Shown here piece by piece: positions 1 through 64,000 of a stretch of 64,000 nt of DNA. The first letter of the stretch is position 1, and each line of letters opens with the position of its first letter. Made by a program: the position numbers and the translations under genes. The stretch spans positions 497,803-561,802 of the forward strand of contig ML996687.1 in NCBI GenBank assembly GCA_010356995.1. The letters are read 5' to 3'. Below the pieces are notes generated by a model, which did no database searches, was not told where the DNA came from, and worked only from the letters and a program-made list of their open reading frames with translations. Source of the stretch: Trichodelitschia bisporula (lineage: Eukaryota; Ascomycota; Dothideomycetes; Phaeotrichales; Phaeotrichaceae).

Positions 1-359
1 TCGGTGAGCTCGGCATGTGCGTCTTTTGGATTGGACGGCTGTGATACGGAAGGATTCGGGCGAACCTTCGGTTATTCGAGAGTCTTGGTGATACATGTAC
101 GCAATGCAGTAATAGATGTGTGGTTGAGATCAGTATCGTGCTTTTTAAGACGGATGTGAGATTCCTGTACTGGGAAGATGAAGTGCTCGATTGGGCAAGC
201 TTTTCCATCATGGCTGAGTGTATGAACTCGATATAAAGGTCCGTGACGAATCATGAAGGTGCAGTCTCCTCGGTCATCTCCCAATTCCTACTGCTGACCC
301 ATCATACAGTCGTAACCGTTACGACCATAGCCGTCCGGCGTTTCTGCCCCTAACCCTTA
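1..359. other. Left edge, no supported gene
   Basis: A short minus-strand reading frame of 70 codons (positions 72-284) is present, but it has no recognisable domain and no convincing splice context. It may be chance or the edge of a gene beyond the window. Nothing else is seen. Confidence 0.4.
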
Positions 360-1633
360 TTATTCATCATCGCCAAACTGCACAGCAACCTTCATGACAA
401 GCTTCTTCTCGTCATCCTCCGGCCTACTAGCCATCAAAAAGGCTTTCTCAACGTTCTCAAGTCCCTTGAAAGTGTGCGTGAGGAGTGTAGAGAAGTCCGG
501 AAGCTCTGTCTTCGCCTTCCGCAGCCTCTCAATGGCCGCAGGATAAGCGTTGGCGTACCGGAAGACGCCGATAAGGTCAATCTCATGGAGTGCAGCATGC
601 GATATAGGTAACGTCTGTACTGGCGTCCCCATCCCAATAAGCATAACCTTGCCACCTGGCCGTGTCACCTATGCGAATCAGTTTTATCGCCCACAAGGTC
701 GTCCTGGACCTACATATATTGCCGTCTGCAAACACTCCATCGCGCCCGTACATTCAAACACAGCATCGTACTGATCGTACTGTTGATTCTCGGTGAGCCT
801 CGATGCCACAGCCTGGGCCCTCATGAGTCCCTCCGTAACTCCAATCTTCCCTCGAACAGGAGGAACGACATGCCCATCCCCCAGCCAACTGGTAACCCCC
901 GCCCATCTCCCATTAACTGCAAACCTCACTCTGCCCCCATTTCCATCTGCAACAGTCACCCGTGCCCCATTCCCTCTCGCGACGGCGGCAACCAAGCATC
1001 CCACCGGCCCAGCCCCGAACACCAACACACGTGCTCCGGGTTCCAGTCCCGCGCGCTGGACCGCATGCTCCGCCACAGCCATGGGTTCGACCAAGGCGCC
1101 TAGGGACAGCGGAACCTCGCGCGGAAGTTTGAAAGTCCATTTCGCTGGGTGGTTGAGGAGGAGCTGCAGCGTGCCCTGGGTGTGCGGGACCAGCTTTGCT
1201 GAGCTGCGGAATTTCAACTCGGGGCAGATATTATACCGCCCTTCGAGGCAGCGGGGACAGATTGAGCACGGCTGGCCAACTTCGAGAGCAACGCGGTCGC
1301 CTGGACTGAAGGTGGTTACCTCTGAGCCAATAGCGGTGACGATGCCGGAGGACTCGTGGCCCAGAGTGAGAGGAGATGTTGCTAGAATAGACCCGTTGCT
1401 GAAGGAGGTGTAGTAGTGGACATCTGAGCCGCAGATGGTGGTGGTGTGGATTGCAATTTGGAGGTCGTTTTCTCTGAGAGGTTCGAGAAGACGGGATTCC
1501 TGTGAATTATGTGAGCCAGGAACATAAGAATTCGGAGCAGAGTTACTATGCGGAGGTCCTTCGGGCCATGGAGAACTGAAGCCTTAGTCTCGGTCATATC
1601 GGCGTCTTTGGTAGGGATTATGGTCATTTGCAC
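360..1633 (-). CDS. Zinc-dependent sorbitol/xylitol-type dehydrogenase (MDR family)
   Basis: Polyol dehydrogenase of the medium-chain family, which oxidises sorbitol or xylitol with NAD+ in the cytosol. Three exons read in frame: 1547-1633, 714-1499 and 360-668, with GT-AG introns of 47 and 45 nt, giving about 393 aa, the usual family length. Visible marks are the catalytic-zinc region TICGSDVHYY (about residue 50), LGHESSGIV (about 74), the structural-zinc cysteine cluster CSICPRCLEGRYNIC (about 105-120), the Rossmann motif VFGAGPVG (about 190) and a C-terminal TRPGGKVMLIGMG typical of sorbitol and xylitol dehydrogenases. The start is taken at the first in-frame ATG. An ATG at 1597 begins MTETKASVLHG, which resembles family N-termini, and may be the real start. 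It is divergent from an SDR gene. Which polyol is the substrate cannot be read from the sequence. Confidence 0.9.
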
Positions 1634-2369
1634 AATTGCAGGAGGATATCCCGAGATTTATAGAGATCAAAGTGAGGCATGTGGCTCAGCTCGATATTAG
1701 AGTGAAAGTCCTGGAAGGAATGTTTCATCTAGGCGAGAGGGGAGGTGGATGCACACCTCACCGCACCTATCTGTTCAATGGGAGGGACAGAGGTGCGACC
1801 TGGCACGAGGACGGCACTGCATACTCTATCAAGAAAACGAGATAGAGAGCTCAAGCATGTAGCATGTGTTGGACCAACGAGTATATGAGGACGGTTGTGA
1901 CAGCTGTGTCCTCTGGTCTTCCTTCAACGACTCCATGGTGCTCGGAGGGACAAGGCTTGTACTTTGACTCCGTGGTGATATGCCAAAATGCACGAGGTCA
2001 GTAGTTGAAGGGCTCGAGCTCCGCGTATAGATGGTAGAATGCAGTCGATTACATGAAGCAAGCCGTTGTCTCCCATCGCGGTGCGCTTACCGAGAATTCA
2101 TTAGTCCGTTCTTTGTGCAACGACCCTAGGAAAGGACGCGACGAGAAAAGAACGGCGCCTTGATCTTGAAGTTGAAGCAGTATTGCGAGTCTGAAACAAG
2201 GACGACCGAAATCGGCCCAGAAGATTATCATCACAGCGGCCCCGCGATGGGTATCTCAGCTGCCCCGCGACGGGCATCACTGCAGCCCGCCCCCCCTCCT
2301 CCCCCATCAGACATCAGATAACGCCCCGTAGCACCCACCAAGCCCAACACCAGCCTCACCTCACCCACT
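1634..2369. promoter_or_regulatory. Divergent intergenic region between dehydrogenase and SDR
   Basis: This 736 bp spacer separates two divergently transcribed oxidoreductase genes and must hold both promoters. The 60 bases before the SDR ATG are C-rich. No individual operator could be fixed. Shared regulation is an inference from the arrangement only. Confidence 0.4.
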
Positions 2370-3196
2370 ATGCCCCCCGTCCTTTCTCTATTCTCTCTCT
2401 CGGGCCAAACCGCCCTCGTAACCGGCGGCACCCGCGGCATCGGACAAGCCATGGCCCTCGCCCTAGCCGAAGCCGGCGCCGACATCATCCTCATCCAGGT
2501 ACCCGCACCCACCTCCCGACGCATCGACTAAACCCGCAGCGCGACCACACCAATGACGCGACCCAATCGCTCATCCGCGCCCTCGGCCGTCGCGTATACA
2601 TCGTCACCTGCGACCTCTCCGACCCCGACTCCGTGGCCGGCGTCGTGCCCAACCTCAATATTGGCGGAGAGGAAATCACCATCCTGCTGAACTGCGCCGG
2701 CGTACAGGCGCGACACCCCGCTGAGGACTTCCCGGAGGACGACTGGGCCCGTGTGCTGCAGGTCAATCTGGGGGCTGTGTTCACGCTGAGCCGCGATGTG
2801 GGCAAGCAAATGCTTTCACGGGAGCCGGACCGCGGTGGGCGACGCGGGACAATCATCAATGTAGCGAGTCTGCTGTCGTTTCAAGGAGGGATCACGGTGC
2901 CGGCGTATGCGGCGAGTAAGGGCGGGGTGGCGCAGTTGACGAAGGCGTTGAGCAATGAGTGGGCGGGACGCGGGATCACGGTGAATGCTATTGCGCCTGG
3001 GTATATTGCGACGGATATGAATGAGGCGTTGTTGGCGGATGAGGAGCGCGCGAAGAGTATACTCGCACGTATTCCCGCGGGGAGGTGGGGGGACCCTGAG
3101 GACTTTAAAGGCGTGGTTGTTTGGCTGGCGAGTCGGGCCAGTGGGTATGTCACTGGTGAGGTTGTCACTGTTGATGGGGGCTGGATGGCAAGGTAG
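2370..3196 (+). CDS. Classical short-chain dehydrogenase/reductase (2-deoxy-D-gluconate 3-dehydrogenase-like)
   Basis: NAD(P)-dependent SDR of about 261 aa, the normal length for a classical SDR. Two exons, 2370-2498 and 2540-3196, are joined by a very short 41 nt GT-AG intron at phase 0. The cofactor motif TGGTRGIG lies at residues 18-25, NCAG in the middle, a serine in NVASLLSF before the active site, and the catalytic YxxxK in [10 protein letters not shown] (about Y166 and K170). The tail [13 protein letters not shown] is the typical SDR ending. The overall pattern resembles KduD-type 2-deoxy-D-gluconate 3-dehydrogenases and FabG-like reductases; the substrate is inferred from resemblance only. 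The ATG chosen is the first in frame and places the cofactor motif at the normal distance from the N-terminus. Pairing with a polyol dehydrogenase hints at sugar catabolism but does not prove it. Confidence 0.88.
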
Positions 3197-3665
3197 GTGA
3201 CGTGGCGGTCTGAGTGATGAGGTGATTCATTTTAGTACGAGGACAAGGGAACCAGATGAGACTGCTCCATAGATCGAATAGAAATACGCCCTATTAGGTG
3301 ATATGAACCTCAAAATCATCAGCAGGTTTGGTAGCTCATCACAAGGCCGCCACTTGAGTCACGTTTGTTGCACCTACAGTACAGCTTTGCACGACAGGTG
3401 TGAGCAAGTGAGGACTAGAGTACGAGTAGATTATGGTGACATGCTTTGGTAACACACATCTGTAGAGTGTTGAGCGCCCCGTCCGAGCAAGCCACTCTAC
3501 GTGGTTGTGGGGATGAGAACAACGGAGCTCGCAGTGGGTGGGAAATCATTGTCGCATTGCCCGCTATAGAGGCTGATGAACGCCTTCTCCCTAAAGCATG
3601 ACCCTTAAACCATTGACTAGCCCATTTTCACTCTCTTGACCGCCGACAACCCAGGGAACAGTTGT
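3197..3665. other. Intergenic, no gene seen
   Basis: About 470 bp between the ends of the convergent SDR and eS10 genes. It should contain both 3' UTRs. No reading frame, tRNA or repeat of note. Confidence 0.5.
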
Positions 3666-4389
3666 CTACGAAGCAGGAGCGCCACCACGCCCACGGCCTG
3701 ACAAATTGTTAGTAACACGATTATCATGCTGTGGAGATGCGTACCGAAGCCACCGCGCGCGAAGCTAGGCTCATAAGCGCCAGGAGCACCACCCTCCTTG
3801 CCCTCGCCGGCATCCCGCCGCCGGTAATCACCACGCTCACGCTCACCACGGGGAGCACCACGGCCACCGCCCCTCCGCTCACGGTCGTCACCGCCCAGCA
3901 TGCCGCGAGGAGGCGCGTGCGAACGCTGCTGCTTGATGTGGGTCTGGGGAACGATCTCAGCCGGCAGGTGGAGCCACTCGCGCAGGTAGTCGAGGCCCTC
4001 GGGGGTCAGAGTGTAGTAGTACCACTGCCACGAGAACTGAGTCTTCACATAGCCGCGGGAGTCGAGGGACTGCAATGCCTTGATGACCTGGTTGAAAATG
4101 TTAATGGCTGTCCAAATATACCGTACAGCACCGCTGCGGGAAGAGTCCGTACATAGAGGTTCTTGGTCTCAATCTGCTGATGCGCGGCCAGGTTGAAGTC
4201 CTTCTTCGCGACAACGACACCCTCTGGGAATGGCGTCAGTAATGGGCAAAGGTGCGGTTGTGCACCGCTCGGGGATGGGTGAAATTACCGCGGAAGAGGT
4301 ATTCGTGGATCTTCTTGCGATCCGCCTTGGGAATAAGCCTGTTCTGATTAGCGTCTCGTAACGGGCGAATTCCGAGCGATAGCATACAT
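3666..4389 (-). CDS. rps10: 40S ribosomal protein eS10
   Basis: Component of the small ribosomal subunit head, about 165 aa, the usual fungal length. Five exons are needed: 4388-4389, 4289-4338, 4153-4223, 3745-4087 and 3666-3697. They give [15 protein letters not shown] at the N-terminus, [14 protein letters not shown] and [15 protein letters not shown] in the winged-helix domain, then an R/G-rich tail ending RGRGGAPAS. All introns are GT-AG, and the last has a textbook TACTAAC branch site. The first intron interrupts the start codon: the first coding exon supplies AT and the next supplies G, directly followed by the conserved Leu-Ile-Pro-Lys. No unsplit in-frame ATG precedes this sequence. 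The gene is head-to-head with Sde2. Confidence 0.95.
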
Positions 4390-4794
4390 TGTGGCGGCGT
4401 GGAGTTTGTCGTTGGAAGAGGGTGGTCGTAGGAGAGGTTGAGGTTCTGCGGAATTCAATTGTGGCCGGTCTTCGCAAGGGCGTTTGATCGCTTAGATAAG
4501 ATAAGACCCTATTGGCCTTGGCATTTCTCCAAGGCGCGCTTGGGCCAAGTGACACCAACCATCATGCCCCATCAAAAGCCATCACCGGTTCTACTATTCA
4601 CGACTCCCACTACTTACTGGACCTCCTGCATCAGTCTCCCAACACAATAGTCTGCTCGCTCAGCACAATACCTTTGACGTCTTTGCTTTATTCACTTCGC
4701 CGCTACAAGGACTGTGGCTGCTCTGGTTGCTGTGCTCGCTCGAAGCATTCACTTACCGTTGAACTCGATCCTCGCCACCCCATCCAACCTCAAG
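4390..4794. promoter_or_regulatory. Shared head-to-head promoter of eS10 and Sde2
   Basis: A 405 bp spacer between two divergent start codons. It holds a double GATA motif (AGATAAGATAAG, 4494-4505) and an adjacent inverted CCAAT box (ATTGG at 4511). GATA and CCAAT factors are well known in filamentous fungi; whether these sites are used is not shown. Confidence 0.4.
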
Positions 4795-5625
4795 ATGGCT
4801 CCGCACAAGATCAACGTCCTTCTAACATCCTTTCCTGGCCTTGGGCTGCCTAAAACCCTTGCACTCCCCGTAGACTCTTCGACATGCATCGGCGAGCTTA
4901 CAGACTTGATCTCGCAGCGCCTCCCTTCCACTGCGAACAACCTCATCCTCACAACCACCTCAAACAAAGATGTCTCCGCTCGTCGCCCATCAGAGCCCAT
5001 TACCTCGCTCCTCAGCTCTCCGCATGACACCATGCTCCCCCTCCGCCTCTCAGTTCCTCTGTGCGGTGGTAAGGGTGGCTTCGGCTCACAGCTCCGGGCA
5101 GCTGGAGGACGCATGTCGTCGCGGAAGAAGCGCAACCAGGGCGAGAACACGGGCTCAAGCCGCAGTCTTGACGGTAGACGGCTACGAACTGTCGCCACAG
5201 CCAAGGCGCTTGCTGAATATATGGCTGTCAAGCCCGGACTCGACCAGCGCGAAAAGGAGGACAAGAGGAAGCGGTGGCAGGAAGTTGTCGAGACTACGGA
5301 GCGGAAACAGGAAGAGATTAAGTACGGCGGGAAGGCTCGCTTGGATGGAAAGTGGGTTGAAGCCAAGGATGAGGCCACGGAGAAGACGCGGGAAGCGGTG
5401 CTGGCTGCCTTGCAGACGGAGGACGTCAAGGATTCCCTTGCAGAGAAGGACAGTGACGCTTCTACAAACACATCCGGAGACAGCGATACTGGTGGGAGCG
5501 AACGTACAGAATCGAACGGCAAGGCTTCGGGCGTACAGAACACTGCGACCACTTCACGTTCCTTCTATGGTTGGGACGAAGACGAGATGAGTGACAGCAG
5601 CGATGAGGAGAAGGAAGCTATATAA
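4795..5625 (+). CDS. sde2: Sde2-like protein with ubiquitin-fold propeptide
   Basis: About 276 aa. The N-terminal 92 residues form a ubiquitin-like fold region ending LCGG, immediately followed by KGGFGSQLRAAGGRMSSRKK, the hallmark of Sde2. In fission yeast this precursor is cut between GG and KGG by ubiquitin proteases, and the released KGG-starting protein joins the spliceosome, affecting splicing of selected introns, telomeric silencing and genome stability. Here the GG is at residues 91-92. Downstream lie a basic coiled region (REKEDKRKRWQEVV), a KYGGKARLDGKWVE segment, and an acidic Ser/Asp tail ending YGWDEDEMSDSSDEEKEA. The ATG at 4795 fits the family start; an in-frame ATG at 4714 would add 27 residues without similarity. 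No intron is needed. Confidence 0.9.
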   Translation: MAPHKINVLLTSFPGLGLPKTLALPVDSSTCIGELTDLISQRLPSTANNLILTTTSNKDVSARRPSEPITSLLSSPHDTMLPLRLSVPLCGGKGGFGSQLRAAGGRMSSRKKRNQGENTGSSRSLDGRRLRTVATAKALAEYMAVKPGLDQREKEDKRKRWQEVVETTERKQEEIKYGGKARLDGKWVEAKDEATEKTREAVLAALQTEDVKDSLAEKDSDASTNTSGDSDTGGSERTESNGKASGVQNTATTSRSFYGWDEDEMSDSSDEEKEAI

Positions 5626-7218
5626 GTTGAGCCGTAGTTAGGAATGGGTGCGATGGTCTTTGATGCGTCTGTTGACGTTTGTTTTGAACTGGCGACAATG
5701 GGGTTTGAGGATAGGATAAGATACCCTGTGGATGATTTACTCCACATTATTGAATGACAATGTTTGATTCAATCTCTTGACCGGTGCTCTCTGATCAGAT
5801 ATACGAGGCTCCCACATACTGCCTGGATATCGTCGTAAGACCATTCTTATTCTTACAGTAGCATGGTGTGTTACTTACTACTCTATCCCGTATGCGCTAA
5901 CGCGTACAGTCGCGTCTCCAGCTGAGCCATTGTCCGTGCACACTAGTTCTACATAAAGGACGACGTCCGCTGCCTCGGAAGTGGCATCATATCTTTGAAT
6001 GCAACGAATACACCTCCACATCCTTCACAAGGCCATATCGGCCGCACATCACGTCGTGTGCTTCTATCTGCCGGCAGAAATTTCCTTTCACCCGCATTGG
6101 AGAATGCTGTGCACATAGTATATATCCTTCTGGTACTGGTTGGCTGGTGCCTAGCGCGTGTCGCTTTGCCTCTTGTGCATCAATAGTACTTTTTTTTGCA
6201 CCCAGTACAGTATTCGAGGTGGATGAGAGGTTTTCGGTCCAGACAACTCAATCGCCGAGGTACTGTAGCCAAAGTCAAGGTGGCCACCCGATGAAGAATG
6301 CTCCAAGCCATACATATACTGAGAGATTTTAGAGATGCAGCCCTCGATGTCGAACAGAAGCTGAAAGGTTTCCCTCCATCCATTGCTTGCACCCGTGTAA
6401 GCCTTGCCTCAGCCCACCCCCCTCACCCCCAGTACTCGCATATCATACCTGCGATTTTGCCGTCATGACCAACGAGATACATGCCAAGTCATACCACTTA
6501 GGAGGAACCCTGCAGCAGGGTAAGATGCGATGAGCAAAGAAAGAGCGACGCTTTCTGATTAAACAATCTTGCGTACGAACAGCTGCAACCATTGCACGTT
6601 GAATCAACCCGCAGCGAACTTAGCCTCTTGACAGCTATTCAACCGCTTTGCTGGCCGACCACACCCACAAGGATTGTGCAGCCTGGAGAGGGTGTGGAGA
6701 GATCTCCTAGACGGTAAGAAACTGACTAGCGAACGAGGTGTTGGGCACCTTCGTCTCCCCTTGACAATTGCGCCCCCTCACTGCCTCATCGCGCTGGCAG
6801 CAATCTAAGCGGTCTACGAACGATGAAAATCCGAGAGTTGTAGCCGGGATACCAATCACTGCTTCTTTCAGTTATCCGAGGTTAACAGCAACTAGTCCTG
6901 GTCTTGCTCGATTACTTGTGAGGCGTCGAAGACACGAGACTCGCTTGCTGCTGCCTATGGACCATGGATGAAGCATATGCCTGACTAATAATATCACAGA
7001 TGCGATGGTTTCACTGCAGCTTTGTGGGATGCAACTAGTATCGTAGCTGTGATATTGAGTTGCAATAGGGTATAGTATCCATGTTGGTGATGAGCCCAAG
7101 GGTGCCAGGCGTCATAGCGCTTGCGCCTCCAGCTCTCGTATTAATCTAGCCTGATCCTGCCAGCCAACTTACCTTCAACCCCTCCACCAGCTTCTCAAGC
7201 TTCCAGCATACACCAGCC
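5626..7218. other. Gene-poor region, nothing supported
   Basis: About 1.6 kb with only short, unrelated reading frames on both strands and no tRNA or repeat. The last part should carry the promoter of the gene starting at 7219. Confidence 0.5.
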
Positions 7219-9530
7219 ATGGCCAACATAACAGACTGTGATAACACGAAGCAGCAACGGGAAAATACTGGCTTCGTTGAAGACCCGCAGCCTCTTTCTG
7301 AATCGCTACCATCTCATCGTATAACGCAATGTCAGCAAGAAAGCGAAGAGAGTGTTGAACCAGAGCCCGGCATTTGGCGGCGCGAAACCGAATATACTCT
7401 CTTGTCAGCCACTTCAGGAACCTCTCGCACCACCATCACCCAAGCCTCCGGCCCTCATCCTCACATATCATCACTGGACTCCAGGCTGATGGTAAGCTGT
7501 TGACCTGCGTTGCCCTATACCGAGCTAATATCGCTGGCAGAAACCAGTTCTTTCGTTACGTGATACGCCACGCTCTCAGCGCTCGAGAGATTCAGAAGCC
7601 GAAGTTGAGCGATGGAGGACAGCGGTGTCGGAGCAAGCGGAGAATGATGCCGATCCATTGCCAGGATCAGGTGTCCATTCGAGGCGCCCGTCGGAGAACG
7701 AAATTGTCCTCAAGCAAGAAGAGCGTGAAAATCAGTCGACCCTTCCTCCGGAGTCGCCTCCGCAATTTGAGCATCACCCTGTCCTACATAATTCATCTCC
7801 AAGGGCCCCCATTCCCGACGATTTCCGTGGAATCGGAAGCCACTTACCTCATTCCACTATCCCGGAAGATGGCAGCAAAAATGATGGCTGCCTTGGCCAT
7901 ACCCAGTGTGAAGGCGACGGGGCTCCTCCATCGCCCGTGGATACTCTATCAGGGATTTCCTGTGCCGGTGATGGAGGAACGGAAGTCTCTCTACAGGTTT
8001 CTTCGAGCATCGAATGCCTCAACTCGATGACTCCTATAACTTGTGTGTCCCGGGATGTCGAGGATTTAATACCCACTACGATCCGACTTCTCCAGGAAAC
8101 GTGTACACACGAGCTTCCCATCAGATCACGACCAGCTGACGGGAATGGATATGGTGGCCGTACCGGAAACTTCGACCAGGCTTCCGGGACAAACTGGCCC
8201 GAGCGCGGCAATCCATCTGGTCATGGATGTCCGCCCACGCAGTCATCGAATGCATTCCCACCAAGCCGGATGCCTCGGTCTCCGGATGACGGCGAGGACG
8301 GTGATGATGACGATGGTGATGGCGATGACGACCCTAATCCATCTCCTAGTGGGGGTCGGGCTTCGAAACCCTATCTACCGTGCCCTTTCAAAGTCAAATA
8401 CCCCTCTTTGGCATGCAGGGACTTTCCGTACATGACGAGACTCAGGTAACTTATCTTACCACCATATGCAGTGCTCGCTAATCGCTAATGCAGAGCACAT
8501 ATTCTTAACTCTCATAGCCCCTTGGAGGGGCGATGCCAGAAATGCTGGCTAAAGTTCGGAACGAATCATAGGAAGTGCAATCCTAGAAATGAACCCACCA
8601 AGTTTCTCGACCAGGACGCGTACCTTCGGGTACAGAAGATAAGGACGGCCAACGATGACGACACTCGGTGGGCCAAATGGTGTGAACTTTGGAAGGTCGT
8701 CTTCCCACGTATGTGCGTCCATAAAGCTGCATACCTCCCTACTCCCTTTGTTCAGGCTTTGAGCGTTGTTTGCATTGCATTGAGCACTCCCTCCCATGCT
8801 GCTTGTTACTCCTTGTTTCTGGGTTGATTTTCGGTTGATATCTGATTCCATTTGAACAGGTTTCTCGCCACCATCCGAGGACATGTCATTGCAGGCCGCC
8901 TTTGACGGGTTTCCGGGGTTCCCTCACTTTCCTCCGCTGCCGGCGCAATTTTTGGTACAACCTTCTGCGCATCCTGCTCCAGACCTTATCCCTTCTACCC
9001 CGGTAAACATGACTTCTCCCGTGGTCTTCTCACCTTCGGGCTGTCTCCATCCTAAGGACGGGCATCCCACATCTGGGATGTACACAGCCCACACGCCTAC
9101 CATGGCCCACCCAGTCCAGGTCAGCATAAGCGACGAATCCCGATATCACAGCGTTGCAAGTTCAGCAGGACAAGAGGGTAGAGATCAGTTCCTAAAGGCG
9201 TCTGGGCGAAGCAGCACAAATCTCACGGTTCCCGATCCTGAAAGCCCAACCGCAGGCCGAGGAAACAGTGCACAGGGACTACCTGAAACCGACACCCTCG
9301 AACAGCGTCGAGCAACCCATGCCAGTGAATTCAAAATACCAGCGGATCAGCATGAACAGGCTATCTGTTCATTGAGGGCAGGCCTCATGGACCTGGATCG
9401 AGAGTGTAACTTCGATGAATGGTTCGAGATGCAAGTGGTTCACATCGACCGAATATCTCAGGCTAAGCGCCAAATGGAAAACAAGTTTGAGTCGTTGCTG
9501 TGCTCACTGAAAGCAGAGGACCTTGATTGA
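7219..9530 (+). CDS. Orphan protein with a C2H2-like zinc-binding region
   Basis: Four exons read through in frame: 7219-7491, 7541-8445, 8494-8708 and 8860-9530, for about 687 aa. The first half is low-complexity and ends in an acidic Asp/Gly/Glu tract (about 8280-8340). It leads into PCPFKVKYPSLACRDF, then RLRAHILNSHSP and RCQKCWLKFGTNHRKC, a Cys/His arrangement common in fungal C2H2-like proteins, in which a CPF motif is followed by a helix with a paired histidine and a second Cys pair. The helix and second Cys pair are created by splicing at 8445/8494, which supports that intron. The C-terminal third is Pro/Ser-rich and ends in a possible coiled coil. The third intron, 151 nt, is longer than its neighbours. 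Function unknown; nucleic-acid binding is only a guess. Confidence 0.65.
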
Positions 9531-11516
9531 ATTTCGAATGAATAAAGAGCTTTTCATGCTCAAGATTTTCTGAAATTTTCATCGTTTAGTTGATATGGAG
9601 TTTGGTGCTGCTAGTTCTAATCTCTTTGGCGAAGGTGCGTTTGATGGCGGATTTTAAGGATTCACAGTAGGAGCTCAGCTTTTCCCCTGACGGAGCAATG
9701 CGTTCTTGTCTTGACAAAGCTAGATACCCATATTTTGGAATTTTCTGTTCAAATCTCATCCCTCGTGATTTAGAGCGGTGATATCGTGTACTCCCCATTT
9801 CCGGCACTTTGTCCTTTCAAATACCCGTATCCTGCACTCCAGCCTTCACCGCCCTCCCGTCTCGGTCTCTGCATACTCCCTTCAGCTCCAGGTGACCTTC
9901 CTCCGCCACCACGACATGCCGCAACATCACAACCATCCCACCCCTCACATTTCAGGTGACACACCACCTCCGCTCCGCCCAAGCCCCACCGACCTCCACC
10001 CCTCAGCCTCCATTTTGCCACTACCACGCCATCCCGGCGCAGTGGCACCCAAAATTGGCATCAGCCACGACAGGGATTCTCTAGCCCAAAGTCGTCACCA
10101 CACTCTCGAGTCATGTCCCCCAGCCTGATACGTTGTTACACAACCAGAAAGCATAGCCAGCGGACTTGCCCACGGCTAGGAGCATCTGTGTAGTGCTTTG
10201 GTACTAGTGTAGGTTAGATCGTACATTGCAGGTAGTACGGTGTGGGGGGCTGATGGAAGACGTGAAGCGGAGCTCAGCCTTGTTTGCGAGCGGGGGCTGT
10301 TATGAGGTGTGGATTGCCGGGAAGAGAGGTTACCAATTGAAATCTGGGTAGTGGTAAGAACGGATAATTGGCACTGATTGTGATGATTGGAAGATGGGCA
10401 AGGGATCATTGGCATACGACGCGAGATGCCCCAAGGCTGGTGTGTTCCAGTCACGTGATATCTGCATCTGCATTCGGCAGGTACTAAAAATAAGGTTAGT
10501 GCAGGATAGCCTCCCCCAGCTCCCGCATGAGGTTAGACGTATGCCACTGTTACCGTACAATGGGAAATCACATGCCTCTAGCAGGTTTTCGAGCTTGTTT
10601 TACCGGCGGTTTTGAATCTAGGCTGCGTCAGATCCTGTCTACTCTAGTGGACCGTACAGAAAGAAACGTAGGACGTCTTAACAGAGCGGTGGAAGGAGCC
10701 GCAATGGCTCTCCAATACCGGCCACAAGGGCTCATTCCCTGCTTTCCGCCAGCCTCTCTAATTGCTGAACTTCGCCCTTACGCGGGCAGCCGGTGGAGAG
10801 GCGGGGACGCTCTTTGGGAGGGGAATTGACGGCTCGTTTGGGCTTCACCGGGGTTGGGCATATTTGTTGTTGGTGTTTTTTGATACACACCGAGGGTGAC
10901 TCGGAAATATTGTAGCCGCCTTACTTGGGCATCGTTGCGGGCTGGGGCGGCCAGGGCCTTTTCGGATGGCACATCTGGTCTTTGGTGTCCATGCGACTTT
11001 CGGGATGTGGTCACAATCGGCGTCACCATCGGGTGCTGGCTGGCGAGGAAGAAGTCATGGTGCTCGTGAAGAACCTTTCATATTTCTCCGTTTCGGATTG
11101 AGAAGGCGGACAATAGCGCGGTCATAATGAACCTGAAGAGTACTCGAAGGATCCCAGTTGATGGTAGCTCGGAAAACACGGAGAACTAGGGCGTACCAAA
11201 TAAAGCCGACTTGAATGGAAAGACTCGCGGTAAACACCTAAAAAAATGGATCTTCCCCACGTAACTGACATGCAGAGGCTCGAGAGACCGGCGTATGGAG
11301 GGAGCAACAAGAGAACTAAGCAGATCGGTGGCAAACGAGGGTGCGGCGCCACCATTTCCCGTTGGACTTGTAATATGCGCATCAAACTCCGAAACTCCTT
11401 TCCGGTCCCCATTTGATGTCGGCATCGTGCCTTGCTCGTCTTCGACTCCGTTCCCAAAAGATCAGCAAAACATGAGTAGCAGAAAGAAACCGACAACCCT
11501 GCAAGAGAGAGCGCAT
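9531..11516. other. Gene-poor region, nothing supported
   Basis: About 2 kb between two orphan genes. Reading frames are short and lack domains or splice support. A minus-strand frame at 11122-11496 is next to the end of the following gene and is probably its 3' UTR. Confidence 0.5.
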
Positions 11517-12203
11517 TTAGCTAGACCAGTCATCCTCGAACTCCACTTCCTCCTCTCGTAGGAACATTAGCATCTCATCATAATGATACATCTCATGCTC
11601 CCTTAGCACGTTCTGCACGGCCGTTCCGTCGCTAGGGGTGGTCGTAGCCGTGATCCGGACCTCCTGGAACCACCCGCAGTTGAAAGAGCAGTAATGCGTA
11701 ACAATCATGTCATCAGGGGAGCTTGGGGAGTTTGCAGCTTCGGTGGAGTGTAGTGCACTGTCACTCCCGGGGTGGAGGGCTTCTCCGCCAGTGTCGGTCT
11801 GCAGAGTTTCTCCGCCCGTGCGGGTCTGCAGGGCCCCCTCTGCCGTCGGAGTGCTGACGCGCGGACCGGTCTTGTTGTCTTCAGAGGGATCCTCCTCCAG
11901 GGAAGGCTCTGGGTCATAAACATTTGGATCTTCACGATTGATGACGTCGACGTTGCCCACTGCCCCAAGCTCATGTAGCTTAGCTTCCGAGATACTGACC
12001 CCGCTGTCGCCCGAAGTCAATGAAGGCATAGTGTCAGAAAACATATCGGGTTCCGGAACCGGCGAGCTCGAAGCCTCGGCGGCTGCGGAGGATGTGACTG
12101 ATGTCGGGGATGCAGGCTCATTAGGCGGAGATTCGATGCCGTCTTGTTGCCAGAGCGCATTCCACGGCGGGCTTGCTGAATTGATGTTATGGTTGTTCTC
12201 CAT
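11517..12203 (-). CDS. Acidic low-complexity orphan protein
   Basis: Single uninterrupted frame of 228 aa starting MENNHNINSASPPW. It is rich in Ser, Glu and Pro, with a short internal repeat around residues 125-150 (GALQTRTGGE, ETLQTDTGGE, EALHPGSDSA). The last 65 residues are better structured in appearance, with HYCSFNCGWF and a His-rich LREHEMYHYDEMLMFL, which could be a degenerate Cys/His zinc site, followed by an acidic tail. I do not recognise the family. Codon use and length make a chance frame unlikely but not impossible. It lies alone in gene-poor DNA. Confidence 0.5.
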   Translation of the reverse strand: MENNHNINSASPPWNALWQQDGIESPPNEPASPTSVTSSAAAEASSSPVPEPDMFSDTMPSLTSGDSGVSISEAKLHELGAVGNVDVINREDPNVYDPEPSLEEDPSEDNKTGPRVSTPTAEGALQTRTGGETLQTDTGGEALHPGSDSALHSTEAANSPSSPDDMIVTHYCSFNCGWFQEVRITATTTPSDGTAVQNVLREHEMYHYDEMLMFLREEEVEFEDDWSS

Positions 12204-15200
12204 GGCTATAGAGGTTGATGGCGATCACCTAAAAATTGATCATCGAAGTTGGTTTGATTGCAGTGGGTCCGTAACGTGGGTGGATGACGTTGAAAGGAGC
12301 TGTAGAAGCACTTGCGGGGGAAGATGGCAGATAATATAGTGCATTCCAGACAGCCCACTTGAACAACGCATAGTGTGTCGAGTCACGGTCAGAGGACTTT
12401 TTCACCTCCAATCAACCAATATCTTTCGCGGTACTTGGTGACTGCAGTGGGAATGAGAGGGGGCATTAAGGCAATCCTGTACGCTGGCACCTTCCGTCCA
12501 CTCACTCCGTATGAAGAAGCCCATCAAGGAAAACTTCGGTGTGCGCTCACTGCTTTCTGCAGAGAATGGCAGCTGAGAGGTTTGGTGGTCGAATTACGGG
12601 GACAGCCACGACGTCAATCTCGCCGACACGTGCCAGTCTCCAGCAGCAGCTGTGCAGCCCACCTCAAAGCCCATGAGGACGAACTCGGTTGATTTCCGAA
12701 TATTGCCTACATCATTTGAAACGCTGCTGCTAGCTCAACCGGGTCCACGTATGTGGCACAGTTGTGACGGCGTGTAGAAAACGGACAGCGCTCGAGAGTT
12801 AGGAGCATATCCCCCCCCCCCAGCTGCTGCTATCCTCCACTAGTAGGCGAGACCATCGGATGGACGGAAGGCAAGCGGCCACAAACTATCCGAAGAAGGT
12901 CTTGACCGCCTCAATTCTCAAAAACACCCAGACGAGGGCAGCTGCAGTGGGGCGTACTTGTTATGTGATATCTGCGGAAATCCACATGAGGAATGAATCG
13001 CGTGATAGCAGGTACTGGCTTGAGGCTGTACAATCGTGTTCAGCTCCTGTTCGTGAACCTCGCCGCCCAAGCGTCGTTTGCGGTGACTTTCTTAAGAGCT
13101 GTGATAGTGCGCTGGCAGCGCCGAGTCTAGGCTTGTGCCTAGGACCGATGTGGCTGCGTATTCCCGCCGCCTAAAATGCAGAGAGGAGATGCAGTGAAGG
13201 CGCCACGTCATGATCCGAAGTGATCCGCGCCGGGATCCCGGAGGTCGGGAGGAGGGCGCTATAGGCGTGGCACCGAGAGGAGATGGCCGTCACCGGGGAA
13301 CGGGTCAAAAAAAGAAAGGGGGTTGTGCAACAAGCTCTTGAGTTTGAAGTGCCGCCGTTGGAACGGCAAGTCGCCCTGGCGATGTGGCGTTTTTGACAAG
13401 GCTTATCCCGGTCGATGGGAAATCTCCCAACGGCACTTCGAACCACTTGGCTCACGCCCTCGGTGTGTCGTCAATGTAGCTTTCGCACATGAGAGTCCAG
13501 CTCGATATGGGAATATGGGAAGCGGTCCGGTTGGCCATCGGTCAGATAGTGCTTGATTGTTCGCTGCGCAAGACAACGACATACCGACTATAACCGGTAC
13601 TCGAACGGCTGAAGGTATCGGTCGTGACTAGCAAATGTCGCATTGACGTGGATATAGACATAGCTCCGACATACAGATCCTCTGGGCGTTACGCACGATG
13701 TATGGCGTGCAGCTTCGCTCGAAGTTCGGAGCATCTTATTTCTTCAGGCCGTAAGGTGTCCACCGGCTTCCGTAGCCGAGCCCACAGAAGGCCGAATAAT
13801 TGAGATCCAGGCCATCCGTCCCAACTCCAATGCTTCGCTCTCAGTTGATGAAGACGGATGCCCTTTCCCCAAGGGAAGGGCAAAATTGGAGGTCCTTCCA
13901 GGTACGAACCCAGTTACAGGATGCGATCCATGGTCCAGAGTACGAAGCGTTGCGCGTTTCCATGCGAAGAAGAGGCCAGTTTTGGACCAAGAGAAGGCCA
14001 GCTTTGGACCAGGAGGCGACGCAGCAAAGATAATTGAGGTGAAAGTCCTCAAAAGGATAGTCCTGCCAAAAATCAACCAAGGAACATCCGGTTCCCCTCA
14101 CCCGGTACCGGAATCTGAACGAGACTGCCTTAGGTCGAAGGACGTTCCATCCAATCAAGTCAAGATCGAATATAAGCTTCCACGGCCTGATTGGTTTCGC
14201 CCGGTTCGACGTACCACTTCCGTCGAGGCCGCAATGTAACGAAAGGGCCCTCTCCAGCGCTGCCATCGCCAGCTTCATGTGCCGGCGTGATGACGTGCAA
14301 CGTATCTCGTCTCTTCGGTTTTGTTGAATGGTACCTTTTCCGCATCAGTCTTCAAGTGCCCTGCCCATCTCCAAATTGGGGGTCTCGAGCTTATACGTCT
14401 TCAAGCTAATGGTTCCACGTCCTTCTTCCGGCATCCTTTTACTGCCACAATTCCGCCTGCTTGGATGACGACCTACTTGGGCTGCAGCACTTTGAAGACC
14501 AGTTGAGCGCTTTGCAACCTGTTGGCTTAATACCAGTGACTTGGAAATACTGTGGCGATGATCATTGACTTCTATTAGCAGCGATCTGGATGTCGATGCC
14601 TGACGCCACATCGAACGTGGCATAGGCTTAATGGCTTTTTCGATCACAGCCTCAATATCCCAAAAGCGGATGAACTAGACAGCAGCACCCTACGATAGTA
14701 ATTGCTGCCAGGCTACTGAGATCCGGCTTTCGCCGCAATTTTCCCCCCCTTCATCATCGTCATCGAGTAGAGAGGCCTAAAACGCACTGATCGTTCCACC
14801 GCATCTCCAGGCTTCTTCGCCTCCACCGTCGAATTATGGTTTTCAGTCGGGGATTTTCGAGTGCATGGACTTTAGCTTGGAGTGCCTTGAGTTTCCCGTC
14901 CGATGCGATAAATTCCGCTGAATCCAAAGCCATGGGGTAGTCGCAGAAGTCAAAAATGGCTCCCTCGCCTCTCCAACGCTCAGCACGGGCGGGGATAAAG
15001 GTGCAGGGCTAGGGAATCCATGGAGGCCCGGATGAATCGGAAGACCAATGTCGTGGGTTAGAGACAAGGTGAATACAGATACGAGATGTGCGGGGGGGTC
15101 ACCTTGCTAGCGTTGGGGTGTCTCGCCCTACCGGCCCATGGTAAGGCGTGAAGTTAGCACGGCGCACGAGCATTCACTTTCCGACGGTCCCATGGCACAA

Positions 15201-16589
15201 ACCGCTTCACCACTCTTGACAGCTCACACTTTCCTTCACAATATACCCCCATTTCCAGATGGTCACTTCCTCGCCGACCAAGCCGAATAGGCGCGTCGCC
15301 AGCTGCGACGCCGCGACAACGGGGACAAGGGAGTCGAACAGAGTGCGGGCAGACGATGTCTGCCGGGTCCATTTCAGGTCAGCAATTTCTTAAGTACCAG
15401 TATGCCAGCGGCTCCCAAAAGGAAGTCGATTCGAATCCGTACACGCTGCTCTTTGATCGCACCGACCAGCTTCTCCATAGCGTCCGTCGCGGGATTTACC
15501 TGAGCCCGAACATTGCTGTTGTCCAGGTTGCCCCAATTCTCACTGCGGTGGTAGACGGCCGCGGTACCGGAGTATCCGTTTAAGCTACGTGCAACGCTAC
15601 ACTGGTGATACCCAAATGCGGAGGGTTCGATCCCGCCACATTTGAGCTGGACAGAGATCCTGGCGCCCTGAGAGGACGTACCTGCTTAACCGGAGTTCCA
15701 ATGGCCGTCGACCGCTCTTTCCGACCTTGGGGCCAGATGGAGAAACAGCAATCCAGCAGCATGATCTCGCGTTCCCCGCAGATATCCGTTGTTGGGAAAG
15801 CAATTTCCACTCTTCTGCGCAACCTTGTCATGGACTGCTCTGCCATCCCTCCGGATTGCCAACTCACTTGTATTCAGCAAGTACCACCGTATGGCAAAGC
15901 CGTCGATTCTGCCATGCTTTCCAGTGCCCTGAGCCGAGACGGCGTCCGATGGTGAATCCCGTATCTTATTGACTCCAACATGCGGGAATCGAACACCATC
16001 ACACTGACCAATTCTGTTGGCGTCGATCACTATGCGCAAATAATCTGGCTAGTGTCAAGGCAGCTGCAAGAATGCAAACGTAGCGCTTCAACAGTCTACC
16101 GTACCAGTTCACAGATCTCGCCCAGTGGCTGCTCTAACAAGCTCACCTACCCCTAGGCCCTTGTACAAAGCGTGGCTGCCAAATGCAGATATGGTGTTGG
16201 TGCAAGGATGCAACTGCATTGAGTCTTCTAGCACCTCGCACTGGTATGGCAGCTCTGTTCGGCCGAATCTTTCAATCGCCATGCCGCTGCGTGCCCATCA
16301 CAGCATCTGTGGCAACAACGCTTGCCGGCTGACGCCCCTTCCATCATTCTCTACTACATAGCATAGAGCGGCAACTGCATCCATAATGGCGTTGAACCTG
16401 TTCGATATGCTGCTGTCACAGCCCTCTTCACTTTCGATCAACCATCTCAACATCTTCACACAGCGGACATCTCAGCCTATCTCTCACTAGCACATTCTTA
16501 ACAAGTTATCCTTCGTTCACCCATTTATTCAGATCTCTCACTCAATACCAAGCTGCTTGAGCAACGGTGGTTTCAGTGGCTCCATTGAC
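12204..16589. other. 4.4 kb gene-poor stretch with coding-like fragments
   Basis: No complete gene can be supported. Two stretches look weakly coding. One is a plus-strand frame from an acceptor-like site at about 13747 to a stop at 14239. The other is a 72-codon minus-strand frame at 15154-15372 that starts MDPADIVCPH and holds two Cys pairs (CPRC, CEGKC). Neither matches a family I know. These could be small orphan genes, exons of an unresolved gene or decayed remains. Confidence 0.35.
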
Positions 16590-17993
16590 ATGGAACTATG
16601 CGTGGGCTCGGATGCCCCGAAGAATGACGAAGTTCCCAGTGCTTCAGACCCTCATAGCCCTCACGGAGGTCTTCAAAGCTCTTCGGATGCCGGGAATGCC
16701 AGCGGTCCTGACGGCAATGACTATGAGGACAATGGGTCCGACGGCAAGGAATCCGACGTAAAGTACTCCGGTGGAGAGTCCTCCATCGGAAAGGCATACG
16801 ACGGCGACCACTCCAGCGGCCATGGCGGTGACGGATCCAGTGCCTCGTGGATGTTCCATTCAAGTAACGACTCCGACAGCCCTCTTGAACAGGCGGTCGC
16901 CCCGTAACTGATCCTCGAAGACCCCATTACGCATCAGCTAATTTTTCCCAGCGTGCTCACTCTGAAAGAAATCTGGGACAGAAAGATGAAGGAGCAACGG
17001 AGCAGCTGTCGATGGAGCCCGCCCCATGATCATGATACTTACCCTCTCAACTGGTTTGGATCTGTGGAGCGGGGGAGAGCACTTCTAGCCATGATGAAAG
17101 CTGGTTCCCTCGCCGAAGCGTCACGAATCTACGGCAATGATGCCTCAAGCAAGTTCCCTGACCTGACAGGCGACGTGATGAAGGATTTCGGCTGGGCTAC
17201 CGAGCGCGGTGATGGTAAGCTGAACCAGTTCATTACCATGTACTACAACATGTACGATGTTCTAGAGACCACCGACGACCCATTTGGTGTCGACATCATG
17301 GTGGACCACTTATATCCGTGGTTCGACGAGGAAAATAATTTCCATAAAGTAAATTACTACTTCCGGGCTTGTCCCTTGACACTGAAATAGCAGGGAACCA
17401 AAGCTTCTTACAAAAACACGTATCTCGTGGATAGCGGAATCATCATTGCCTGGTCAAACTTCAGTCCAGGGCATATGATAGCCAGAAACCAGGACATAGA
17501 GTGGGATCCGGAAGATCCTCCGGATTTTGAGACAGCGGAAATTCCCCCGCCTCTCCATCACTGGTCCGACTTTGCGCACCTTTTTTGGAGAGAGCAGTGC
17601 ATTGAGAACCTGGTCGATCCGGCAACGCTACGCTACGTAGCGTGCGACTGGATCATAAACGAGGCCACCCATCACATCGTAAAGTATGCAATATTGTGCT
17701 TGACTCAAGAGCTCGAACTCCCTCGTTGGGAAACGGGTCCATTTGTGATTTCCATGGAAGAAGACGAGGGTCTGGCTCTTTTGGGCAGCCCGAAAGGGCG
17801 GGGTATCGGATGGATGCTCCTCCAGCACAAGGATACTTTTGGAGTGAAAGCAGTAACCCACGCCTTGTGCTTCAGGACTGCTCTCAGCAAAGACTTTTTT
17901 CCCGGGGAGTGGTACGAGAGCATAGAAATTATCTTTGTCATCGATGATGTACCCGCAGAGGCAGCGGGCGAAAACAAAATTCCGCATGGGTGA
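16590..17993 (+). CDS. Unnamed family protein, copy 1 (paralog of the gene at 61.4 kb)
   Basis: Three exons, 16590-16903, 16952-17348 and 17391-17993, give about 437 aa. The first exon encodes a disordered Ser/Gly/Asp-rich leader. The rest is globular: FPDLTGDVMKDFGW, FGVDIMVDHLYPW, DSGIIIAWSNFSP, HHWSDFAHLFWRE, DPATLRYV and WETGP...LALLGS...GVKAV. The same blocks occur in the same order in the protein at 61371-63112, so the two are paralogs. The first intron has a GCTAAT branch site. The second is 42 nt; its acceptor could be TAG at 17390 or CAG at 17393, and both keep the frame. ATG 16590 is the first in frame. No enzyme motif, signal peptide or membrane segment is seen. Function unknown. 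Confidence 0.7.
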
Positions 17994-19949
17994 GAAGGAC
18001 AATACGGAGCAAAGTGACAGTCCAGTATAGAGGGCGAGAAAATCTTTGCCTGATTCCGCGGATGCGTAGATGGCTTGGGTTCTGTTGTTGCATTCATTCG
18101 GGGTATGTTCTCGTTTGTTCCGCAGATCGAGTTCGCCTCACTGTTCAGCTAACCTTAAGAAGACTTTCGTTTAGCACGTTGCTTGTTCCCGTGGTTAGGA
18201 TCGAAGGTCGCTTAAACGGTGTGACCATTCAGTCATTTTCGCTACATCAGAGTGTGAGACAGAGCCAGACCTGGGCCCGAGCCCACCTGTGTCTATCGGT
18301 GGTGATTGCAATGGCTCTTGACTGTCAGTGGAAGGGAAAATATGCAGTGTTCACTGTCGCAATATCAAGAGCGCCTAGAAAGTCCATCTTTTGTACTCTA
18401 ATAGTTCTAGTCGGTATTCACAGTCGCGTGGTCGAAAGTGACGGAATCAGAGTTCTTCCCCTTGAACCGATCACCATCTCGTCAGACCCTGAAGAGCCGC
18501 CGTGAACTGTCACACATGTCCATTCAGACGGAAGCTCCTTCAACCGAGAGGCAGCAGTGCACCAACGCTCCGAAAGTGTGATCATTCAGTTTCACCTCCA
18601 CCCGAAGCTGAAACGGGCCTCAAGAAGCGCGATGAAGCTCAAAATAGGATCGAGCAAGTTGAGGTTGGTGATCACGAGACAATTATCCGTCTCCACCTTA
18701 AGACCCTGGCGTTTCGTTTCACTTTGATGGTGAAGGGCACCATGATTGGCCTCGCGTTGCGCCCCCGAAGCGCCGCAGGAAAACGGCCCCAACCAATCGC
18801 CTGAACACAGCCATTTCACGACGATGTCGCGCCCGGGAGTGCACGCCGGCGCTTTCGTCGTGAGAGAGTGGGGCGAAAGAGAAAACACCAAAAGTCAGGA
18901 GAGGAGATGCTCGCGATGTCGACGGAGCTACGGCTTCGTGGTGCAGTTCAATATGTCCATCTTCAGGGCGATGCATCGAAGCCCGTGGCACCGTCCAGAG
19001 TGGCCTTGGCGGCCCCAAAGCCCGTGGCCGCGATGACATCACTACGCCACATGGGCCCTTTGCCCTGCAAACTGGGCAGGGTCATGAGCTTTAAAACCAC
19101 GTCGCTTCCCACCAGCCTCATCAAGTCGACGCCCTCCGCCTCGAAAAGGACAGAAGTCACCGTCCACCCCATCGCTTCAAGCCTTCGATAATAATCCACT
19201 GCCCCCCCCGCATCAGCTCGCAAATAGAACGGCGCGCGCGCATCCGAAAGTGCTTCTGTCTCCCCCGTTTCGCAGGGCAGGCAGCAACAGCACGGACAAG
19301 CAGCAGGATGCGCGCGCGCTGCGACTCTGCCCTCTGACGTTCGCTCCGTGTCGACGACTCTCATCGTCGCGCGGGGCACTGGCTGGGACGCCACGAGTGG
19401 CTCCGGCAGTCGAGGAGCCGCTGCGGGGTTGTGTGCGGTGATTGGGTGGACGGTGGGCGGATCCTAGGCGCCCGGCCTTTGGGTCGTTTCATGTTTTGGT
19501 GGAGAGAGTGGGCGGCAGGTGAGTTTCGTACCCTTCCTATTTTGGCTGTGGTCCTCTTTTGGGCGTTGATGCTCCGTCGGTGAACGTCGTTTGCTTTGTT
19601 CACGATGCGATGCGATGCGATGTCTTTGTTTCGCCTTGGCGGGGTGGGGCCGTGTGACTTGTCCTTTGTTGCCGCTTTGTATGAGTGGTGTTTTCCGTCA
19701 ATGGCTTTATTGAGCGGACTACTCCCCGCCCATGGAACTCTTCTATTCTGCAGACTTCTCTCAATAGCCTGGCGTCCATCCATCGCTTTCCCTTCCTGTG
19801 TGTACTTCGTCAATAGTTTCCTCTTTTCTTAATCCTCGCTCTGGCAGCTATTCACCTCGTCTCAATTCACACAGCCTGGCGCTGCCCATAATCAGCCTTT
19901 CTAATACCTCTCCCAGACCTCCACCACCTCATCATCACCAACCTCCATC
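17994..19949. other. Intergenic, includes PRM1 leader; no gene supported
   Basis: About 2 kb. Frames at 17990-18505 (plus) and 18963-19394 (minus, 143 codons) have no recognisable content. The last 150 bases before PRM1 are pyrimidine-rich, as is common for fungal 5' UTRs. Confidence 0.45.
19603..19622. repeat. (CGATG)4 microsatellite
   Basis: Four perfect tandem copies of a 5 bp unit in the PRM1 upstream region. Confidence 0.9.
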
Positions 19950-22157
19950 ATGGCCTTCGTGGAAAACCGACAGCAAACCCTTTCGGCTATGCCTCCGCCC
20001 TCCTCCGCTGGCGATCATGAGATGCGAGACTACTACGCCGGTCAGGATGCACCGCGACCTTCCCCGAACCAAGCACCGTACCTTACGCCATACCTCGGCC
20101 TCCGGGCCCGCCTATCCCAAGTTTGGATCAACCGATGGACTATTCTCTTACTCCTAGTGCTCGTCCGCACTTTACTCGCCATCGCGAGTACCGACAACCA
20201 ACTGAAATCGGCTCGCCGCGAAGCTCTCTCTGCATGCACCAATGTCGAAAAGGTCGGTAGCGCCATGGCCTCCATGCCACACTACATGAGCCAGGGCGTC
20301 AACAAAATGACCGCCACCGGAATCACGCGCGCTGTCAACGGACTTGAGAGCGTCACCGAGTTGATGGTCACCGGCGTTGAGGAGATTGTCGTGTTCTACA
20401 TCGGAATGCTGACTAATACCTACCTGTGCCTGACCACCTTTGCCGTCACCGGCAGCCTCTCCTCCACGCTTGAGGGGCTCCAGAAGGCGCAGGATGGCCT
20501 GAACAATGCCATTGGTACTATCACTAGCGACATCAGCTCCACTGCCGACACTCTCCAGCAAGGCCTCAACGGGCTCACGTCGGGAGTCAACACCTTCACG
20601 GGCGGTTCGCTCCCCAAGGTCGACTTCTCGAAGCCGATCAACGAGCTCAAGAACCTCAAGCTGCCCACCGACGTCACTGGCGACCTGCAGAAGCTCAATT
20701 CCTCCATGCCGACCTTTGTGCAGGTTAAGAACGCCACCGAGACGGTGATCCGTTTCCCGTTTGACGAGCTCAAGAAGCTCATCAACAGCACCATCGGCGG
20801 CTATCAGTTTAACACGTCGGTGCTGCCTGTGCCGCAAAAAGAAGCTCTTAGCTTCTGTTCTGACAATAACGGCATCAACGACTTCTTTGATGGCCTCTTG
20901 CACGTCTCACACGTCGCGCGTATCGTCTTCATCGTCGTGCTCTTGACGCTTGCGATCGCCATCTGCCTCCCAATGGCATGGCTCGAAATTCGCCGCTGGC
21001 GCAGCTTGCAGCAGCGTGCACCGCTCATCGCAAAGCACGCGGTTGACCCCATCGACGGCATCTACATGGCCTCGCGCCCGTACACCTCGCGCCTCGGCAT
21101 TGCCGTCGCCGACCGCGTCCACTCACCGCGTGCCAAGCTTGTCGCCCGCTGGGCCGTTGCCTACTCAACATCCATGCCCGCGCTGTTCGTTCTTGCACTC
21201 GGTCTCGCCGGTCTATTCGCTTGCCTGTGCCAGTTCATCCTGCTCCGCGCTCTTCAGAAGCAGGTCCCGGGCTTGACGGATCAGGTCGCCAATTTCACGG
21301 GTGCCGTCGTGCGCAAGGTCGACGCTGCGTCCATGCAGTGGGCCAACGGCACTAACGCGGCCATTGCGGCGGAAAATGCGCGCTTCAACGAGGAAATCTT
21401 TGGGTGGGTCAATACCAGTACCACGGCGGTGAACGCGACTCTCAACAAGTTTGTCGACGAGACAATGTCGCTGCTCAACGCATCTTTCGGTGGTACTCCG
21501 CTCTACACGCCCATCAAGGAGGTCTTCAACTGCCTCGTCGGCCTCAAGGTCGCGGGCATTCAGTCCGGTTTGACGTGGGTACACGATAATGCCCATGTGT
21601 CCTTCCCGACCTTGGGCAATGACACCCTGTCACTCACCGCGCTGTCCAAGAATTCTGACTCGACCTCCGATGACAATTTCCTTGCGAACCCAGAGAGCGC
21701 TTCCCGCGACGACATCAGCAATGCCGTCCTGCGCGTCACGGACCTTATCGCTGCCGCGATCCGGCAGGAAGCCATTATCTCGACTTGCATCCTGCTAGTG
21801 TGGCTCATCATTGTGCTCATCGGCATTGGCCGTGCCATCATGATGCTGTCATCACAGGATAAGGTCCGCGGCGAAGCCGGCAATGAGTACAACATCCCAC
21901 GTGGCTACAACCCGACGGTGCCTGAGCACTTTGGGGCGGAGCCCAAGATCCCTCGCCCCCAGAGCGCTGCTCCGCCATACGTCCCGCGCGAAGACGTCGA
22001 TCCGGACGTCAACACGCATTCGCCGTACACGCTCAACCCGCATCCGTTTCCTCGCAAGGATGATACTCGGCGCGAGAGCGCATCGAGCGCGTGGCCGTTT
22101 CAGCGCAACCTGACTGGTGGTGCGCAGCACAATAACGAGAAGAGTGGTTTCATTTGA
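19950..22157 (+). CDS. PRM1: Plasma membrane fusion protein Prm1
   Basis: 735 aa in one uninterrupted frame, the usual length for filamentous ascomycete Prm1. This multispanning glycoprotein acts at the contact zone in plasma-membrane merger during mating and, in filamentous fungi, during vegetative cell fusion. Five hydrophobic segments are visible at about residues 60-78, 141-163, 320-345, 405-432 and 607-630. Between them are two large outer loops rich in N-x-[ST] sites (for example NATETV and NGTN) and amphipathic repeats. The opening block YLGLRARLSQVWINRWTILL and SYSTSMPALFVLALGLAGLF-type core segments are typical. The C-terminal tail after about residue 635 is cytosolic, Pro-rich and ends NNEKSGFI. 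The start is the first ATG with an A-rich context. The gene stands alone between gene-poor flanks. Confidence 0.93.
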   Translation: MAFVENRQQTLSAMPPPSSAGDHEMRDYYAGQDAPRPSPNQAPYLTPYLGLRARLSQVWINRWTILLLLVLVRTLLAIASTDNQLKSARREALSACTNVEKVGSAMASMPHYMSQGVNKMTATGITRAVNGLESVTELMVTGVEEIVVFYIGMLTNTYLCLTTFAVTGSLSSTLEGLQKAQDGLNNAIGTITSDISSTADTLQQGLNGLTSGVNTFTGGSLPKVDFSKPINELKNLKLPTDVTGDLQKLNSSMPTFVQVKNATETVIRFPFDELKKLINSTIGGYQFNTSVLPVPQKEALSFCSDNNGINDFFDGLLHVSHVARIVFIVVLLTLAIAICLPMAWLEIRRWRSLQQRAPLIAKHAVDPIDGIYMASRPYTSRLGIAVADRVHSPRAKLVARWAVAYSTSMPALFVLALGLAGLFACLCQFILLRALQKQVPGLTDQVANFTGAVVRKVDAASMQWANGTNAAIAAENARFNEEIFGWVNTSTTAVNATLNKFVDETMSLLNASFGGTPLYTPIKEVFNCLVGLKVAGIQSGLTWVHDNAHVSFPTLGNDTLSLTALSKNSDSTSDDNFLANPESASRDDISNAVLRVTDLIAAAIRQEAIISTCILLVWLIIVLIGIGRAIMMLSSQDKVRGEAGNEYNIPRGYNPTVPEHFGAEPKIPRPQSAAPPYVPREDVDPDVNTHSPYTLNPHPFPRKDDTRRESASSAWPFQRNLTGGAQHNNEKSGFI

Positions 22158-24223
22158 ACGCTCTGTTTGATCCAAAAAGAAAATAAAAAAATTGTTTGGC
22201 CTGGAACTCTTCGCGTCGCCGCTGACCTTTCCCCCTCCGCCTTCGGGTGTGTAGGCTCTGAGTCTATGGTCGACGCCCAGGAATTTTTCGTCATTCTCTC
22301 CATAGGCTTTCCCGGATACCGAAATGGCCGGATGGTCCTCGTCGTGTTGAGGGACATTTTTTCTCCTCGACGAAACCGCTATTAAATGATTGACGGGCGT
22401 CTGTCCTCGTCGCTTATTACCGGAAACCGTGAGCTTGTTTTTCGAGTGTTTGAGTTGCGTTGTTGCCTTCCTTGTCCGACGTTGAGCCGGCCCAGCTCCC
22501 CTTTTCCCTTCTGCTGTTTATCAGGAGCACGTGGAAAACGCGGCGAGCAGGCCGTCCCTGTACCGGTAAAGTTCTCGAACTCGCAGCCCTCTGCCTCCCG
22601 CCTCCAGTCTCCCACGTCCGAACCCCGTGTTCATCCCCCCGCCCGTAACCCTCCCTCTCACTCCAAACCCCCTGCTGGTTGTATCTTCGGACCCGGCTGT
22701 GCGCGGATGCAGTGAGTGGGCGGGCCGGGTTGTGCGCGGTTGATGGGCCGGGCCGAGGGCGTGGGGTTCTGTGCCGGACATATTGGGTATGGTCGCTGCA
22801 CTTCCCTGCTTAGCTAACGTGGAACTGCGCGGCTGGGCGAATCCTTGGACCCGCGTTTGCACGCTGGCTGTATCCTTGGATTCCCGTTGTGTGGTGCCCG
22901 TGGGCGACGTTGGGATAACATGTGCCTAAGAGCGTTCGATAGTGATATCGACACCCGAGCCTCCGTCCCGCCTGGCTGGTATTTTTGTATTTGTTTCAGT
23001 TGTTGAGGGGACCAGCCAGTGTGGGGGAATAATTGACCTTAGGGGATTGCGTTCCGATGAGGACGGGTTGAGGAGGATTGCGTTGTGGGCGCGCTATGTG
23101 GGCGTTTCCCTTTCTGACTTAGATCGTGGGCCGGTTTATGCCCGGAGGACATTTGGTGGGGGAATCACTTTCTTGTGAGGTGTGATGGGGTCGCGGGCAG
23201 ATTGTATGATTCACGGAGGTCTGTGTTGTCGAGATGTGGACCGTCACTCTTTTGGTTGTCGGCTGGGGAGATGGTGGTTCCGGCCACTGTGATGGACCTA
23301 CAGTGAATTAAGATACTTCTCCCCGTTTCTTGTGCTTTGATGGTGATGTTCTCTGTGATGTATGACTGCAGTGGAACCAGTCCAATGCCCAACTCTCAGG
23401 AATGCTGCAACGTGCCCCTTGCATCCGCGGAGACCGCCGTCATAGCAAAGGCATTGTCCGCTTCTTTCGACCCTGTAGTTCTAGGTGTTTGGTTCGCCCC
23501 GATGAGGCGGCTCGGAATACGGCATGGGGCCGAACCTTAATCCAACCACGTTGTCCCTCTCAGCCTTATGGACAAGGCTAGGAGCACAGCTTCCGCAGGC
23601 AAGGGCATATCTTGTGTGGGAAGTATCTACCACCAGCATGGGATGAACACGAACTTTGTCTCAAGCGGCTCCACTGCCCACATCCACCTCCGCTTGCTCG
23701 TCGTCATTATACATACTTACATTTCTGCAGTCGTTGTCATCGCACTTGTGCGGTGAGCATTCTTCCACCACCGGCGCCATCGGACACAAGCGCCCATTCA
23801 ACTGGCCCACCATCCGTCGCTATATCGTGTACTTGAAAATGCTTGGCGGCGTGCAAGGGAACGACCCCCAACGAGGGGAGCAAACACACAACATACCTGC
23901 TCGCCAAGGAGAAGAATACCAAATGGGCCAAGGAGAAGACTACCAGATGGGGTCCCCCATTGACCATCCCCACCATTTCCTCCACAACAACTTTCCCAGC
24001 AAGCCATTCCCATGCTCCACTGATCTCATCGCTATTGCACTCGCAACCCTTTGCCTCCTCGAATTCAAGCTTTCAGAGAACACAAAACTTCTTCAAGAGG
24101 TACGTACCGGAGAAACCGGTTCTAAAAACATTGTTCCCGGCATTTTATTCACTGTCCAAGCCTCTCGCCAGCCATTTGCTCTGCCTCCTAGAACTGGTAC
24201 CGCCGATCACCGGAGTCGGCAAC
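22158..24223. other. Intergenic, no gene supported
   Basis: About 2 kb. Around 23905-23952 there is a tandem duplication of a 24 bp unit starting CAAGGAGAAGA. Two overlapping frames from 23656 and 23843 run into the next gene. One could be its 5' part, but nothing decides between them, so both are left out. Confidence 0.4.
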
Positions 24224-25168
24224 ATGAATCACGAACTGTGGGCTCCGAAGAAGACCTACGTCGATTGGGGCACTCAGACCCCTCAACCAAAGGCGAAGAT
24301 CGAGTGGGCGACCGAGACCAACGCCTCGGAGGGCACCGCCAACACCGGAGAAGTCACCAATGGCGGAAAGGTCACCAACGCGGGACAGGGCACCCAGACG
24401 CCGGTAAGCCGCTCGCCACAGCCGATCCTGGATCTCAGTGATCTGTCGGGATTCCCGTATGAACCGCGCACGCCGCCATACTGTGGGCGCAGGACTTCTC
24501 GTTTCTTTCCGAGCCCGTCAGCGGTTAAGGAGGGTTCTACTACCAGTATCACCGCGGATGAGCCAGCAAGCCGCTCACCGCAGGCGTTGCCCGATCTTAG
24601 CGATCTAGCCGGGTTCCGGTATGAACCGAGCACACCGCCGTACCGTGGCCGGAGAACCTCTCGTTTCTTTCCGAGCCCGTCTCCTGCGGAGGAGGCTCCT
24701 ACGACCGGTACCGCCGCGGATGAGGATATTGCTACCAGAGCGGATGAGAAGGTTTATACCAGCGCGGATGAACAGGTTCCTACCACCAGCACCACCCCGG
24801 AGAAACTTGTGGTTCCATATTCTCTGCGCTCTCGTTATGTCTCGGGCGACCGAGCTCAACCAAACACTGCTGGTGTTTGGAACATCCCGCACGTTCGTAC
24901 CTCCCTTTAGTACAAGCTCTTCAAACCCCCCAGACGGCCATCCCGCGCCCTTGCGTGTTTCCCAAATGAGGACGAACTGACACGTGCCCGTATGCAGATG
25001 ACCGAAGAGCAGATCGTCGAGGCTGAGCGCGATGTCGCCCAGTGGCCCACGCCGGCTCAGGCAACGGACGCTCCTAAGCGCGCCTCCCAGGGTGCCGTGG
25101 AGCCGGTCACGCCGCCTCCGAAGTCGAAGAAGGGTGGACAGGGGAGCAAGATCGATCTGTCGAAGTAG
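24224..25168 (+). CDS. Orphan protein with a 54-residue tandem duplication
   Basis: Proposed exons 24224-24892 and 24998-25168 give about 279 aa. The N-terminus is MNHELWAPKKTYVDWGTQTP, followed by a Thr/Gly-rich stretch, then two copies of a 54-residue block (DLSDLSGFPYEP... and DLSDLAGFRYEP...GRRTSRFFPSPS). The second exon encodes MTEEQIVEAERDVAQWPTPA and a basic, Pro-rich tail ending SKIDLSK. Its codon pattern is clearly coding, so the stop at 24908-24910 in the unspliced frame is probably intronic. The weak point is the donor, GTTCGT, which is unusual; the acceptor TATGCAG and an upstream CTGAC branch site are normal. A frame extending upstream to 23843 is possible. No known domain. It neighbours another internally duplicated orphan. 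Confidence 0.45.
24406..24729 (+). repeat. 162 bp in-frame tandem duplication
   Basis: Two adjacent copies, 24406-24567 and 24568-24729, offset by exactly 162 bp (54 codons). They share SRSPQ, DLSDL, GFxYEPxTPPYxGRRTSRFF, and end in a Thr-rich linker. They differ by many substitutions, so the duplication is not recent. Confidence 0.85.
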
Positions 25169-26075
25169 GGATTGTCATGCACGGCGGACTGGCGTTCGGG
25201 ACTCTGGTGTGACATTCAGTGTGGCGAAGATATCGAACCTCAAGATGTACTAGCTTGCGGTTGATGAGTTGTCCATTTCATAACGGCCCATAGAGGTCAA
25301 TCACGTTTCATCCAAGTTCCTGTGCTCGCTTCGGTTTTCGGTTGTCTCAGGTGATGTTCGCTTATAATGCCAAGGATGTCCTAATGCGGCAGGGCACTGA
25401 TTACCCGGCACGCGCCCAACCAAGCTGCCGTCTGACTACACCTGGTAAGCGCCTGGCCACATACCTTGAGCGCAGTGAGATACTTGCCGGGGCAGATTGC
25501 AGTTGATTTACTGTCGTGTACTGACCCCTTAGCGATGGGTTCTAGTTATCTCAAATCACCCGGTAGTCATATCCTGCTTTAACATCCGGCGCACGGTGCG
25601 ATTGAGGAAGAAGATGACCAAAAGCTTTTATAAAAGCTATGTAGGGTGTAGTGAGCAGAGACTAATGTATGAGCTCCGTCAATAAAACACGTTTCGTGGT
25701 GTCAGAGGGCAGTGTTTCTCCCCCAAGATCGGGAGCTGGTTGCCAGGGGGAAATTGTGGAACTGAGGTTCCGAGCATCCCCACATTCTTGATGAGTGGTA
25801 GAGACAAATACTCGTACAAAAGTACTTGCTGGTACGGTGTTGCCCTCTCGGCGTTTGAGAAGGCGTTCAAGTGAGCGCAGCCGCAAAGCTGAATGTGTGA
25901 CGGGCTCTCGTCGCTGCGACCTCTACATCATCTCACTCACACGTCTTCTCTCCCTCAACTCCGCAACGCCACATCCTTGTTTTGTCAAAAATTTCTTCAT
26001 TGTCCACACTGCCTCCATTCACATAGAGACAAACTGGAACAAAATACCGCCAGCACGAAGCATCTCTCCACAGCC
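25169..26075. other. Intergenic, nothing supported
   Basis: About 0.9 kb with only short frames. It contains the 3' UTR of the preceding gene and the promoter of the next. Confidence 0.5.
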
Positions 26076-27220
26076 ATGCAATCTCCGGAGAAGCGCTCGC
26101 GATGGGCCTCCATATTTGAGGCGCAAGAGGCTGCAGCACTCAAAGGACGTCTCGTTATGCAAGAAGAAAACACGGAAAGGTACTGAGCAATCGTGCAGCC
26201 TTTCGAGGAGACGCTGACTCGGAAAACAGAGAGAATCAAGGTGCCTCCTCAAGGCTCACAAACCTCAAGACGACGGCAGCTCCACCCAACCAGACATACA
26301 GTATGTCCGACCTGCGTGCCGATTTGGAGAAATGGGGGCGCTTTTGCGCTTCTGAGGTCTCCGCTTCGCATTTCGTGCCCATGAGCTTCCAAGAGTTTTG
26401 CCAGCACCATCACAAACTCGCGGCGCAGCACAGTTTTCATCTCCGCCACCAGGCCTCGGCTCAGCCACCCACCTTTCAGTACACCCCCCTGACCAACGAG
26501 CCCATGCGGAGCGCCGTACTCAGTCAGACGACGATTTGGACCCCTGCTGCCGGCGAGGGTGGTGACCGCCAGCTGGCATACCGGCCATCGACTCAGGAGC
26601 TCGCCTGGGAGGGACAAAACCGGATCAGGAACAACCCAAACTTTCGTCATGTTCTGCCTTTGTCTCGAGTGCCGCGAGGGAACACAGTCTGGTACGAGCG
26701 ACCCTTAACGGAGGTTTTGCCACTGGACCAAGTGGGCATGGTTAGCTTCCGGGAAACCGACAACACATTCTATCCCGCTGCTGACGAGCACGAGCTGGTC
26801 GAACCGAATCTGGGCCAAGGACTTATGGATGCGCTGAATTGCAAAGACGATGGGTGCAGTCGCACTTTACGGAGCAAGCATGCGAATGCGGCGGGCTGTA
26901 AACAGGCAAACGGTATTAACCCAGAGAGCCCGGAGGAGGGGCGTGCGGAGGCGGAAAAGAAGAAGAAGAAGGGGAGGGGAAAGCGGGGGACTTGGAGGCG
27001 GGCGGAGGAAGAGAGGAAGAGGCAGGCGGAGGCCGAGAACTCCAATGAGCATGAGCTGGTGGAGCCCAGTTTGAGGGGAGAACTTAATGCTACGCTAGAT
27101 GGCAAGAACGATGTGCGGAGCGGTGTTCCGGAGGACGAGCAGCTGAATGCAGGTGTTTATGAGGAGGATAGCGGCGTCAATGCCAAAGAGCCTGGAGGAC
27201 AGGCGTGCGGCGAAAAATAA
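26076..27220 (+). CDS. Orphan charged protein with an internal 86-residue repeat
   Basis: Exons 26076-26179 and 26230-27220 join in frame (GAAAG|GTACTG to AACAG|AGAG), giving about 364 aa. The N-terminus is MQSPEKRSRWASIFEAQEAA. A central region (about residues 60-220) has no known domain. The C-terminal third contains two related units starting EHELVEPNLGQGL and EHELVEPSLRGEL, 258 bp apart. Each unit holds a Lys/Arg-rich helix-like stretch (AEKKKKKGRGKRGTWRR in the first). In the second unit the frame closes early at 27220, while the equivalent basic stretch continues in the +1 frame to 27365. The cause could be a 1-nt insertion near 27180, an unrecognised splice or a sequencing error. The basic tracts suggest nuclear or RNA contact, which is only a guess. 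Confidence 0.55.
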
Positions 27221-27818
27221 GAGGAGGAATCGTAAGAAGTACGAAAAGCGGAAGGGAAGGAAGCTGGTGGCGGCTGAGGAGAAGCGGACGTCGGCTGAGA
27301 AGGAGATACAGGAGACTGAGGGCTTGGATAGGACGCCTGCAAGGCAGAGGGCCCGGACGATCTAAACGAGGACTGTGTACCATAATCGGACCATTAAAAG
27401 GAAGGCAGTTGTGCTGCCGACCAGAGGCCGAACAGAGCGGTTGAAGGCTAGGGGATTCGCTTCTCTCTCAACGACGTGCACTATTGCAATATGTACATTA
27501 GTGGACTATAATTGACGCCAACCGACATGGGGGAGGGATGATGGTCAGAGCTCCATAAGCACACCTTCTGTTGTTGCACCTTCCCTTTATTTGGTGGTCG
27601 TAGTTGCGGTAGGTGCGCCTCACTCCACCCTGGAGACAGGTGGCAAGTGAACTTCTTACGCCTCTTGTTTCTACTGGCCGCACCTGGACCTTTCGCTCGA
27701 CCATCCACGTTACATCGGTACGTTGCATTATTTGGATCGACCATCATAACCATCATTTGGAGCTTTAATTAATTTTTACCATTCTCAACTCCGACTGGTC
27801 AGCGTGCAGACCGGCGCC
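27221..27818. other. Coding-like tail of the previous gene, then intergenic
   Basis: From about 27183 to 27365 the +1 frame encodes DRRAAKNKRRNRKKYEKRK and a Glu/Lys-rich end, matching the basic part of the preceding gene's first repeat. After 27365 no gene is seen. Confidence 0.5.
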
Positions 27819-28118
27819 ATGTTCTCCAGGTTCAGATCTCGCACCACTCCCGACGGAATATTCGCCGAGCTGCCAGGGTTCAAACTTAGCGCCACTCCCA
27901 ACGGACTAACCATTCAGTTTCGATGCCGGGTGTTTATTTCATGGGCTACAATGATGCTCACGGGGTTTCTGATATGGGTTATGGTTGCATTCAATCTTTT
28001 CCCCCATATGCTCGGAGCCATTCTGCTTCTCGGCCACTTCAGGGATCTTCTCCGCAGGTACTTCCGGGGTCGCATAACGCACTTCAACCCGTTCCACGGC
28101 CGTGGCGATCCCTTTTGA
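27819..28118 (+). CDS. Possible small two-segment membrane protein
   Basis: Frame of 99 codons starting MFSRFRSRTTPDGIF. It carries one long or two adjacent hydrophobic segments (FISWATMMLTGFLIWVMVAF and a following PHMLGAILLLGHF), then an Arg-rich end RYFRGRITHFNP. No family recognised and no intron needed. Length and composition fit a small membrane protein, but a chance frame cannot be excluded. Confidence 0.3.
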   Translation: MFSRFRSRTTPDGIFAELPGFKLSATPNGLTIQFRCRVFISWATMMLTGFLIWVMVAFNLFPHMLGAILLLGHFRDLLRRYFRGRITHFNPFHGRGDPF

Positions 28119-29224
28119 CCTCACCTGAACCCCGCCCTGGACTCTCTCAACGTCATCGGGCACCTAGCCCACAGACCAACTTTTTTAAAGGGCCACGAGG
28201 AATTGCCACCCCCAATACATCCGTACTTCACAATGACATCCGACCCAACCCTTCGCTCCGGACACATGTTGCGGCAAGGCTGTTGCGATTAGTACCCGGC
28301 CCGGTTTGACGTGGATGATGATCGATTTCCCCTTGCACTTTTGCCCTGGATTTCACAGAGTTTCGACGACAGCGCATGACCAGGCGTACACCGCGCCGGT
28401 TGCTGTCGAAAACCCAAATACGCGACGGGTATGGACCGAATGGCTGCCATCTCTTCCGTGGATACAATGTCTCTGCTTCAACGCATGCCGCTTTTTCTCG
28501 TTGGAAAGGGATATGGGCGCTGGGTGCCGTTCGAAGCGGGGATCACAAGTTTTTGGTATGGCCGTCGAGCATGGCTTTGGTTAAGATCATGGCGAGATTT
28601 TCAATAGAGCGTGCGGACGGACTTTGCTGCCGGTTAGAAAACTTGCTCCAGGATAGATTGTCGTGAGAGAGCGGACAAGCCTTCGGGTGTTTGACAGGTC
28701 GGACATGGAGTGTGCCGTGATATTGGAACTGAATCCAGAATTGGGTACTGAAGACAGGCCAAGACATGCCATGAGACGCAGGAGCTTACCATACTTTCGC
28801 AATTCCAAAACTAACTTCACAAGAACCAGATGTGTTCTCGTCTCAAGGAGCCCACTCCTGACGTCCCGTTAACCTCCCGCTCACCCCCTGCAAGAGCGGG
28901 CGCTAACGCCACCCAAACAGGCCCGGGGCCGCGGATCGGGTGGCTCGTGTCAAACCCCGTACCCACGTCCGGCGATCAGGTGTTCGGGAATGGGGACACG
29001 GTCGGAGCATTGTGCGGCGTAGTACTGGCCGTTTATTCGGCCTCGTGCAGGCACACATGGCACCGTGACAGCCGCGAATACGGGAAGACGGGGAGCGGCA
29101 GTGTACTCGCAAGGTCCCCGCAGCAAGCAAGCCATTCGAAGCTCTATCGTTCGTCTACCCCTCTCCAAACCCGCAGCAACATACAAGAAAGAAGCCACCC
29201 ACCCACCCATCTCTAAAACCGCTT
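28119..29224. other. Intergenic, nothing supported
   Basis: About 1.1 kb of short, overlapping, domain-free frames between a doubtful small gene and the end of the phosphate transporter gene. Confidence 0.5.
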
Positions 29225-31880
29225 TTAAAAAGCCGCCAACCGCATCAACCCATACCCAAGCGTAACCACCACCGCAAACGTAATCAAACTCGCCGGCACG
29301 CCCCTCGTAATAAAATGCTTAACCTGCAAATATCGCTGTCCCGTCTGGCTATCCTCCATCATAATTGCCGCTGTAACCATTAGCCGTTATCCCCGCAAGA
29401 GGGGAAAAGTACTCACTCATATTCGGGAACCCGCTCGTGGGCAAACCCATGGCGGCCGAGCACATCAACACCCCGCCCATGACGAGCAGATTTGGATGCG
29501 GTTCCTCCATATTCTGCCCCACCTGCTGCACGAGCGGAAGGAAAATCAGTGCCGCGACCGTGTGGCTAATGAACGTCGCGACGACCAGGATCAGCGCTGC
29601 GAACGCGACCATCGTGCCGTAAAGACTCATCCCATTCAACCGCTGCATAATAACCTCCGCCAGCGTATGCAGCAACCCCGACGAGTTTACAGCTTTGCCG
29701 AGCGCCAGCCCGCCAGCGGCGAGTATGATGATCGTCCACAGGAAGTTGTTAAAGTCCTCTTTGGTCAGGATCCCGGTGCCGAAGAAAATGACCATGGGGA
29801 GCACGGCTACGACGCCCATGTCGCCGAACACGGGCTGGAGTTGGTGCGACACGCACCACAGTCCGATTGTGACGATGGTCACGGCGCTGATGAACCACTG
29901 CATGCCAGAAAAGCGATCTTTCATCGCGCGGATCGGGACAATTGTCGTTCCGCGCCCGGGCTGGAACGTAGCCAGCAGTAACAGCCAGATGAGCACGATG
30001 CTAATTACGCAAATCGGCAGCGCGACGAAGAACCACGTCCCCCACCCCGGCGCGGGGTTCATATTCTGCAACGCAATCAGGTTCTGCGGACTGGCGATCG
30101 GACTCGCGGCGCCGCCGATGTTACTCGCGAGCGCGATGCCCATGAGCAGCGCCTTGGACATATTGCTCTCTGGTGGCAAGTTGCGTAGGATCGGCTGTAT
30201 GATGCTGTAGCACAGGACGGGGGCGGCGACGTTGCTGATCCACATGCTGGCGAACATGGCGACGAACATGCTGGTTAGCAGGACGGTGCGCGGCTTCGTG
30301 CCTGCTTTGCTGAGGACGAAGGTCGCCATCATTTTGGCGATGTTGTATTTTGAGAGTGCAGCGGCGATGGTGAACCCGCCGAGGAGGAGCATGATTACAG
30401 GGGTCCACATGGCGCTGAAGATGTAGGATGTTGCGGCTTTAGCGTCGAGGCGTGCGTGGGGCTTCTCGTCCGCGCGCACGACTTGGAGGACGACGACGAG
30501 GAAGGGGACGAGCAGCGAAGTGACGAACAGCGGAATCGCCTGTAGAACTCGTTAGTCAGTCCCTGACAGCAGTCAAATACGCACCTCAGTCGCCCACAAC
30601 AAGCTCACAAACACCACCATAGCAAGACAATTCTGCTGCTCCGGCTGCTCCATAATCGGCAGCGCAAGCAGCAGGAAAAACACCACAAAGATAACAATGA
30701 GCGTATACAGCGTAGGCGTCAACAGCCACACCGGACACGTGTACCGGCCGAGCGGCGTGCTAATCTCCTTCGTCTCCATCACCAGCTCGTCGCCCTGCAG
30801 CCGCGCATTCGCATGGTCCGGATCCGCACCCAGAATCGGGTGCCGCAGACCCATGTTCGCCGCCTGCGCTTTGCGCTCGATGCCGATCATCTCCCGCCAC
30901 ACCGTGTTGCGTTCCCACACGACGTGCTCGCGCAAGTGGAGCCGCAGTTCGCGACGCGCCTCGTCGACCTTGCCTTGCGTCACCACCGACGCGTACACCT
31001 GCTCGAGGCGGGAGATATTCCCACTAAGCCGATTCATAGTCGCAGGCTGGAACGGGTACGCCGGCTCGACATGCTTCCCAATATACCCCTCCTTCAAATT
31101 GCGATCCAGAATCTTATCAAACTTCTTCAACACCTTCGAAAACCCCGTCCGATTGAGCTGGATGAAGCTCCGCAGTTCGCACAACGAGACATAAACACCC
31201 ACAACACGCTTCTTAAGTGACACACCCGAGTCGTACAGGACGGAAAACGACATATCATTGTAATCCTCGAACACGGTGCTCGTGCGCCGGCGCGCCGACG
31301 GCTGGCTGCGCTCGTCATCCGGGCCGCCGTCGTACGACCGACTCTTCGCCAGTGCCGCGCGCTCGTCGTCCTCGTCGCTGTCCTCGTCCTCGTGCCCATG
31401 GCCCGAGGAACTTAGCGTGCTGGCGCGCCGCCGCGCGCCGGGCCGGATGCTGTGTAGGATACTCTCCGTGCGTTGGGGGCGGTCGTTGCCGCGGCTGCGT
31501 GGGGGCTGGCCCTCATTGTGTTCCTGCTGTTCCGCGTCGTAGGTCGATACATCGCGCAGGACGTCGTCGAGTTCGCCGTAGATTTCGCTCTCTTTGAGTT
31601 GGTAGAAGGAGGATATCTTCTCGAGTTCCTGGTCGAGCGCATTCTCGAACGCTTTGTCCACGTCCCCGGTAGAGCCCGTGAGCAGCGGGGAGGACTCATG
31701 GTCGGGTACGGCCGGCGCGTGATTGAGCTGCTTCTCGAAGGTGTAGATCCTGCCTCTATTAACCCCATATCCACCCACCCGACCACCACACACTTACAGC
31801 TTCTTCAAGTTACTGTACGCAATGTAATGACTGCTCCAGTCCGGCACAGCATTGAACTGCAAGCTGTGCGAGAACTTCAT
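29225..31880 (-). CDS. SPX-domain low-affinity phosphate transporter (Pho87/Pho90/Pho91 type)
   Basis: Four exons, 31798-31880, 30585-31749, 29417-30539 and 29225-29370, give about 838 aa; introns are 45-48 nt, GT-AG. The N-terminal SPX domain begins MKFSHSLQFNAVPDWSSHYI and includes the basic helix FSKVLKKFDKILDRNLKEGY, which in this family binds inositol pyrophosphates and reports phosphate status. The second half is a divalent-anion:Na+ symporter domain with about a dozen membrane spans. It includes SNIGGAASPIASPQN and MGLPTSGFPN, the two conserved substrate-site loops. The C-terminus, GVPASLITFAVVVTLGYGLM, is recovered only after removing the last 46 nt intron. Yeast Pho87 and Pho90 act at the plasma membrane and Pho91 at the vacuole; the sequence alone does not tell which applies here. 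Confidence 0.95.
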
Positions 31881-32905
31881 GATGTTGGCGAGGGCAGTCT
31901 GCCGATCAGCGCTTAGGAGCGGCTGCCGCCTGCGGCCCCGTCGGTGTGCGGTGCGCGGGTCGGAACGGGTAGCCTTCTCTTCGTCGTAGCGGGGCTCAGG
32001 ATACCGCGGGGGCGGGAGCTCGATGAGTTCGAAGGTTTCGTCCGGGGAGGGTGGAGCATGCGCGTCCAGAGTGGGCGAGTTTGGGGGGGTGACAGTACCG
32101 CGATGGGCAGGTTGTCGGGTGAAAGGGAGCGAGCGAGAGTAGCGGGGGGATATATAAATGATAGTGGAGGAGGCTAGGGATTTTTCGTGAGGCTCTAGAG
32201 AGTGGCCTAGTGGGAAGGGAAGCGTGCTGAGGTGACAGATAGCTGATCGTGATTCGCGGTGACAGGGCTACTCGCTTCGTATCACTGGGGCCCCGTGGTG
32301 TGACCGGGAAAGGGTGCGGCAAAGTCACGGGACTGGTTACGACACTGCGGCACGCTAACTGGTTGTTGCACTTGTGGCGCATTCATATCGTCTTGCTCCC
32401 CCACATGGAGATCGATCTAGCGTCAACACCACGCACGCATTGACAGCAGATCATCAAGATAGAAGATGTCCATTTGAAGCAGCAAACAACATTTTGAGGT
32501 CCGCGCCTATGAGCTACGGGTAGTTCTGTCCTGTCGTTGTGCCACCAACAGCAATCAGTTTGGCCCTGTGCAATTACCTCATCCAGCCCAAAATTCACGC
32601 CATACATGCAGCATCCCGGGCGATCAAAGATATGGATATCAATAGGCAGATCTCAAGCCTCCGTTTCCCCTTCATGTATAGAAGTCTCTTTTCCTCTGTA
32701 TCATTGCGAAACAGCAAAATGCCACCCATGGCGTATTCCGCTCGTCCAGCCTGAAAGTGTCCCAGATTCGCCCAAACCCTCCCATCGCGACACCGGAACC
32801 CTATGCCATTAGAGCTACAAGTACAAACCAGACACCCCATCTCTATCAGAAAAGCCTCCCAGGTATTAGCTTTATACATAACCTAAACGCCAGTCCAGGT
32901 GAAAA
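31881..32905. other. Intergenic, transporter promoter; no gene
   Basis: About 1 kb between two minus-strand genes. It holds the upstream region of the phosphate transporter and the 3' UTR of the WD40 gene. A PHO-type CACGTG box was not seen. Confidence 0.45.
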
Positions 32906-34798
32906 CTATGCCAGACGCACAACCGACGCATGAGCGTACTCCACAGTCCCTTCTCGGGTGCTGAACCCAACAGCAATTTTCTTCCCATTCGCATCCCAAG
33001 CGAGATTGACACACCACTCGTCGGCACTCGCAATACGTCGCGTCTCCTCAGCCCACAGCGCGTTCCACGTCGCCTTGGGCAGTTGCCCGTTGTCATCAGC
33101 GCGCCACACGCCCATAGCCGTTGACCCTGCAGCGGCGAGGTAGAAGCCATCCGGCGAGAAGTCGATGGCCTGGATATCGCGCAGACCATCCATGGACAGC
33201 TTGCCCAGGTAGTCCAGGCTTGCCGCTGCCCACAGGTGCACGATGCCGTTCCCTAGCGAGGTCGCTAGCAGGCGCGGGGTCGCGGGATCAAGCGCTGCGG
33301 GGTTTGGAATTGGCTGGAACGCAAATGCAGTGATCTTCGTGGGTCGGGACGTGCCATTTTGTTGCCCCGAGGGTGGTGCTGGAGGTTGGGAGCTTGAAGT
33401 ATGGATAACGGTCATGGATGCTGAATTAAGGATACCTATCACAGTTCGTGACTGATCGACAAGTGCGACGAGACCCGATAGAGGGTCCCACTTGACCTGG
33501 CGCCAGGCATGTTCGGACTGGAGAGGCTCCAACTCTTTGATATCTTCGTTGCCCGGAGTGAGCTCAAAGAAGCGTAACCGGGGGCCACCGGTCAACACAA
33601 ACTTTGTGTCCGAAATCCAGGCTGCCTCCTCAAACTCGCCCTCGAGAGACATAAATGCTCCTGCTCTATAGTTGTTCTGAACATCATACACTCGCACCAC
33701 ATTGGTGCGGGCGCATGCGAGGTAGAGTAGCAAGTTTGAGCTCTTGCTGTACGCCAATGACGTGACAAGACCGGGCAGAGGCGGCCCTTCCAATAGTTGC
33801 GAAGTTTGACACCAGTTTGTAAGGGCGTAGAGCTGTGTGCGCATCTGGCTTGGAGGACCTCCCGAGTTGACCACAGCTACTGCGCAATTGGGAGTCGTCC
33901 AGCAAAAGGCATCCACATTCTCAAGCTGGGCCGGGAGAGCGACGTCGACGGACTTGTGTTCAAGACCGGACTCGGCAGACGACGCATCTATCCTGTTTAG
34001 TCGCAGATATCCCTTTCCCATCGACAGCAGACAGCCAGGATCATATGGCATCCATTCAAGGCGCTCCAGGTATCGGTCCGGGAGCACGTCCAGCAGCGTG
34101 GTGTCCTGGTTAAGATTTCGTGGCTCGTGGGTGTAGATGGCTCTGCTGTGGCCGGTGTCGAGGGTCGTGGCTGGTGGCGTTTCCTCAACCACGGGAGCTG
34201 GAGATTCTTCCTCGGCTGGCATAGGTGCGTGACCGTTGACATCTTCCATGGCGACATCGCCGTTTGTTACACTGGCTCCTGGTGTTTTGCGCTTCCTCGA
34301 TGGCTTACGTTGTGGTTCAGCGGCAGGTGATGTACCGTCTTCAGTGTGCGGATGGGCTTCGGGTGCTTGACTTGTAGTGCTGGAGCGAAGAGCAGCTTCC
34401 GGCGCATTCTCGTCCAGACCCGGGTGTATTGCGGCATGCTCAACAGTATGCTGGCCACTAAAGACATACCGTGCCGGTATCTAGGAGAATGAGTGTACAA
34501 CAGAAATGAAAAGAGTGGTACACACCTGTTTCGCGCGCGACTCAAGGTGGTCCAGAAACATCGCATCTTGAGCCATATTGATTAGGCAATGCTGCGGGAC
34601 ATTAGATGCGAACGGCAGGTGTTCGGGATGGCCCTCTGAACCGAGCCATTCGCGCCGGAGCCGCTCTGCCGCAGACCTGTAGCCTTGGAACGTTAGTATT
34701 TTGGTGTATCGAAGACACGTGGAGAACATACCGGCATCCTGAAGATACTTGAAGATGACAAAGTTAAGCGCGTTTGTCGTGAGTGCTTCGATGGCCAT
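32906..34798 (-). CDS. LisH-WD40 protein, SIF2/TBL1-like
   Basis: Three exons, 34732-34798, 34526-34683 and 32906-34480, give about 599 aa. The LisH motif (LTTNALNFVIFKYLQDAGY, residues 5-23) is completed across the first intron. It is followed by a helical segment with QHCLINMAQDAMFLDHLESR, a linker with a basic PSRKRKTPG, and a WD40 propeller. Recognisable blades include GNGIVHLWAA and DFSPDGFYLAAAGSTAMGVW. The LisH-then-propeller order is that of Sif2 (yeast Set3 histone deacetylase complex) and TBL1 (animal NCoR/SMRT complex), so a chromatin corepressor role is inferred. ATG 34798 puts LisH at the N-terminus; an in-frame ATG at 34906 would add 36 residues of low complexity. Confidence 0.82.
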
Positions 34799-35571
34799 GG
34801 CGGCGGTTGTCGTAGGCGATGGGACCGGTATGGGCACTGTTTCCGCTTTGCACCAACTTGCCGCGCCCGCGACCTCCGAGTTGCGCATATCGGAGTGCGG
34901 GGGCACAATCTTCCGTGCATCTCTTGGCAGAGGGGGCTGCGCTTGGCTCGTCGAAGGGACAACATCATCTCATCCTTGATATGTATATCTCTTGATAGGT
35001 TTGGATGACTGACAGTTCAGATTCTCCATCTTCGCCCTTCGATCATAGTTTGAGGTCGTAGAACCCTACTCTCGGGTGCTGCAAAGCTACGCATTCCCTG
35101 AGCATTCATGTCACAGATCGAAATGAAGTTTCGCTGACGCCATGTCAACTTGATCTCCGCTTCATCTCGATATCTGTTTCGTCTTCGTGGCCATGTTACG
35201 GCGGTGCTGGATGCATTGTAGACAGCGACGACCGTGCTCTACCAGATAACGTTATTCCATCTGCGCCATCCCGCCATTGCGATGAACACAGCCCCTCAAT
35301 GTAAAGAGCAACTCGAAAAATGCAAGACCACGGCCAATTGTGCCTGTTCTCTCCCTTACAAGGCGTGCTACTGTAACTTCTCCATTGCATACTCCCCCTC
35401 CTTTACCGGAGCCCCGTGGTTGGTCAGCCCCATTTTATAGAGGCGGCGGTCACGTGTCACGCGATGCACCATCTCCTGCCACGGCGCCGCAACTCTCCTA
35501 TGTCTCCTTCTGACCATTATTCTCCCAGAGCTTCCTAAGTCAACTTCACGCCCCAGCTTGCGATCTCAGCC
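34799..35571. promoter_or_regulatory. Divergent spacer between WD40 and TMEM115-like genes
   Basis: A 773 bp head-to-head spacer holding both promoters. A 52-codon Cys-rich frame from 35282 (CKEQLEKCKTTANCAC) is noted but lacks a signal peptide and is not called. Confidence 0.4.
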
Positions 35572-36727
35572 ATGGCGAGAATCAACTTGCCGCCCCTCAC
35601 GCGCTCACTGCTTGTCACCCTCATCGCCTTCTCCCTCATCAATGCCCTCCTTCAGCCAGTCCGCTCGACAGCTCTCGGCGCCATAACACGCAAAGGCCAT
35701 GGCTCACCATACCTGTGCCTCGTTCCCGGCAAGTCCTTCAAGTATCCCTGGACTTTCGTCTCAGCGTCGTTCGTCGAGCAGAACGTCTTCGGCCTACTGG
35801 TCACCGGCCTGACGCTCTTCTACGGCGGTCGTTACCTCGAGCGCGCATGGACATCGTCTGAGTTTGCAAAGTTCATTGCGTTTGCGTCGCTGGTGCCGAA
35901 TGTCTTGTGTTTTCTGCTCTACGTCTTCTTTTACACCGTCAGCAGCAGCGGCCGCGCCATGTATGTGCTCCCTCTCGCCCTCTTCTCACGTAACTAACGC
36001 GCGCAGCAACACTACCATCCAGGGCGGCATTCCTCTCCAAGCGGCCTTTCTCGTAGCCTTCAAGCAACTCGTCCCAGAGCACACGGTCAGCATTATGCGG
36101 GGCGTCCTACGCATGCGCGTGAAGCACTTCCCCGCGCTGTTTCTGCTCGCGAATACAATTTCTGGAGTACTCTTTGGCACCGAGACCGCAATGTTCCTCT
36201 CCTGGATCGCCTTCCTCGAGTCTTGGGTATACTTGCGCTACTTCAAGGTCTCGCCGCTGCTCACAAGCGCTGCGACCAACGATGGGCTAACAATCCGCGG
36301 CGACGCAAGCGACACGTTCGCCTTTGCATACTTCTTCCCCGAGCCCTTGCATACGCCTATCACCGCCGTTTCGGACCAGGTGTACAATCTGCTTGTGGCG
36401 CTGCGCGTGTGCACGCCATTTTCGGCCGACGATATTGAGTCCGGCAACGAACAGGCCGTGGCGCGCGCGGAGGGCGGGCTGCCCACCATAATGACATCGC
36501 GGGGCAGCGGCCGCAGAGAAGAAGCGGAGCGCAGGAGAGCCCTGGCCCTCAAGGCCTTGGACCAGAGGCTGCACGCTGCGTCTCAAAGGGGTACCAGCCC
36601 TATGAGCTCCAGTTCAGCCGGCATCACGAGGCCGGCGCCGGCGGCGAGAGAGGAAAGCAGAGATGGCCATATCATTAACACCAACGGTACCACCGGAAAC
36701 AACTCCAGTGACGAGTCTGGCGCTTAG
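35572..36727 (+). CDS. TMEM115/DUF1751 rhomboid-like Golgi membrane protein
   Basis: Exons 35572-35960 and 36007-36727 (46 nt intron splitting an Ile codon) give about 369 aa. The N-terminal half has four to six membrane spans, with PWTFVSASFVEQNVFGLL and FYGGRYLERAWTSSEFAKFI, then after the intron IQGGIPLQAAFLVAFKQLVP. These are hallmarks of the TMEM115 family, catalytically inactive rhomboid relatives of the Golgi linked to retrograde transport and glycosylation. The conserved lumenal/cytosolic segment SWVYLRYF and FFPEPLHTPI follows. The C-terminal 120 residues are disordered, basic, then Ser/Asn-rich. The start is the first ATG and begins MARINLPPLTRSLL directly before the first span. Confidence 0.88.
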
Positions 36728-37360
36728 TTGATGTTGGTTTAGTATCACTCGAGTGCGCCAGCGAGCCTTCCTTTGTACTCTACGGTGAATTTAACGGTGA
36801 AATCAGGCGTCGGGGCACGGCGTTGGAAAAGGATACCACAGGCCTGGACGGCTGATCTGACGGTTTTCTGTACTTTGTACTGCATGTGCTGGATCTGGTT
36901 CCGGAGCATTATGCGTTAGTGTTGCGTACGTTGCTGGATAGTCGAGGCGGTAATAGGTGGAGGTTGGAGTACAGTGCTGGCAGTGGGCTTATGATTTCGA
37001 ATCCGTAGAGTCTCGTCGAATCAACATGAGCTCTTTGGGCAATGTTACCGTTGTCTTGACATCTAAATCAACCCGAAGGAACTTGTTAGAAGTTGTCCAG
37101 TGCGAGCAGGAGGGCTGTCGCCATCAATATTCCACTGATATGGAGCCGACATCTACCCACCAGGTTAGATTCTCCATTAGAGCCTTTCTTTGCCAGGCTA
37201 CATCCACCCTCGCAAACTCGTTATATCTTCATATTCTTTTGTCCTGCATGTTGGCCGCATAAATTGTGCATGAATGATGCATGAAACGCCAGCATCACAA
37301 ACAAATCGATGCCGAGGTTTTCCCGTTCCCTGATCCTAGACAGTGGCCAGGTGTATCTTT
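36728..37360. other. Intergenic, no gene seen
   Basis: About 630 bp between two plus-strand genes. Only short frames and no repeat. Confidence 0.5.
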
Positions 37361-40300
37361 ATGGCGCGGAGGTGTCAGCGCCCGCCAGAGCTTCCTCCGC
37401 TCTCCAATGCCGCTGTCAATGTTTCGTCTTCGGGGATGCTGACTTTTCGCATGCCCTTCCGTAAGGCTGGAGTCGCATCAGACACTACAACACCATGGCT
37501 GACTCTGCTGCTCTTCTGCATCACGCTGTGGGCGACATGCGCGCAGTCCATGACAGATGAAGCCATCGCGACACTACGGTACGGCAACACGCAAGACCGA
37601 AATGCCAGACACCACTAACGCCCTGCAAGTCAGGAAACCCGCGACATCTTCTATCACGGCTACGACAACTACCTCGAGCACGCCTTTCCAGAGGACGAGC
37701 TCCGCCCGCTGACCTGCGGCGCGCTGACCCGCGACCGCGCCAACCCCGCGCACATCGAGGTCAACGACGTGCTGGGCAACTACTCGCTGACGCTGATCGA
37801 CAGCCTTTCGACGCTGGCTATTCTCGCGTCCTCGCCGCCGCCGGGAAAGTCCCCCAACCGCGCCCTCCGCGAATTCCAAGACGCTATCGCGCTGCTGGTT
37901 GAATACTATGGCGATGGCACGGAGGGGCCTCAGGGCCAGGGCAAGCGCGCTCGCGCCTTCGATCTCGACAGCAAGGTGCAGGTTTTCGAAACGGTCATCC
38001 GCGGTGTCGGTGGCCTGCTCTCAGCACACCTGTTTGCCGTCGGCGAGCTGCCGATCCGTGGGTACGATGCGAAGGTCCGGACGCGGCGCGGACGAACTGG
38101 GATCGCGTGGCCGAACGGGTTTGTGTACGATGGGCAGTTGCTGCGGCTAGCTCATGATTTGGGGAAGAGGCTGTTGCCGGCGTTTGAGACTGTGACGGGG
38201 ATACCGTATCCACGCGTCAATTTGCGCACCGGCATCCCGTTTTATCTCAACGCGCCCCGGAATGCGGATGCGGGCGGAGAGTGTCCTCGCACGCAGCCTG
38301 CTGGCGCTGAGATTACGGAGACATGCAGTGCGGGCGCCGGGAGCTTGGTTCTCGAGTTCACAACGTTGAGTCGCTTGACCGGTGATCAGCGCTTCGAGGA
38401 GGTGGCGAAGACGGCATTTTGGTCCGTTTGGCAGCGGAGGAGCAGTATTGGACTCATTGGGGGTGGTATTGATGCGGAGAGCGGGCAGTGGGTTGGGCCG
38501 TACACAGGTGTAGGTCCAGCAGCAACTCCCAGATTTTTTGTACCTAATATTCTCAGGTTGGTGCCGGCATTGACAGCTTTTTCGAGTACGCCTTCAAATC
38601 GCATATCCTCCTGTCTGGTCTACCCACGGAGCAGCCGCAGGGCAGCATGCATCCGTCCGACATATTCCTGCATGTGTGGCAGGAGGCTCATGCCGCGATT
38701 AAACGCCACATATACCGCGGAGAGTCGTTCCAGCATCCGCACTACGTACAGGGCGACTTGTACACCGGAGCCTTGCGTGCATTCTGGATCGACAGCTTGA
38801 GCGCATACTACCCGGGCCTCTTAACGCTGTCGGGTGAGCTCGAAGAGGCCATCTCCACGCACCTCCTCTACACGGCCCTTTGGACACGCTACTCGGCCCT
38901 GCCCGAGCGATGGTCTACGGCTACGGGGCGCATCGAGGGCGGCCTGCGGTGGTGGGGCGGCCGGCCCGAGTTCATCGAAAGCACGTGGTACATTTTTCGC
39001 GCCACGAAGGATCCATGGTATCTCCACGTCGGCGAAATGGCGCTTCGCGACATCAAGCGGCGGTGCTGGACTGAGTGCGGCTGGGCTGGGTTGCAGGACG
39101 TGCGGACTGGGGAGTTGAGTGACAGGATGGAGAGCTTCTTTCTCGGCGAGACGGTCAAGTATCTCTTCTTGCTGTTCGATGAGAGCCATCCGTTGAACCA
39201 TATGGATGCGCCGGTTGTGTTCACCACCGAAGGGCATCCCCTGGTTATCCCCCGAACGCGAGGCAAGTACAGCGAGTCGACGAGCCACGACCCGGACGCC
39301 CATCCTGATACTAAGGCTGTCTGCCCTAAGCCGCCAGCCGCCATTCCGCTCACCTTCTCGTCCACCGCAGCGCGGAGCGACATCTTCCACGCCGCCAGCC
39401 TCGCCCGCCTGCACCTCCTGGAAGACAAGCAAACGGAATACACAACCGACGACCCCAGCACCTCCCACCCTTCCCCCACAAACCACACCTTCTACCCCTG
39501 GACTCTCCCCCCCTCCCTCATCCCCGCCAACGGAACCTGCGCCCCCATCGCCACGCGCAGCACCTTCGACCTCTCCTTCCCCAACTTCCCGGACGGAACC
39601 ACGAGTCTGTCCTCCCTCACCCGCGTCTCCGAAGGCATCCTCGTCGGCAGCATGTCCGGTCTGCGCCTGGGCATGGTGCGCGACGATCCGCCCCTCTTTC
39701 GCATCTACACGATCAGCAACGTGGCCCTCGGCCGCGATGAGAAGGTCTTCCTCCCGCGTTCTATCCTCTCGACTTTCCACCCCGTCGACCCCTATTTCAC
39801 CCGCATCCGCGACACGCAGCGGCTGGATCTGGTGCTGGAAATTGGGCCCGAGACTCTCTCGGATCCTACCCCTGACCCGGATCCCGACGCTGTTAATGCC
39901 TCCCACCAAGCTGATCCAGGCCTGCTCACCTCCATCCTCAGCACCCTCTCCTCCATCCTCCTCGACCCCCCAACGCCCCTCCCCGTCGCCCCACAACGCA
40001 CCGAACTCTCCGCCGCCCTCCCCGCCGGCCCCGGCGCAGCCCCCCTCCCCGACATCCCCGACGCAGACGACGGCCCCCTCCCCTGGACCAGCGTGTACAT
40101 CGCCGACTCGCTGTGCTCAGGCGTGCTCGACGCATCCGTAGTGCGCAATCACCATATCCTCGTCGTGCGCCGCGGCGGGTGCAGCTTCGGGGATAAACTC
40201 CGTAATATACCCTCCTTTGCACCCAGTGCCCAGGGCCTGCAGGTCGTTGTTGTGGTCTCCGGGGATGATGGGGAGGAGGGGCTGGTGCAGCCACTGCTGG

Positions 40301-40476
40301 ACCATGTGCAAAGGACGCCGGGGGGGTTAGTGAGGGTTAATCCGTTGGCTATGATGGTTGTAGGGGGTGGGGAGGGGACGGTGGAGATGCTGAGGCGGGT
40401 GAGGGGGGTGGGGGCTCGGAGACGGTGGTGGTTTGAGAGCCAGGGGGTTAGGATTGGGAATTTGATTGTTGTTTAG
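37361..40476 (+). CDS. EDEM-like GH47 alpha-mannosidase with PA domain
   Basis: Exons 37361-37578, 37630-38509 and 38557-40476 give about 1005 aa. A hydrophobic WLTLLLFCITLWATCAQS near residue 55 is a signal peptide or anchor; an in-frame ATG inside this exon (MLTFRMPFRKAG) could be the real start. The GH47 domain shows FYHGYDNYLEHAFP, KVQVFETVIRGVGGLLSAH, DSFFEYAFKSHILL, RPEFIESTWY (about residue 503) and GETVKYLFLLFDE. These are EDEM/Htm1 signatures: such enzymes trim mannose from misfolded glycoproteins in the ER and mark them for degradation. A protease-associated domain (about residues 878-958, with VVRRGGCSFGDK) follows, as in EDEM3 and unlike yeast Htm1. No HDEL-type signal ends the protein. 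Its first intron uses a GCAAG acceptor. Confidence 0.9.
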
Positions 40477-40508
40477 GGAGGGGATGCATGGCCGTAGAGG
40501 GGTGTATG

Positions 40509-41031
40509 ATAGTGGGTTAAGGGATGCATATACGGTAACGGAGGTTGTACGTGGGTAAACTGAATATGATCTGTGAAAAGGCGGGAGATGGAATTCTACT
40601 ACCTTTACTGTTGTGAAGTCAATTTGCCTGCCGGAGACCCGTCCAATTACCCGAAACCTAACTACTCGGCCAGGCAATTACTCGGCGAACCCAGCTACCC
40701 GGGGTATCCAACTACCCGGCCACCCAACTACCCAGCTGCCCAACTACCCGTCAATCTAGCTACCCGGCAATAGTGGGTAAAGGGATGCATACATGGTGGT
40801 AGGGACTGCATGAAGCAAAGCTGAACATACTCTGTGAAAAGACGGGAGATTCCATTCTACTACCTTCACTATCGCAAAGTCAATTTGCCTGCCGGAGACC
40901 CATCCAATTACCCGCAAACACAACTACCCTGGCGAACACAACTACCCGGGCAATCCAGTTACCCGGCCATCCAGCTGCTCGAGTCATTCAACTACCCGGC
41001 CATCCAACTACCCGAAAGCCACACCAAAATC
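40509..41031. repeat. 261 bp direct duplication containing a 16 bp TACCCG minisatellite
   Basis: Two head-to-tail copies, about 40509-40769 and 40770-41031, offset by 260-261 bp. Each starts with AGTGGGT(T/A)AAGGGATGCAT, then a segment ending CAATTTGCCTGCCGGAGACC, then six to eight units of about 16 bp with a TACCCG core (unit near CAACTACCCGGCCATC). Core starts in copy 1 are 40648, 40663, 40679, 40696, 40713, 40729, 40745 and 40761. The block fills the tail-to-tail spacer between the EDEM gene and the next minus-strand gene. Confidence 0.9.
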
Positions 41032-41069
41032 GTTACACATCCCCCTCGGACTCCCATCCGCATCCGCAT

Positions 41070-43703
41070 CTAAACGCTGTTTTCCACCGTCGTAATAACA
41101 AGCCACAACTCCGGATCCCCCTCATCCCCCTCATCCCCCCCACGCCCCCTACCCCTCCCTCCCCTCCTTCCCTCCCTCCTCCCCTCCTTCCTCCCCCGTC
41201 TCCGTTCCTTCCTCTCCATCCTCCTAGCCCCGCGTTCCATCCTCCTCGTCGCCCTAACAGCCCTCTTCTCCGCCTTCCTTGCCCCCCTCTCCACTTTCCG
41301 CGCCTGGCGCCTCGCGCCCTTACCCCCCTCCCAAGCATCCCACTTCGCGCGTTCGCCCTCCAACCACTGCCGCTGCTCCGCCGCCTCGAGCAGGCCATGC
41401 TGGCGCCACATTTCGATAGCAGAGGCGGGCATTTGCCCCGCTGCGCGCTGGCCCTCGGCGCGGGCTTCAGTGGCTGCGACTTGTAGGTCGAAAATGCGGG
41501 ATGGAGTGGGGGGGCGGGCGTACGGATGTGCGGTGCGGCGGTGGAGACGCTCCTCTTCGGAGTCTGAGTCCGAGTCGTCAGAGGAGTCAGAGTCGCTGGA
41601 CTCGGACTCGGAAGATTCGTCCGACTCGGAGGGTTCGGACTCAGCGGGCGCTTTGCCCTTGCCCTTGTACTTCGCCTTCTCGCGCTCGCGCTCGCGCTTC
41701 TCGCGTTCCTTCTCCTTCCTCTCCATCTCCTTCATTTTCCTCTCGTGCTCCTTCTCCTCCTCCCTTATCTTCCTCTCGCGCTCTTTCTCCTCCTCGCGAA
41801 TCTTCCTCTCGCGTTCCTTTTCAATTTCTTTCCACCGCTTATAACCTCCCCTCTCCTTCTCCTTCCACTTCTTCCCCTCCTCCTTGGCCATATCCGCAAT
41901 CCGCTTCGATTCCTCCTTCGCCATCTCCTTCCACTTCTTCATATCCTCCTTCTTTCTCTCGCGCTCGCACTTCGCCCTCTCCCGCGGACACCCATCCTCG
42001 GGCGCACCCGCACCTCCCGACGGCGGCGCCCCGCACCCCGGCGGCCCACCAGCACCAGCGCTAAACTGCGTAGCCCACTCCGTCATCCTCCGCGCAAACT
42101 GCTCGCTCCACTCCCCCACACCCGCACCAACATTCGCACCCATAGCACCAATCTCAGCACCCACACCAGCACCAACACTAACCGGCCTACCAGTCCCACT
42201 CGGCCCCGCAACCCCCTCACCCGCACCCCACCCCCTCTGCCCCCACCCACCACCACCACCACCACCACCACCCCACCCGCGTCCCCGTCCTCTCTGCGCG
42301 CCCCAACCCCCCCACCCACCCCAGCCTCCCCATCCACCCCACGCCTGCGCCCCGGGCTGTCCGCGCCCGAACGGGAACCCGGGAGGGCCGTGGTCCCCAG
42401 CCATACCAGCCAGATGTCCTGCCATACCAGCCCGATGTCCTGCCATACCAGCCCGATGTCCTGCCATAGCCGCCTGATGTCCAGCCATAGCAGCCTGCCG
42501 TCCCGCCAAATCAGCCTGATGCCCCGGATGCCCAGGATGTCCGAACCCATGCCCAGGGAACATAACGCCGTGTGGCACCATCGCGGGGACGTGGTACCCA
42601 AGCGCCGGATGCACGGGATGTGTGCCCGGCGGCGGGCCGAAGGGGAATTGAAATGGGAAGGAAGGGGGTGCGCTCGTGGGCGCGGCCGGCGCGTGAGGGC
42701 TTGGGCTTGGGGTGCTGAGGCTTATGGCGCCGAGGCTGGCGGCGAGACTCGTGGTGCTGGTGCGGGGGTCAGGTGTGCCGCGGGGGGCGCCGGTTGGCGA
42801 GGACGCGGCGTACGGTGGTGCTTCGTCGGGGGCTGGATGTTGTGCACTGAGTGCCCGGGCTAGGGATTCGAGTTCCATCGTGCCTTTTTCTTCCTCCGGG
42901 ACTGCCGGGCTGAGACGCTCGATATATGGTACGAGCGATTCAGCGGCGGCGAAGGCGGCGCCCGATGCCGCTGCTGGGAGGGGGATGCCCGCGCGGCTAA
43001 GCCGGCGTGCTTCCTCCAGAAGCGCGGCGCGGACGGTGGGGTTTCTGATTGCGGAGTCGAGGAGGGTGGGGAGGGAGATGAGGGATGCGTGGAGGGAGAG
43101 TGGGTTGAGGAGGGTTGTGTTTAGGTGGGTTAGATAGGTTTGGACGAGGGTGAGGTGGGGTGGGGTGAGGAGGAGGGCGTTGAGCGTGTCGAGGATTGTG
43201 GCTGTTTGTTGCGGGGTGAGGTGTGCGGATAGCGCGGGGACGGTGCACCGCGCTAAACGCGGAGGGTGCGAGGGCGAGCGGGAGAGCGTGGGGATGGCGA
43301 TTGGTGAACGTGGTGGGGTGGGCCGGATGGAGGGGGCGTTGAGGAGGGGTGTTTGTGCGAGGGCGCGGGTTAGGAGTTCGGTTCTCGGAGAGGAGGGGCG
43401 GATGGGTGTCGATGGAGGGGGGTTTTGCTCATGGTGTTCCTCCTTCAGCGGCGGATCGGGTGGGATGATTGTTCTGAAGACCTGGATTGATTCAGGCGGC
43501 GGAGCGGGGAGGGGCGCGTCACGGCGGCCCGCGGCGGCGGCTTGCGATTCATCGTAGGAGGGCGGGAGGTCTGGGTGGTCTGCTGAGTGCGGCGTGAGGA
43601 CGGGAGATGAGGTCGTGGTTTCGAAGTCGCTGTCTTCGAAGTCGATGAGTGGGGGTTGGGGATGGGTCGGAGTGGAGATCTGGAGGGGTGGTTTTTCGTC
43701 CAT
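41070..43703 (-). CDS. Large disordered protein with PPSY motif, Gly/Trp and heptapeptide repeats and a charged coiled region
   Basis: Uninterrupted frame of 877 aa. Features in order: an acidic patch; LPPSYDESQ (PPSY at 47-50, a PPxY motif of the kind bound by Nedd4/Rsp5 WW domains); a helical block (about 150-280) that is the best folded candidate; a Pro/Ser linker; six heptads of the form GHxAxMA (about 390-435); a Gly/Trp tract with repeated GGW; a long Lys/Glu-rich coiled coil made of EERERKIREEEK-like units; an Asp/Ser tract (about 690-720); and a conserved-looking RIFDLQVAATEARAEG and MWRQHGLLEAAEQRQWLE. It ends in an Arg/Gly-rich tail before ELWLVITTVENSV. I know no named family; a PPxY adaptor role is speculative. 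Confidence 0.7.
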   Translation of the reverse strand: MDEKPPLQISTPTHPQPPLIDFEDSDFETTTSSPVLTPHSADHPDLPPSYDESQAAAAGRRDAPLPAPPPESIQVFRTIIPPDPPLKEEHHEQNPPPSTPIRPSSPRTELLTRALAQTPLLNAPSIRPTPPRSPIAIPTLSRSPSHPPRLARCTVPALSAHLTPQQTATILDTLNALLLTPPHLTLVQTYLTHLNTTLLNPLSLHASLISLPTLLDSAIRNPTVRAALLEEARRLSRAGIPLPAAASGAAFAAAESLVPYIERLSPAVPEEEKGTMELESLARALSAQHPAPDEAPPYAASSPTGAPRGTPDPRTSTTSLAASLGAISLSTPSPSPHAPAAPTSAPPSFPFQFPFGPPPGTHPVHPALGYHVPAMVPHGVMFPGHGFGHPGHPGHQADLAGRQAAMAGHQAAMAGHRAGMAGHRAGMAGHLAGMAGDHGPPGFPFGRGQPGAQAWGGWGGWGGWGGWGAQRGRGRGWGGGGGGGGGWGQRGWGAGEGVAGPSGTGRPVSVGAGVGAEIGAMGANVGAGVGEWSEQFARRMTEWATQFSAGAGGPPGCGAPPSGGAGAPEDGCPRERAKCERERKKEDMKKWKEMAKEESKRIADMAKEEGKKWKEKERGGYKRWKEIEKERERKIREEEKERERKIREEEKEHERKMKEMERKEKEREKREREREKAKYKGKGKAPAESEPSESDESSESESSDSDSSDDSDSDSEEERLHRRTAHPYARPPTPSRIFDLQVAATEARAEGQRAAGQMPASAIEMWRQHGLLEAAEQRQWLEGERAKWDAWEGGKGARRQARKVERGARKAEKRAVRATRRMERGARRMERKERRRGRKEGRREGRRGGRGRGRGGDEGDEGDPELWLVITTVENSV
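42400..42540 (-). repeat. 21 bp repeats encoding GHxAxMA heptads
   Basis: Six or so tandem 21 bp units inside the preceding gene. The central ones are nearly identical (CCATACCAGCCCGATGTCCT on the plus strand) and the outer ones diverged, the usual pattern of a coding minisatellite. Confidence 0.85.
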
Positions 43704-44744
43704 TGTGGTAAGTATGAAGCTGACAAAATGGTGGAGGGAGCACCAGAGAGATGGATAAGATGGAGGCTTAGTTGTATAAGATGGAGCCTGATTGTGCTGA
43801 CGTAGACCTTCTGCACCGGATACGATGCGTTCAATGAAGGTCGTTTGAAAACTGCTGCCTGGTGCAATGAGGAGACATGGCGCTGGTGTTGAGGTACAGG
43901 GCTAGCCTTTTTCAGCCCTAACCCCGCAGGCCCTACTTCGGGCGGAGCAGGGATCGGCGGGGCCGTGAGGCTGTGGGGGCCGGGCCTTGACGGAGCGGGC
44001 CGAGTAGGGTGGAATGCGTGGTACGGGAGACTCGGACTTGTGACTTCATCGTTCTTTGTTCTCGGAACTGGAGGCACGAAGGAATCGGTGAACAAAGCAA
44101 ATCTCTTCTGTGGCAAGGCTGAGAGCTTCAAAGAGGTTTTGTTCTCTGATTGCCCTGTCCACAAACTCGCTTTTAAATGTCTCGTTCTCCGCGGTACTCG
44201 ATTCTTGAGATCATCTACATCTCAAGAACCTCATATCTTAACCAAAATCATCTGTTTATCGTGCCCTAAAGCCTTGGATATGCGGTCACAGTCCGTTCAG
44301 AAGCCGAACCCAGAAGCAGCTGTGCCGAAACGGCGACCGCAACTCACCGACTTGCCACGCCTTCAAACCGAGCCCCCACCGACTCTGCAAGACCGCTATT
44401 GGCAGATGCTGAAGAAGCTTACAAATGCCCAGAAGTTGTCGCCGACTTTTCTGAGGCCGCAAACTATGTCTAGAGGTGGGCACTTCTTCTGAAATTCGAG
44501 AAAGATTCATGAGTCTGACTCCAAGTTAAGGGAACATAACGAGCTGATCTCCGATCTGGGAGTGCTACTCTCCTCGGAATGCTGAGGCTGAGCTGCATGT
44601 GTGCCAAGATTCTATTGGCTATTTGGCGTTATCGTCGTTCTGCACGCGCCCGTCTAGCGGGATTTCGCATCCATAAGTGCTATCCTCTCGCCCGCTGGCA
44701 CGCTTCTTTGTCGCAGGCTAACACAAGCGCAGCTTTGCCTCATC
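43704..44744. promoter_or_regulatory. Divergent spacer, no gene supported
   Basis: About 1 kb between divergent genes. A 175-codon plus-strand frame at 43965-44492 has no recognisable feature and is not called. Confidence 0.4.
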
Positions 44745-45713
44745 ATGCCCACCCGTCACATTATACCCCCCCCCATCCTCGCATGCATCATCTTCGCCCA
44801 ACAGGTATTCGCCGCAACGCGCTATTCCAATAACTACTGGGCCGCCAGATGGCTCAACTCCACCGATCTCGAAGCCTGCCATTACCGCACCGCCCGGACC
44901 CCACCCCCTGGCCAGTGCTATGAGATGGCCAACTGCATCCTAGAATCCCTCTCCGAGTACGCCAAAGTGGGCCTTGCGTCCGGCACCTCGGTCCTCAGCC
45001 TCGTCCCCTCGGCCCTCGCACTGATACCCGCGCGCGGGAGCGGAGTCGAAGAAATCTTCGAGACCATGGGTGTGCTGTACTTTCTCCTTAGCATCTTCTC
45101 CGGGTACGTACGCATCGGCGACGCGAGCTCGCACTTGGCCAAAGAAATTGGAGCCGAGCCCAACGCCGCCGAGGCCCAGTTTGAAAGGGGAAGAGAAAAG
45201 TACAGGCTGGGGAAGCGGCACTACGCTTTTTGCGGCTTGACGGCGGCGCTGGCGGGGATTACGGTGTTCCTTGCGACGGAGCTCGGCGTCCAGACCGTAG
45301 TGACATGGGCGTGTAACCACGAGCTGCTTCACGTCGGGTGGCTGTTCTGCCGGATGCTGCCCGGGTTGGCAGAGTTTGCTCTTGTGCGGCTGGTGCGGCG
45401 CATGCTTCAAAATCGTCCATCTTGGTCTGTCGGTGGTGTTGGATCCCGCGGATGGATCCTCGCGAAGGGGGCGAATGGTCTGAGCTTGGCCCTGTATGGC
45501 TTGGTGGTGATTTACGGGACAGGTCTTTTCGGCTCGACAAATTTGATTGATGGGGGCGAGGTCATGTGGAAGTATATGGTCATGTTTCCGCTATTGTACT
45601 TTGTTATGCAGTCCATGTTAGCAGCGGGTACGGTATGGAGGATATCCGACTCTCGAGGGTGTAGGAACGCTTCCCCTGGAGCGGTAGCTCTATCTGTTCG
45701 ACCAACCAAATGA
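44745..45713 (+). CDS. Polytopic membrane protein of an uncharacterised fungal type
   Basis: 322 aa, no intron needed. An N-terminal signal-like segment (IIPPPILACIIFAQQVFA) is followed by a short lumenal part with CHYRT and CYEMANC. Then comes NCILESLSEYAKVGLASGTS leading into VLSLVPSALALIPA. That Asn/Ser-x-x-x-Lys...Ala-Ser-Gly-Thr block before a Pro-containing span is characteristic of a common fungal membrane family with no assigned role. Five further spans are visible (YFLLSIFSGYV, FCGLTAALAGITVFLA, the stretch around LLHVGWLFCRML, GLSLALYGLVVIYG and MVMFPLLYFVMQSMLAAG). A charged loop sits around EAQFERGREKYRLGKRH. Function unknown; neither transporter nor receptor motifs are seen. Confidence 0.7.
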   Translation: MPTRHIIPPPILACIIFAQQVFAATRYSNNYWAARWLNSTDLEACHYRTARTPPPGQCYEMANCILESLSEYAKVGLASGTSVLSLVPSALALIPARGSGVEEIFETMGVLYFLLSIFSGYVRIGDASSHLAKEIGAEPNAAEAQFERGREKYRLGKRHYAFCGLTAALAGITVFLATELGVQTVVTWACNHELLHVGWLFCRMLPGLAEFALVRLVRRMLQNRPSWSVGGVGSRGWILAKGANGLSLALYGLVVIYGTGLFGSTNLIDGGEVMWKYMVMFPLLYFVMQSMLAAGTVWRISDSRGCRNASPGAVALSVRPTK

Positions 45714-46825
45714 GAAAATCTGCGACTTTACACCAGTTACGGGACTCAAGATGCGGATAATCAGAAGGAGAGGTAACCTTCCTGTTAGAATTAGCGTACT
45801 CGAGTGCTTATACAGGAACATATTCTTGATAGAGGTCGTCTAGTCAGTGAACCGGCAAAGCTTACGTCGACATCCTTCACGATCGCGGCTCGACCGCCAC
45901 AATTCCAGGGTCATCATGACGTTCATTCGTCGGAAGCAGAAGAAGATATCAAAAAGGTTGGTTTGCGGACATTATCAATGCCCTGAGCCCTGGCAATTTG
46001 GTCCTGTTGCTCGAATCTGCCCGCGTATTCTTAGAAACTTGACGTTGAGCGCTTCTATTCCTGGCTTTCTCCGCGGCAATTCAGTGGGTTAGGTGTTGTC
46101 TTTCCTTGCGTCCACGAACACCCGCGCGTGGAAGCCTCGAGGTGCCAGTCCGCCTCAAGGTGCACGAGATCGGGGCTGCGCCATTGGCAGATCGGCCCGG
46201 GAAGCGTGTTGGTGGCGCAGCACCGAGAATAGTAATTCGGCCCGCGAACTCGGTATTGACGTATGCTCGACCACTCAAGTGCAGCGTCCCACGGTTGTGC
46301 CGCAAAGGAGCCTCCAATATTAGAATTAAGGATATGCAAGTTCGCTGCACAGACTTCCTGTCGCGGGGATCGGTGGTGACTTTCACCTCCCCTTGATTGG
46401 ACCGGGTGTACCCGTTGCACTTAGTGCGGAGTTCGTGACCGTGAGGTCAGGAACCGCACTCGCATATGTTCCACTCCACCATGAACTGACCTGGTGAGAG
46501 TCTTGTTGCGCATTCTGCCTTTGCGGGACTGTTGGTGGCAATTAGCAGCGGAAGGTGCCGCAGTGCCCGGGCCTTGGGACAGGTCTGCAGCTCGAGATGT
46601 TGGACCAGACCCGTGCATCATCCCACCATAGTGGATATATCTTTAGCTCTTCAAGGTGAGTATATAGACCGATGAAACACCAAGCGCCTCTTGGACAATC
46701 CGACCACAGTCACAACCATCATCATTGATCCTCAGCCTTCAGTCACCACCTCAGCCTCGCACTACAACGCCTCTGCGTGTGTCGTACATAACTGTTGCCG
46801 AATTTATACACTCTCCCACTCCGCA
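45714..46825. promoter_or_regulatory. Spacer with a TATA-like box before cluster gene A
   Basis: About 1.1 kb without a supported gene. A TATATAG sequence at 46661 lies 165 bp before the ATG of gene A and is a plausible TATA box. The stretch from about 46690 to the ATG is C/A-rich, like a fungal leader. Confidence 0.4.
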
Positions 46826-47422
46826 ATGGCAGCATCCACCCGCCTCATCTGCCTCAGCGCCTCGGATATCAAACACGTCGAGCATCAAGCCATGGCCGCC
46901 AAACTCCGTCGAAAACCCTCCCTCCACCTCATTACCAGCTTCCCCACACCTCCAACCTCATCACACCGGTACTCGCGCTTCCAGCTCTCACCTCTCCACT
47001 CGACCTTCCCCTCTCAACAACCCACCTCGCACTTCTCCTGGGACTCCGACTACGGGCATCCAGAACCTTCATCAGCAAGCCCCTCATCCGCTTGCAGCAG
47101 CGCCAGTACTTCCGAAGGGTCGATGCTAGACCGGTACATGCTCGAGCCGCCGCTGGTGGTCCCGGTTGCACGACGAGTACGCCAGCCTGTACTGGCCTCG
47201 CCGAGCCCGAGCCCCAGTCCTGTCGAACGACAGTGCGAGCTCGGCGTGCACTTTACCACCGAGGAGGTCCCGGTCGTGATGATGTGTCCGATGGTGAATA
47301 GAGGCCGGGTGGGGATGGGAGACTATCTTTCCAAAGTGCATTTAAGGCACCGGGGGGAATGTATAGAGGGATGGACGGCTGTGGGCGACGCTGGAGGGGG
47401 GGTTTATAGGCTTGGCGTTTAG
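46826..47422 (+). CDS. Paralog cluster gene A (short member)
   Basis: 198 aa in one frame starting MAASTRLICLSASDIKHVEH. Its first half holds the cluster core, here YSRFQLSPLH (about residue 52), preceded by AAKLRRKPS. About 45 residues later comes a second block, MLDRYMLEPPLVVPVARR. Gene B has the same two blocks in the same order (YGRFALSPLF and DDYMLRHFMAEPPIAVPVPR) and a matching lead-in (NASEFILFQKATAATRLRRP), so A and B are closest relatives. The C-terminus, with VPVVMMCPMVNRGRVGMGDY, is its own. No signal peptide, membrane span or enzyme motif; composition is Ser/Pro-rich and largely disordered. Function unknown. Confidence 0.6.
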   Translation: MAASTRLICLSASDIKHVEHQAMAAKLRRKPSLHLITSFPTPPTSSHRYSRFQLSPLHSTFPSQQPTSHFSWDSDYGHPEPSSASPSSACSSASTSEGSMLDRYMLEPPLVVPVARRVRQPVLASPSPSPSPVERQCELGVHFTTEEVPVVMMCPMVNRGRVGMGDYLSKVHLRHRGECIEGWTAVGDAGGGVYRLGV

Positions 47423-49052
47423 GTTGGGTCAGGAAGGAGCGATGGGCTTCTGGGTGCGATGACGATATACATCAGACCCTCCGGTTTGACTGCAGTTCGG
47501 GAGCACGGGCATTGTCGATGGGCGCCAGTTTCATTTGCTTGAAGTTGGGATGTCTGTACGCGTAGTAGTTGATATGAGGCGGCAAAGAGCCTAGGAGATC
47601 AGTCAGTCGTCCTATTACAGTAATGTCCCAAAGCATGACTTGAACTTGAACATGCGCGATGGTCTGACGTCATAGAGTATGTGTGCTCCAAAGAAGCTGT
47701 CAGATGTGAGACCCGAAGCATCGGACTTAAGATAGCAATAGGACGGCGATGGCAGAATCCCCCCAGCTCAGGAGTCAGGGGAATATGCGAGCCGTTGAAT
47801 GTCCACCGAAATGTGTGTGCGTAGATGTACCCAGCCAAAAGGTGACTGGGATAGAAGCTCAGCCGGGAGGGCCCAGCTGTCAACAGAGTAGAGAGCAACG
47901 GCCATGAAGGGCAGCCTCAATGAGGGAGTAGGTGCGAATCGAGAAGGTCTGCTTCGTTGACAACGAATCTTCCATGGCTCCACTTCTCTACCATGCGAGG
48001 CTTCCTGTCCTGAGATTATTAGTGGCTGATTTGACATTTCGGTGGGTCGATCTGGCGATGAAGCGATTGGTTGTTAGGCTTCCCCAACCTTCATCCAGCC
48101 TATCTCCATTGACCATGTGAGCATCAAGACGAATCCGTCACTTTTTCCATCGCTCGACTTTCAAAGGCAATTGGGCAGCATGGAGCCTGCAAATATTTGC
48201 CGTCAATTCAGTTACTTCCTTACCATTCGCCTGCCGTGCGGGGAAGATACACATAAAAATGCGCTAATTTAGTGCAATTGGCTCACAGCGGCTGGACTGC
48301 AGCCTCTTTCGCATCAGTCACCATCAACCGTCCTCAACCCCAACCTCAGCTTTCTTCCCCTCCTTACGGATGTGCACAGTACGGACGTACTCGCGCATAC
48401 TCCGTAGAAACCCGAGCAAAAGGTCAGCTCACTCTCACTCCCGAGAAGAACACAGAGCAGCTCCGGGCTATCCGGCTGTGTAAGTACTCTCTTCTCCCCC
48501 ATTCCCAACCTCCCCCCCCCCACACTTGCTGTCTAATATTATCCCAAGCTTGCCCGAAGGTGTGCCCTGCAGGTTTCCAGTGCCAAGGTCACACCTCATG
48601 CGCCCATCACGCCCACGCACCTGCTATCCACCCGGCCTCATTGGCGGCCATGTTGGCCGGGGTAGCGCAACGGAACGTTTCGTGCCCTGTGGCGGGGAGA
48701 GTGGCCGCGGGGGCATGACCGGGTAGCAAACTGCTCCAAACCCGGTTCGGGCCCATTTCGGAGAACAATGTGGTGATGCGAGAGTCAGTTGCAGGCGCCA
48801 TTTTTTCCCTGGCTACCGTAATCACTAAGGACTACGAGCAAACATGCGACCCGCATTGCGCTCGTTCCTGGCCCCCCCGACACCTCCTTCCCCCGCAAAA
48901 CCGCCGTTGGGTCCTCTCCGCCGGGTGATATTCTTACTTAACGACCCGCAGCCGCCCAGTCAACCCGCGCGCGACCCAAGCTCTTCGCCGCGACCCACAC
49001 CGGGTGTCCGTACCCACCGTCCCACCTCCTCTCCTCCGCACGGCCTATCCCG
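47423..49052. other. Intergenic, nothing supported
   Basis: About 1.6 kb between genes A and B. Frames here lack similarity to the cluster modules and no repeat is obvious. Confidence 0.45.
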
Positions 49053-49766
49053 ATGCTTCCCCGGCGTCCGTCACCCCCGCCCTCCTACCGCCCCTCCTCC
49101 CATCCCTCTCGCACCTTAACCACCTCCCCACAGCCCGAGAGCGCATCACCCTCACCCTCCCCACCACCATCCTCAACCTCAACTCCCGCACCACGCGTCC
49201 CCCTCAACCTGAACGCATCCGAATTCATTCTCTTCCAAAAGGCAACCGCAGCAACCCGTCTCCGGCGCCCCTCCTCCCCCACCTCCCGGCCTGACACACC
49301 CGATCAAGCCCCGGCCCGCACGCAGTCGAGCCCAAAATATGGCCGCTTCGCGCTGAGCCCGCTGTTTCCGCCGCGCGATCTCGCCCTCCCGGTGCCGGCG
49401 CCGGCGCCGGCGCCTCGCCCACGGAAGAAGCGGGACGATTACATGCTGCGCCATTTCATGGCTGAGCCGCCGATTGCAGTGCCCGTCCCACGGGGGCCGG
49501 TGCCGGCACCGGGACTGGAGCTTGGCCGGCGAGCTTTGCCTACCGGCAGCGCCAGCGCCGACACCTCGCCTGTTGTTGAAGATACGAGCCCGGTGGGCGC
49601 GGGCGGGAAGGCTTGGTCGTATCATGGCGGAAATCCGCGGGGGGATGAGCGCGGGTACGATTTTAAGCCCTTCGTGGTTTACTCAAAGAGGAGGGGGGCG
49701 GAGGAGGAGAGGAGGGAGAGGAGGGGGCTGGACGGGAGTGAGAGGGGGGGATTCGAGCGGCGATGA
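49053..49766 (+). CDS. Paralog cluster gene B (short member)
   Basis: 237 aa in one frame from ATG 49053. After a Pro/Ser-rich leader come LNASEFILFQKATAATRLRR, the core YGRFALSPLFPPRDLALPVP (about residue 97), an alternating Pro/Ala stretch, basic RPRKKRDDYM and FMAEPPIAVPVPRG, then a Ser/Glu-rich part and GYDFKPFVVYSKRR. The order of blocks matches gene A. The tail is highly charged (EEERRERRGLDGSERGG). The leader's composition suggests the start could lie downstream or that an upstream exon was missed. Unknown function. Confidence 0.58.
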   Translation: MLPRRPSPPPSYRPSSHPSRTLTTSPQPESASPSPSPPPSSTSTPAPRVPLNLNASEFILFQKATAATRLRRPSSPTSRPDTPDQAPARTQSSPKYGRFALSPLFPPRDLALPVPAPAPAPRPRKKRDDYMLRHFMAEPPIAVPVPRGPVPAPGLELGRRALPTGSASADTSPVVEDTSPVGAGGKAWSYHGGNPRGDERGYDFKPFVVYSKRRGAEEERRERRGLDGSERGGFERR

Positions 49767-51770
49767 CCATAGTAGAAGGGCAGAATTTTTGATGGGATGA
49801 AGGAAGGGCTGGTCAACCAAGCGGCCCTACGGTGATGAAGCGGCCTTGCGGCGACGGGACCTGTAAAAATGGTCTCTGGAGCACTTGCATCATGATGCCC
49901 TGCGGCGGGTAGTCGCGCAGTGGCCCGCATTACCCGCAACTGGCGTCTGTAATTTTGAGATATCCTGGATCCGAATGCGGTCCTTTAGCGGTAGATGAAA
50001 AGCAAATTAGCAGTCCTCATAACCGAAGCCAAATCTTGCAGTGATTGAAGTGCAGCCAAAAGGTGAAGCTGCAGGCGACTTTCCATGCCACGTGATGAAG
50101 TCTCGGGCGGTTCGGCAATCTCGCTTATCGTCGCTTATCGCGGCTCGATCCGCGTTACACGACGTTGGGTTCGAATTATTGGTACCACGGAAGTACCCCG
50201 CTTCATGGCACCGGCTGCATATGTCTGGTGCTCTCGCGGTCGCAAAAGCGGTCAGAATGCCTGTCCCGTCCTGCAGGCAAGGTACGCGCCTTTACAGCCG
50301 GGCATTGGCCAGCGCCATGCACTCGAAGCGCCCCTAAGTTGTTAGGCCCCCCCCGAACCTTGGAGGTCAACAGCCGGACTTGAGCGGGCGAGCATATGTA
50401 TCTTGGAAACGATAGATCCGTTTCCTACACTGTACCAATCCGCGCGACCACCCAGCCGCCGGGGAGCTTCCATCTTTCGCTGGGCAGGAGAAACATCACA
50501 AGTGCGGAGATGCCATGACAAGTGCGGAGAAATCGGGTTTCGGGCGATCCCACGATACTGTGGATTGATATCTCGTTTCAACACGCGGGAGAAGGCAACG
50601 AGAGCTTCTAGTCCGCCACGGCGAGGGGTCGGTGTGCAACTGTGTTACCTGAAGAAAAACGAAATCACCTCAAAACGGCGCAGTGCATCCTGGCCAATGG
50701 CCGCTAATTAGTCCCGTTTTCCTTGCTAATTAGTGGCGTCTCCATTGCTATCTGTGCGTTTGGCTCCCCACATGGAGCGCGACGCACTCACTTGCAGAAA
50801 ATAATGCCGCGGGTGAACTCACTTATCAACCATCGAAATGTCTGACTCCTAACGAAGAAGATCTACGCGAAGGATCCTCAGATGCTGCGTCAGGCTGGGC
50901 CATTGAGCCTCCACTTTAAAACCGGACACAGCGGAACTCAAAAGCTCACGGTTCGAGAGAACGTTTTCGTGGACATTCCTCGAGTCCAGGCGACTTGTGA
51001 GAAGTACATTTGCTCCTCAACCACTAACTCCGCTCCATCCTGGCGCAGCCCTTGACCTCATTACCGCTGGCCGAAAGGCAGACCATACCGTACTTTCTTA
51101 ACCGTACCAAACCAGGCCAGGCCGGAATCCCATCTTCTGGGATTCAGCAATCAGATGGAAACATCAGGTACGATACGTTGCAAATGGCTTCTGATGAACT
51201 TCGAGGTGCAAAGGGTCATTAGTACCTGGACTCCACACCCATGGAGCACCAGATGTTTTGTCCGCGAAGATATTATGATGGCTCTGATTGAAAGTCCACG
51301 ATGCTCAAGTATTGGCTAACGCACCAGCCATCGGCTGGGCAGCGGTTCTGTACGACCATGGGCCGTCCCGATCCAGTAACATCGGAGACCTTCCCGCCAG
51401 CTCGTCCCCCAAGATGGTCCGTCCCCTTTCACCCTGCGTCCATCAACCCGGCATCCCTGCCCCTCATCATCCACCGCGTGATGGCCGAATGCGGGGAGTG
51501 GTTCAGGGCGTTAGCACGGGCGGGTAAATTCGACTCCTTCAGGTGAAATTAGGAGAGTTCTAGCCACATCCAGGGGCGTTTGTGTCCCTTTTGCTAGCTG
51601 AGTACAGCCTTATCTAGTTATATGGCAGCCTTTCCAACTTCTACTTCAGCACCGCCTTCGTCCTTCCCCTAGATTGATGGTGGTTGTTCCGTTCCTGCTT
51701 GTTCGTCTTTCAGTATGATCCAGGTAGCAGCTATCCGTACCGGGTAGTCGATCTGCAAACACCAGCGACC
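49767..51770. other. Intergenic, nothing supported
   Basis: About 2 kb between genes B and C. Short frames only. A pyrimidine-rich leader and a TATATGG at about 51620 precede gene C; an in-frame extension of C upstream to 51684 is possible but has no module similarity. Confidence 0.45.
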
Positions 51771-54140
51771 ATGGCCAGCCCAACCGAAGCAGTCAGCCTG
51801 GTCTCTACCACGATTCCGGAAATTGACATCGCCCTCGCAAAGTCCCAGGCGTTCGCTTCGAAAGAGCGCCGTATGAAGCGGAACTCAGAACAGCGGCCGC
51901 TGTTCAACTGGCTAGGAGAGCGGTACAGCCAATTCGCACTCTCACCGCCGTCCCCCAAGGCCTTCACCTTTGCACACCACTGCTCCATCAGTGAAGCCTC
52001 AGTACCCAAGTCGTTGCTGGAACAGCACCTCGACAAGTCACCCCCACCCGCGTCCTCACACAGGCTGTCGACAGCCCTGGAAGGCAAGCCTGTCCGAATC
52101 GACGCCTCGAGGAAACAGATCAATGTCGAACCCGTAGTCAAGCCCGTGGTGAAGCCCGCCAGAATCAATGCCTTGAAGAAGCAAGCCACCGTCGAGGCCT
52201 CGCTCACCAGCCCCACCGTCACCAAGAACCTCTGGGCCTACCTCGCGGGCATCGGGTCCAAGGCTGAGCGTCCCGTGCCAGTCCTCGACCCAGCAAGGGT
52301 GACCTCTAGTCTGCCCACCGGTCCGAAGGATCCAGTTGCAAAACCTGTATCGGGTCCCCGGGCACCACACAAGCGCTCCGAGAGCGGTGCGGCCGTAAGG
52401 CCGGGCAGTGTGCATCGTTCCAGCGGGATCACCAGCAGCGTCTCAGCCTCACCGAACCCAACGGCTCCCACTAGGACACCCAGTCCCCCGACTGCCGGTC
52501 CAGCGCCTTCCTCCCACTCACTCACGCCGACAACCATCTCCCTGCCCATCGTCTCGGGTGGGCTTGTACACGGTACGAGCGGTGCGGAGCCCAGAAGCCA
52601 CTTTTCACCGATCAGCCCGGACAGCGCCGTGAGCGGCCCACCCGCAGTGCGAAGCTACTTCTCGCCCATCAGTCCGGACAGTTCGGCGAGCAGTTCACCC
52701 GCAGTACGGAGCTACTTCTCACCCATCAGTCCGGACAGCGCCACGGGCAGTACACCTTCGGTACATGCCGCGGTCAGGAGTCACTTCTCGCCTATCAGCC
52801 CCAACAGCGCTGTGAGTAGTCCACCCGCCACCAGGAGCCACTTCTCGCCCATCAGTTCGGACAGTACTGTGAGCAGTCAAAGGTCATCGGATGCCTCGCT
52901 TGTGTACACCACACCCCGGACCAGAAATCCAACGGAGCCGATTTCCCCGCCGCCCATGGCGCCGACTGCAGAGTCGTTCGGCCGTGAGTATATGCTGATG
53001 ACAATCAGCTTGTCACCATCGATCTACGATCCGCCGCCTGCTCCCACCCTCAGCGCGTTTCCTGTCGACCTCCCCGCTAGCCCGACCATTTCCCGTCCAT
53101 GCCCGATCGATACCTCACCGAACCCCCGCTCCCTCATCGCCGACTCGCCATACCCGGGCTTCGGCACCGCGACCTCCAGCACCGACTCTACATACGGATC
53201 CACCTCCTCCCTCGCCGGTCCCGACACCCCCGCCCCCCTAACAGCAAAGCGCATCGACTCACCCCCCGCGCCCACTCACAGCCACTTCCCCTCATCCCGC
53301 CCCGCCCCCCCCCTCCTCAAACGCAGCTCTGCCCTCTACCCCATCTCCCCCTTCCCCTCCCCGAGGTTGCCCGGCAGCCCAGCCCCCACCCCGCGCTTCG
53401 CCCGTTTCCCGGCGAACCGGGCGCTGCGCGCGCTGGACACGAGCGTCGGCGGACTGAGCAGCCGCATGTCGCCGAAGAGCATGGACGACGCGTATGAGGA
53501 TGAGGATGTGACGCCGACGGCGGAGCGGCCGCGCGGGGGGTTGCATAGTGCGCCGGCGAGTGCGGCGCCGGTTACGGCGGTTGAGCTTGGGGCGGGGATG
53601 GGGGGGCAGGAGGGTGTGGGGAGTGGGAGTGAGGGGGGGAGTACGCCGAGTAGTGAGCGGAGTGATACACCGTTTCCGATGACGCCGACGGCTGTGGCGT
53701 GGCCGTCGTTTGAGGATCGCGTGGCCAGTGGAGAGAAAAAGCTAAGGGAGGAGGAGGGGGATTTTCTTGTACCGGTTGAGAGGGGTGGGGCTGTGAGAGT
53801 GGGCGAGGGAAGTTCGGTGGAGGATTTGCTTGATTTGCACTTCAATGAAGAAGTGCGTGGTCGCGGGGAAGGGCAGCGTATATCGCGTGAGCTGCCGGAG
53901 CGGAGGAACAGGAGTGAGAGCCCATTGCGCTCGCCAACTGCCGGGTTGTATTCGGAGCTGCAGAAGAGGCCCGGCGCGACGATGACGGAGGAGTTGCTGA
54001 CGCCGGCGGTGTATGACCCGCACGCGGACAACATGTTTTCGTCGGTGATGCCGAGCAAAAAGTTTTATGCACTGCCGTCGGGGAGGCAGAACGACAAGAA
54101 CTTCATCTTGGGGGTGTATTTTAACCGGTCGTCAGGTTAG
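51771..54140 (+). CDS. Paralog cluster gene C (long member)
   Basis: 789 aa, intronless. Modules shared with gene E, in the same order: IALAKSQAFASKERR (about 23-37); the core YSQFALSPPSPKAF; SPTVTKNLWAYLAGIG (about 145-160); a repeat region; YDPPPAPTLSAFPVDLPASP with IADSPYPGFG; LDTSVGGLSSRMSP then SMDDAYEDEDVTPTAERPRG (about 555-590) and LHSAPASAAPVTA; SSERSDTPFPMTPTAVAWP; and a C-terminal module with LLTPAVYDPHADN, SKKFY and NFILGVYFNRSSG. Most of the protein is Ser/Pro-rich and predicted disordered by eye; only the short modules look constrained. In place of E's Pro repeats it carries five SPISPDS units. No targeting signal or enzyme motif. A scaffold of short linear motifs is a reasonable guess. 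Confidence 0.7.
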   Translation: MASPTEAVSLVSTTIPEIDIALAKSQAFASKERRMKRNSEQRPLFNWLGERYSQFALSPPSPKAFTFAHHCSISEASVPKSLLEQHLDKSPPPASSHRLSTALEGKPVRIDASRKQINVEPVVKPVVKPARINALKKQATVEASLTSPTVTKNLWAYLAGIGSKAERPVPVLDPARVTSSLPTGPKDPVAKPVSGPRAPHKRSESGAAVRPGSVHRSSGITSSVSASPNPTAPTRTPSPPTAGPAPSSHSLTPTTISLPIVSGGLVHGTSGAEPRSHFSPISPDSAVSGPPAVRSYFSPISPDSSASSSPAVRSYFSPISPDSATGSTPSVHAAVRSHFSPISPNSAVSSPPATRSHFSPISSDSTVSSQRSSDASLVYTTPRTRNPTEPISPPPMAPTAESFGREYMLMTISLSPSIYDPPPAPTLSAFPVDLPASPTISRPCPIDTSPNPRSLIADSPYPGFGTATSSTDSTYGSTSSLAGPDTPAPLTAKRIDSPPAPTHSHFPSSRPAPPLLKRSSALYPISPFPSPRLPGSPAPTPRFARFPANRALRALDTSVGGLSSRMSPKSMDDAYEDEDVTPTAERPRGGLHSAPASAAPVTAVELGAGMGGQEGVGSGSEGGSTPSSERSDTPFPMTPTAVAWPSFEDRVASGEKKLREEEGDFLVPVERGGAVRVGEGSSVEDLLDLHFNEEVRGRGEGQRISRELPERRNRSESPLRSPTAGLYSELQKRPGATMTEELLTPAVYDPHADNMFSSVMPSKKFYALPSGRQNDKNFILGVYFNRSSG
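52591..52880 (+). repeat. Five SxFSPISPDS units within gene C
   Basis: Units of about 60-75 bp encode [RS]-[SH]-[YF]-FSPISPDS followed by a Ser/Pro linker and VRS or TRS. They begin near 52600, 52650, 52708, 52780 and 52840. Copies differ at silent and coding positions. Confidence 0.85.
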
Positions 54141-54969
54141 ACTTACGGCCTGGCGCCGCTGGCTGGACGTTGGTGCATCTGAGGGTTGGGATGCGGGTAA
54201 CCCGTCGTGAATGCCGGGTAACCACGTGTGGATGACGGGTAACCTGACGTGGGTGACGGGCGCCTAGCTGTCTAAGACGGGTAAAAGGGTATTCATGACG
54301 GGTAACGAGCGTGTCAGTTACGGGTAACTGGACGTCAACGGACTTGGGAATGAAACGGACATTCATCGATTCGCAAACATGGCATGGGAAATAGGTTGGA
54401 CGTTTACGCTGGGAATGGATCAGGGCGGACATCTGGAAATTTGCGGTCTCAGACATCGTGTCTTTCTCTTTTGGGCAAGCATTGGCGCTTGGGTGGTTAC
54501 CGTCCTTTTGATTAGTTAGCTAATGACGAACGGCTGGAAGACGAGCGATACTGACTGGTCCAAGAACTACGGATCAACGAAAGAAACGCCCTTTTATAAT
54601 GCAGTGAAACATCTAAAGCATACTGAAACAGCTGCTCTGGAGCGTGCCAATTGTTGCAGTCGGCTGATGTTGGTTGCCGGTGATTGGAGGTCGTTGGACG
54701 AAGAATTGTGGCGGATCACGGAGTTCTGACGCTCCTAACTACCCGACATGGAATGTCAAGCACCAGACAGTCCAATGCTGCGCTGAAATACACCAGAAGA
54801 GGCGTGGAAGTACCGAGCATCGGAATCGCTCCGGAACGATAACCATCAATATTCAAGTCTTCATATACTGACTATGCTAACATTACGCTGATATAAGCAA
54901 TCCACCCACCATGGGCACGTATATCTCTATGCATTCCATCTCCACACAACGCCAAACCCAACCCCCCAA
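54141..54969. other. Tail-to-tail spacer of genes C and D
   Basis: Contains the 3' UTRs of two convergent cluster genes and the 21 bp minisatellite described separately. No gene supported; a 68-codon plus frame at 54523 has no features. Confidence 0.5.
54191..54345. repeat. 21 bp CGGGTAA minisatellite, seven copies
   Basis: CGGG cores start at 54194, 54215, 54236, 54257, 54278, 54299 and 54321, so the period is 21 bp almost without exception. The consensus is near TGACGGGTAACNNGACGTGG; the fourth copy has lost TAA. The repeats are too short and unspaced to be a CRISPR array. Confidence 0.9.
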
Positions 54970-56262
54970 CTAAGCCCCCATCCCAACCCCAAACACCTCC
55001 CTCTCCTTCCCCGCACCCCCCCCACCCTTCTCCCCCAAATCCACACTCCCTAACCCCCTAACAACCCACCCCGGCACCCCCTCCCCCTCCTCCACCCCCA
55101 CCCCCACCACCCCTCGCGGCCACGCCATCGCCACAGGCGTCATCGGACTAAATGGATACGGACTCTCCGTCGAACCCGCCGTCGCCGGACTCTCCATAAC
55201 CCGCACATCCGCCCGCGCCGCAAACCGTACCCGCGCCCGACTCGCATTCCTCTCCCTCTCATCCACCACCCGCCTATCATCCCCCCATCTCGCCCTCGCC
55301 CCCTCCTCCTCCTCACTCTCCCCACCTCGCGATCTAGACCGACTCCCAAGCCGCGGCGTCGGCCGCGCAGCCGTAGGTGTAGGATCATCGTCCTCCTCCG
55401 CCCGTCCCCGGCTGCTGCTCCGCAGCGCCCGCAGCCGCGCCGCACCCACACTCGTGTCCAGCGCGCCGAGTGCGTGCGTGCCGCGCGGCGCGGGGACGGG
55501 GACGGTGTGCGCGCGTTGTGGCGGGGGGCGCGCGGTGAGCGGGATTGCCGTCTGCGGACCGTCTGGCACGTCGCGGCTTTGAAGGGAGGAAAGTGGCGCA
55601 GGGCGGGATTTAGGCGGTGAAGACAGAGCGGAGGAGAGGGAGGAGAGGGTCGAGGTTGCAGAAGCGCGGCGCGCGGGGCTGGGCGTGCGCGAGCGCGCGG
55701 AGTGTAAGGAGGAGCGGCTGGAGGAGCGGGAGCTTGCGGCGCTGGGTGTGCGGGACGATATGCGTGTGCGCGAGCGCGGGGGCGGAGTGGGGAGAGCGGA
55801 GGCGAGGGAGGAGAAAGTTGTGCTGGTGGTGCTCGGCGATGCGGCGGCAGAGCGGCTCGAGAAGCTCCCGAGCGCGCGCAGGATCGGGCTCGTCGCAGGA
55901 TCGATCGGCCCGTCGCGCTCGGCCCAGCGACTCGTCCACCCCAGATCGCGAGCGCTTGTCGGTGTGGCGGCCGCGCTCGGTGACGGCGCGATGGGGAGGT
56001 CGGCGAGGAAGGCGTCGAGCATGACGGGTTTGCGCCCCGCGGTGGGCGTGGGTGGAACGTCTGCTGAGGTTGAGGGTTGCGGGCGGAGGGAGAGGACTTT
56101 GGGACTGAGGGGTGAGATGGCGAAGTGCGTGTATTTGCGGTCGCGATCTGGGAAGTCGCTGGCGATGGTGCGCTCGATGCTGGGCGGGAGGTGGGTGCGG
56201 CGGTCGCGGAGGGAGGATGAGCCTGGTGGGGTAGAGGCGGAGGGGGTGGTTGGGCTGGGCAT
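54970..56262 (-). CDS. Paralog cluster gene D (inverted member)
   Basis: 430 aa, intronless, on the opposite strand to its four relatives. It starts MPSPTTPSASTPPGSSSLRD and carries the core YTHFAISPLSPKVLSL (about residue 43), then MLDAFLADLPIAPSP, a block in the position of A's MLDRYMLEPP and B's FMAEPPIAVP. A Ser/Arg-rich middle follows, then ALGALDTSVG with DDDPTPTAARP and PYPFSPMTPVAMAWP; the last nearly equals gene E's PFPFSPITPVAMAWP. It lacks the KNLWAYL block and the C-terminal YDP...YF module of C and E, ending instead in a Gly/Glu-rich tail, KEREVFGVGMGA. D thus links the short (A, B) and long (C, E) forms. Function unknown. Confidence 0.65.
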   Translation of the reverse strand: MPSPTTPSASTPPGSSSLRDRRTHLPPSIERTIASDFPDRDRKYTHFAISPLSPKVLSLRPQPSTSADVPPTPTAGRKPVMLDAFLADLPIAPSPSAAATPTSARDLGWTSRWAERDGPIDPATSPILRALGSFSSRSAAASPSTTSTTFSSLASALPTPPPRSRTRISSRTPSAASSRSSSRSSLHSARSRTPSPARRASATSTLSSLSSALSSPPKSRPAPLSSLQSRDVPDGPQTAIPLTARPPPQRAHTVPVPAPRGTHALGALDTSVGAARLRALRSSSRGRAEEDDDPTPTAARPTPRLGSRSRSRGGESEEEEGARARWGDDRRVVDERERNASRARVRFAARADVRVMESPATAGSTESPYPFSPMTPVAMAWPRGVVGVGVEEGEGVPGWVVRGLGSVDLGEKGGGGAGKEREVFGVGMGA

Positions 56263-57848
56263 GATAAACGGAAGATCGCAAGGATGCTGACGGCCGATCT
56301 GCGCGCCGGTTCAGGATGCGACGGCAGAATGGCACTGTCGACGACGGAGACAAGACGGGACGGGATGACGGGGGATCTAGGGCGAAGATATGCAAAGGGA
56401 AGGCTAAAGGAGGTGCTTTGGAGGGGAAGGGGGGCCGCGAGATGGGCCGCAGGTTAAAAGGATGCTCATCCGCAGTGTGCGAGTGCACAGCACAAGCGCA
56501 TGCCCCGTGTGGGAGATCAGACGTTGCAGGCTAATGCACGAGGGGGCAGCTGCCCGTATGGCTGCCCGGCTACGGTGCGAGGTTCTAAGCCACAGACCGC
56601 GGCGGTCGCCCGGCTGTGTGATGCCTGACCAGGGCGGGAGGGGGGGTTTCCGAGTGAAAGGGCGGGGGCTGGGCCGGGAGACTGATGGCGGAATATTAGC
56701 TTCAGTGCGATGCATTCGGGGGCGTATTCTGAGGGCCAATATCGATACAGGATGTGTTAATGAGACGGAAGGGGAAGTATTAGCTTCAGCCCCGGACACC
56801 TGGGGGGTGGATGGAGAGCCAATACAGGCTCATTTTGCCTGCAAGTCGGGGCAACTTGGCCCCTTCCTAATGCGGTGAAGTTGGTAGTATTTTGCTAGCC
56901 GGGGCGCGTAAATTCGGCCACTGACAGGAGGCATGTTCAGGCTGGGGGAAGGGCACGGGTCGAGGCAGTACGGTAGAGTTTTGATCGGCGAGGCGCAGGA
57001 GGGCGGAGACGGGATGGAGAGGGGAAGGCGATGGAGAGCACTCAAAGGATTGAGGCATTTGGGACATAAAAAGTAAAGAAGTAAAGAAGTAAATACTGTT
57101 AAGAGGAAGTTCCATTCCTTGCAGTTGATGATCCTTTGATGCAAGAAATGTTGGATAATTAGCAAGAGAATGAAGGAGGACCACTGTCTTCTGTTACACA
57201 AGATCCGTCGTACCCAGTGGAGAGGTGAGGGGAAACACGGCCGAGAAAGCGGCCGACTCCTTCGCTCTCTAAGCGCCGTGGTTGTGCGCTACGTCCGAAT
57301 CAGACGTGGGGAACCAACACAACATTCTCCAATTGGCCAGAAAGGCCCTGGGCTGCGATTCTTCAGCCTCGCGATTGGCCCCACCCCCCGCACCCCCCAG
57401 ACAACGCCATGTCGAACTGCCATGTCCTCCCCTGTACAACACCACACTACACGTGAAGCCTCTTCACGCTGCATGAAGGAAGCGGGGGACCCAGGCGGGA
57501 GAGCCCTAGGAAATACGGACCTGTAGCAATCGACTGAGGCGTTCGGGTCAACAGTGATCAACCCATCCGAGGGAGGGGGTATAAGTTTCTTGGGGGGCCT
57601 TGCAGCGAGCACCGCAGCACACATTTCCGCCAGCAGTTTCCCGTCTGCGTTGCTCCCCCCCGTCAGTATTTCATTTGCCTCGCTGTCGGGTTTCCTTTTC
57701 TGTTCCTCTTTTCTCTCGTGCTTTGTCATTTGGTTGCTGTTGTCGTCTTCGTTGCTGTCTTCATTGTCGGTGTCGCCTTCATCGTTCGCATCTGCATCTG
57801 TGGAGCATAATCACTCCTTAATACGCCTAATCGCTCACCACACTCACC
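56263..57848. promoter_or_regulatory. Divergent spacer of cluster genes D and E
   Basis: About 1.6 kb between the starts of D and E, so it holds both promoters. A TATAAG at 57580 lies about 270 bp before E's ATG in a G-rich context and could be a TATA element. The 200 bases before E are strongly pyrimidine-rich. No gene is supported. Confidence 0.4.
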
Positions 57849-60800
57849 ATGTCCTCCAACACCACCAACCCACGGGACGTTCTCCCAGCACCCAAACCCG
57901 AGCTCACCCTCGCAATCGCCAAATCCCAATCCGAAGCCCAAGCCAGCAAAGACCGCCGAGCAAGCAAAATCTTCGCCCGGACCGAGAAACCCCTCCTATC
58001 CCGCCTCGGAGACCGTCTAGACCGAAAATACAATCAATTCGCCCTCTCCCCCCTCTCCCCAAAAGCCTTCGGACCCTCACTCCACCAATCTACAACCCGC
58101 GGTCCCTCAGCGCCCATGCAACGCTTCCTCGACCCAGGCCGCACGCCCGCCGCCTCCGCCGCACCTAACCAGCCTCAACTCGTCGTCCGTGCCGTCGCAG
58201 ACGCTCAGTCCCTCGACAACCAACCGCCCAGCCCGACGGTGAGCAAGAACCTCTGGGCCTACCTCAGCGCAATGGGGAAAGAGCAGCGCAGCGTCCCGGG
58301 GCCGGGTCTACCCGCGCACCCCAAAGCTCCGGGCCCGCGGCCCACCAAACGCTCCCCGCTCGCGTACCGCACGGCCTCAGCCTCCGGGCAGACCAGTCCC
58401 GCGGCCAGCACGCACAGCCTCGCGTCCGCGGCATCTGGGCGGACAGAGCGCTCGACCCGGAGCCGCAGGGAAAAGGCCCCCGTCCAGCCGGCCGAGGCGC
58501 CGCGTATCCAGCCCACGTATGAGAAGATCGAAGCGCCGCTGTCGAAGCCGACAGGCATGTATCCGCCCCCGGCACCTGCTCGGATGGAAACTAGCCAAGC
58601 TTCGGCGGCCCCCAGCGCTTCGGTGGCCCCCAGCGCTTCGGCCCGATCGTCAGGATCTTCGGGTGCGACCCGCAGCTCAGGGTCCTCAGGAACGAGCCGC
58701 GCCGTCGTGGTAGGCTTGCCAGGCTCGAACCCCGCACCGGTCCGCTCCCCTGGCGCATCATCCGTCCGATCCTCAGGGTCAGGCGCCATGCGGTCGCCGG
58801 GCGCGTCAAGCGTGCGCTCGAGCAGCAGCCGCGCGAAGGAGACGACGCGCACGACAATCCCACCTCCGGCGCCGACGCACGACTCCTTCACGGCCGATCT
58901 CCCGAACATGAGTATCAGCATGAAGCCCTCGGTGTTCGATCCGCCACCCGCGCCGACCCGCGACGCTTTCGCCGCCAAACCGGTTCCCCCGCAAAGCCCA
59001 CCGCTGGCTATGCGCTCGCCGTTCGATCCGCCGCCTGCGCCTACGCGCGATGCTTTCCCGGCTAAAGGAGCGGCGGCGCCGCAGAGCCCGCCGCTAGCTA
59101 TGCGCTCGCCGTTTGATCCGCCGCCTGCGCCGACACGGGATGCTTTCCCCGTCAAAGCTAGTGCCCCGCAAAGCCCACCGCCGGCGATGCGCTCGCCGTT
59201 CGATCCCCCGCCAGCACCCCTGCGGTCCGAATTCCCAGTCGATCTCCCGAACAGCCCGCCACTCACCAAACCCTCACATTTCGACCCACCCCCCGCACCG
59301 ATGCTGTCCCAGTTCCCTGTCGACCTCCCAGCAAGCCCAACCGTCGCGCGGCCCTACCCCATCGACATCGTGGCATCAAACGGCCCGCAGCAGCAGCGCT
59401 CTCCCGCCATCGCCGACTCGCCCTACCCGGGTCTCGGCAACTTGACCCCGTATCCAATGTCCCCGTTCCCGGAACCGCCCGCCGCCCCGACGATAGGGCA
59501 CTTCGTCGAGGTGCGCCCATCCGCGACGCTCACGCTCGCAAACATGCCCGCCAGCCCACCGGCCGATATCCCCGACCCGCCCTCCGCGCCGATGAAGAGC
59601 CGCTTCCCCGAAAGCAGGCCCGTCATGAGCGTGACGGTGTCGAACCCAGGTTCGCCCGCACTGGTCCCGAACAGTCCGCCCCCAGCGCCAGTAAAATCGC
59701 GTTTCGCGGAAAGCAAGCCGACGGTGGCACCTCTCTCTCCACCGCCGCCACCCGCAGCCGCCCCAACCGGTTTATCGCGTTTTGCTCCCCCGCCCGCACC
59801 CGTAAAGGGGCGCTTCGCCGAAAGCAAACCCGCCGTCGCACCCCTCTCCCCACCAGTCCGGGCAGCCACCTCGCCCGTCCCCGCACCACTCCCCGCACCT
59901 ACACGGCCGAGCTTCGCAGCGCCCACGCGTCTCAGCTTCGAGTCACGCGGGCGCCGCCTGCTCGGCCCGCTGGACACGAGCGTCGGTGGTCTGAACTCGC
60001 GGATGAGCCCGCGCAGTATGGACGACGCATACGAAGACGAGGATCCAACGCCTACGGCCGCAAAGCCACGCGGGCGGGGTTACGGGCTGCACAGCGCACC
60101 AGCAAGCGCAGCGCCAGTAACCGCAATCAACGCGCCCATCATCGAGCGGGAGGAGCGGTCGCCCCTAGCCGAGGCCGCGACGCAGTCCCACGCTAACCAG
60201 TCCCAAGCGACCACGCCCAAGGGCGTCGTATTCACGGGACGTGACGAGGTGCACAGCCCGCTCAGCGGGCCGAGCAGCGGCCCATCCAGCCTAGGCAGCC
60301 CGAGCAGCGAGCGGAGCGACACGCCGTTTCCGTTTTCGCCAATTACGCCCGTGGCAATGGCGTGGCCTGCCTATGGCGACGCCGTGAGCTCGAGCGAGGC
60401 GGCGCGGCGGCGGGCAGAAGCGGCGGCGGCGGAGGAGGAGGGGGATGAGGATGATTTCATTGTGCCGATGGATACGAATATGATGCTTAGCATCAAGGGG
60501 GCGGCGGCGGTTAACAGTGCCAAGGCCGATCCGTTGCCGCTACACATGTTTAGGGGCGAGGAGTTCCGTGGGCGGGACGCGAGTGTGGCGAGCCAGCATA
60601 GGCGGAATCGGAGTGCGAGTCCGATGCGCCCGTCGAGTCGGGGGTTGATGAAGAGGCATGGGACGGATGCGGAGATGCTGACTGCGGCGGTGTATGATCC
60701 GAATGCGCCGAAGACGCGGGGGTTCCGTGCCATCTCGTCGAAGAAGTATAGCGACAAGGGCTTGATTCTCAAGACGTACTTTGATCGCTGCTCGACGTAG
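57849..60800 (+). CDS. Paralog cluster gene E (longest member)
   Basis: 983 aa, intronless. Starts MSSNTTNPRDVLPAPK, then LAIAKSQSEAQASKDRR, LSRLGDRLDRKYNQFALSPL (core at about residue 60), SPTVSKNLWAYLSAMG (about 128-143), a Ser-rich region, then a long run of Pro-rich repeats (about 355-690). The conserved half follows: LLGPLDTSVGGLNSRMSP, SMDDAYEDEDPTPTAAKPRG, LHSAPASAAPVTA, SSERSDTPFPFSPITPVAMAWP split over two adjoining blocks, a Glu-rich acidic stretch with DDFIVPMDTNMM, and the C-terminal AVYDPNAPKTRGF, SSKKYSDKGLILKTYFDRCS. All of these except the repeats match gene C in order. A long antisense frame exists but is explained by the high GC content. No domain with a known role. Confidence 0.72.
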   Translation: MSSNTTNPRDVLPAPKPELTLAIAKSQSEAQASKDRRASKIFARTEKPLLSRLGDRLDRKYNQFALSPLSPKAFGPSLHQSTTRGPSAPMQRFLDPGRTPAASAAPNQPQLVVRAVADAQSLDNQPPSPTVSKNLWAYLSAMGKEQRSVPGPGLPAHPKAPGPRPTKRSPLAYRTASASGQTSPAASTHSLASAASGRTERSTRSRREKAPVQPAEAPRIQPTYEKIEAPLSKPTGMYPPPAPARMETSQASAAPSASVAPSASARSSGSSGATRSSGSSGTSRAVVVGLPGSNPAPVRSPGASSVRSSGSGAMRSPGASSVRSSSSRAKETTRTTIPPPAPTHDSFTADLPNMSISMKPSVFDPPPAPTRDAFAAKPVPPQSPPLAMRSPFDPPPAPTRDAFPAKGAAAPQSPPLAMRSPFDPPPAPTRDAFPVKASAPQSPPPAMRSPFDPPPAPLRSEFPVDLPNSPPLTKPSHFDPPPAPMLSQFPVDLPASPTVARPYPIDIVASNGPQQQRSPAIADSPYPGLGNLTPYPMSPFPEPPAAPTIGHFVEVRPSATLTLANMPASPPADIPDPPSAPMKSRFPESRPVMSVTVSNPGSPALVPNSPPPAPVKSRFAESKPTVAPLSPPPPPAAAPTGLSRFAPPPAPVKGRFAESKPAVAPLSPPVRAATSPVPAPLPAPTRPSFAAPTRLSFESRGRRLLGPLDTSVGGLNSRMSPRSMDDAYEDEDPTPTAAKPRGRGYGLHSAPASAAPVTAINAPIIEREERSPLAEAATQSHANQSQATTPKGVVFTGRDEVHSPLSGPSSGPSSLGSPSSERSDTPFPFSPITPVAMAWPAYGDAVSSSEAARRRAEAAAAEEEGDEDDFIVPMDTNMMLSIKGAAAVNSAKADPLPLHMFRGEEFRGRDASVASQHRRNRSASPMRPSSRGLMKRHGTDAEMLTAAVYDPNAPKTRGFRAISSKKYSDKGLILKTYFDRCST
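58917..59870 (+). repeat. Pro-rich repeats within gene E
   Basis: About nine to ten units built on DPPPAPTRDAFP...SPPxAMRSPF in the first part (four nearly identical copies of about 84-90 bp from 58934 to 59220). They grade into SPPPAPVKSRFAESKP-type units further on (59680-59850). The same PPPAP motif occurs once in gene C. Confidence 0.85.
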
Positions 60801-61370
60801 GTTGCATGGCATTGTCCAGCGCGGGTGGAGAGACTGTTTGCACTTCAGCTCGGATTTGGCGTTTTGGTTTGGATTCAATACATACTGATTACGCTCCGGT
60901 TGCGCATGGAAGGCGGACCTCGCATCTCAATCTCGAACATCTGGATGACAGATGGAATGTAGAAGAGCCTGCTCATCGCGAGCCTTTTTTGTTGAACCTT
61001 CGGGCAAGCATAGCGCAGGAGCTGCCGCTGCCTGTACATTTTCCCGCTGGTCAGTAGTCTCGGACTCCAGCGTGGCGCAATTGAAATAGCATTGTACAAT
61101 GATCGATGATGGTCCCACCGTAGCTCTTCTGCCGTGTTGATGTCTTGCTCGTTGATTAGCCAAGGGCTGGAGCTCAATGACTGAATTGGATAAACGTTCT
61201 CGTCCTGCTCTGCGGGCACAACGTCAAGCCAGGTGCCCGATGGGAGGGTAAGTACGCAAATAGCCAGCCAAAAGACAAAATCACCAATGTGCCATTGCTC
61301 ATAACTCTAAAACGTGTGACGGAGCGTGACCAACCCCCCAACAGCTATCCCAAAAACGAAGGCCATAGTG
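60801..61370. other. Tail-to-tail spacer, nothing seen
   Basis: About 570 bp between convergent gene ends. No CGGGTA minisatellite here, unlike the spacers at 40.5 and 54.2 kb. Confidence 0.5.
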
Positions 61371-63112
61371 CTATGTCTCCGACTCCATTACGTTTTCCGG
61401 TATGTTGCGCAACTGGTAAAGCATCATAAACGCCATCGTCCCCGGATATATCGAGACCGAATCGATGACCTTGACGCCGAGCTCCTTCTTTCTCCCAATG
61501 AGCATCATCCCAAGATCCTCGGAGAAGTCACTCCCAAGTAGAGTAAAGAATTCAGTGTCCTCGACGGTGTATCGTACCCATCCGCCCGCCCAGATGTGGG
61601 AGGCGTCGAGATTCTGAGCGCTCATTTGCGCCCATCGACAGACGGCCTTCGAGGTCTCATCCCGGTAGCCGACCTTGTACAGCACGTATTCTAGCCCCTT
61701 AGGATCCGCGTTGTATGCCGCGGTCACTTCCATCCAATGGAAAAATGCAAAATCTCTCCAGTCGCTGAGCGCTGGCATGTCCGAGTCAGGGTCCAGGAAT
61801 TCAATCGGGACGTAATTGGCCACTATAATCATGCCCACGTGAGGGCAGTGGTGGTTGATAAAGTACGCCTCCGTTGGCTATCGCCGTGAGCTTCGCATCT
61901 TAATATGGACAGCATACTTACCTCCTCGAGTTTGCCCCACTCCCCGCCGATTTGCTCCCACGGAATGTAGTGAATGGCTACTCGCGCTTCCTCGGTCGTA
62001 TCCAAGCCCTCTAAACGCAGTGCTTTCAGGATGGGGGCAACAGTCGGCGACTTGAGAAGAGGCGCATGAGAAATTGGCTCCTCGGTCTCGATGAGAAGAG
62101 CATACAAGGGGTTGTCCGTCCACCCATAGGCGTGCAAAAGCGCGCTGTCGAGTTTGGGGAATGGTACTGCTATATCCTCTTTTACATAGTCCGAGGCTTC
62201 CTGTGTGGTTCGTCGGTTCATCGCTTCATATGCCTTCCTTCCTCTGGATGCCAATTCTTCCAAGCCTTCGCTATTGGCGACAAGGGTACGACGGCGGGCG
62301 GTAAACTGACGTGGTGGAATATCTTCATGCGATCCGTCCAACGGCGGAGCCTTCGAACGATGGCCTCTCTCAGGGGACCCAGGGATCTCATATATCACAG
62401 GGATGTCGTTGAAGGAAACCTTGCGTCGGCGGGGCTCCAAATCATCGGGGTTCAGAGCCAGCGGGTCTTCAGTGTAACTTGGGTCCGAACTTGGTTTGAC
62501 GGCGGGCTTGGGGACGAGTAGGTGAGAGAGTACAGTGGCCGCGATTTCATCTACATATGTTACTCCATCGTCATCGGCTCGCGTCGCAGGCCGAGTCGAC
62601 CGAGATGCAGATCTGGCCAAAGGGGCACCGAAATCAATCATTTCCGGTGGAGAGGCCGCGATGTCCTCTACATATGTGACTCCGTCATCATCGTGTTGCT
62701 TCGCAGGCCGGGCAGGCCGGGATGCAGTTCTCGCCAAAGGAAAGCCGAAGCCAGCCGTGTCCTGTACAGAGGCCGCGGTGTCCTCTACATATGTGACTCC
62801 GTCATCGCCGTCTTGCTTCGCAGGCCGGGCAGACTGGGGTGCAGATCTCGCCATAGGATGGCCGAAGTCAATCACTTTCGAAAGCGGAGACTTTGATAGC
62901 TCTCGCTCGGCGTCTTCATCAAGATTGAGAGACGTCGGGTCTTCAGTGGAACCTGGATTCGAGCTTGGTTCGACGGCGGGCCCAGTTTCGACCGGGTGAG
63001 AGAGTGGAGGGGCCGCGATGTCCTCCATGGCGAATATTGTTCCATATTCATCGTCTTGCTCCGCTGGCCGAGATGTATGGGATATCAAAAAAGGGTGGAC
63101 GGGGTCAATCAT
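61371..63112 (-). CDS. Unnamed family protein, copy 2, with 39-residue repeats
   Basis: Exons 61922-63112 and 61371-61877 (44 nt intron, GTAAGT...GATAG) give about 565 aa. The N-terminal half contains three and a half repeats of 39 residues (core DDGVTYVEDTAAS...FGxPLARSASR). They are flanked by two related acidic segments (VEPSSNPGSTEDPTSLN and VKPSSDPSYTEDPLALN). The C-terminal half matches the protein at 16590-17993: FPKLDSALLHAYGW, ARVAIHYIPW, HVGMIIVANYVP, LSDWRDFAFFHWME, DPKGLEYVLYKVGY, and FTLLGSDFSEDLGMML then GVKVIDSVSIYPG. The intron sits at the same alignment position and phase 0 as the second intron of that gene. Domain function unknown; no catalytic motif apparent. Confidence 0.78.
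62538..62888 (-). repeat. Three 117 bp coding repeats
   Basis: CTACATATGT marks occur at 62551, 62668 and 62785, exactly 117 bp (39 codons) apart. A degenerate fourth unit lies near 63010. Units are 75-85 percent alike by eye. Confidence 0.88.
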
Positions 63113-63462
63113 GCTGGGAAGCGGATGTACTGGCTAAGATAGATGGTCAAAGAAATACGGTGTACGAAGTTGGGTAAAAGCGGATGTCTGGGTAGATGTG
63201 GAGTTGAGAGGATTGCAAGCTCGCGAGGACATGTAGATCTGGCAGTGCCATCTCTGCGATGGCAGGTGTGCCAGGCAACGGGCGGTCTTTCCATGAAGGG
63301 CGGCTGTGGAGGGACGGATTGCGCCTGGAGAGAAGTTGAGGTACTTGGAGCGGAAATGGCGATGGAATCAGAATGTGGTCGCTAAACGGCAGGCTCCCCC
63401 ACGCCCGACAGGCTGCTCTACGGACCGGCCTACCGCTGATGTCGTCCATCCCATCCAAAATT
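63113..63462. promoter_or_regulatory. Upstream region of the 61.4 kb gene and of the tRNA
   Basis: 350 bp with the promoter of the minus-strand gene. Short frames only, no repeat. Confidence 0.4.
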
Positions 63463-63549
63463 GGTCGGTTAGCTCAGTTGGTTAGAGCGTGGTGCTAATA
63501 TGTATGTCATGTAACGCCAAGGTCGCGGGTTCGACCCCCGTACTGACCA
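63463..63549 (+). tRNA. tRNA-Ile (anticodon AAT) with a 13 nt intron
   Basis: The acceptor stem GGTCGGT pairs with ACTGACC (63542-63548), with discriminator A at 63549. The D-arm has TAGCTCAGTTGGTTAGAGC (A box), and the T-arm has GGGTTCGACCCCC (B box). The anticodon stem is TGGTG with CGCCA, and the loop CTAATAA gives anticodon AAT. A 13 nt intron (63501-63513) lies after position 37, the canonical site. A T5 run at 63559-63563 is the likely polymerase III terminator. Confidence 0.95.
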
Positions 63550-63687
63550 TCACCAGTCTTTTTGCTGCTGCTGCCATTTGAGGTACGCCGCTTTTTGCCC
63601 GCTGTCGACATCTGGCGTGGACAGAGTGTTGGCGATAGTCCCTTCCCCCATGCGGTACATGGCGGGCGGAACGCGGATGACGGCCAT
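63550..63687 (-). CDS. Possible very small protein or last exon, antisense to the tRNA terminator
   Basis: A 45-codon frame starts at an ATG in the good context GACCATGG and begins MAVIRVPPAMYRMGEGTIAN. It ends KAAYLKWQQQQKDW, with its stop directly abutting the tRNA 3' end. The sequence looks protein-like and could also be the last exon of a gene starting to the right. The tRNA terminator T-run is the complement of its Lys codons, which argues for caution. Confidence 0.3.
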   Translation of the reverse strand: MAVIRVPPAMYRMGEGTIANTLSTPDVDSGQKAAYLKWQQQQKDW

Positions 63688-64000
63688 GGTCGTTCCGATC
63701 GACGGAGACTAGCTTCATCGTTCCGTTTGCATGAAGATTTGCAGCACATACTGTGTGACAGATTAGCATATACACAGTCCCCTTTGTTCGTGGAGCATCT
63801 TCGTGATGCAGTGAGTATCTTGCCGAGCACCAAATGGTAGTTGTAACGCGGTGACCCAACGATCGATATCATCAGGATCAAGACAATGTTTTAGCACAAG
63901 CTGTTCAAAGCATCACGGTATAATGAGCTCGGCTCAGTGGCGACAGAGTCGAGCAAGGCAGTACAGTAGTATGCACCGGTAAAGTGTGGAGAAGGAACAG
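63688..64000. other. Right edge, no supported gene
   Basis: Upstream of the small minus-strand frame. Possible acceptor-like CACACAG on the minus strand at about 63751-63757, but no exon could be established. Confidence 0.35.

Follow-up and report, generated by a model that had tools for sequence, protein, structure and literature searches.

Five consecutive open frames, A to E, lie in the window (the whole stretch of Trichodelitschia bisporula DNA that was analyzed, 64 kb in length) and likely form one family of five genes, tied together mainly by a short core motif. Judged from their sequences, C, D, and E are certainly paralogues of one another, and the alignments show A and B to be paralogues of each other.

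The five frames and their core motif

Each of the five frames is open over the positions listed in Table 1, as stated in the first-pass annotation of a five-gene cluster. That annotation had seen no unrelated gene between them. None was recognized: the four gaps hold 15 stop-to-stop frames of at least 100 amino acids (aa) that lie at least half inside a gap (the longest, of 213 aa, extends into E), and when nine gap frames (five of these 15 and four shorter ones) were searched against Pfam, eight had no match at E values up to 1 and the ninth had a meaningless one (E value of 0.16 over 10 residues). This leaves room for a small gene. The annotation had also proposed tandem duplication; the duplication is indeed local, but D is on the minus strand, so that an inversion was involved as well and the array is not a simple tandem one.

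Each of the proteins carries the core Tyr-x-x-Phe-x-[Ile/Leu]-Ser-Pro exactly as it had been quoted. Across all six frames of the window, the pattern Y-x-x-F-x-[ILV]-S-P has five matches, one in each of A to E and none elsewhere, versus 0.09 expected by chance (200 residue shuffles of the frames), and the looser pattern [YF]..F.[ILVM][ST]P returns the same five (0.365 expected, 200 residue shuffles). Among the 89 window open reading frames (ORFs) of at least 100 aa with a Ser-plus-Pro content of at least 20%, the five that carry the core are A to E; after shuffling of A to E, the mean number carrying it was 0.0025. In alignment A1 the core of every one of these proteins comes after Arg-Arg, and it continues as LSPK in D and E and as PSPK in C.

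Table 1. Positions of the five frames and of their blocks and repeats in the window
Gene	Feature	Position	Strand	Remarks
A	Frame, 198 aa	46826..47422	+	Core YSRFQLSPL 46970-46996; open; resembles B (BLASTP, 9e-6)
A	N-terminal block DIKHVEHQAMAAKLRR	46865..46912	+	Aligned with B; likeness to C and E blocks by eye only, alignment A1
A	Second block SMLDRYMLEPPLVVPV	47120..47167	+	Aligned with B; ML..[FY][LM]..[PL]P[ILV] pattern
B	Frame, 237 aa	49053..49766	+	Core YGRFALSPL 49338-49364; open; resembles A
B	N-terminal block EFILFQKATAATRLRR	49221..49268	+	Aligned with A
B	Second block YMLRHFMAEPPIAVPV	49440..49487	+	Aligned with A; ML..[FY][LM]..[PL]P[ILV] pattern
C	Frame, 789 aa	51771..54140	+	Core YSQFALSPP 51924-51950; BLASTP to E, 1e-43; third-position mismatch bias
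C	N-terminal block PEIDIALAKSQAFASKERR	51816..51872	+	Aligns with E 57897-57959
C	SPTVTKNLWAYLAGIG	52209..52256	+	Strict pattern only in C and E
C	FSPISPDS-like unit repeats	52593..52871	+	57-bp period in part (TRF)
C	Three PxAPxxxxF repeats	52944..53288	+	Pattern match
C	LDTSVG...EDEDVTPTA block	53433..53522	+	Alignment with E, pattern match
C	SDTPFPMTPTAVAWP block	53661..53705	+	T[PA][TV]A[MV]AWP pattern, alignment with E
C	C-terminal block EELLTPAVYDPHA...YFNRSS	53988..54134	+	Aligned with E
D	Frame, 430 aa, inverted	54970..56262	-	Core YTHFAISPL 56107-56133; BLASTP to E, 2e-13
D	ESPYPFSPMTPVAMAWP block	55117..55167	-	T[PA][TV]A[MV]AWP pattern, alignment with E
D	LDTSVG...EDDDPTPTA block	55369..55461	-	Alignment with E, pattern match
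D	Second block VMLDAFLADLPIAPSP	55978..56025	-	Like A and B second blocks
E	Frame, 983 aa	57849..60800	+	Core YNQFALSPL 58029-58055; open
E	N-terminal block PELTLAIAKSQSEAQASKDRR	57897..57959	+	Aligns with C 51816..51872
E	SPTVSKNLWAYLSAMG, residues 128-143	58230..58277	+	Residues 131-144 helix in low-confidence model
E	Ten PPxAPxxxxF repeats	58857..59816	+	87-bp period in part (TRF); pattern match
E	LDTSVG...EDEDPTPTA block	59970..60059	+	Alignment with C, pattern match
E	SDTPFPFSPITPVAMAWP block	60315..60368	+	T[PA][TV]A[MV]AWP pattern, alignment with C
E	C-terminal block AEMLTAAVYDPNA...YFDRCS	60669..60794	+	Aligned with C

Kinship within and between the two groups

The homology of C, D, and E extends over several blocks. 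The BLASTP E values were 1e-43 for C/E and 2e-13 for D/E (each for a single comparison), and the Smith-Waterman scores of C/D, C/E, and D/E were each reached by none of 200 shuffles, whether the core was present or masked. Two blocks that had been assigned to these three proteins are confined to them within the window, all three matches of LDTSVG and all three of T[PA][TV]A[MV]AWP (the TPxAMAWP-like block) falling there, as do all three of D[PV]TPTA. The shorter TPTA is likewise present as described (two in C, two in D, one in E) but is not distinctive, having eight six-frame matches. A and B matched each other at 9e-6 in BLASTP (again for a single comparison) and 0.002 in tblastn, and none of 200 shuffles attained their Smith-Waterman score, whether the core was left in or masked.

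The proposed all-against-all and profile comparison joined C, D, and E, and joined A and B, whereas the profile link between the two groups was lost once the core was masked. In leave-one-out N-terminal profiles run against 753 window ORFs, the held-out member ranked first after the four training members in five of five cases, with E values of 5.7e-9 for E, 9.6e-7 for C, 1.3e-4 for B, 1.5e-4 for D, and only 0.11 for A; with the core masked, it was found in none. A and B may therefore belong through the core alone.

This raises the possibility, which we consider unlikely but appreciable, that {A,B} and {C,D,E} are two unrelated small families that share one convergent or widespread motif docking to the same partner. 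A profile of A and B missed C, D, and E, and a profile of C, D, and E gave A only at an E value of 13 and did not list B, whereas a profile of A, B, and D retrieved E (1.4e-5) and C (0.0015), although a decoy scored 0.0033 in another run. The six whole-protein Smith-Waterman scores between the groups, each attained by at least 3 and at most 40 of 200 shuffles, favor two families; that of B/D, reached by 3 of 200 with the core present or masked, speaks for common descent. The second block of A, B, and D is similarly divided: the pattern ML..[FY][LM]..[PL]P[ILV], which was picked post hoc, matches these three only and had no match in 60 shuffled windows, but the gapless 16-residue test was not significant (A/D reached by 146 and B/D by 143 of 1,000 shuffles). 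Here the [EL]PP[IL] block reported earlier for A, B, and D holds for A and B but not for D, which has DLPI in the aligned position, and since [EL]PP[IL] has 15 six-frame matches in the window, it proves nothing alone. Two separate origins are further at odds with a core that occurs once in each of five consecutive genes and nowhere else in six frames, preceded each time by Arg-Arg.

Disorder, repeats, and likeness to known systems

In agreement with the earlier statement that no named domain was recognized, Pfam-A gave no family for A to E at E values up to 1 (E without its Met), and NCBIfam (prokaryote centered) gave none at E values up to 0.1. Domain databases cover disordered, fast-diverging families poorly. 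No relatives were found in PDB profile searches, in viral contigs (searched with E and with the C/D/E C-terminal alignment), or in prokaryote genomes (searched with that alignment). Literature searches with the peptide strings FALSPLSPK, LDTSVGGL, TPVAMAWP, and QFALSPLSP gave no match, none of the titles and abstract openings listed by keyword searches described such a family, and passages on proline and SH3 in PMC7275032 contained nothing resembling A to E.

Composition and low-confidence models support the earlier claim of disordered regions and suggest that A to E are mostly disordered, Pro/Ser/Ala-rich proteins. Disorder-prone residues make up 59 to 89% of A to E versus 7 to 43% of six Pfam-matched neighboring frames, and the quality of the two structure models (mean pLDDT of 54 and 47; pTM of 0.14) did not permit a fold search, a low pLDDT from three to five sequences being weak evidence of disorder. 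Two other domain-less frames in the window are nearly as disorder prone (69% at 61829-63133 and 71% at 41073-43901), so that disorder does not set A to E apart.

The same general make-up, disordered, proline-rich, and without recognized domains, is found in several of the SPA/SPP septal-pore proteins of filamentous ascomycetes (Neurospora SPA and Aspergillus oryzae Spp), to which A to E are likened by description only; SppN is reported to be disordered along its length, has conserved proline-rich motifs near its N terminus, is specific to Pezizomycotina, and was cut at residues 1-265 and 265-1234 (PMC10023807). It is improbable that A to E are members or relatives of this group. The passages on these proteins in PMC10023807 do not mention a five-gene cluster, and the compositional bias given there, towards Arg and His and away from Lys and Gly, is present in A to E only in part: R/(R+K) is 0.68 to 0.90 in A to E and also 0.66 to 0.81 in five of six Pfam-matched neighbors (0.47 in the sixth), and His amounts to 1 to 2%, except for 5% in A.

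Several short motifs exceed their frequency in shuffled sequences. FSPISP occurs four times in C (0.00 in shuffles), and PP.AP....F occurs 10 times in E (0.02) and twice in C (0.01); the invariant part of the C/E repeats, PxAPxxxxF, is itself the search pattern. SP/TP sites number 41 versus 25.5 in C (0 of 1,000 shuffles) and 21 versus 13.2 in D (12 of 1,000) but are not enriched in E (36 versus 33; 298 of 1,000), and matches to the full CDK consensus [ST]P.[KR] fall short of expectation in C and E (1 versus 2.67 in C; 1 versus 3.65 in E). NDR-kinase-like H.R..[ST] and 14-3-3-like patterns are at chance level in C, D, and E. The consensus of class II SH3 ligands is PxxPx[KR]. E resembles SH3-ligand scaffolds in holding eight class II matches versus 3.41 expected (18 of 1,000 shuffles), but the basic residue is missing in all three C repeats and in three of the ten E repeats, and class I ligands number 0 in C and E. 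With PxxPx[KR] present in 7 of 14 PxAPxxxxF matches, none of them among the three in C, the consensus is not conserved across the repeats, and this candidate was rejected.

The repeat sequence FPVDL is similar to the TOS examples FDIDL and FEMDI tabulated in PMC2813880, and it might bind Raptor/Kog1, making these proteins TOR substrates or adaptors; this we regard as highly improbable. C contains one match to F.[VILM][DE][VILM] and E contains two, all of them FPVDL. No shuffle of 1,000 reached the count in E, where the copies lie inside a repeat array and are not independent; 66 of 1,000 reached the single match in C, and D has none. The motif is absent from the other repeats (FPAKG, FPVKA, FPESR, and FAESK, for example) and, being found in 3 of 13, is not conserved across them, for which reason the TOS reading was rejected.

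Mismatches between C and E fall 19/14/58 by codon position over 422 in-phase columns (chi-square P value of 5e-9), and this predominance of third-position differences argues that both are constrained coding genes; the same test for C/D alone gave a P value of 0.14. Since counts of synonymous and nonsynonymous changes are biased by the choice of blocks, as for A/B (pS of 0.64 and pN of 0.37, in blocks picked for protein similarity), nucleotide-chosen alignments were used instead for C/E, D/E, and C/D. The suggested selection on the protein is thus upheld for C versus E and weakly for D versus E, and for A and B no unbiased test supports it. Codon-usage scoring, trained on 2,548 codons of frames with a Pfam match, could not tell sense from antisense (E, 0.048 per codon versus 0.086 for its antisense; A, -0.053; B, -0.016) and so speaks neither for nor against coding. 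That A to E are chance open frames in GC-rich DNA is scarcely credible, for although the antisense frames of C, D, and E are likewise long and open and codon scores are indiscriminate, C/E show the third-position bias and homology keeps frame within C/D/E and A/B, the codon-level support for A/B coming only from the similarity-picked blocks.

Proposed origin and mode of action

The interpretation offered in the first-pass annotation thus stands as regards paralogy within C/D/E and within A/B and the absence of domains from Pfam-A and NCBIfam, and disorder is supported; its single family of five is likely but is tied mainly by the core, and "tandem" needs amendment. We tentatively favor, at slightly less than an even chance, the view that A to E descend from one gene through old local duplications, with inversion of D, and encode disordered proteins with Ser/Thr-Pro sites that serve as scaffolds or adaptors. 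One gene would have been copied locally to give five, with at least one inversion (D); this applies certainly to C, D, and E and probably to A and B. The N-terminal tail common to the five (Arg-Arg and then YxxFx[IL]SP, followed in A, B, and D by MLxx[FY][LM]xx[PL]P) would dock to a partner that they share, and modification of its Ser-Pro sites by a proline-directed kinase may tune binding. The LDTSVG...TPTA and S/T-P-rich TP[TV]A[MV]AWP blocks of C, D, and E would serve as extra contact or phosphorylation sites, and the repeated PPPAPxxxxF element of C and E would confer multivalency. On this reading, in which docking, phosphorylation, scaffolding, and location are all inferred, the proteins would work as scaffolds or adaptors under the control of phosphorylation and might be located at the hyphal cortex or septum, like other disordered proteins of filamentous ascomycetes.

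A more far-reaching version, which we think unlikely, is that A to E represent an unnamed fungal scaffold family with a new docking motif, YxxFx[IL]SP (joined in three members by MLxx[FY][LM]xx[PL]P), whose members are graded, competing, cross-linking adaptors of one partner that have diverged in valency.

Short blocks that are kept while the intervening sequence turns over would be candidate interaction sites. In A and B there is hardly anything besides the module; D has two C-terminal blocks in addition, and C and E have the PPPAPxxxxF repeats. Being short (A and B), medium (D), and long (C and E), the five proteins would offer built-in comparisons for finding the partner and for tests of valency.

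Kinship among the five genes

The five consecutive genes A to E had been read in the first-pass annotation as one paralogous family. This holds for C, D and E as one group and for A and B as another, both homologous by BLASTP and Smith-Waterman alignment, whereas the tie between the two groups is only probable. By BLASTP, C and E align over most conserved regions (C-terminal part, 1e-43; N-terminal part, 1e-16), D and E align in the region from LDTSVG to AWP (2e-13) and around the core motif Y-x-x-F-x-[ILV]-S-P (2e-5), and A and B (9e-6) align across the N-terminal block, the core and a second block C-terminal to it. For A/B, C/D, C/E and D/E, no shuffle out of 200 scored as high as the real Smith-Waterman alignment, whether the core was present or masked, and tblastn of the five proteins against the window (E-values up to 0.01) matched the five genes only.

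In the same test across the two groups, 3 to 40 of 200 shuffles scored at least as high as the real alignment, depending on which of the six A/B against C/D/E pairs was compared; B/D did best (3/200, core present or masked). When N-terminal-module profiles were built leaving one member out and run against 753 window ORFs, the held-out member ranked next after the training members in 5 of 5 cases (E, 5.7e-9; C, 9.6e-7; B, 1.3e-4; D, 1.5e-4; A, 0.11), and the best decoys lay between 0.22 and 1.6. Since a separate run with a D+E profile gave one decoy at 0.0033, the value for A is unconvincing by itself. The second block, ML..[FY][LM]..[PL]P[ILV], a pattern chosen by eye, occurs across the six frames of the window only in A, B and D, with 0 matches in 60 shuffled windows; a gapless test of it was not significant for A/D or B/D. 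With the core masked, profiles recovered the held-out member in 0 of 5 runs (A at rank 103, the other four unlisted) and decoys reached 0.0019. For these reasons, we regard the relationship of A/B to C/D/E as probable, not proved.

The core pattern matches five times in the six frames of the 64 kb, always inside A to E, against 0.09 in shuffled frames, a figure that flatters the core because the pattern was defined from these same proteins. The expectation that it would be commoner here than in other Ser/Pro-rich frames was borne out: 5 of 89 such window ORFs (at least 100 amino acids) carry it, and these are A to E. The homology tests within C/D/E and within A/B are independent of the pattern.

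Genomic setting and coding constraint

All five frames proposed earlier are open, each read from the sequence as a single exon (see table). C and D lie tail to tail; D and E lie head to head, their starts about 1.6 kb apart. As judged by gene content, the window is eukaryotic and fungal, presumably from a filamentous ascomycete: upstream lie adjoining SPX and citrate-transporter frames, family matches to GH47, SDE2 and DUF1751, and a WD40 frame whose best match, THOC3, falls under that family's curated cut-off. The gaps between A and E hold 15 stop-to-stop frames of at least 100 amino acids lying at least half in a gap; Pfam gave no credible match for nine gap frames (5 of the 15 and 4 shorter).

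Features of the window
Feature	Position	Strand	Remarks
Gene A	46826-47422	+	G at -3 of start
Gene B	49053-49766	+	C at -3
Gene C	51771-54140	+	A at -3
Gene D	54970-56262	-	A at -3
Gene E	57849-60800	+	A at -3
NLWAYL block of E	58230-58277		residues 128-143; counterpart in C
Frame between D and E	57289-57810	-	173 aa, open; N-terminal stretch acidic; no Pfam match
Left-flank frame	44739-45710		324 aa, hydrophobic, membrane-like; no Pfam match
Gly/Pro/Ala/Glu-rich frame	41073-43901	-	943 aa, open; no Pfam match; no relation to A-E by tblastn with the five proteins
Weak blastn match to D (55052-55113)	42210-42274		66 bp, 76%, low-complexity filter off; probably low complexity
Right-flank frame	61829-63133	-	no Pfam family
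Tandem repeats in right-flank frame	62530-62879		117 bp (39 aa), 3.0 copies
tRNA-His	63462-63551	+	anticodon ATG (ARAGORN)

Over 422 in-phase columns of blastn alignments, which were selected at the nucleotide level, C and E differ at 19 first, 14 second and 58 third codon positions (p 5e-9). C and E are therefore protein-coding and under purifying selection in their shared blocks. The corresponding counts were 3, 3 and 12 for D/E (p 0.011) and 6, 6 and 13 for C/D (p 0.14); the evidence for purifying selection covers C and E. The divergence of C and E looks old, because pS is 0.65 and pN 0.19 in their blocks, values biased by the choice of blocks for protein similarity.

Disorder, repeats and a possible docking function

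Ser, Pro, Thr and Ala make up 36 to 51% of residues across A to E, and on a simple composition scale 59 to 89% of residues are disorder-prone, versus 7 to 43% in six Pfam-matched neighboring frames. Four further frames gave 19%, 25%, 69% and 71%, and the latter two mean that disorder is not peculiar to A to E. AlphaFold models of E had low confidence both for the N-terminal module (5 sequences; mean pLDDT 54, pTM 0.14) and for the C-terminal region (3 sequences; 47 and 0.14), with one predicted helix (residues 131 to 144) over most of the NLWAYL block. That no named domain is recognizable also stands, as A to E lack a match in Pfam-A, NCBIfam or PDB; any novelty of the family is bounded by these databases and the literature searched. 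Disordered proteins of this general kind are known at septal pores in filamentous ascomycetes (PMC10023807).

PxAPxxxxF matches 14 times: 10 in the repeat stretch of E, 3 in C and 1 at E residue 951, within the C-terminal block, which may be chance. The stricter PP.AP....F occurs 10 times in E and twice in C (shuffled means, 0.02 and 0.01). C has its own FSPISPDS-like repeats (FSPISP four times), and thus different elements have expanded between the conserved blocks of different paralogues. Neither of two known ligand forms is conserved from copy to copy: PxxPx[KR] occurs in 7 of 14 PxAPxxxxF matches (0 of 3 in C) and FPVDL in 3 of 13 repeats.

Linear motifs are the usual mode of action of disordered proteins in which a handful of short blocks persist while the intervening sequence changes. 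Such blocks are kept here. The core ends in Ser-Pro, with a further SPK after it in three of the proteins (C, D and E), and C and D, unlike E, hold more SP/TP sites than their shuffled versions. We therefore favor the interpretation that A to E would be scaffolds or adaptors whose core region serves as a docking tail tunable by phosphorylation, and that C and E may add valency.
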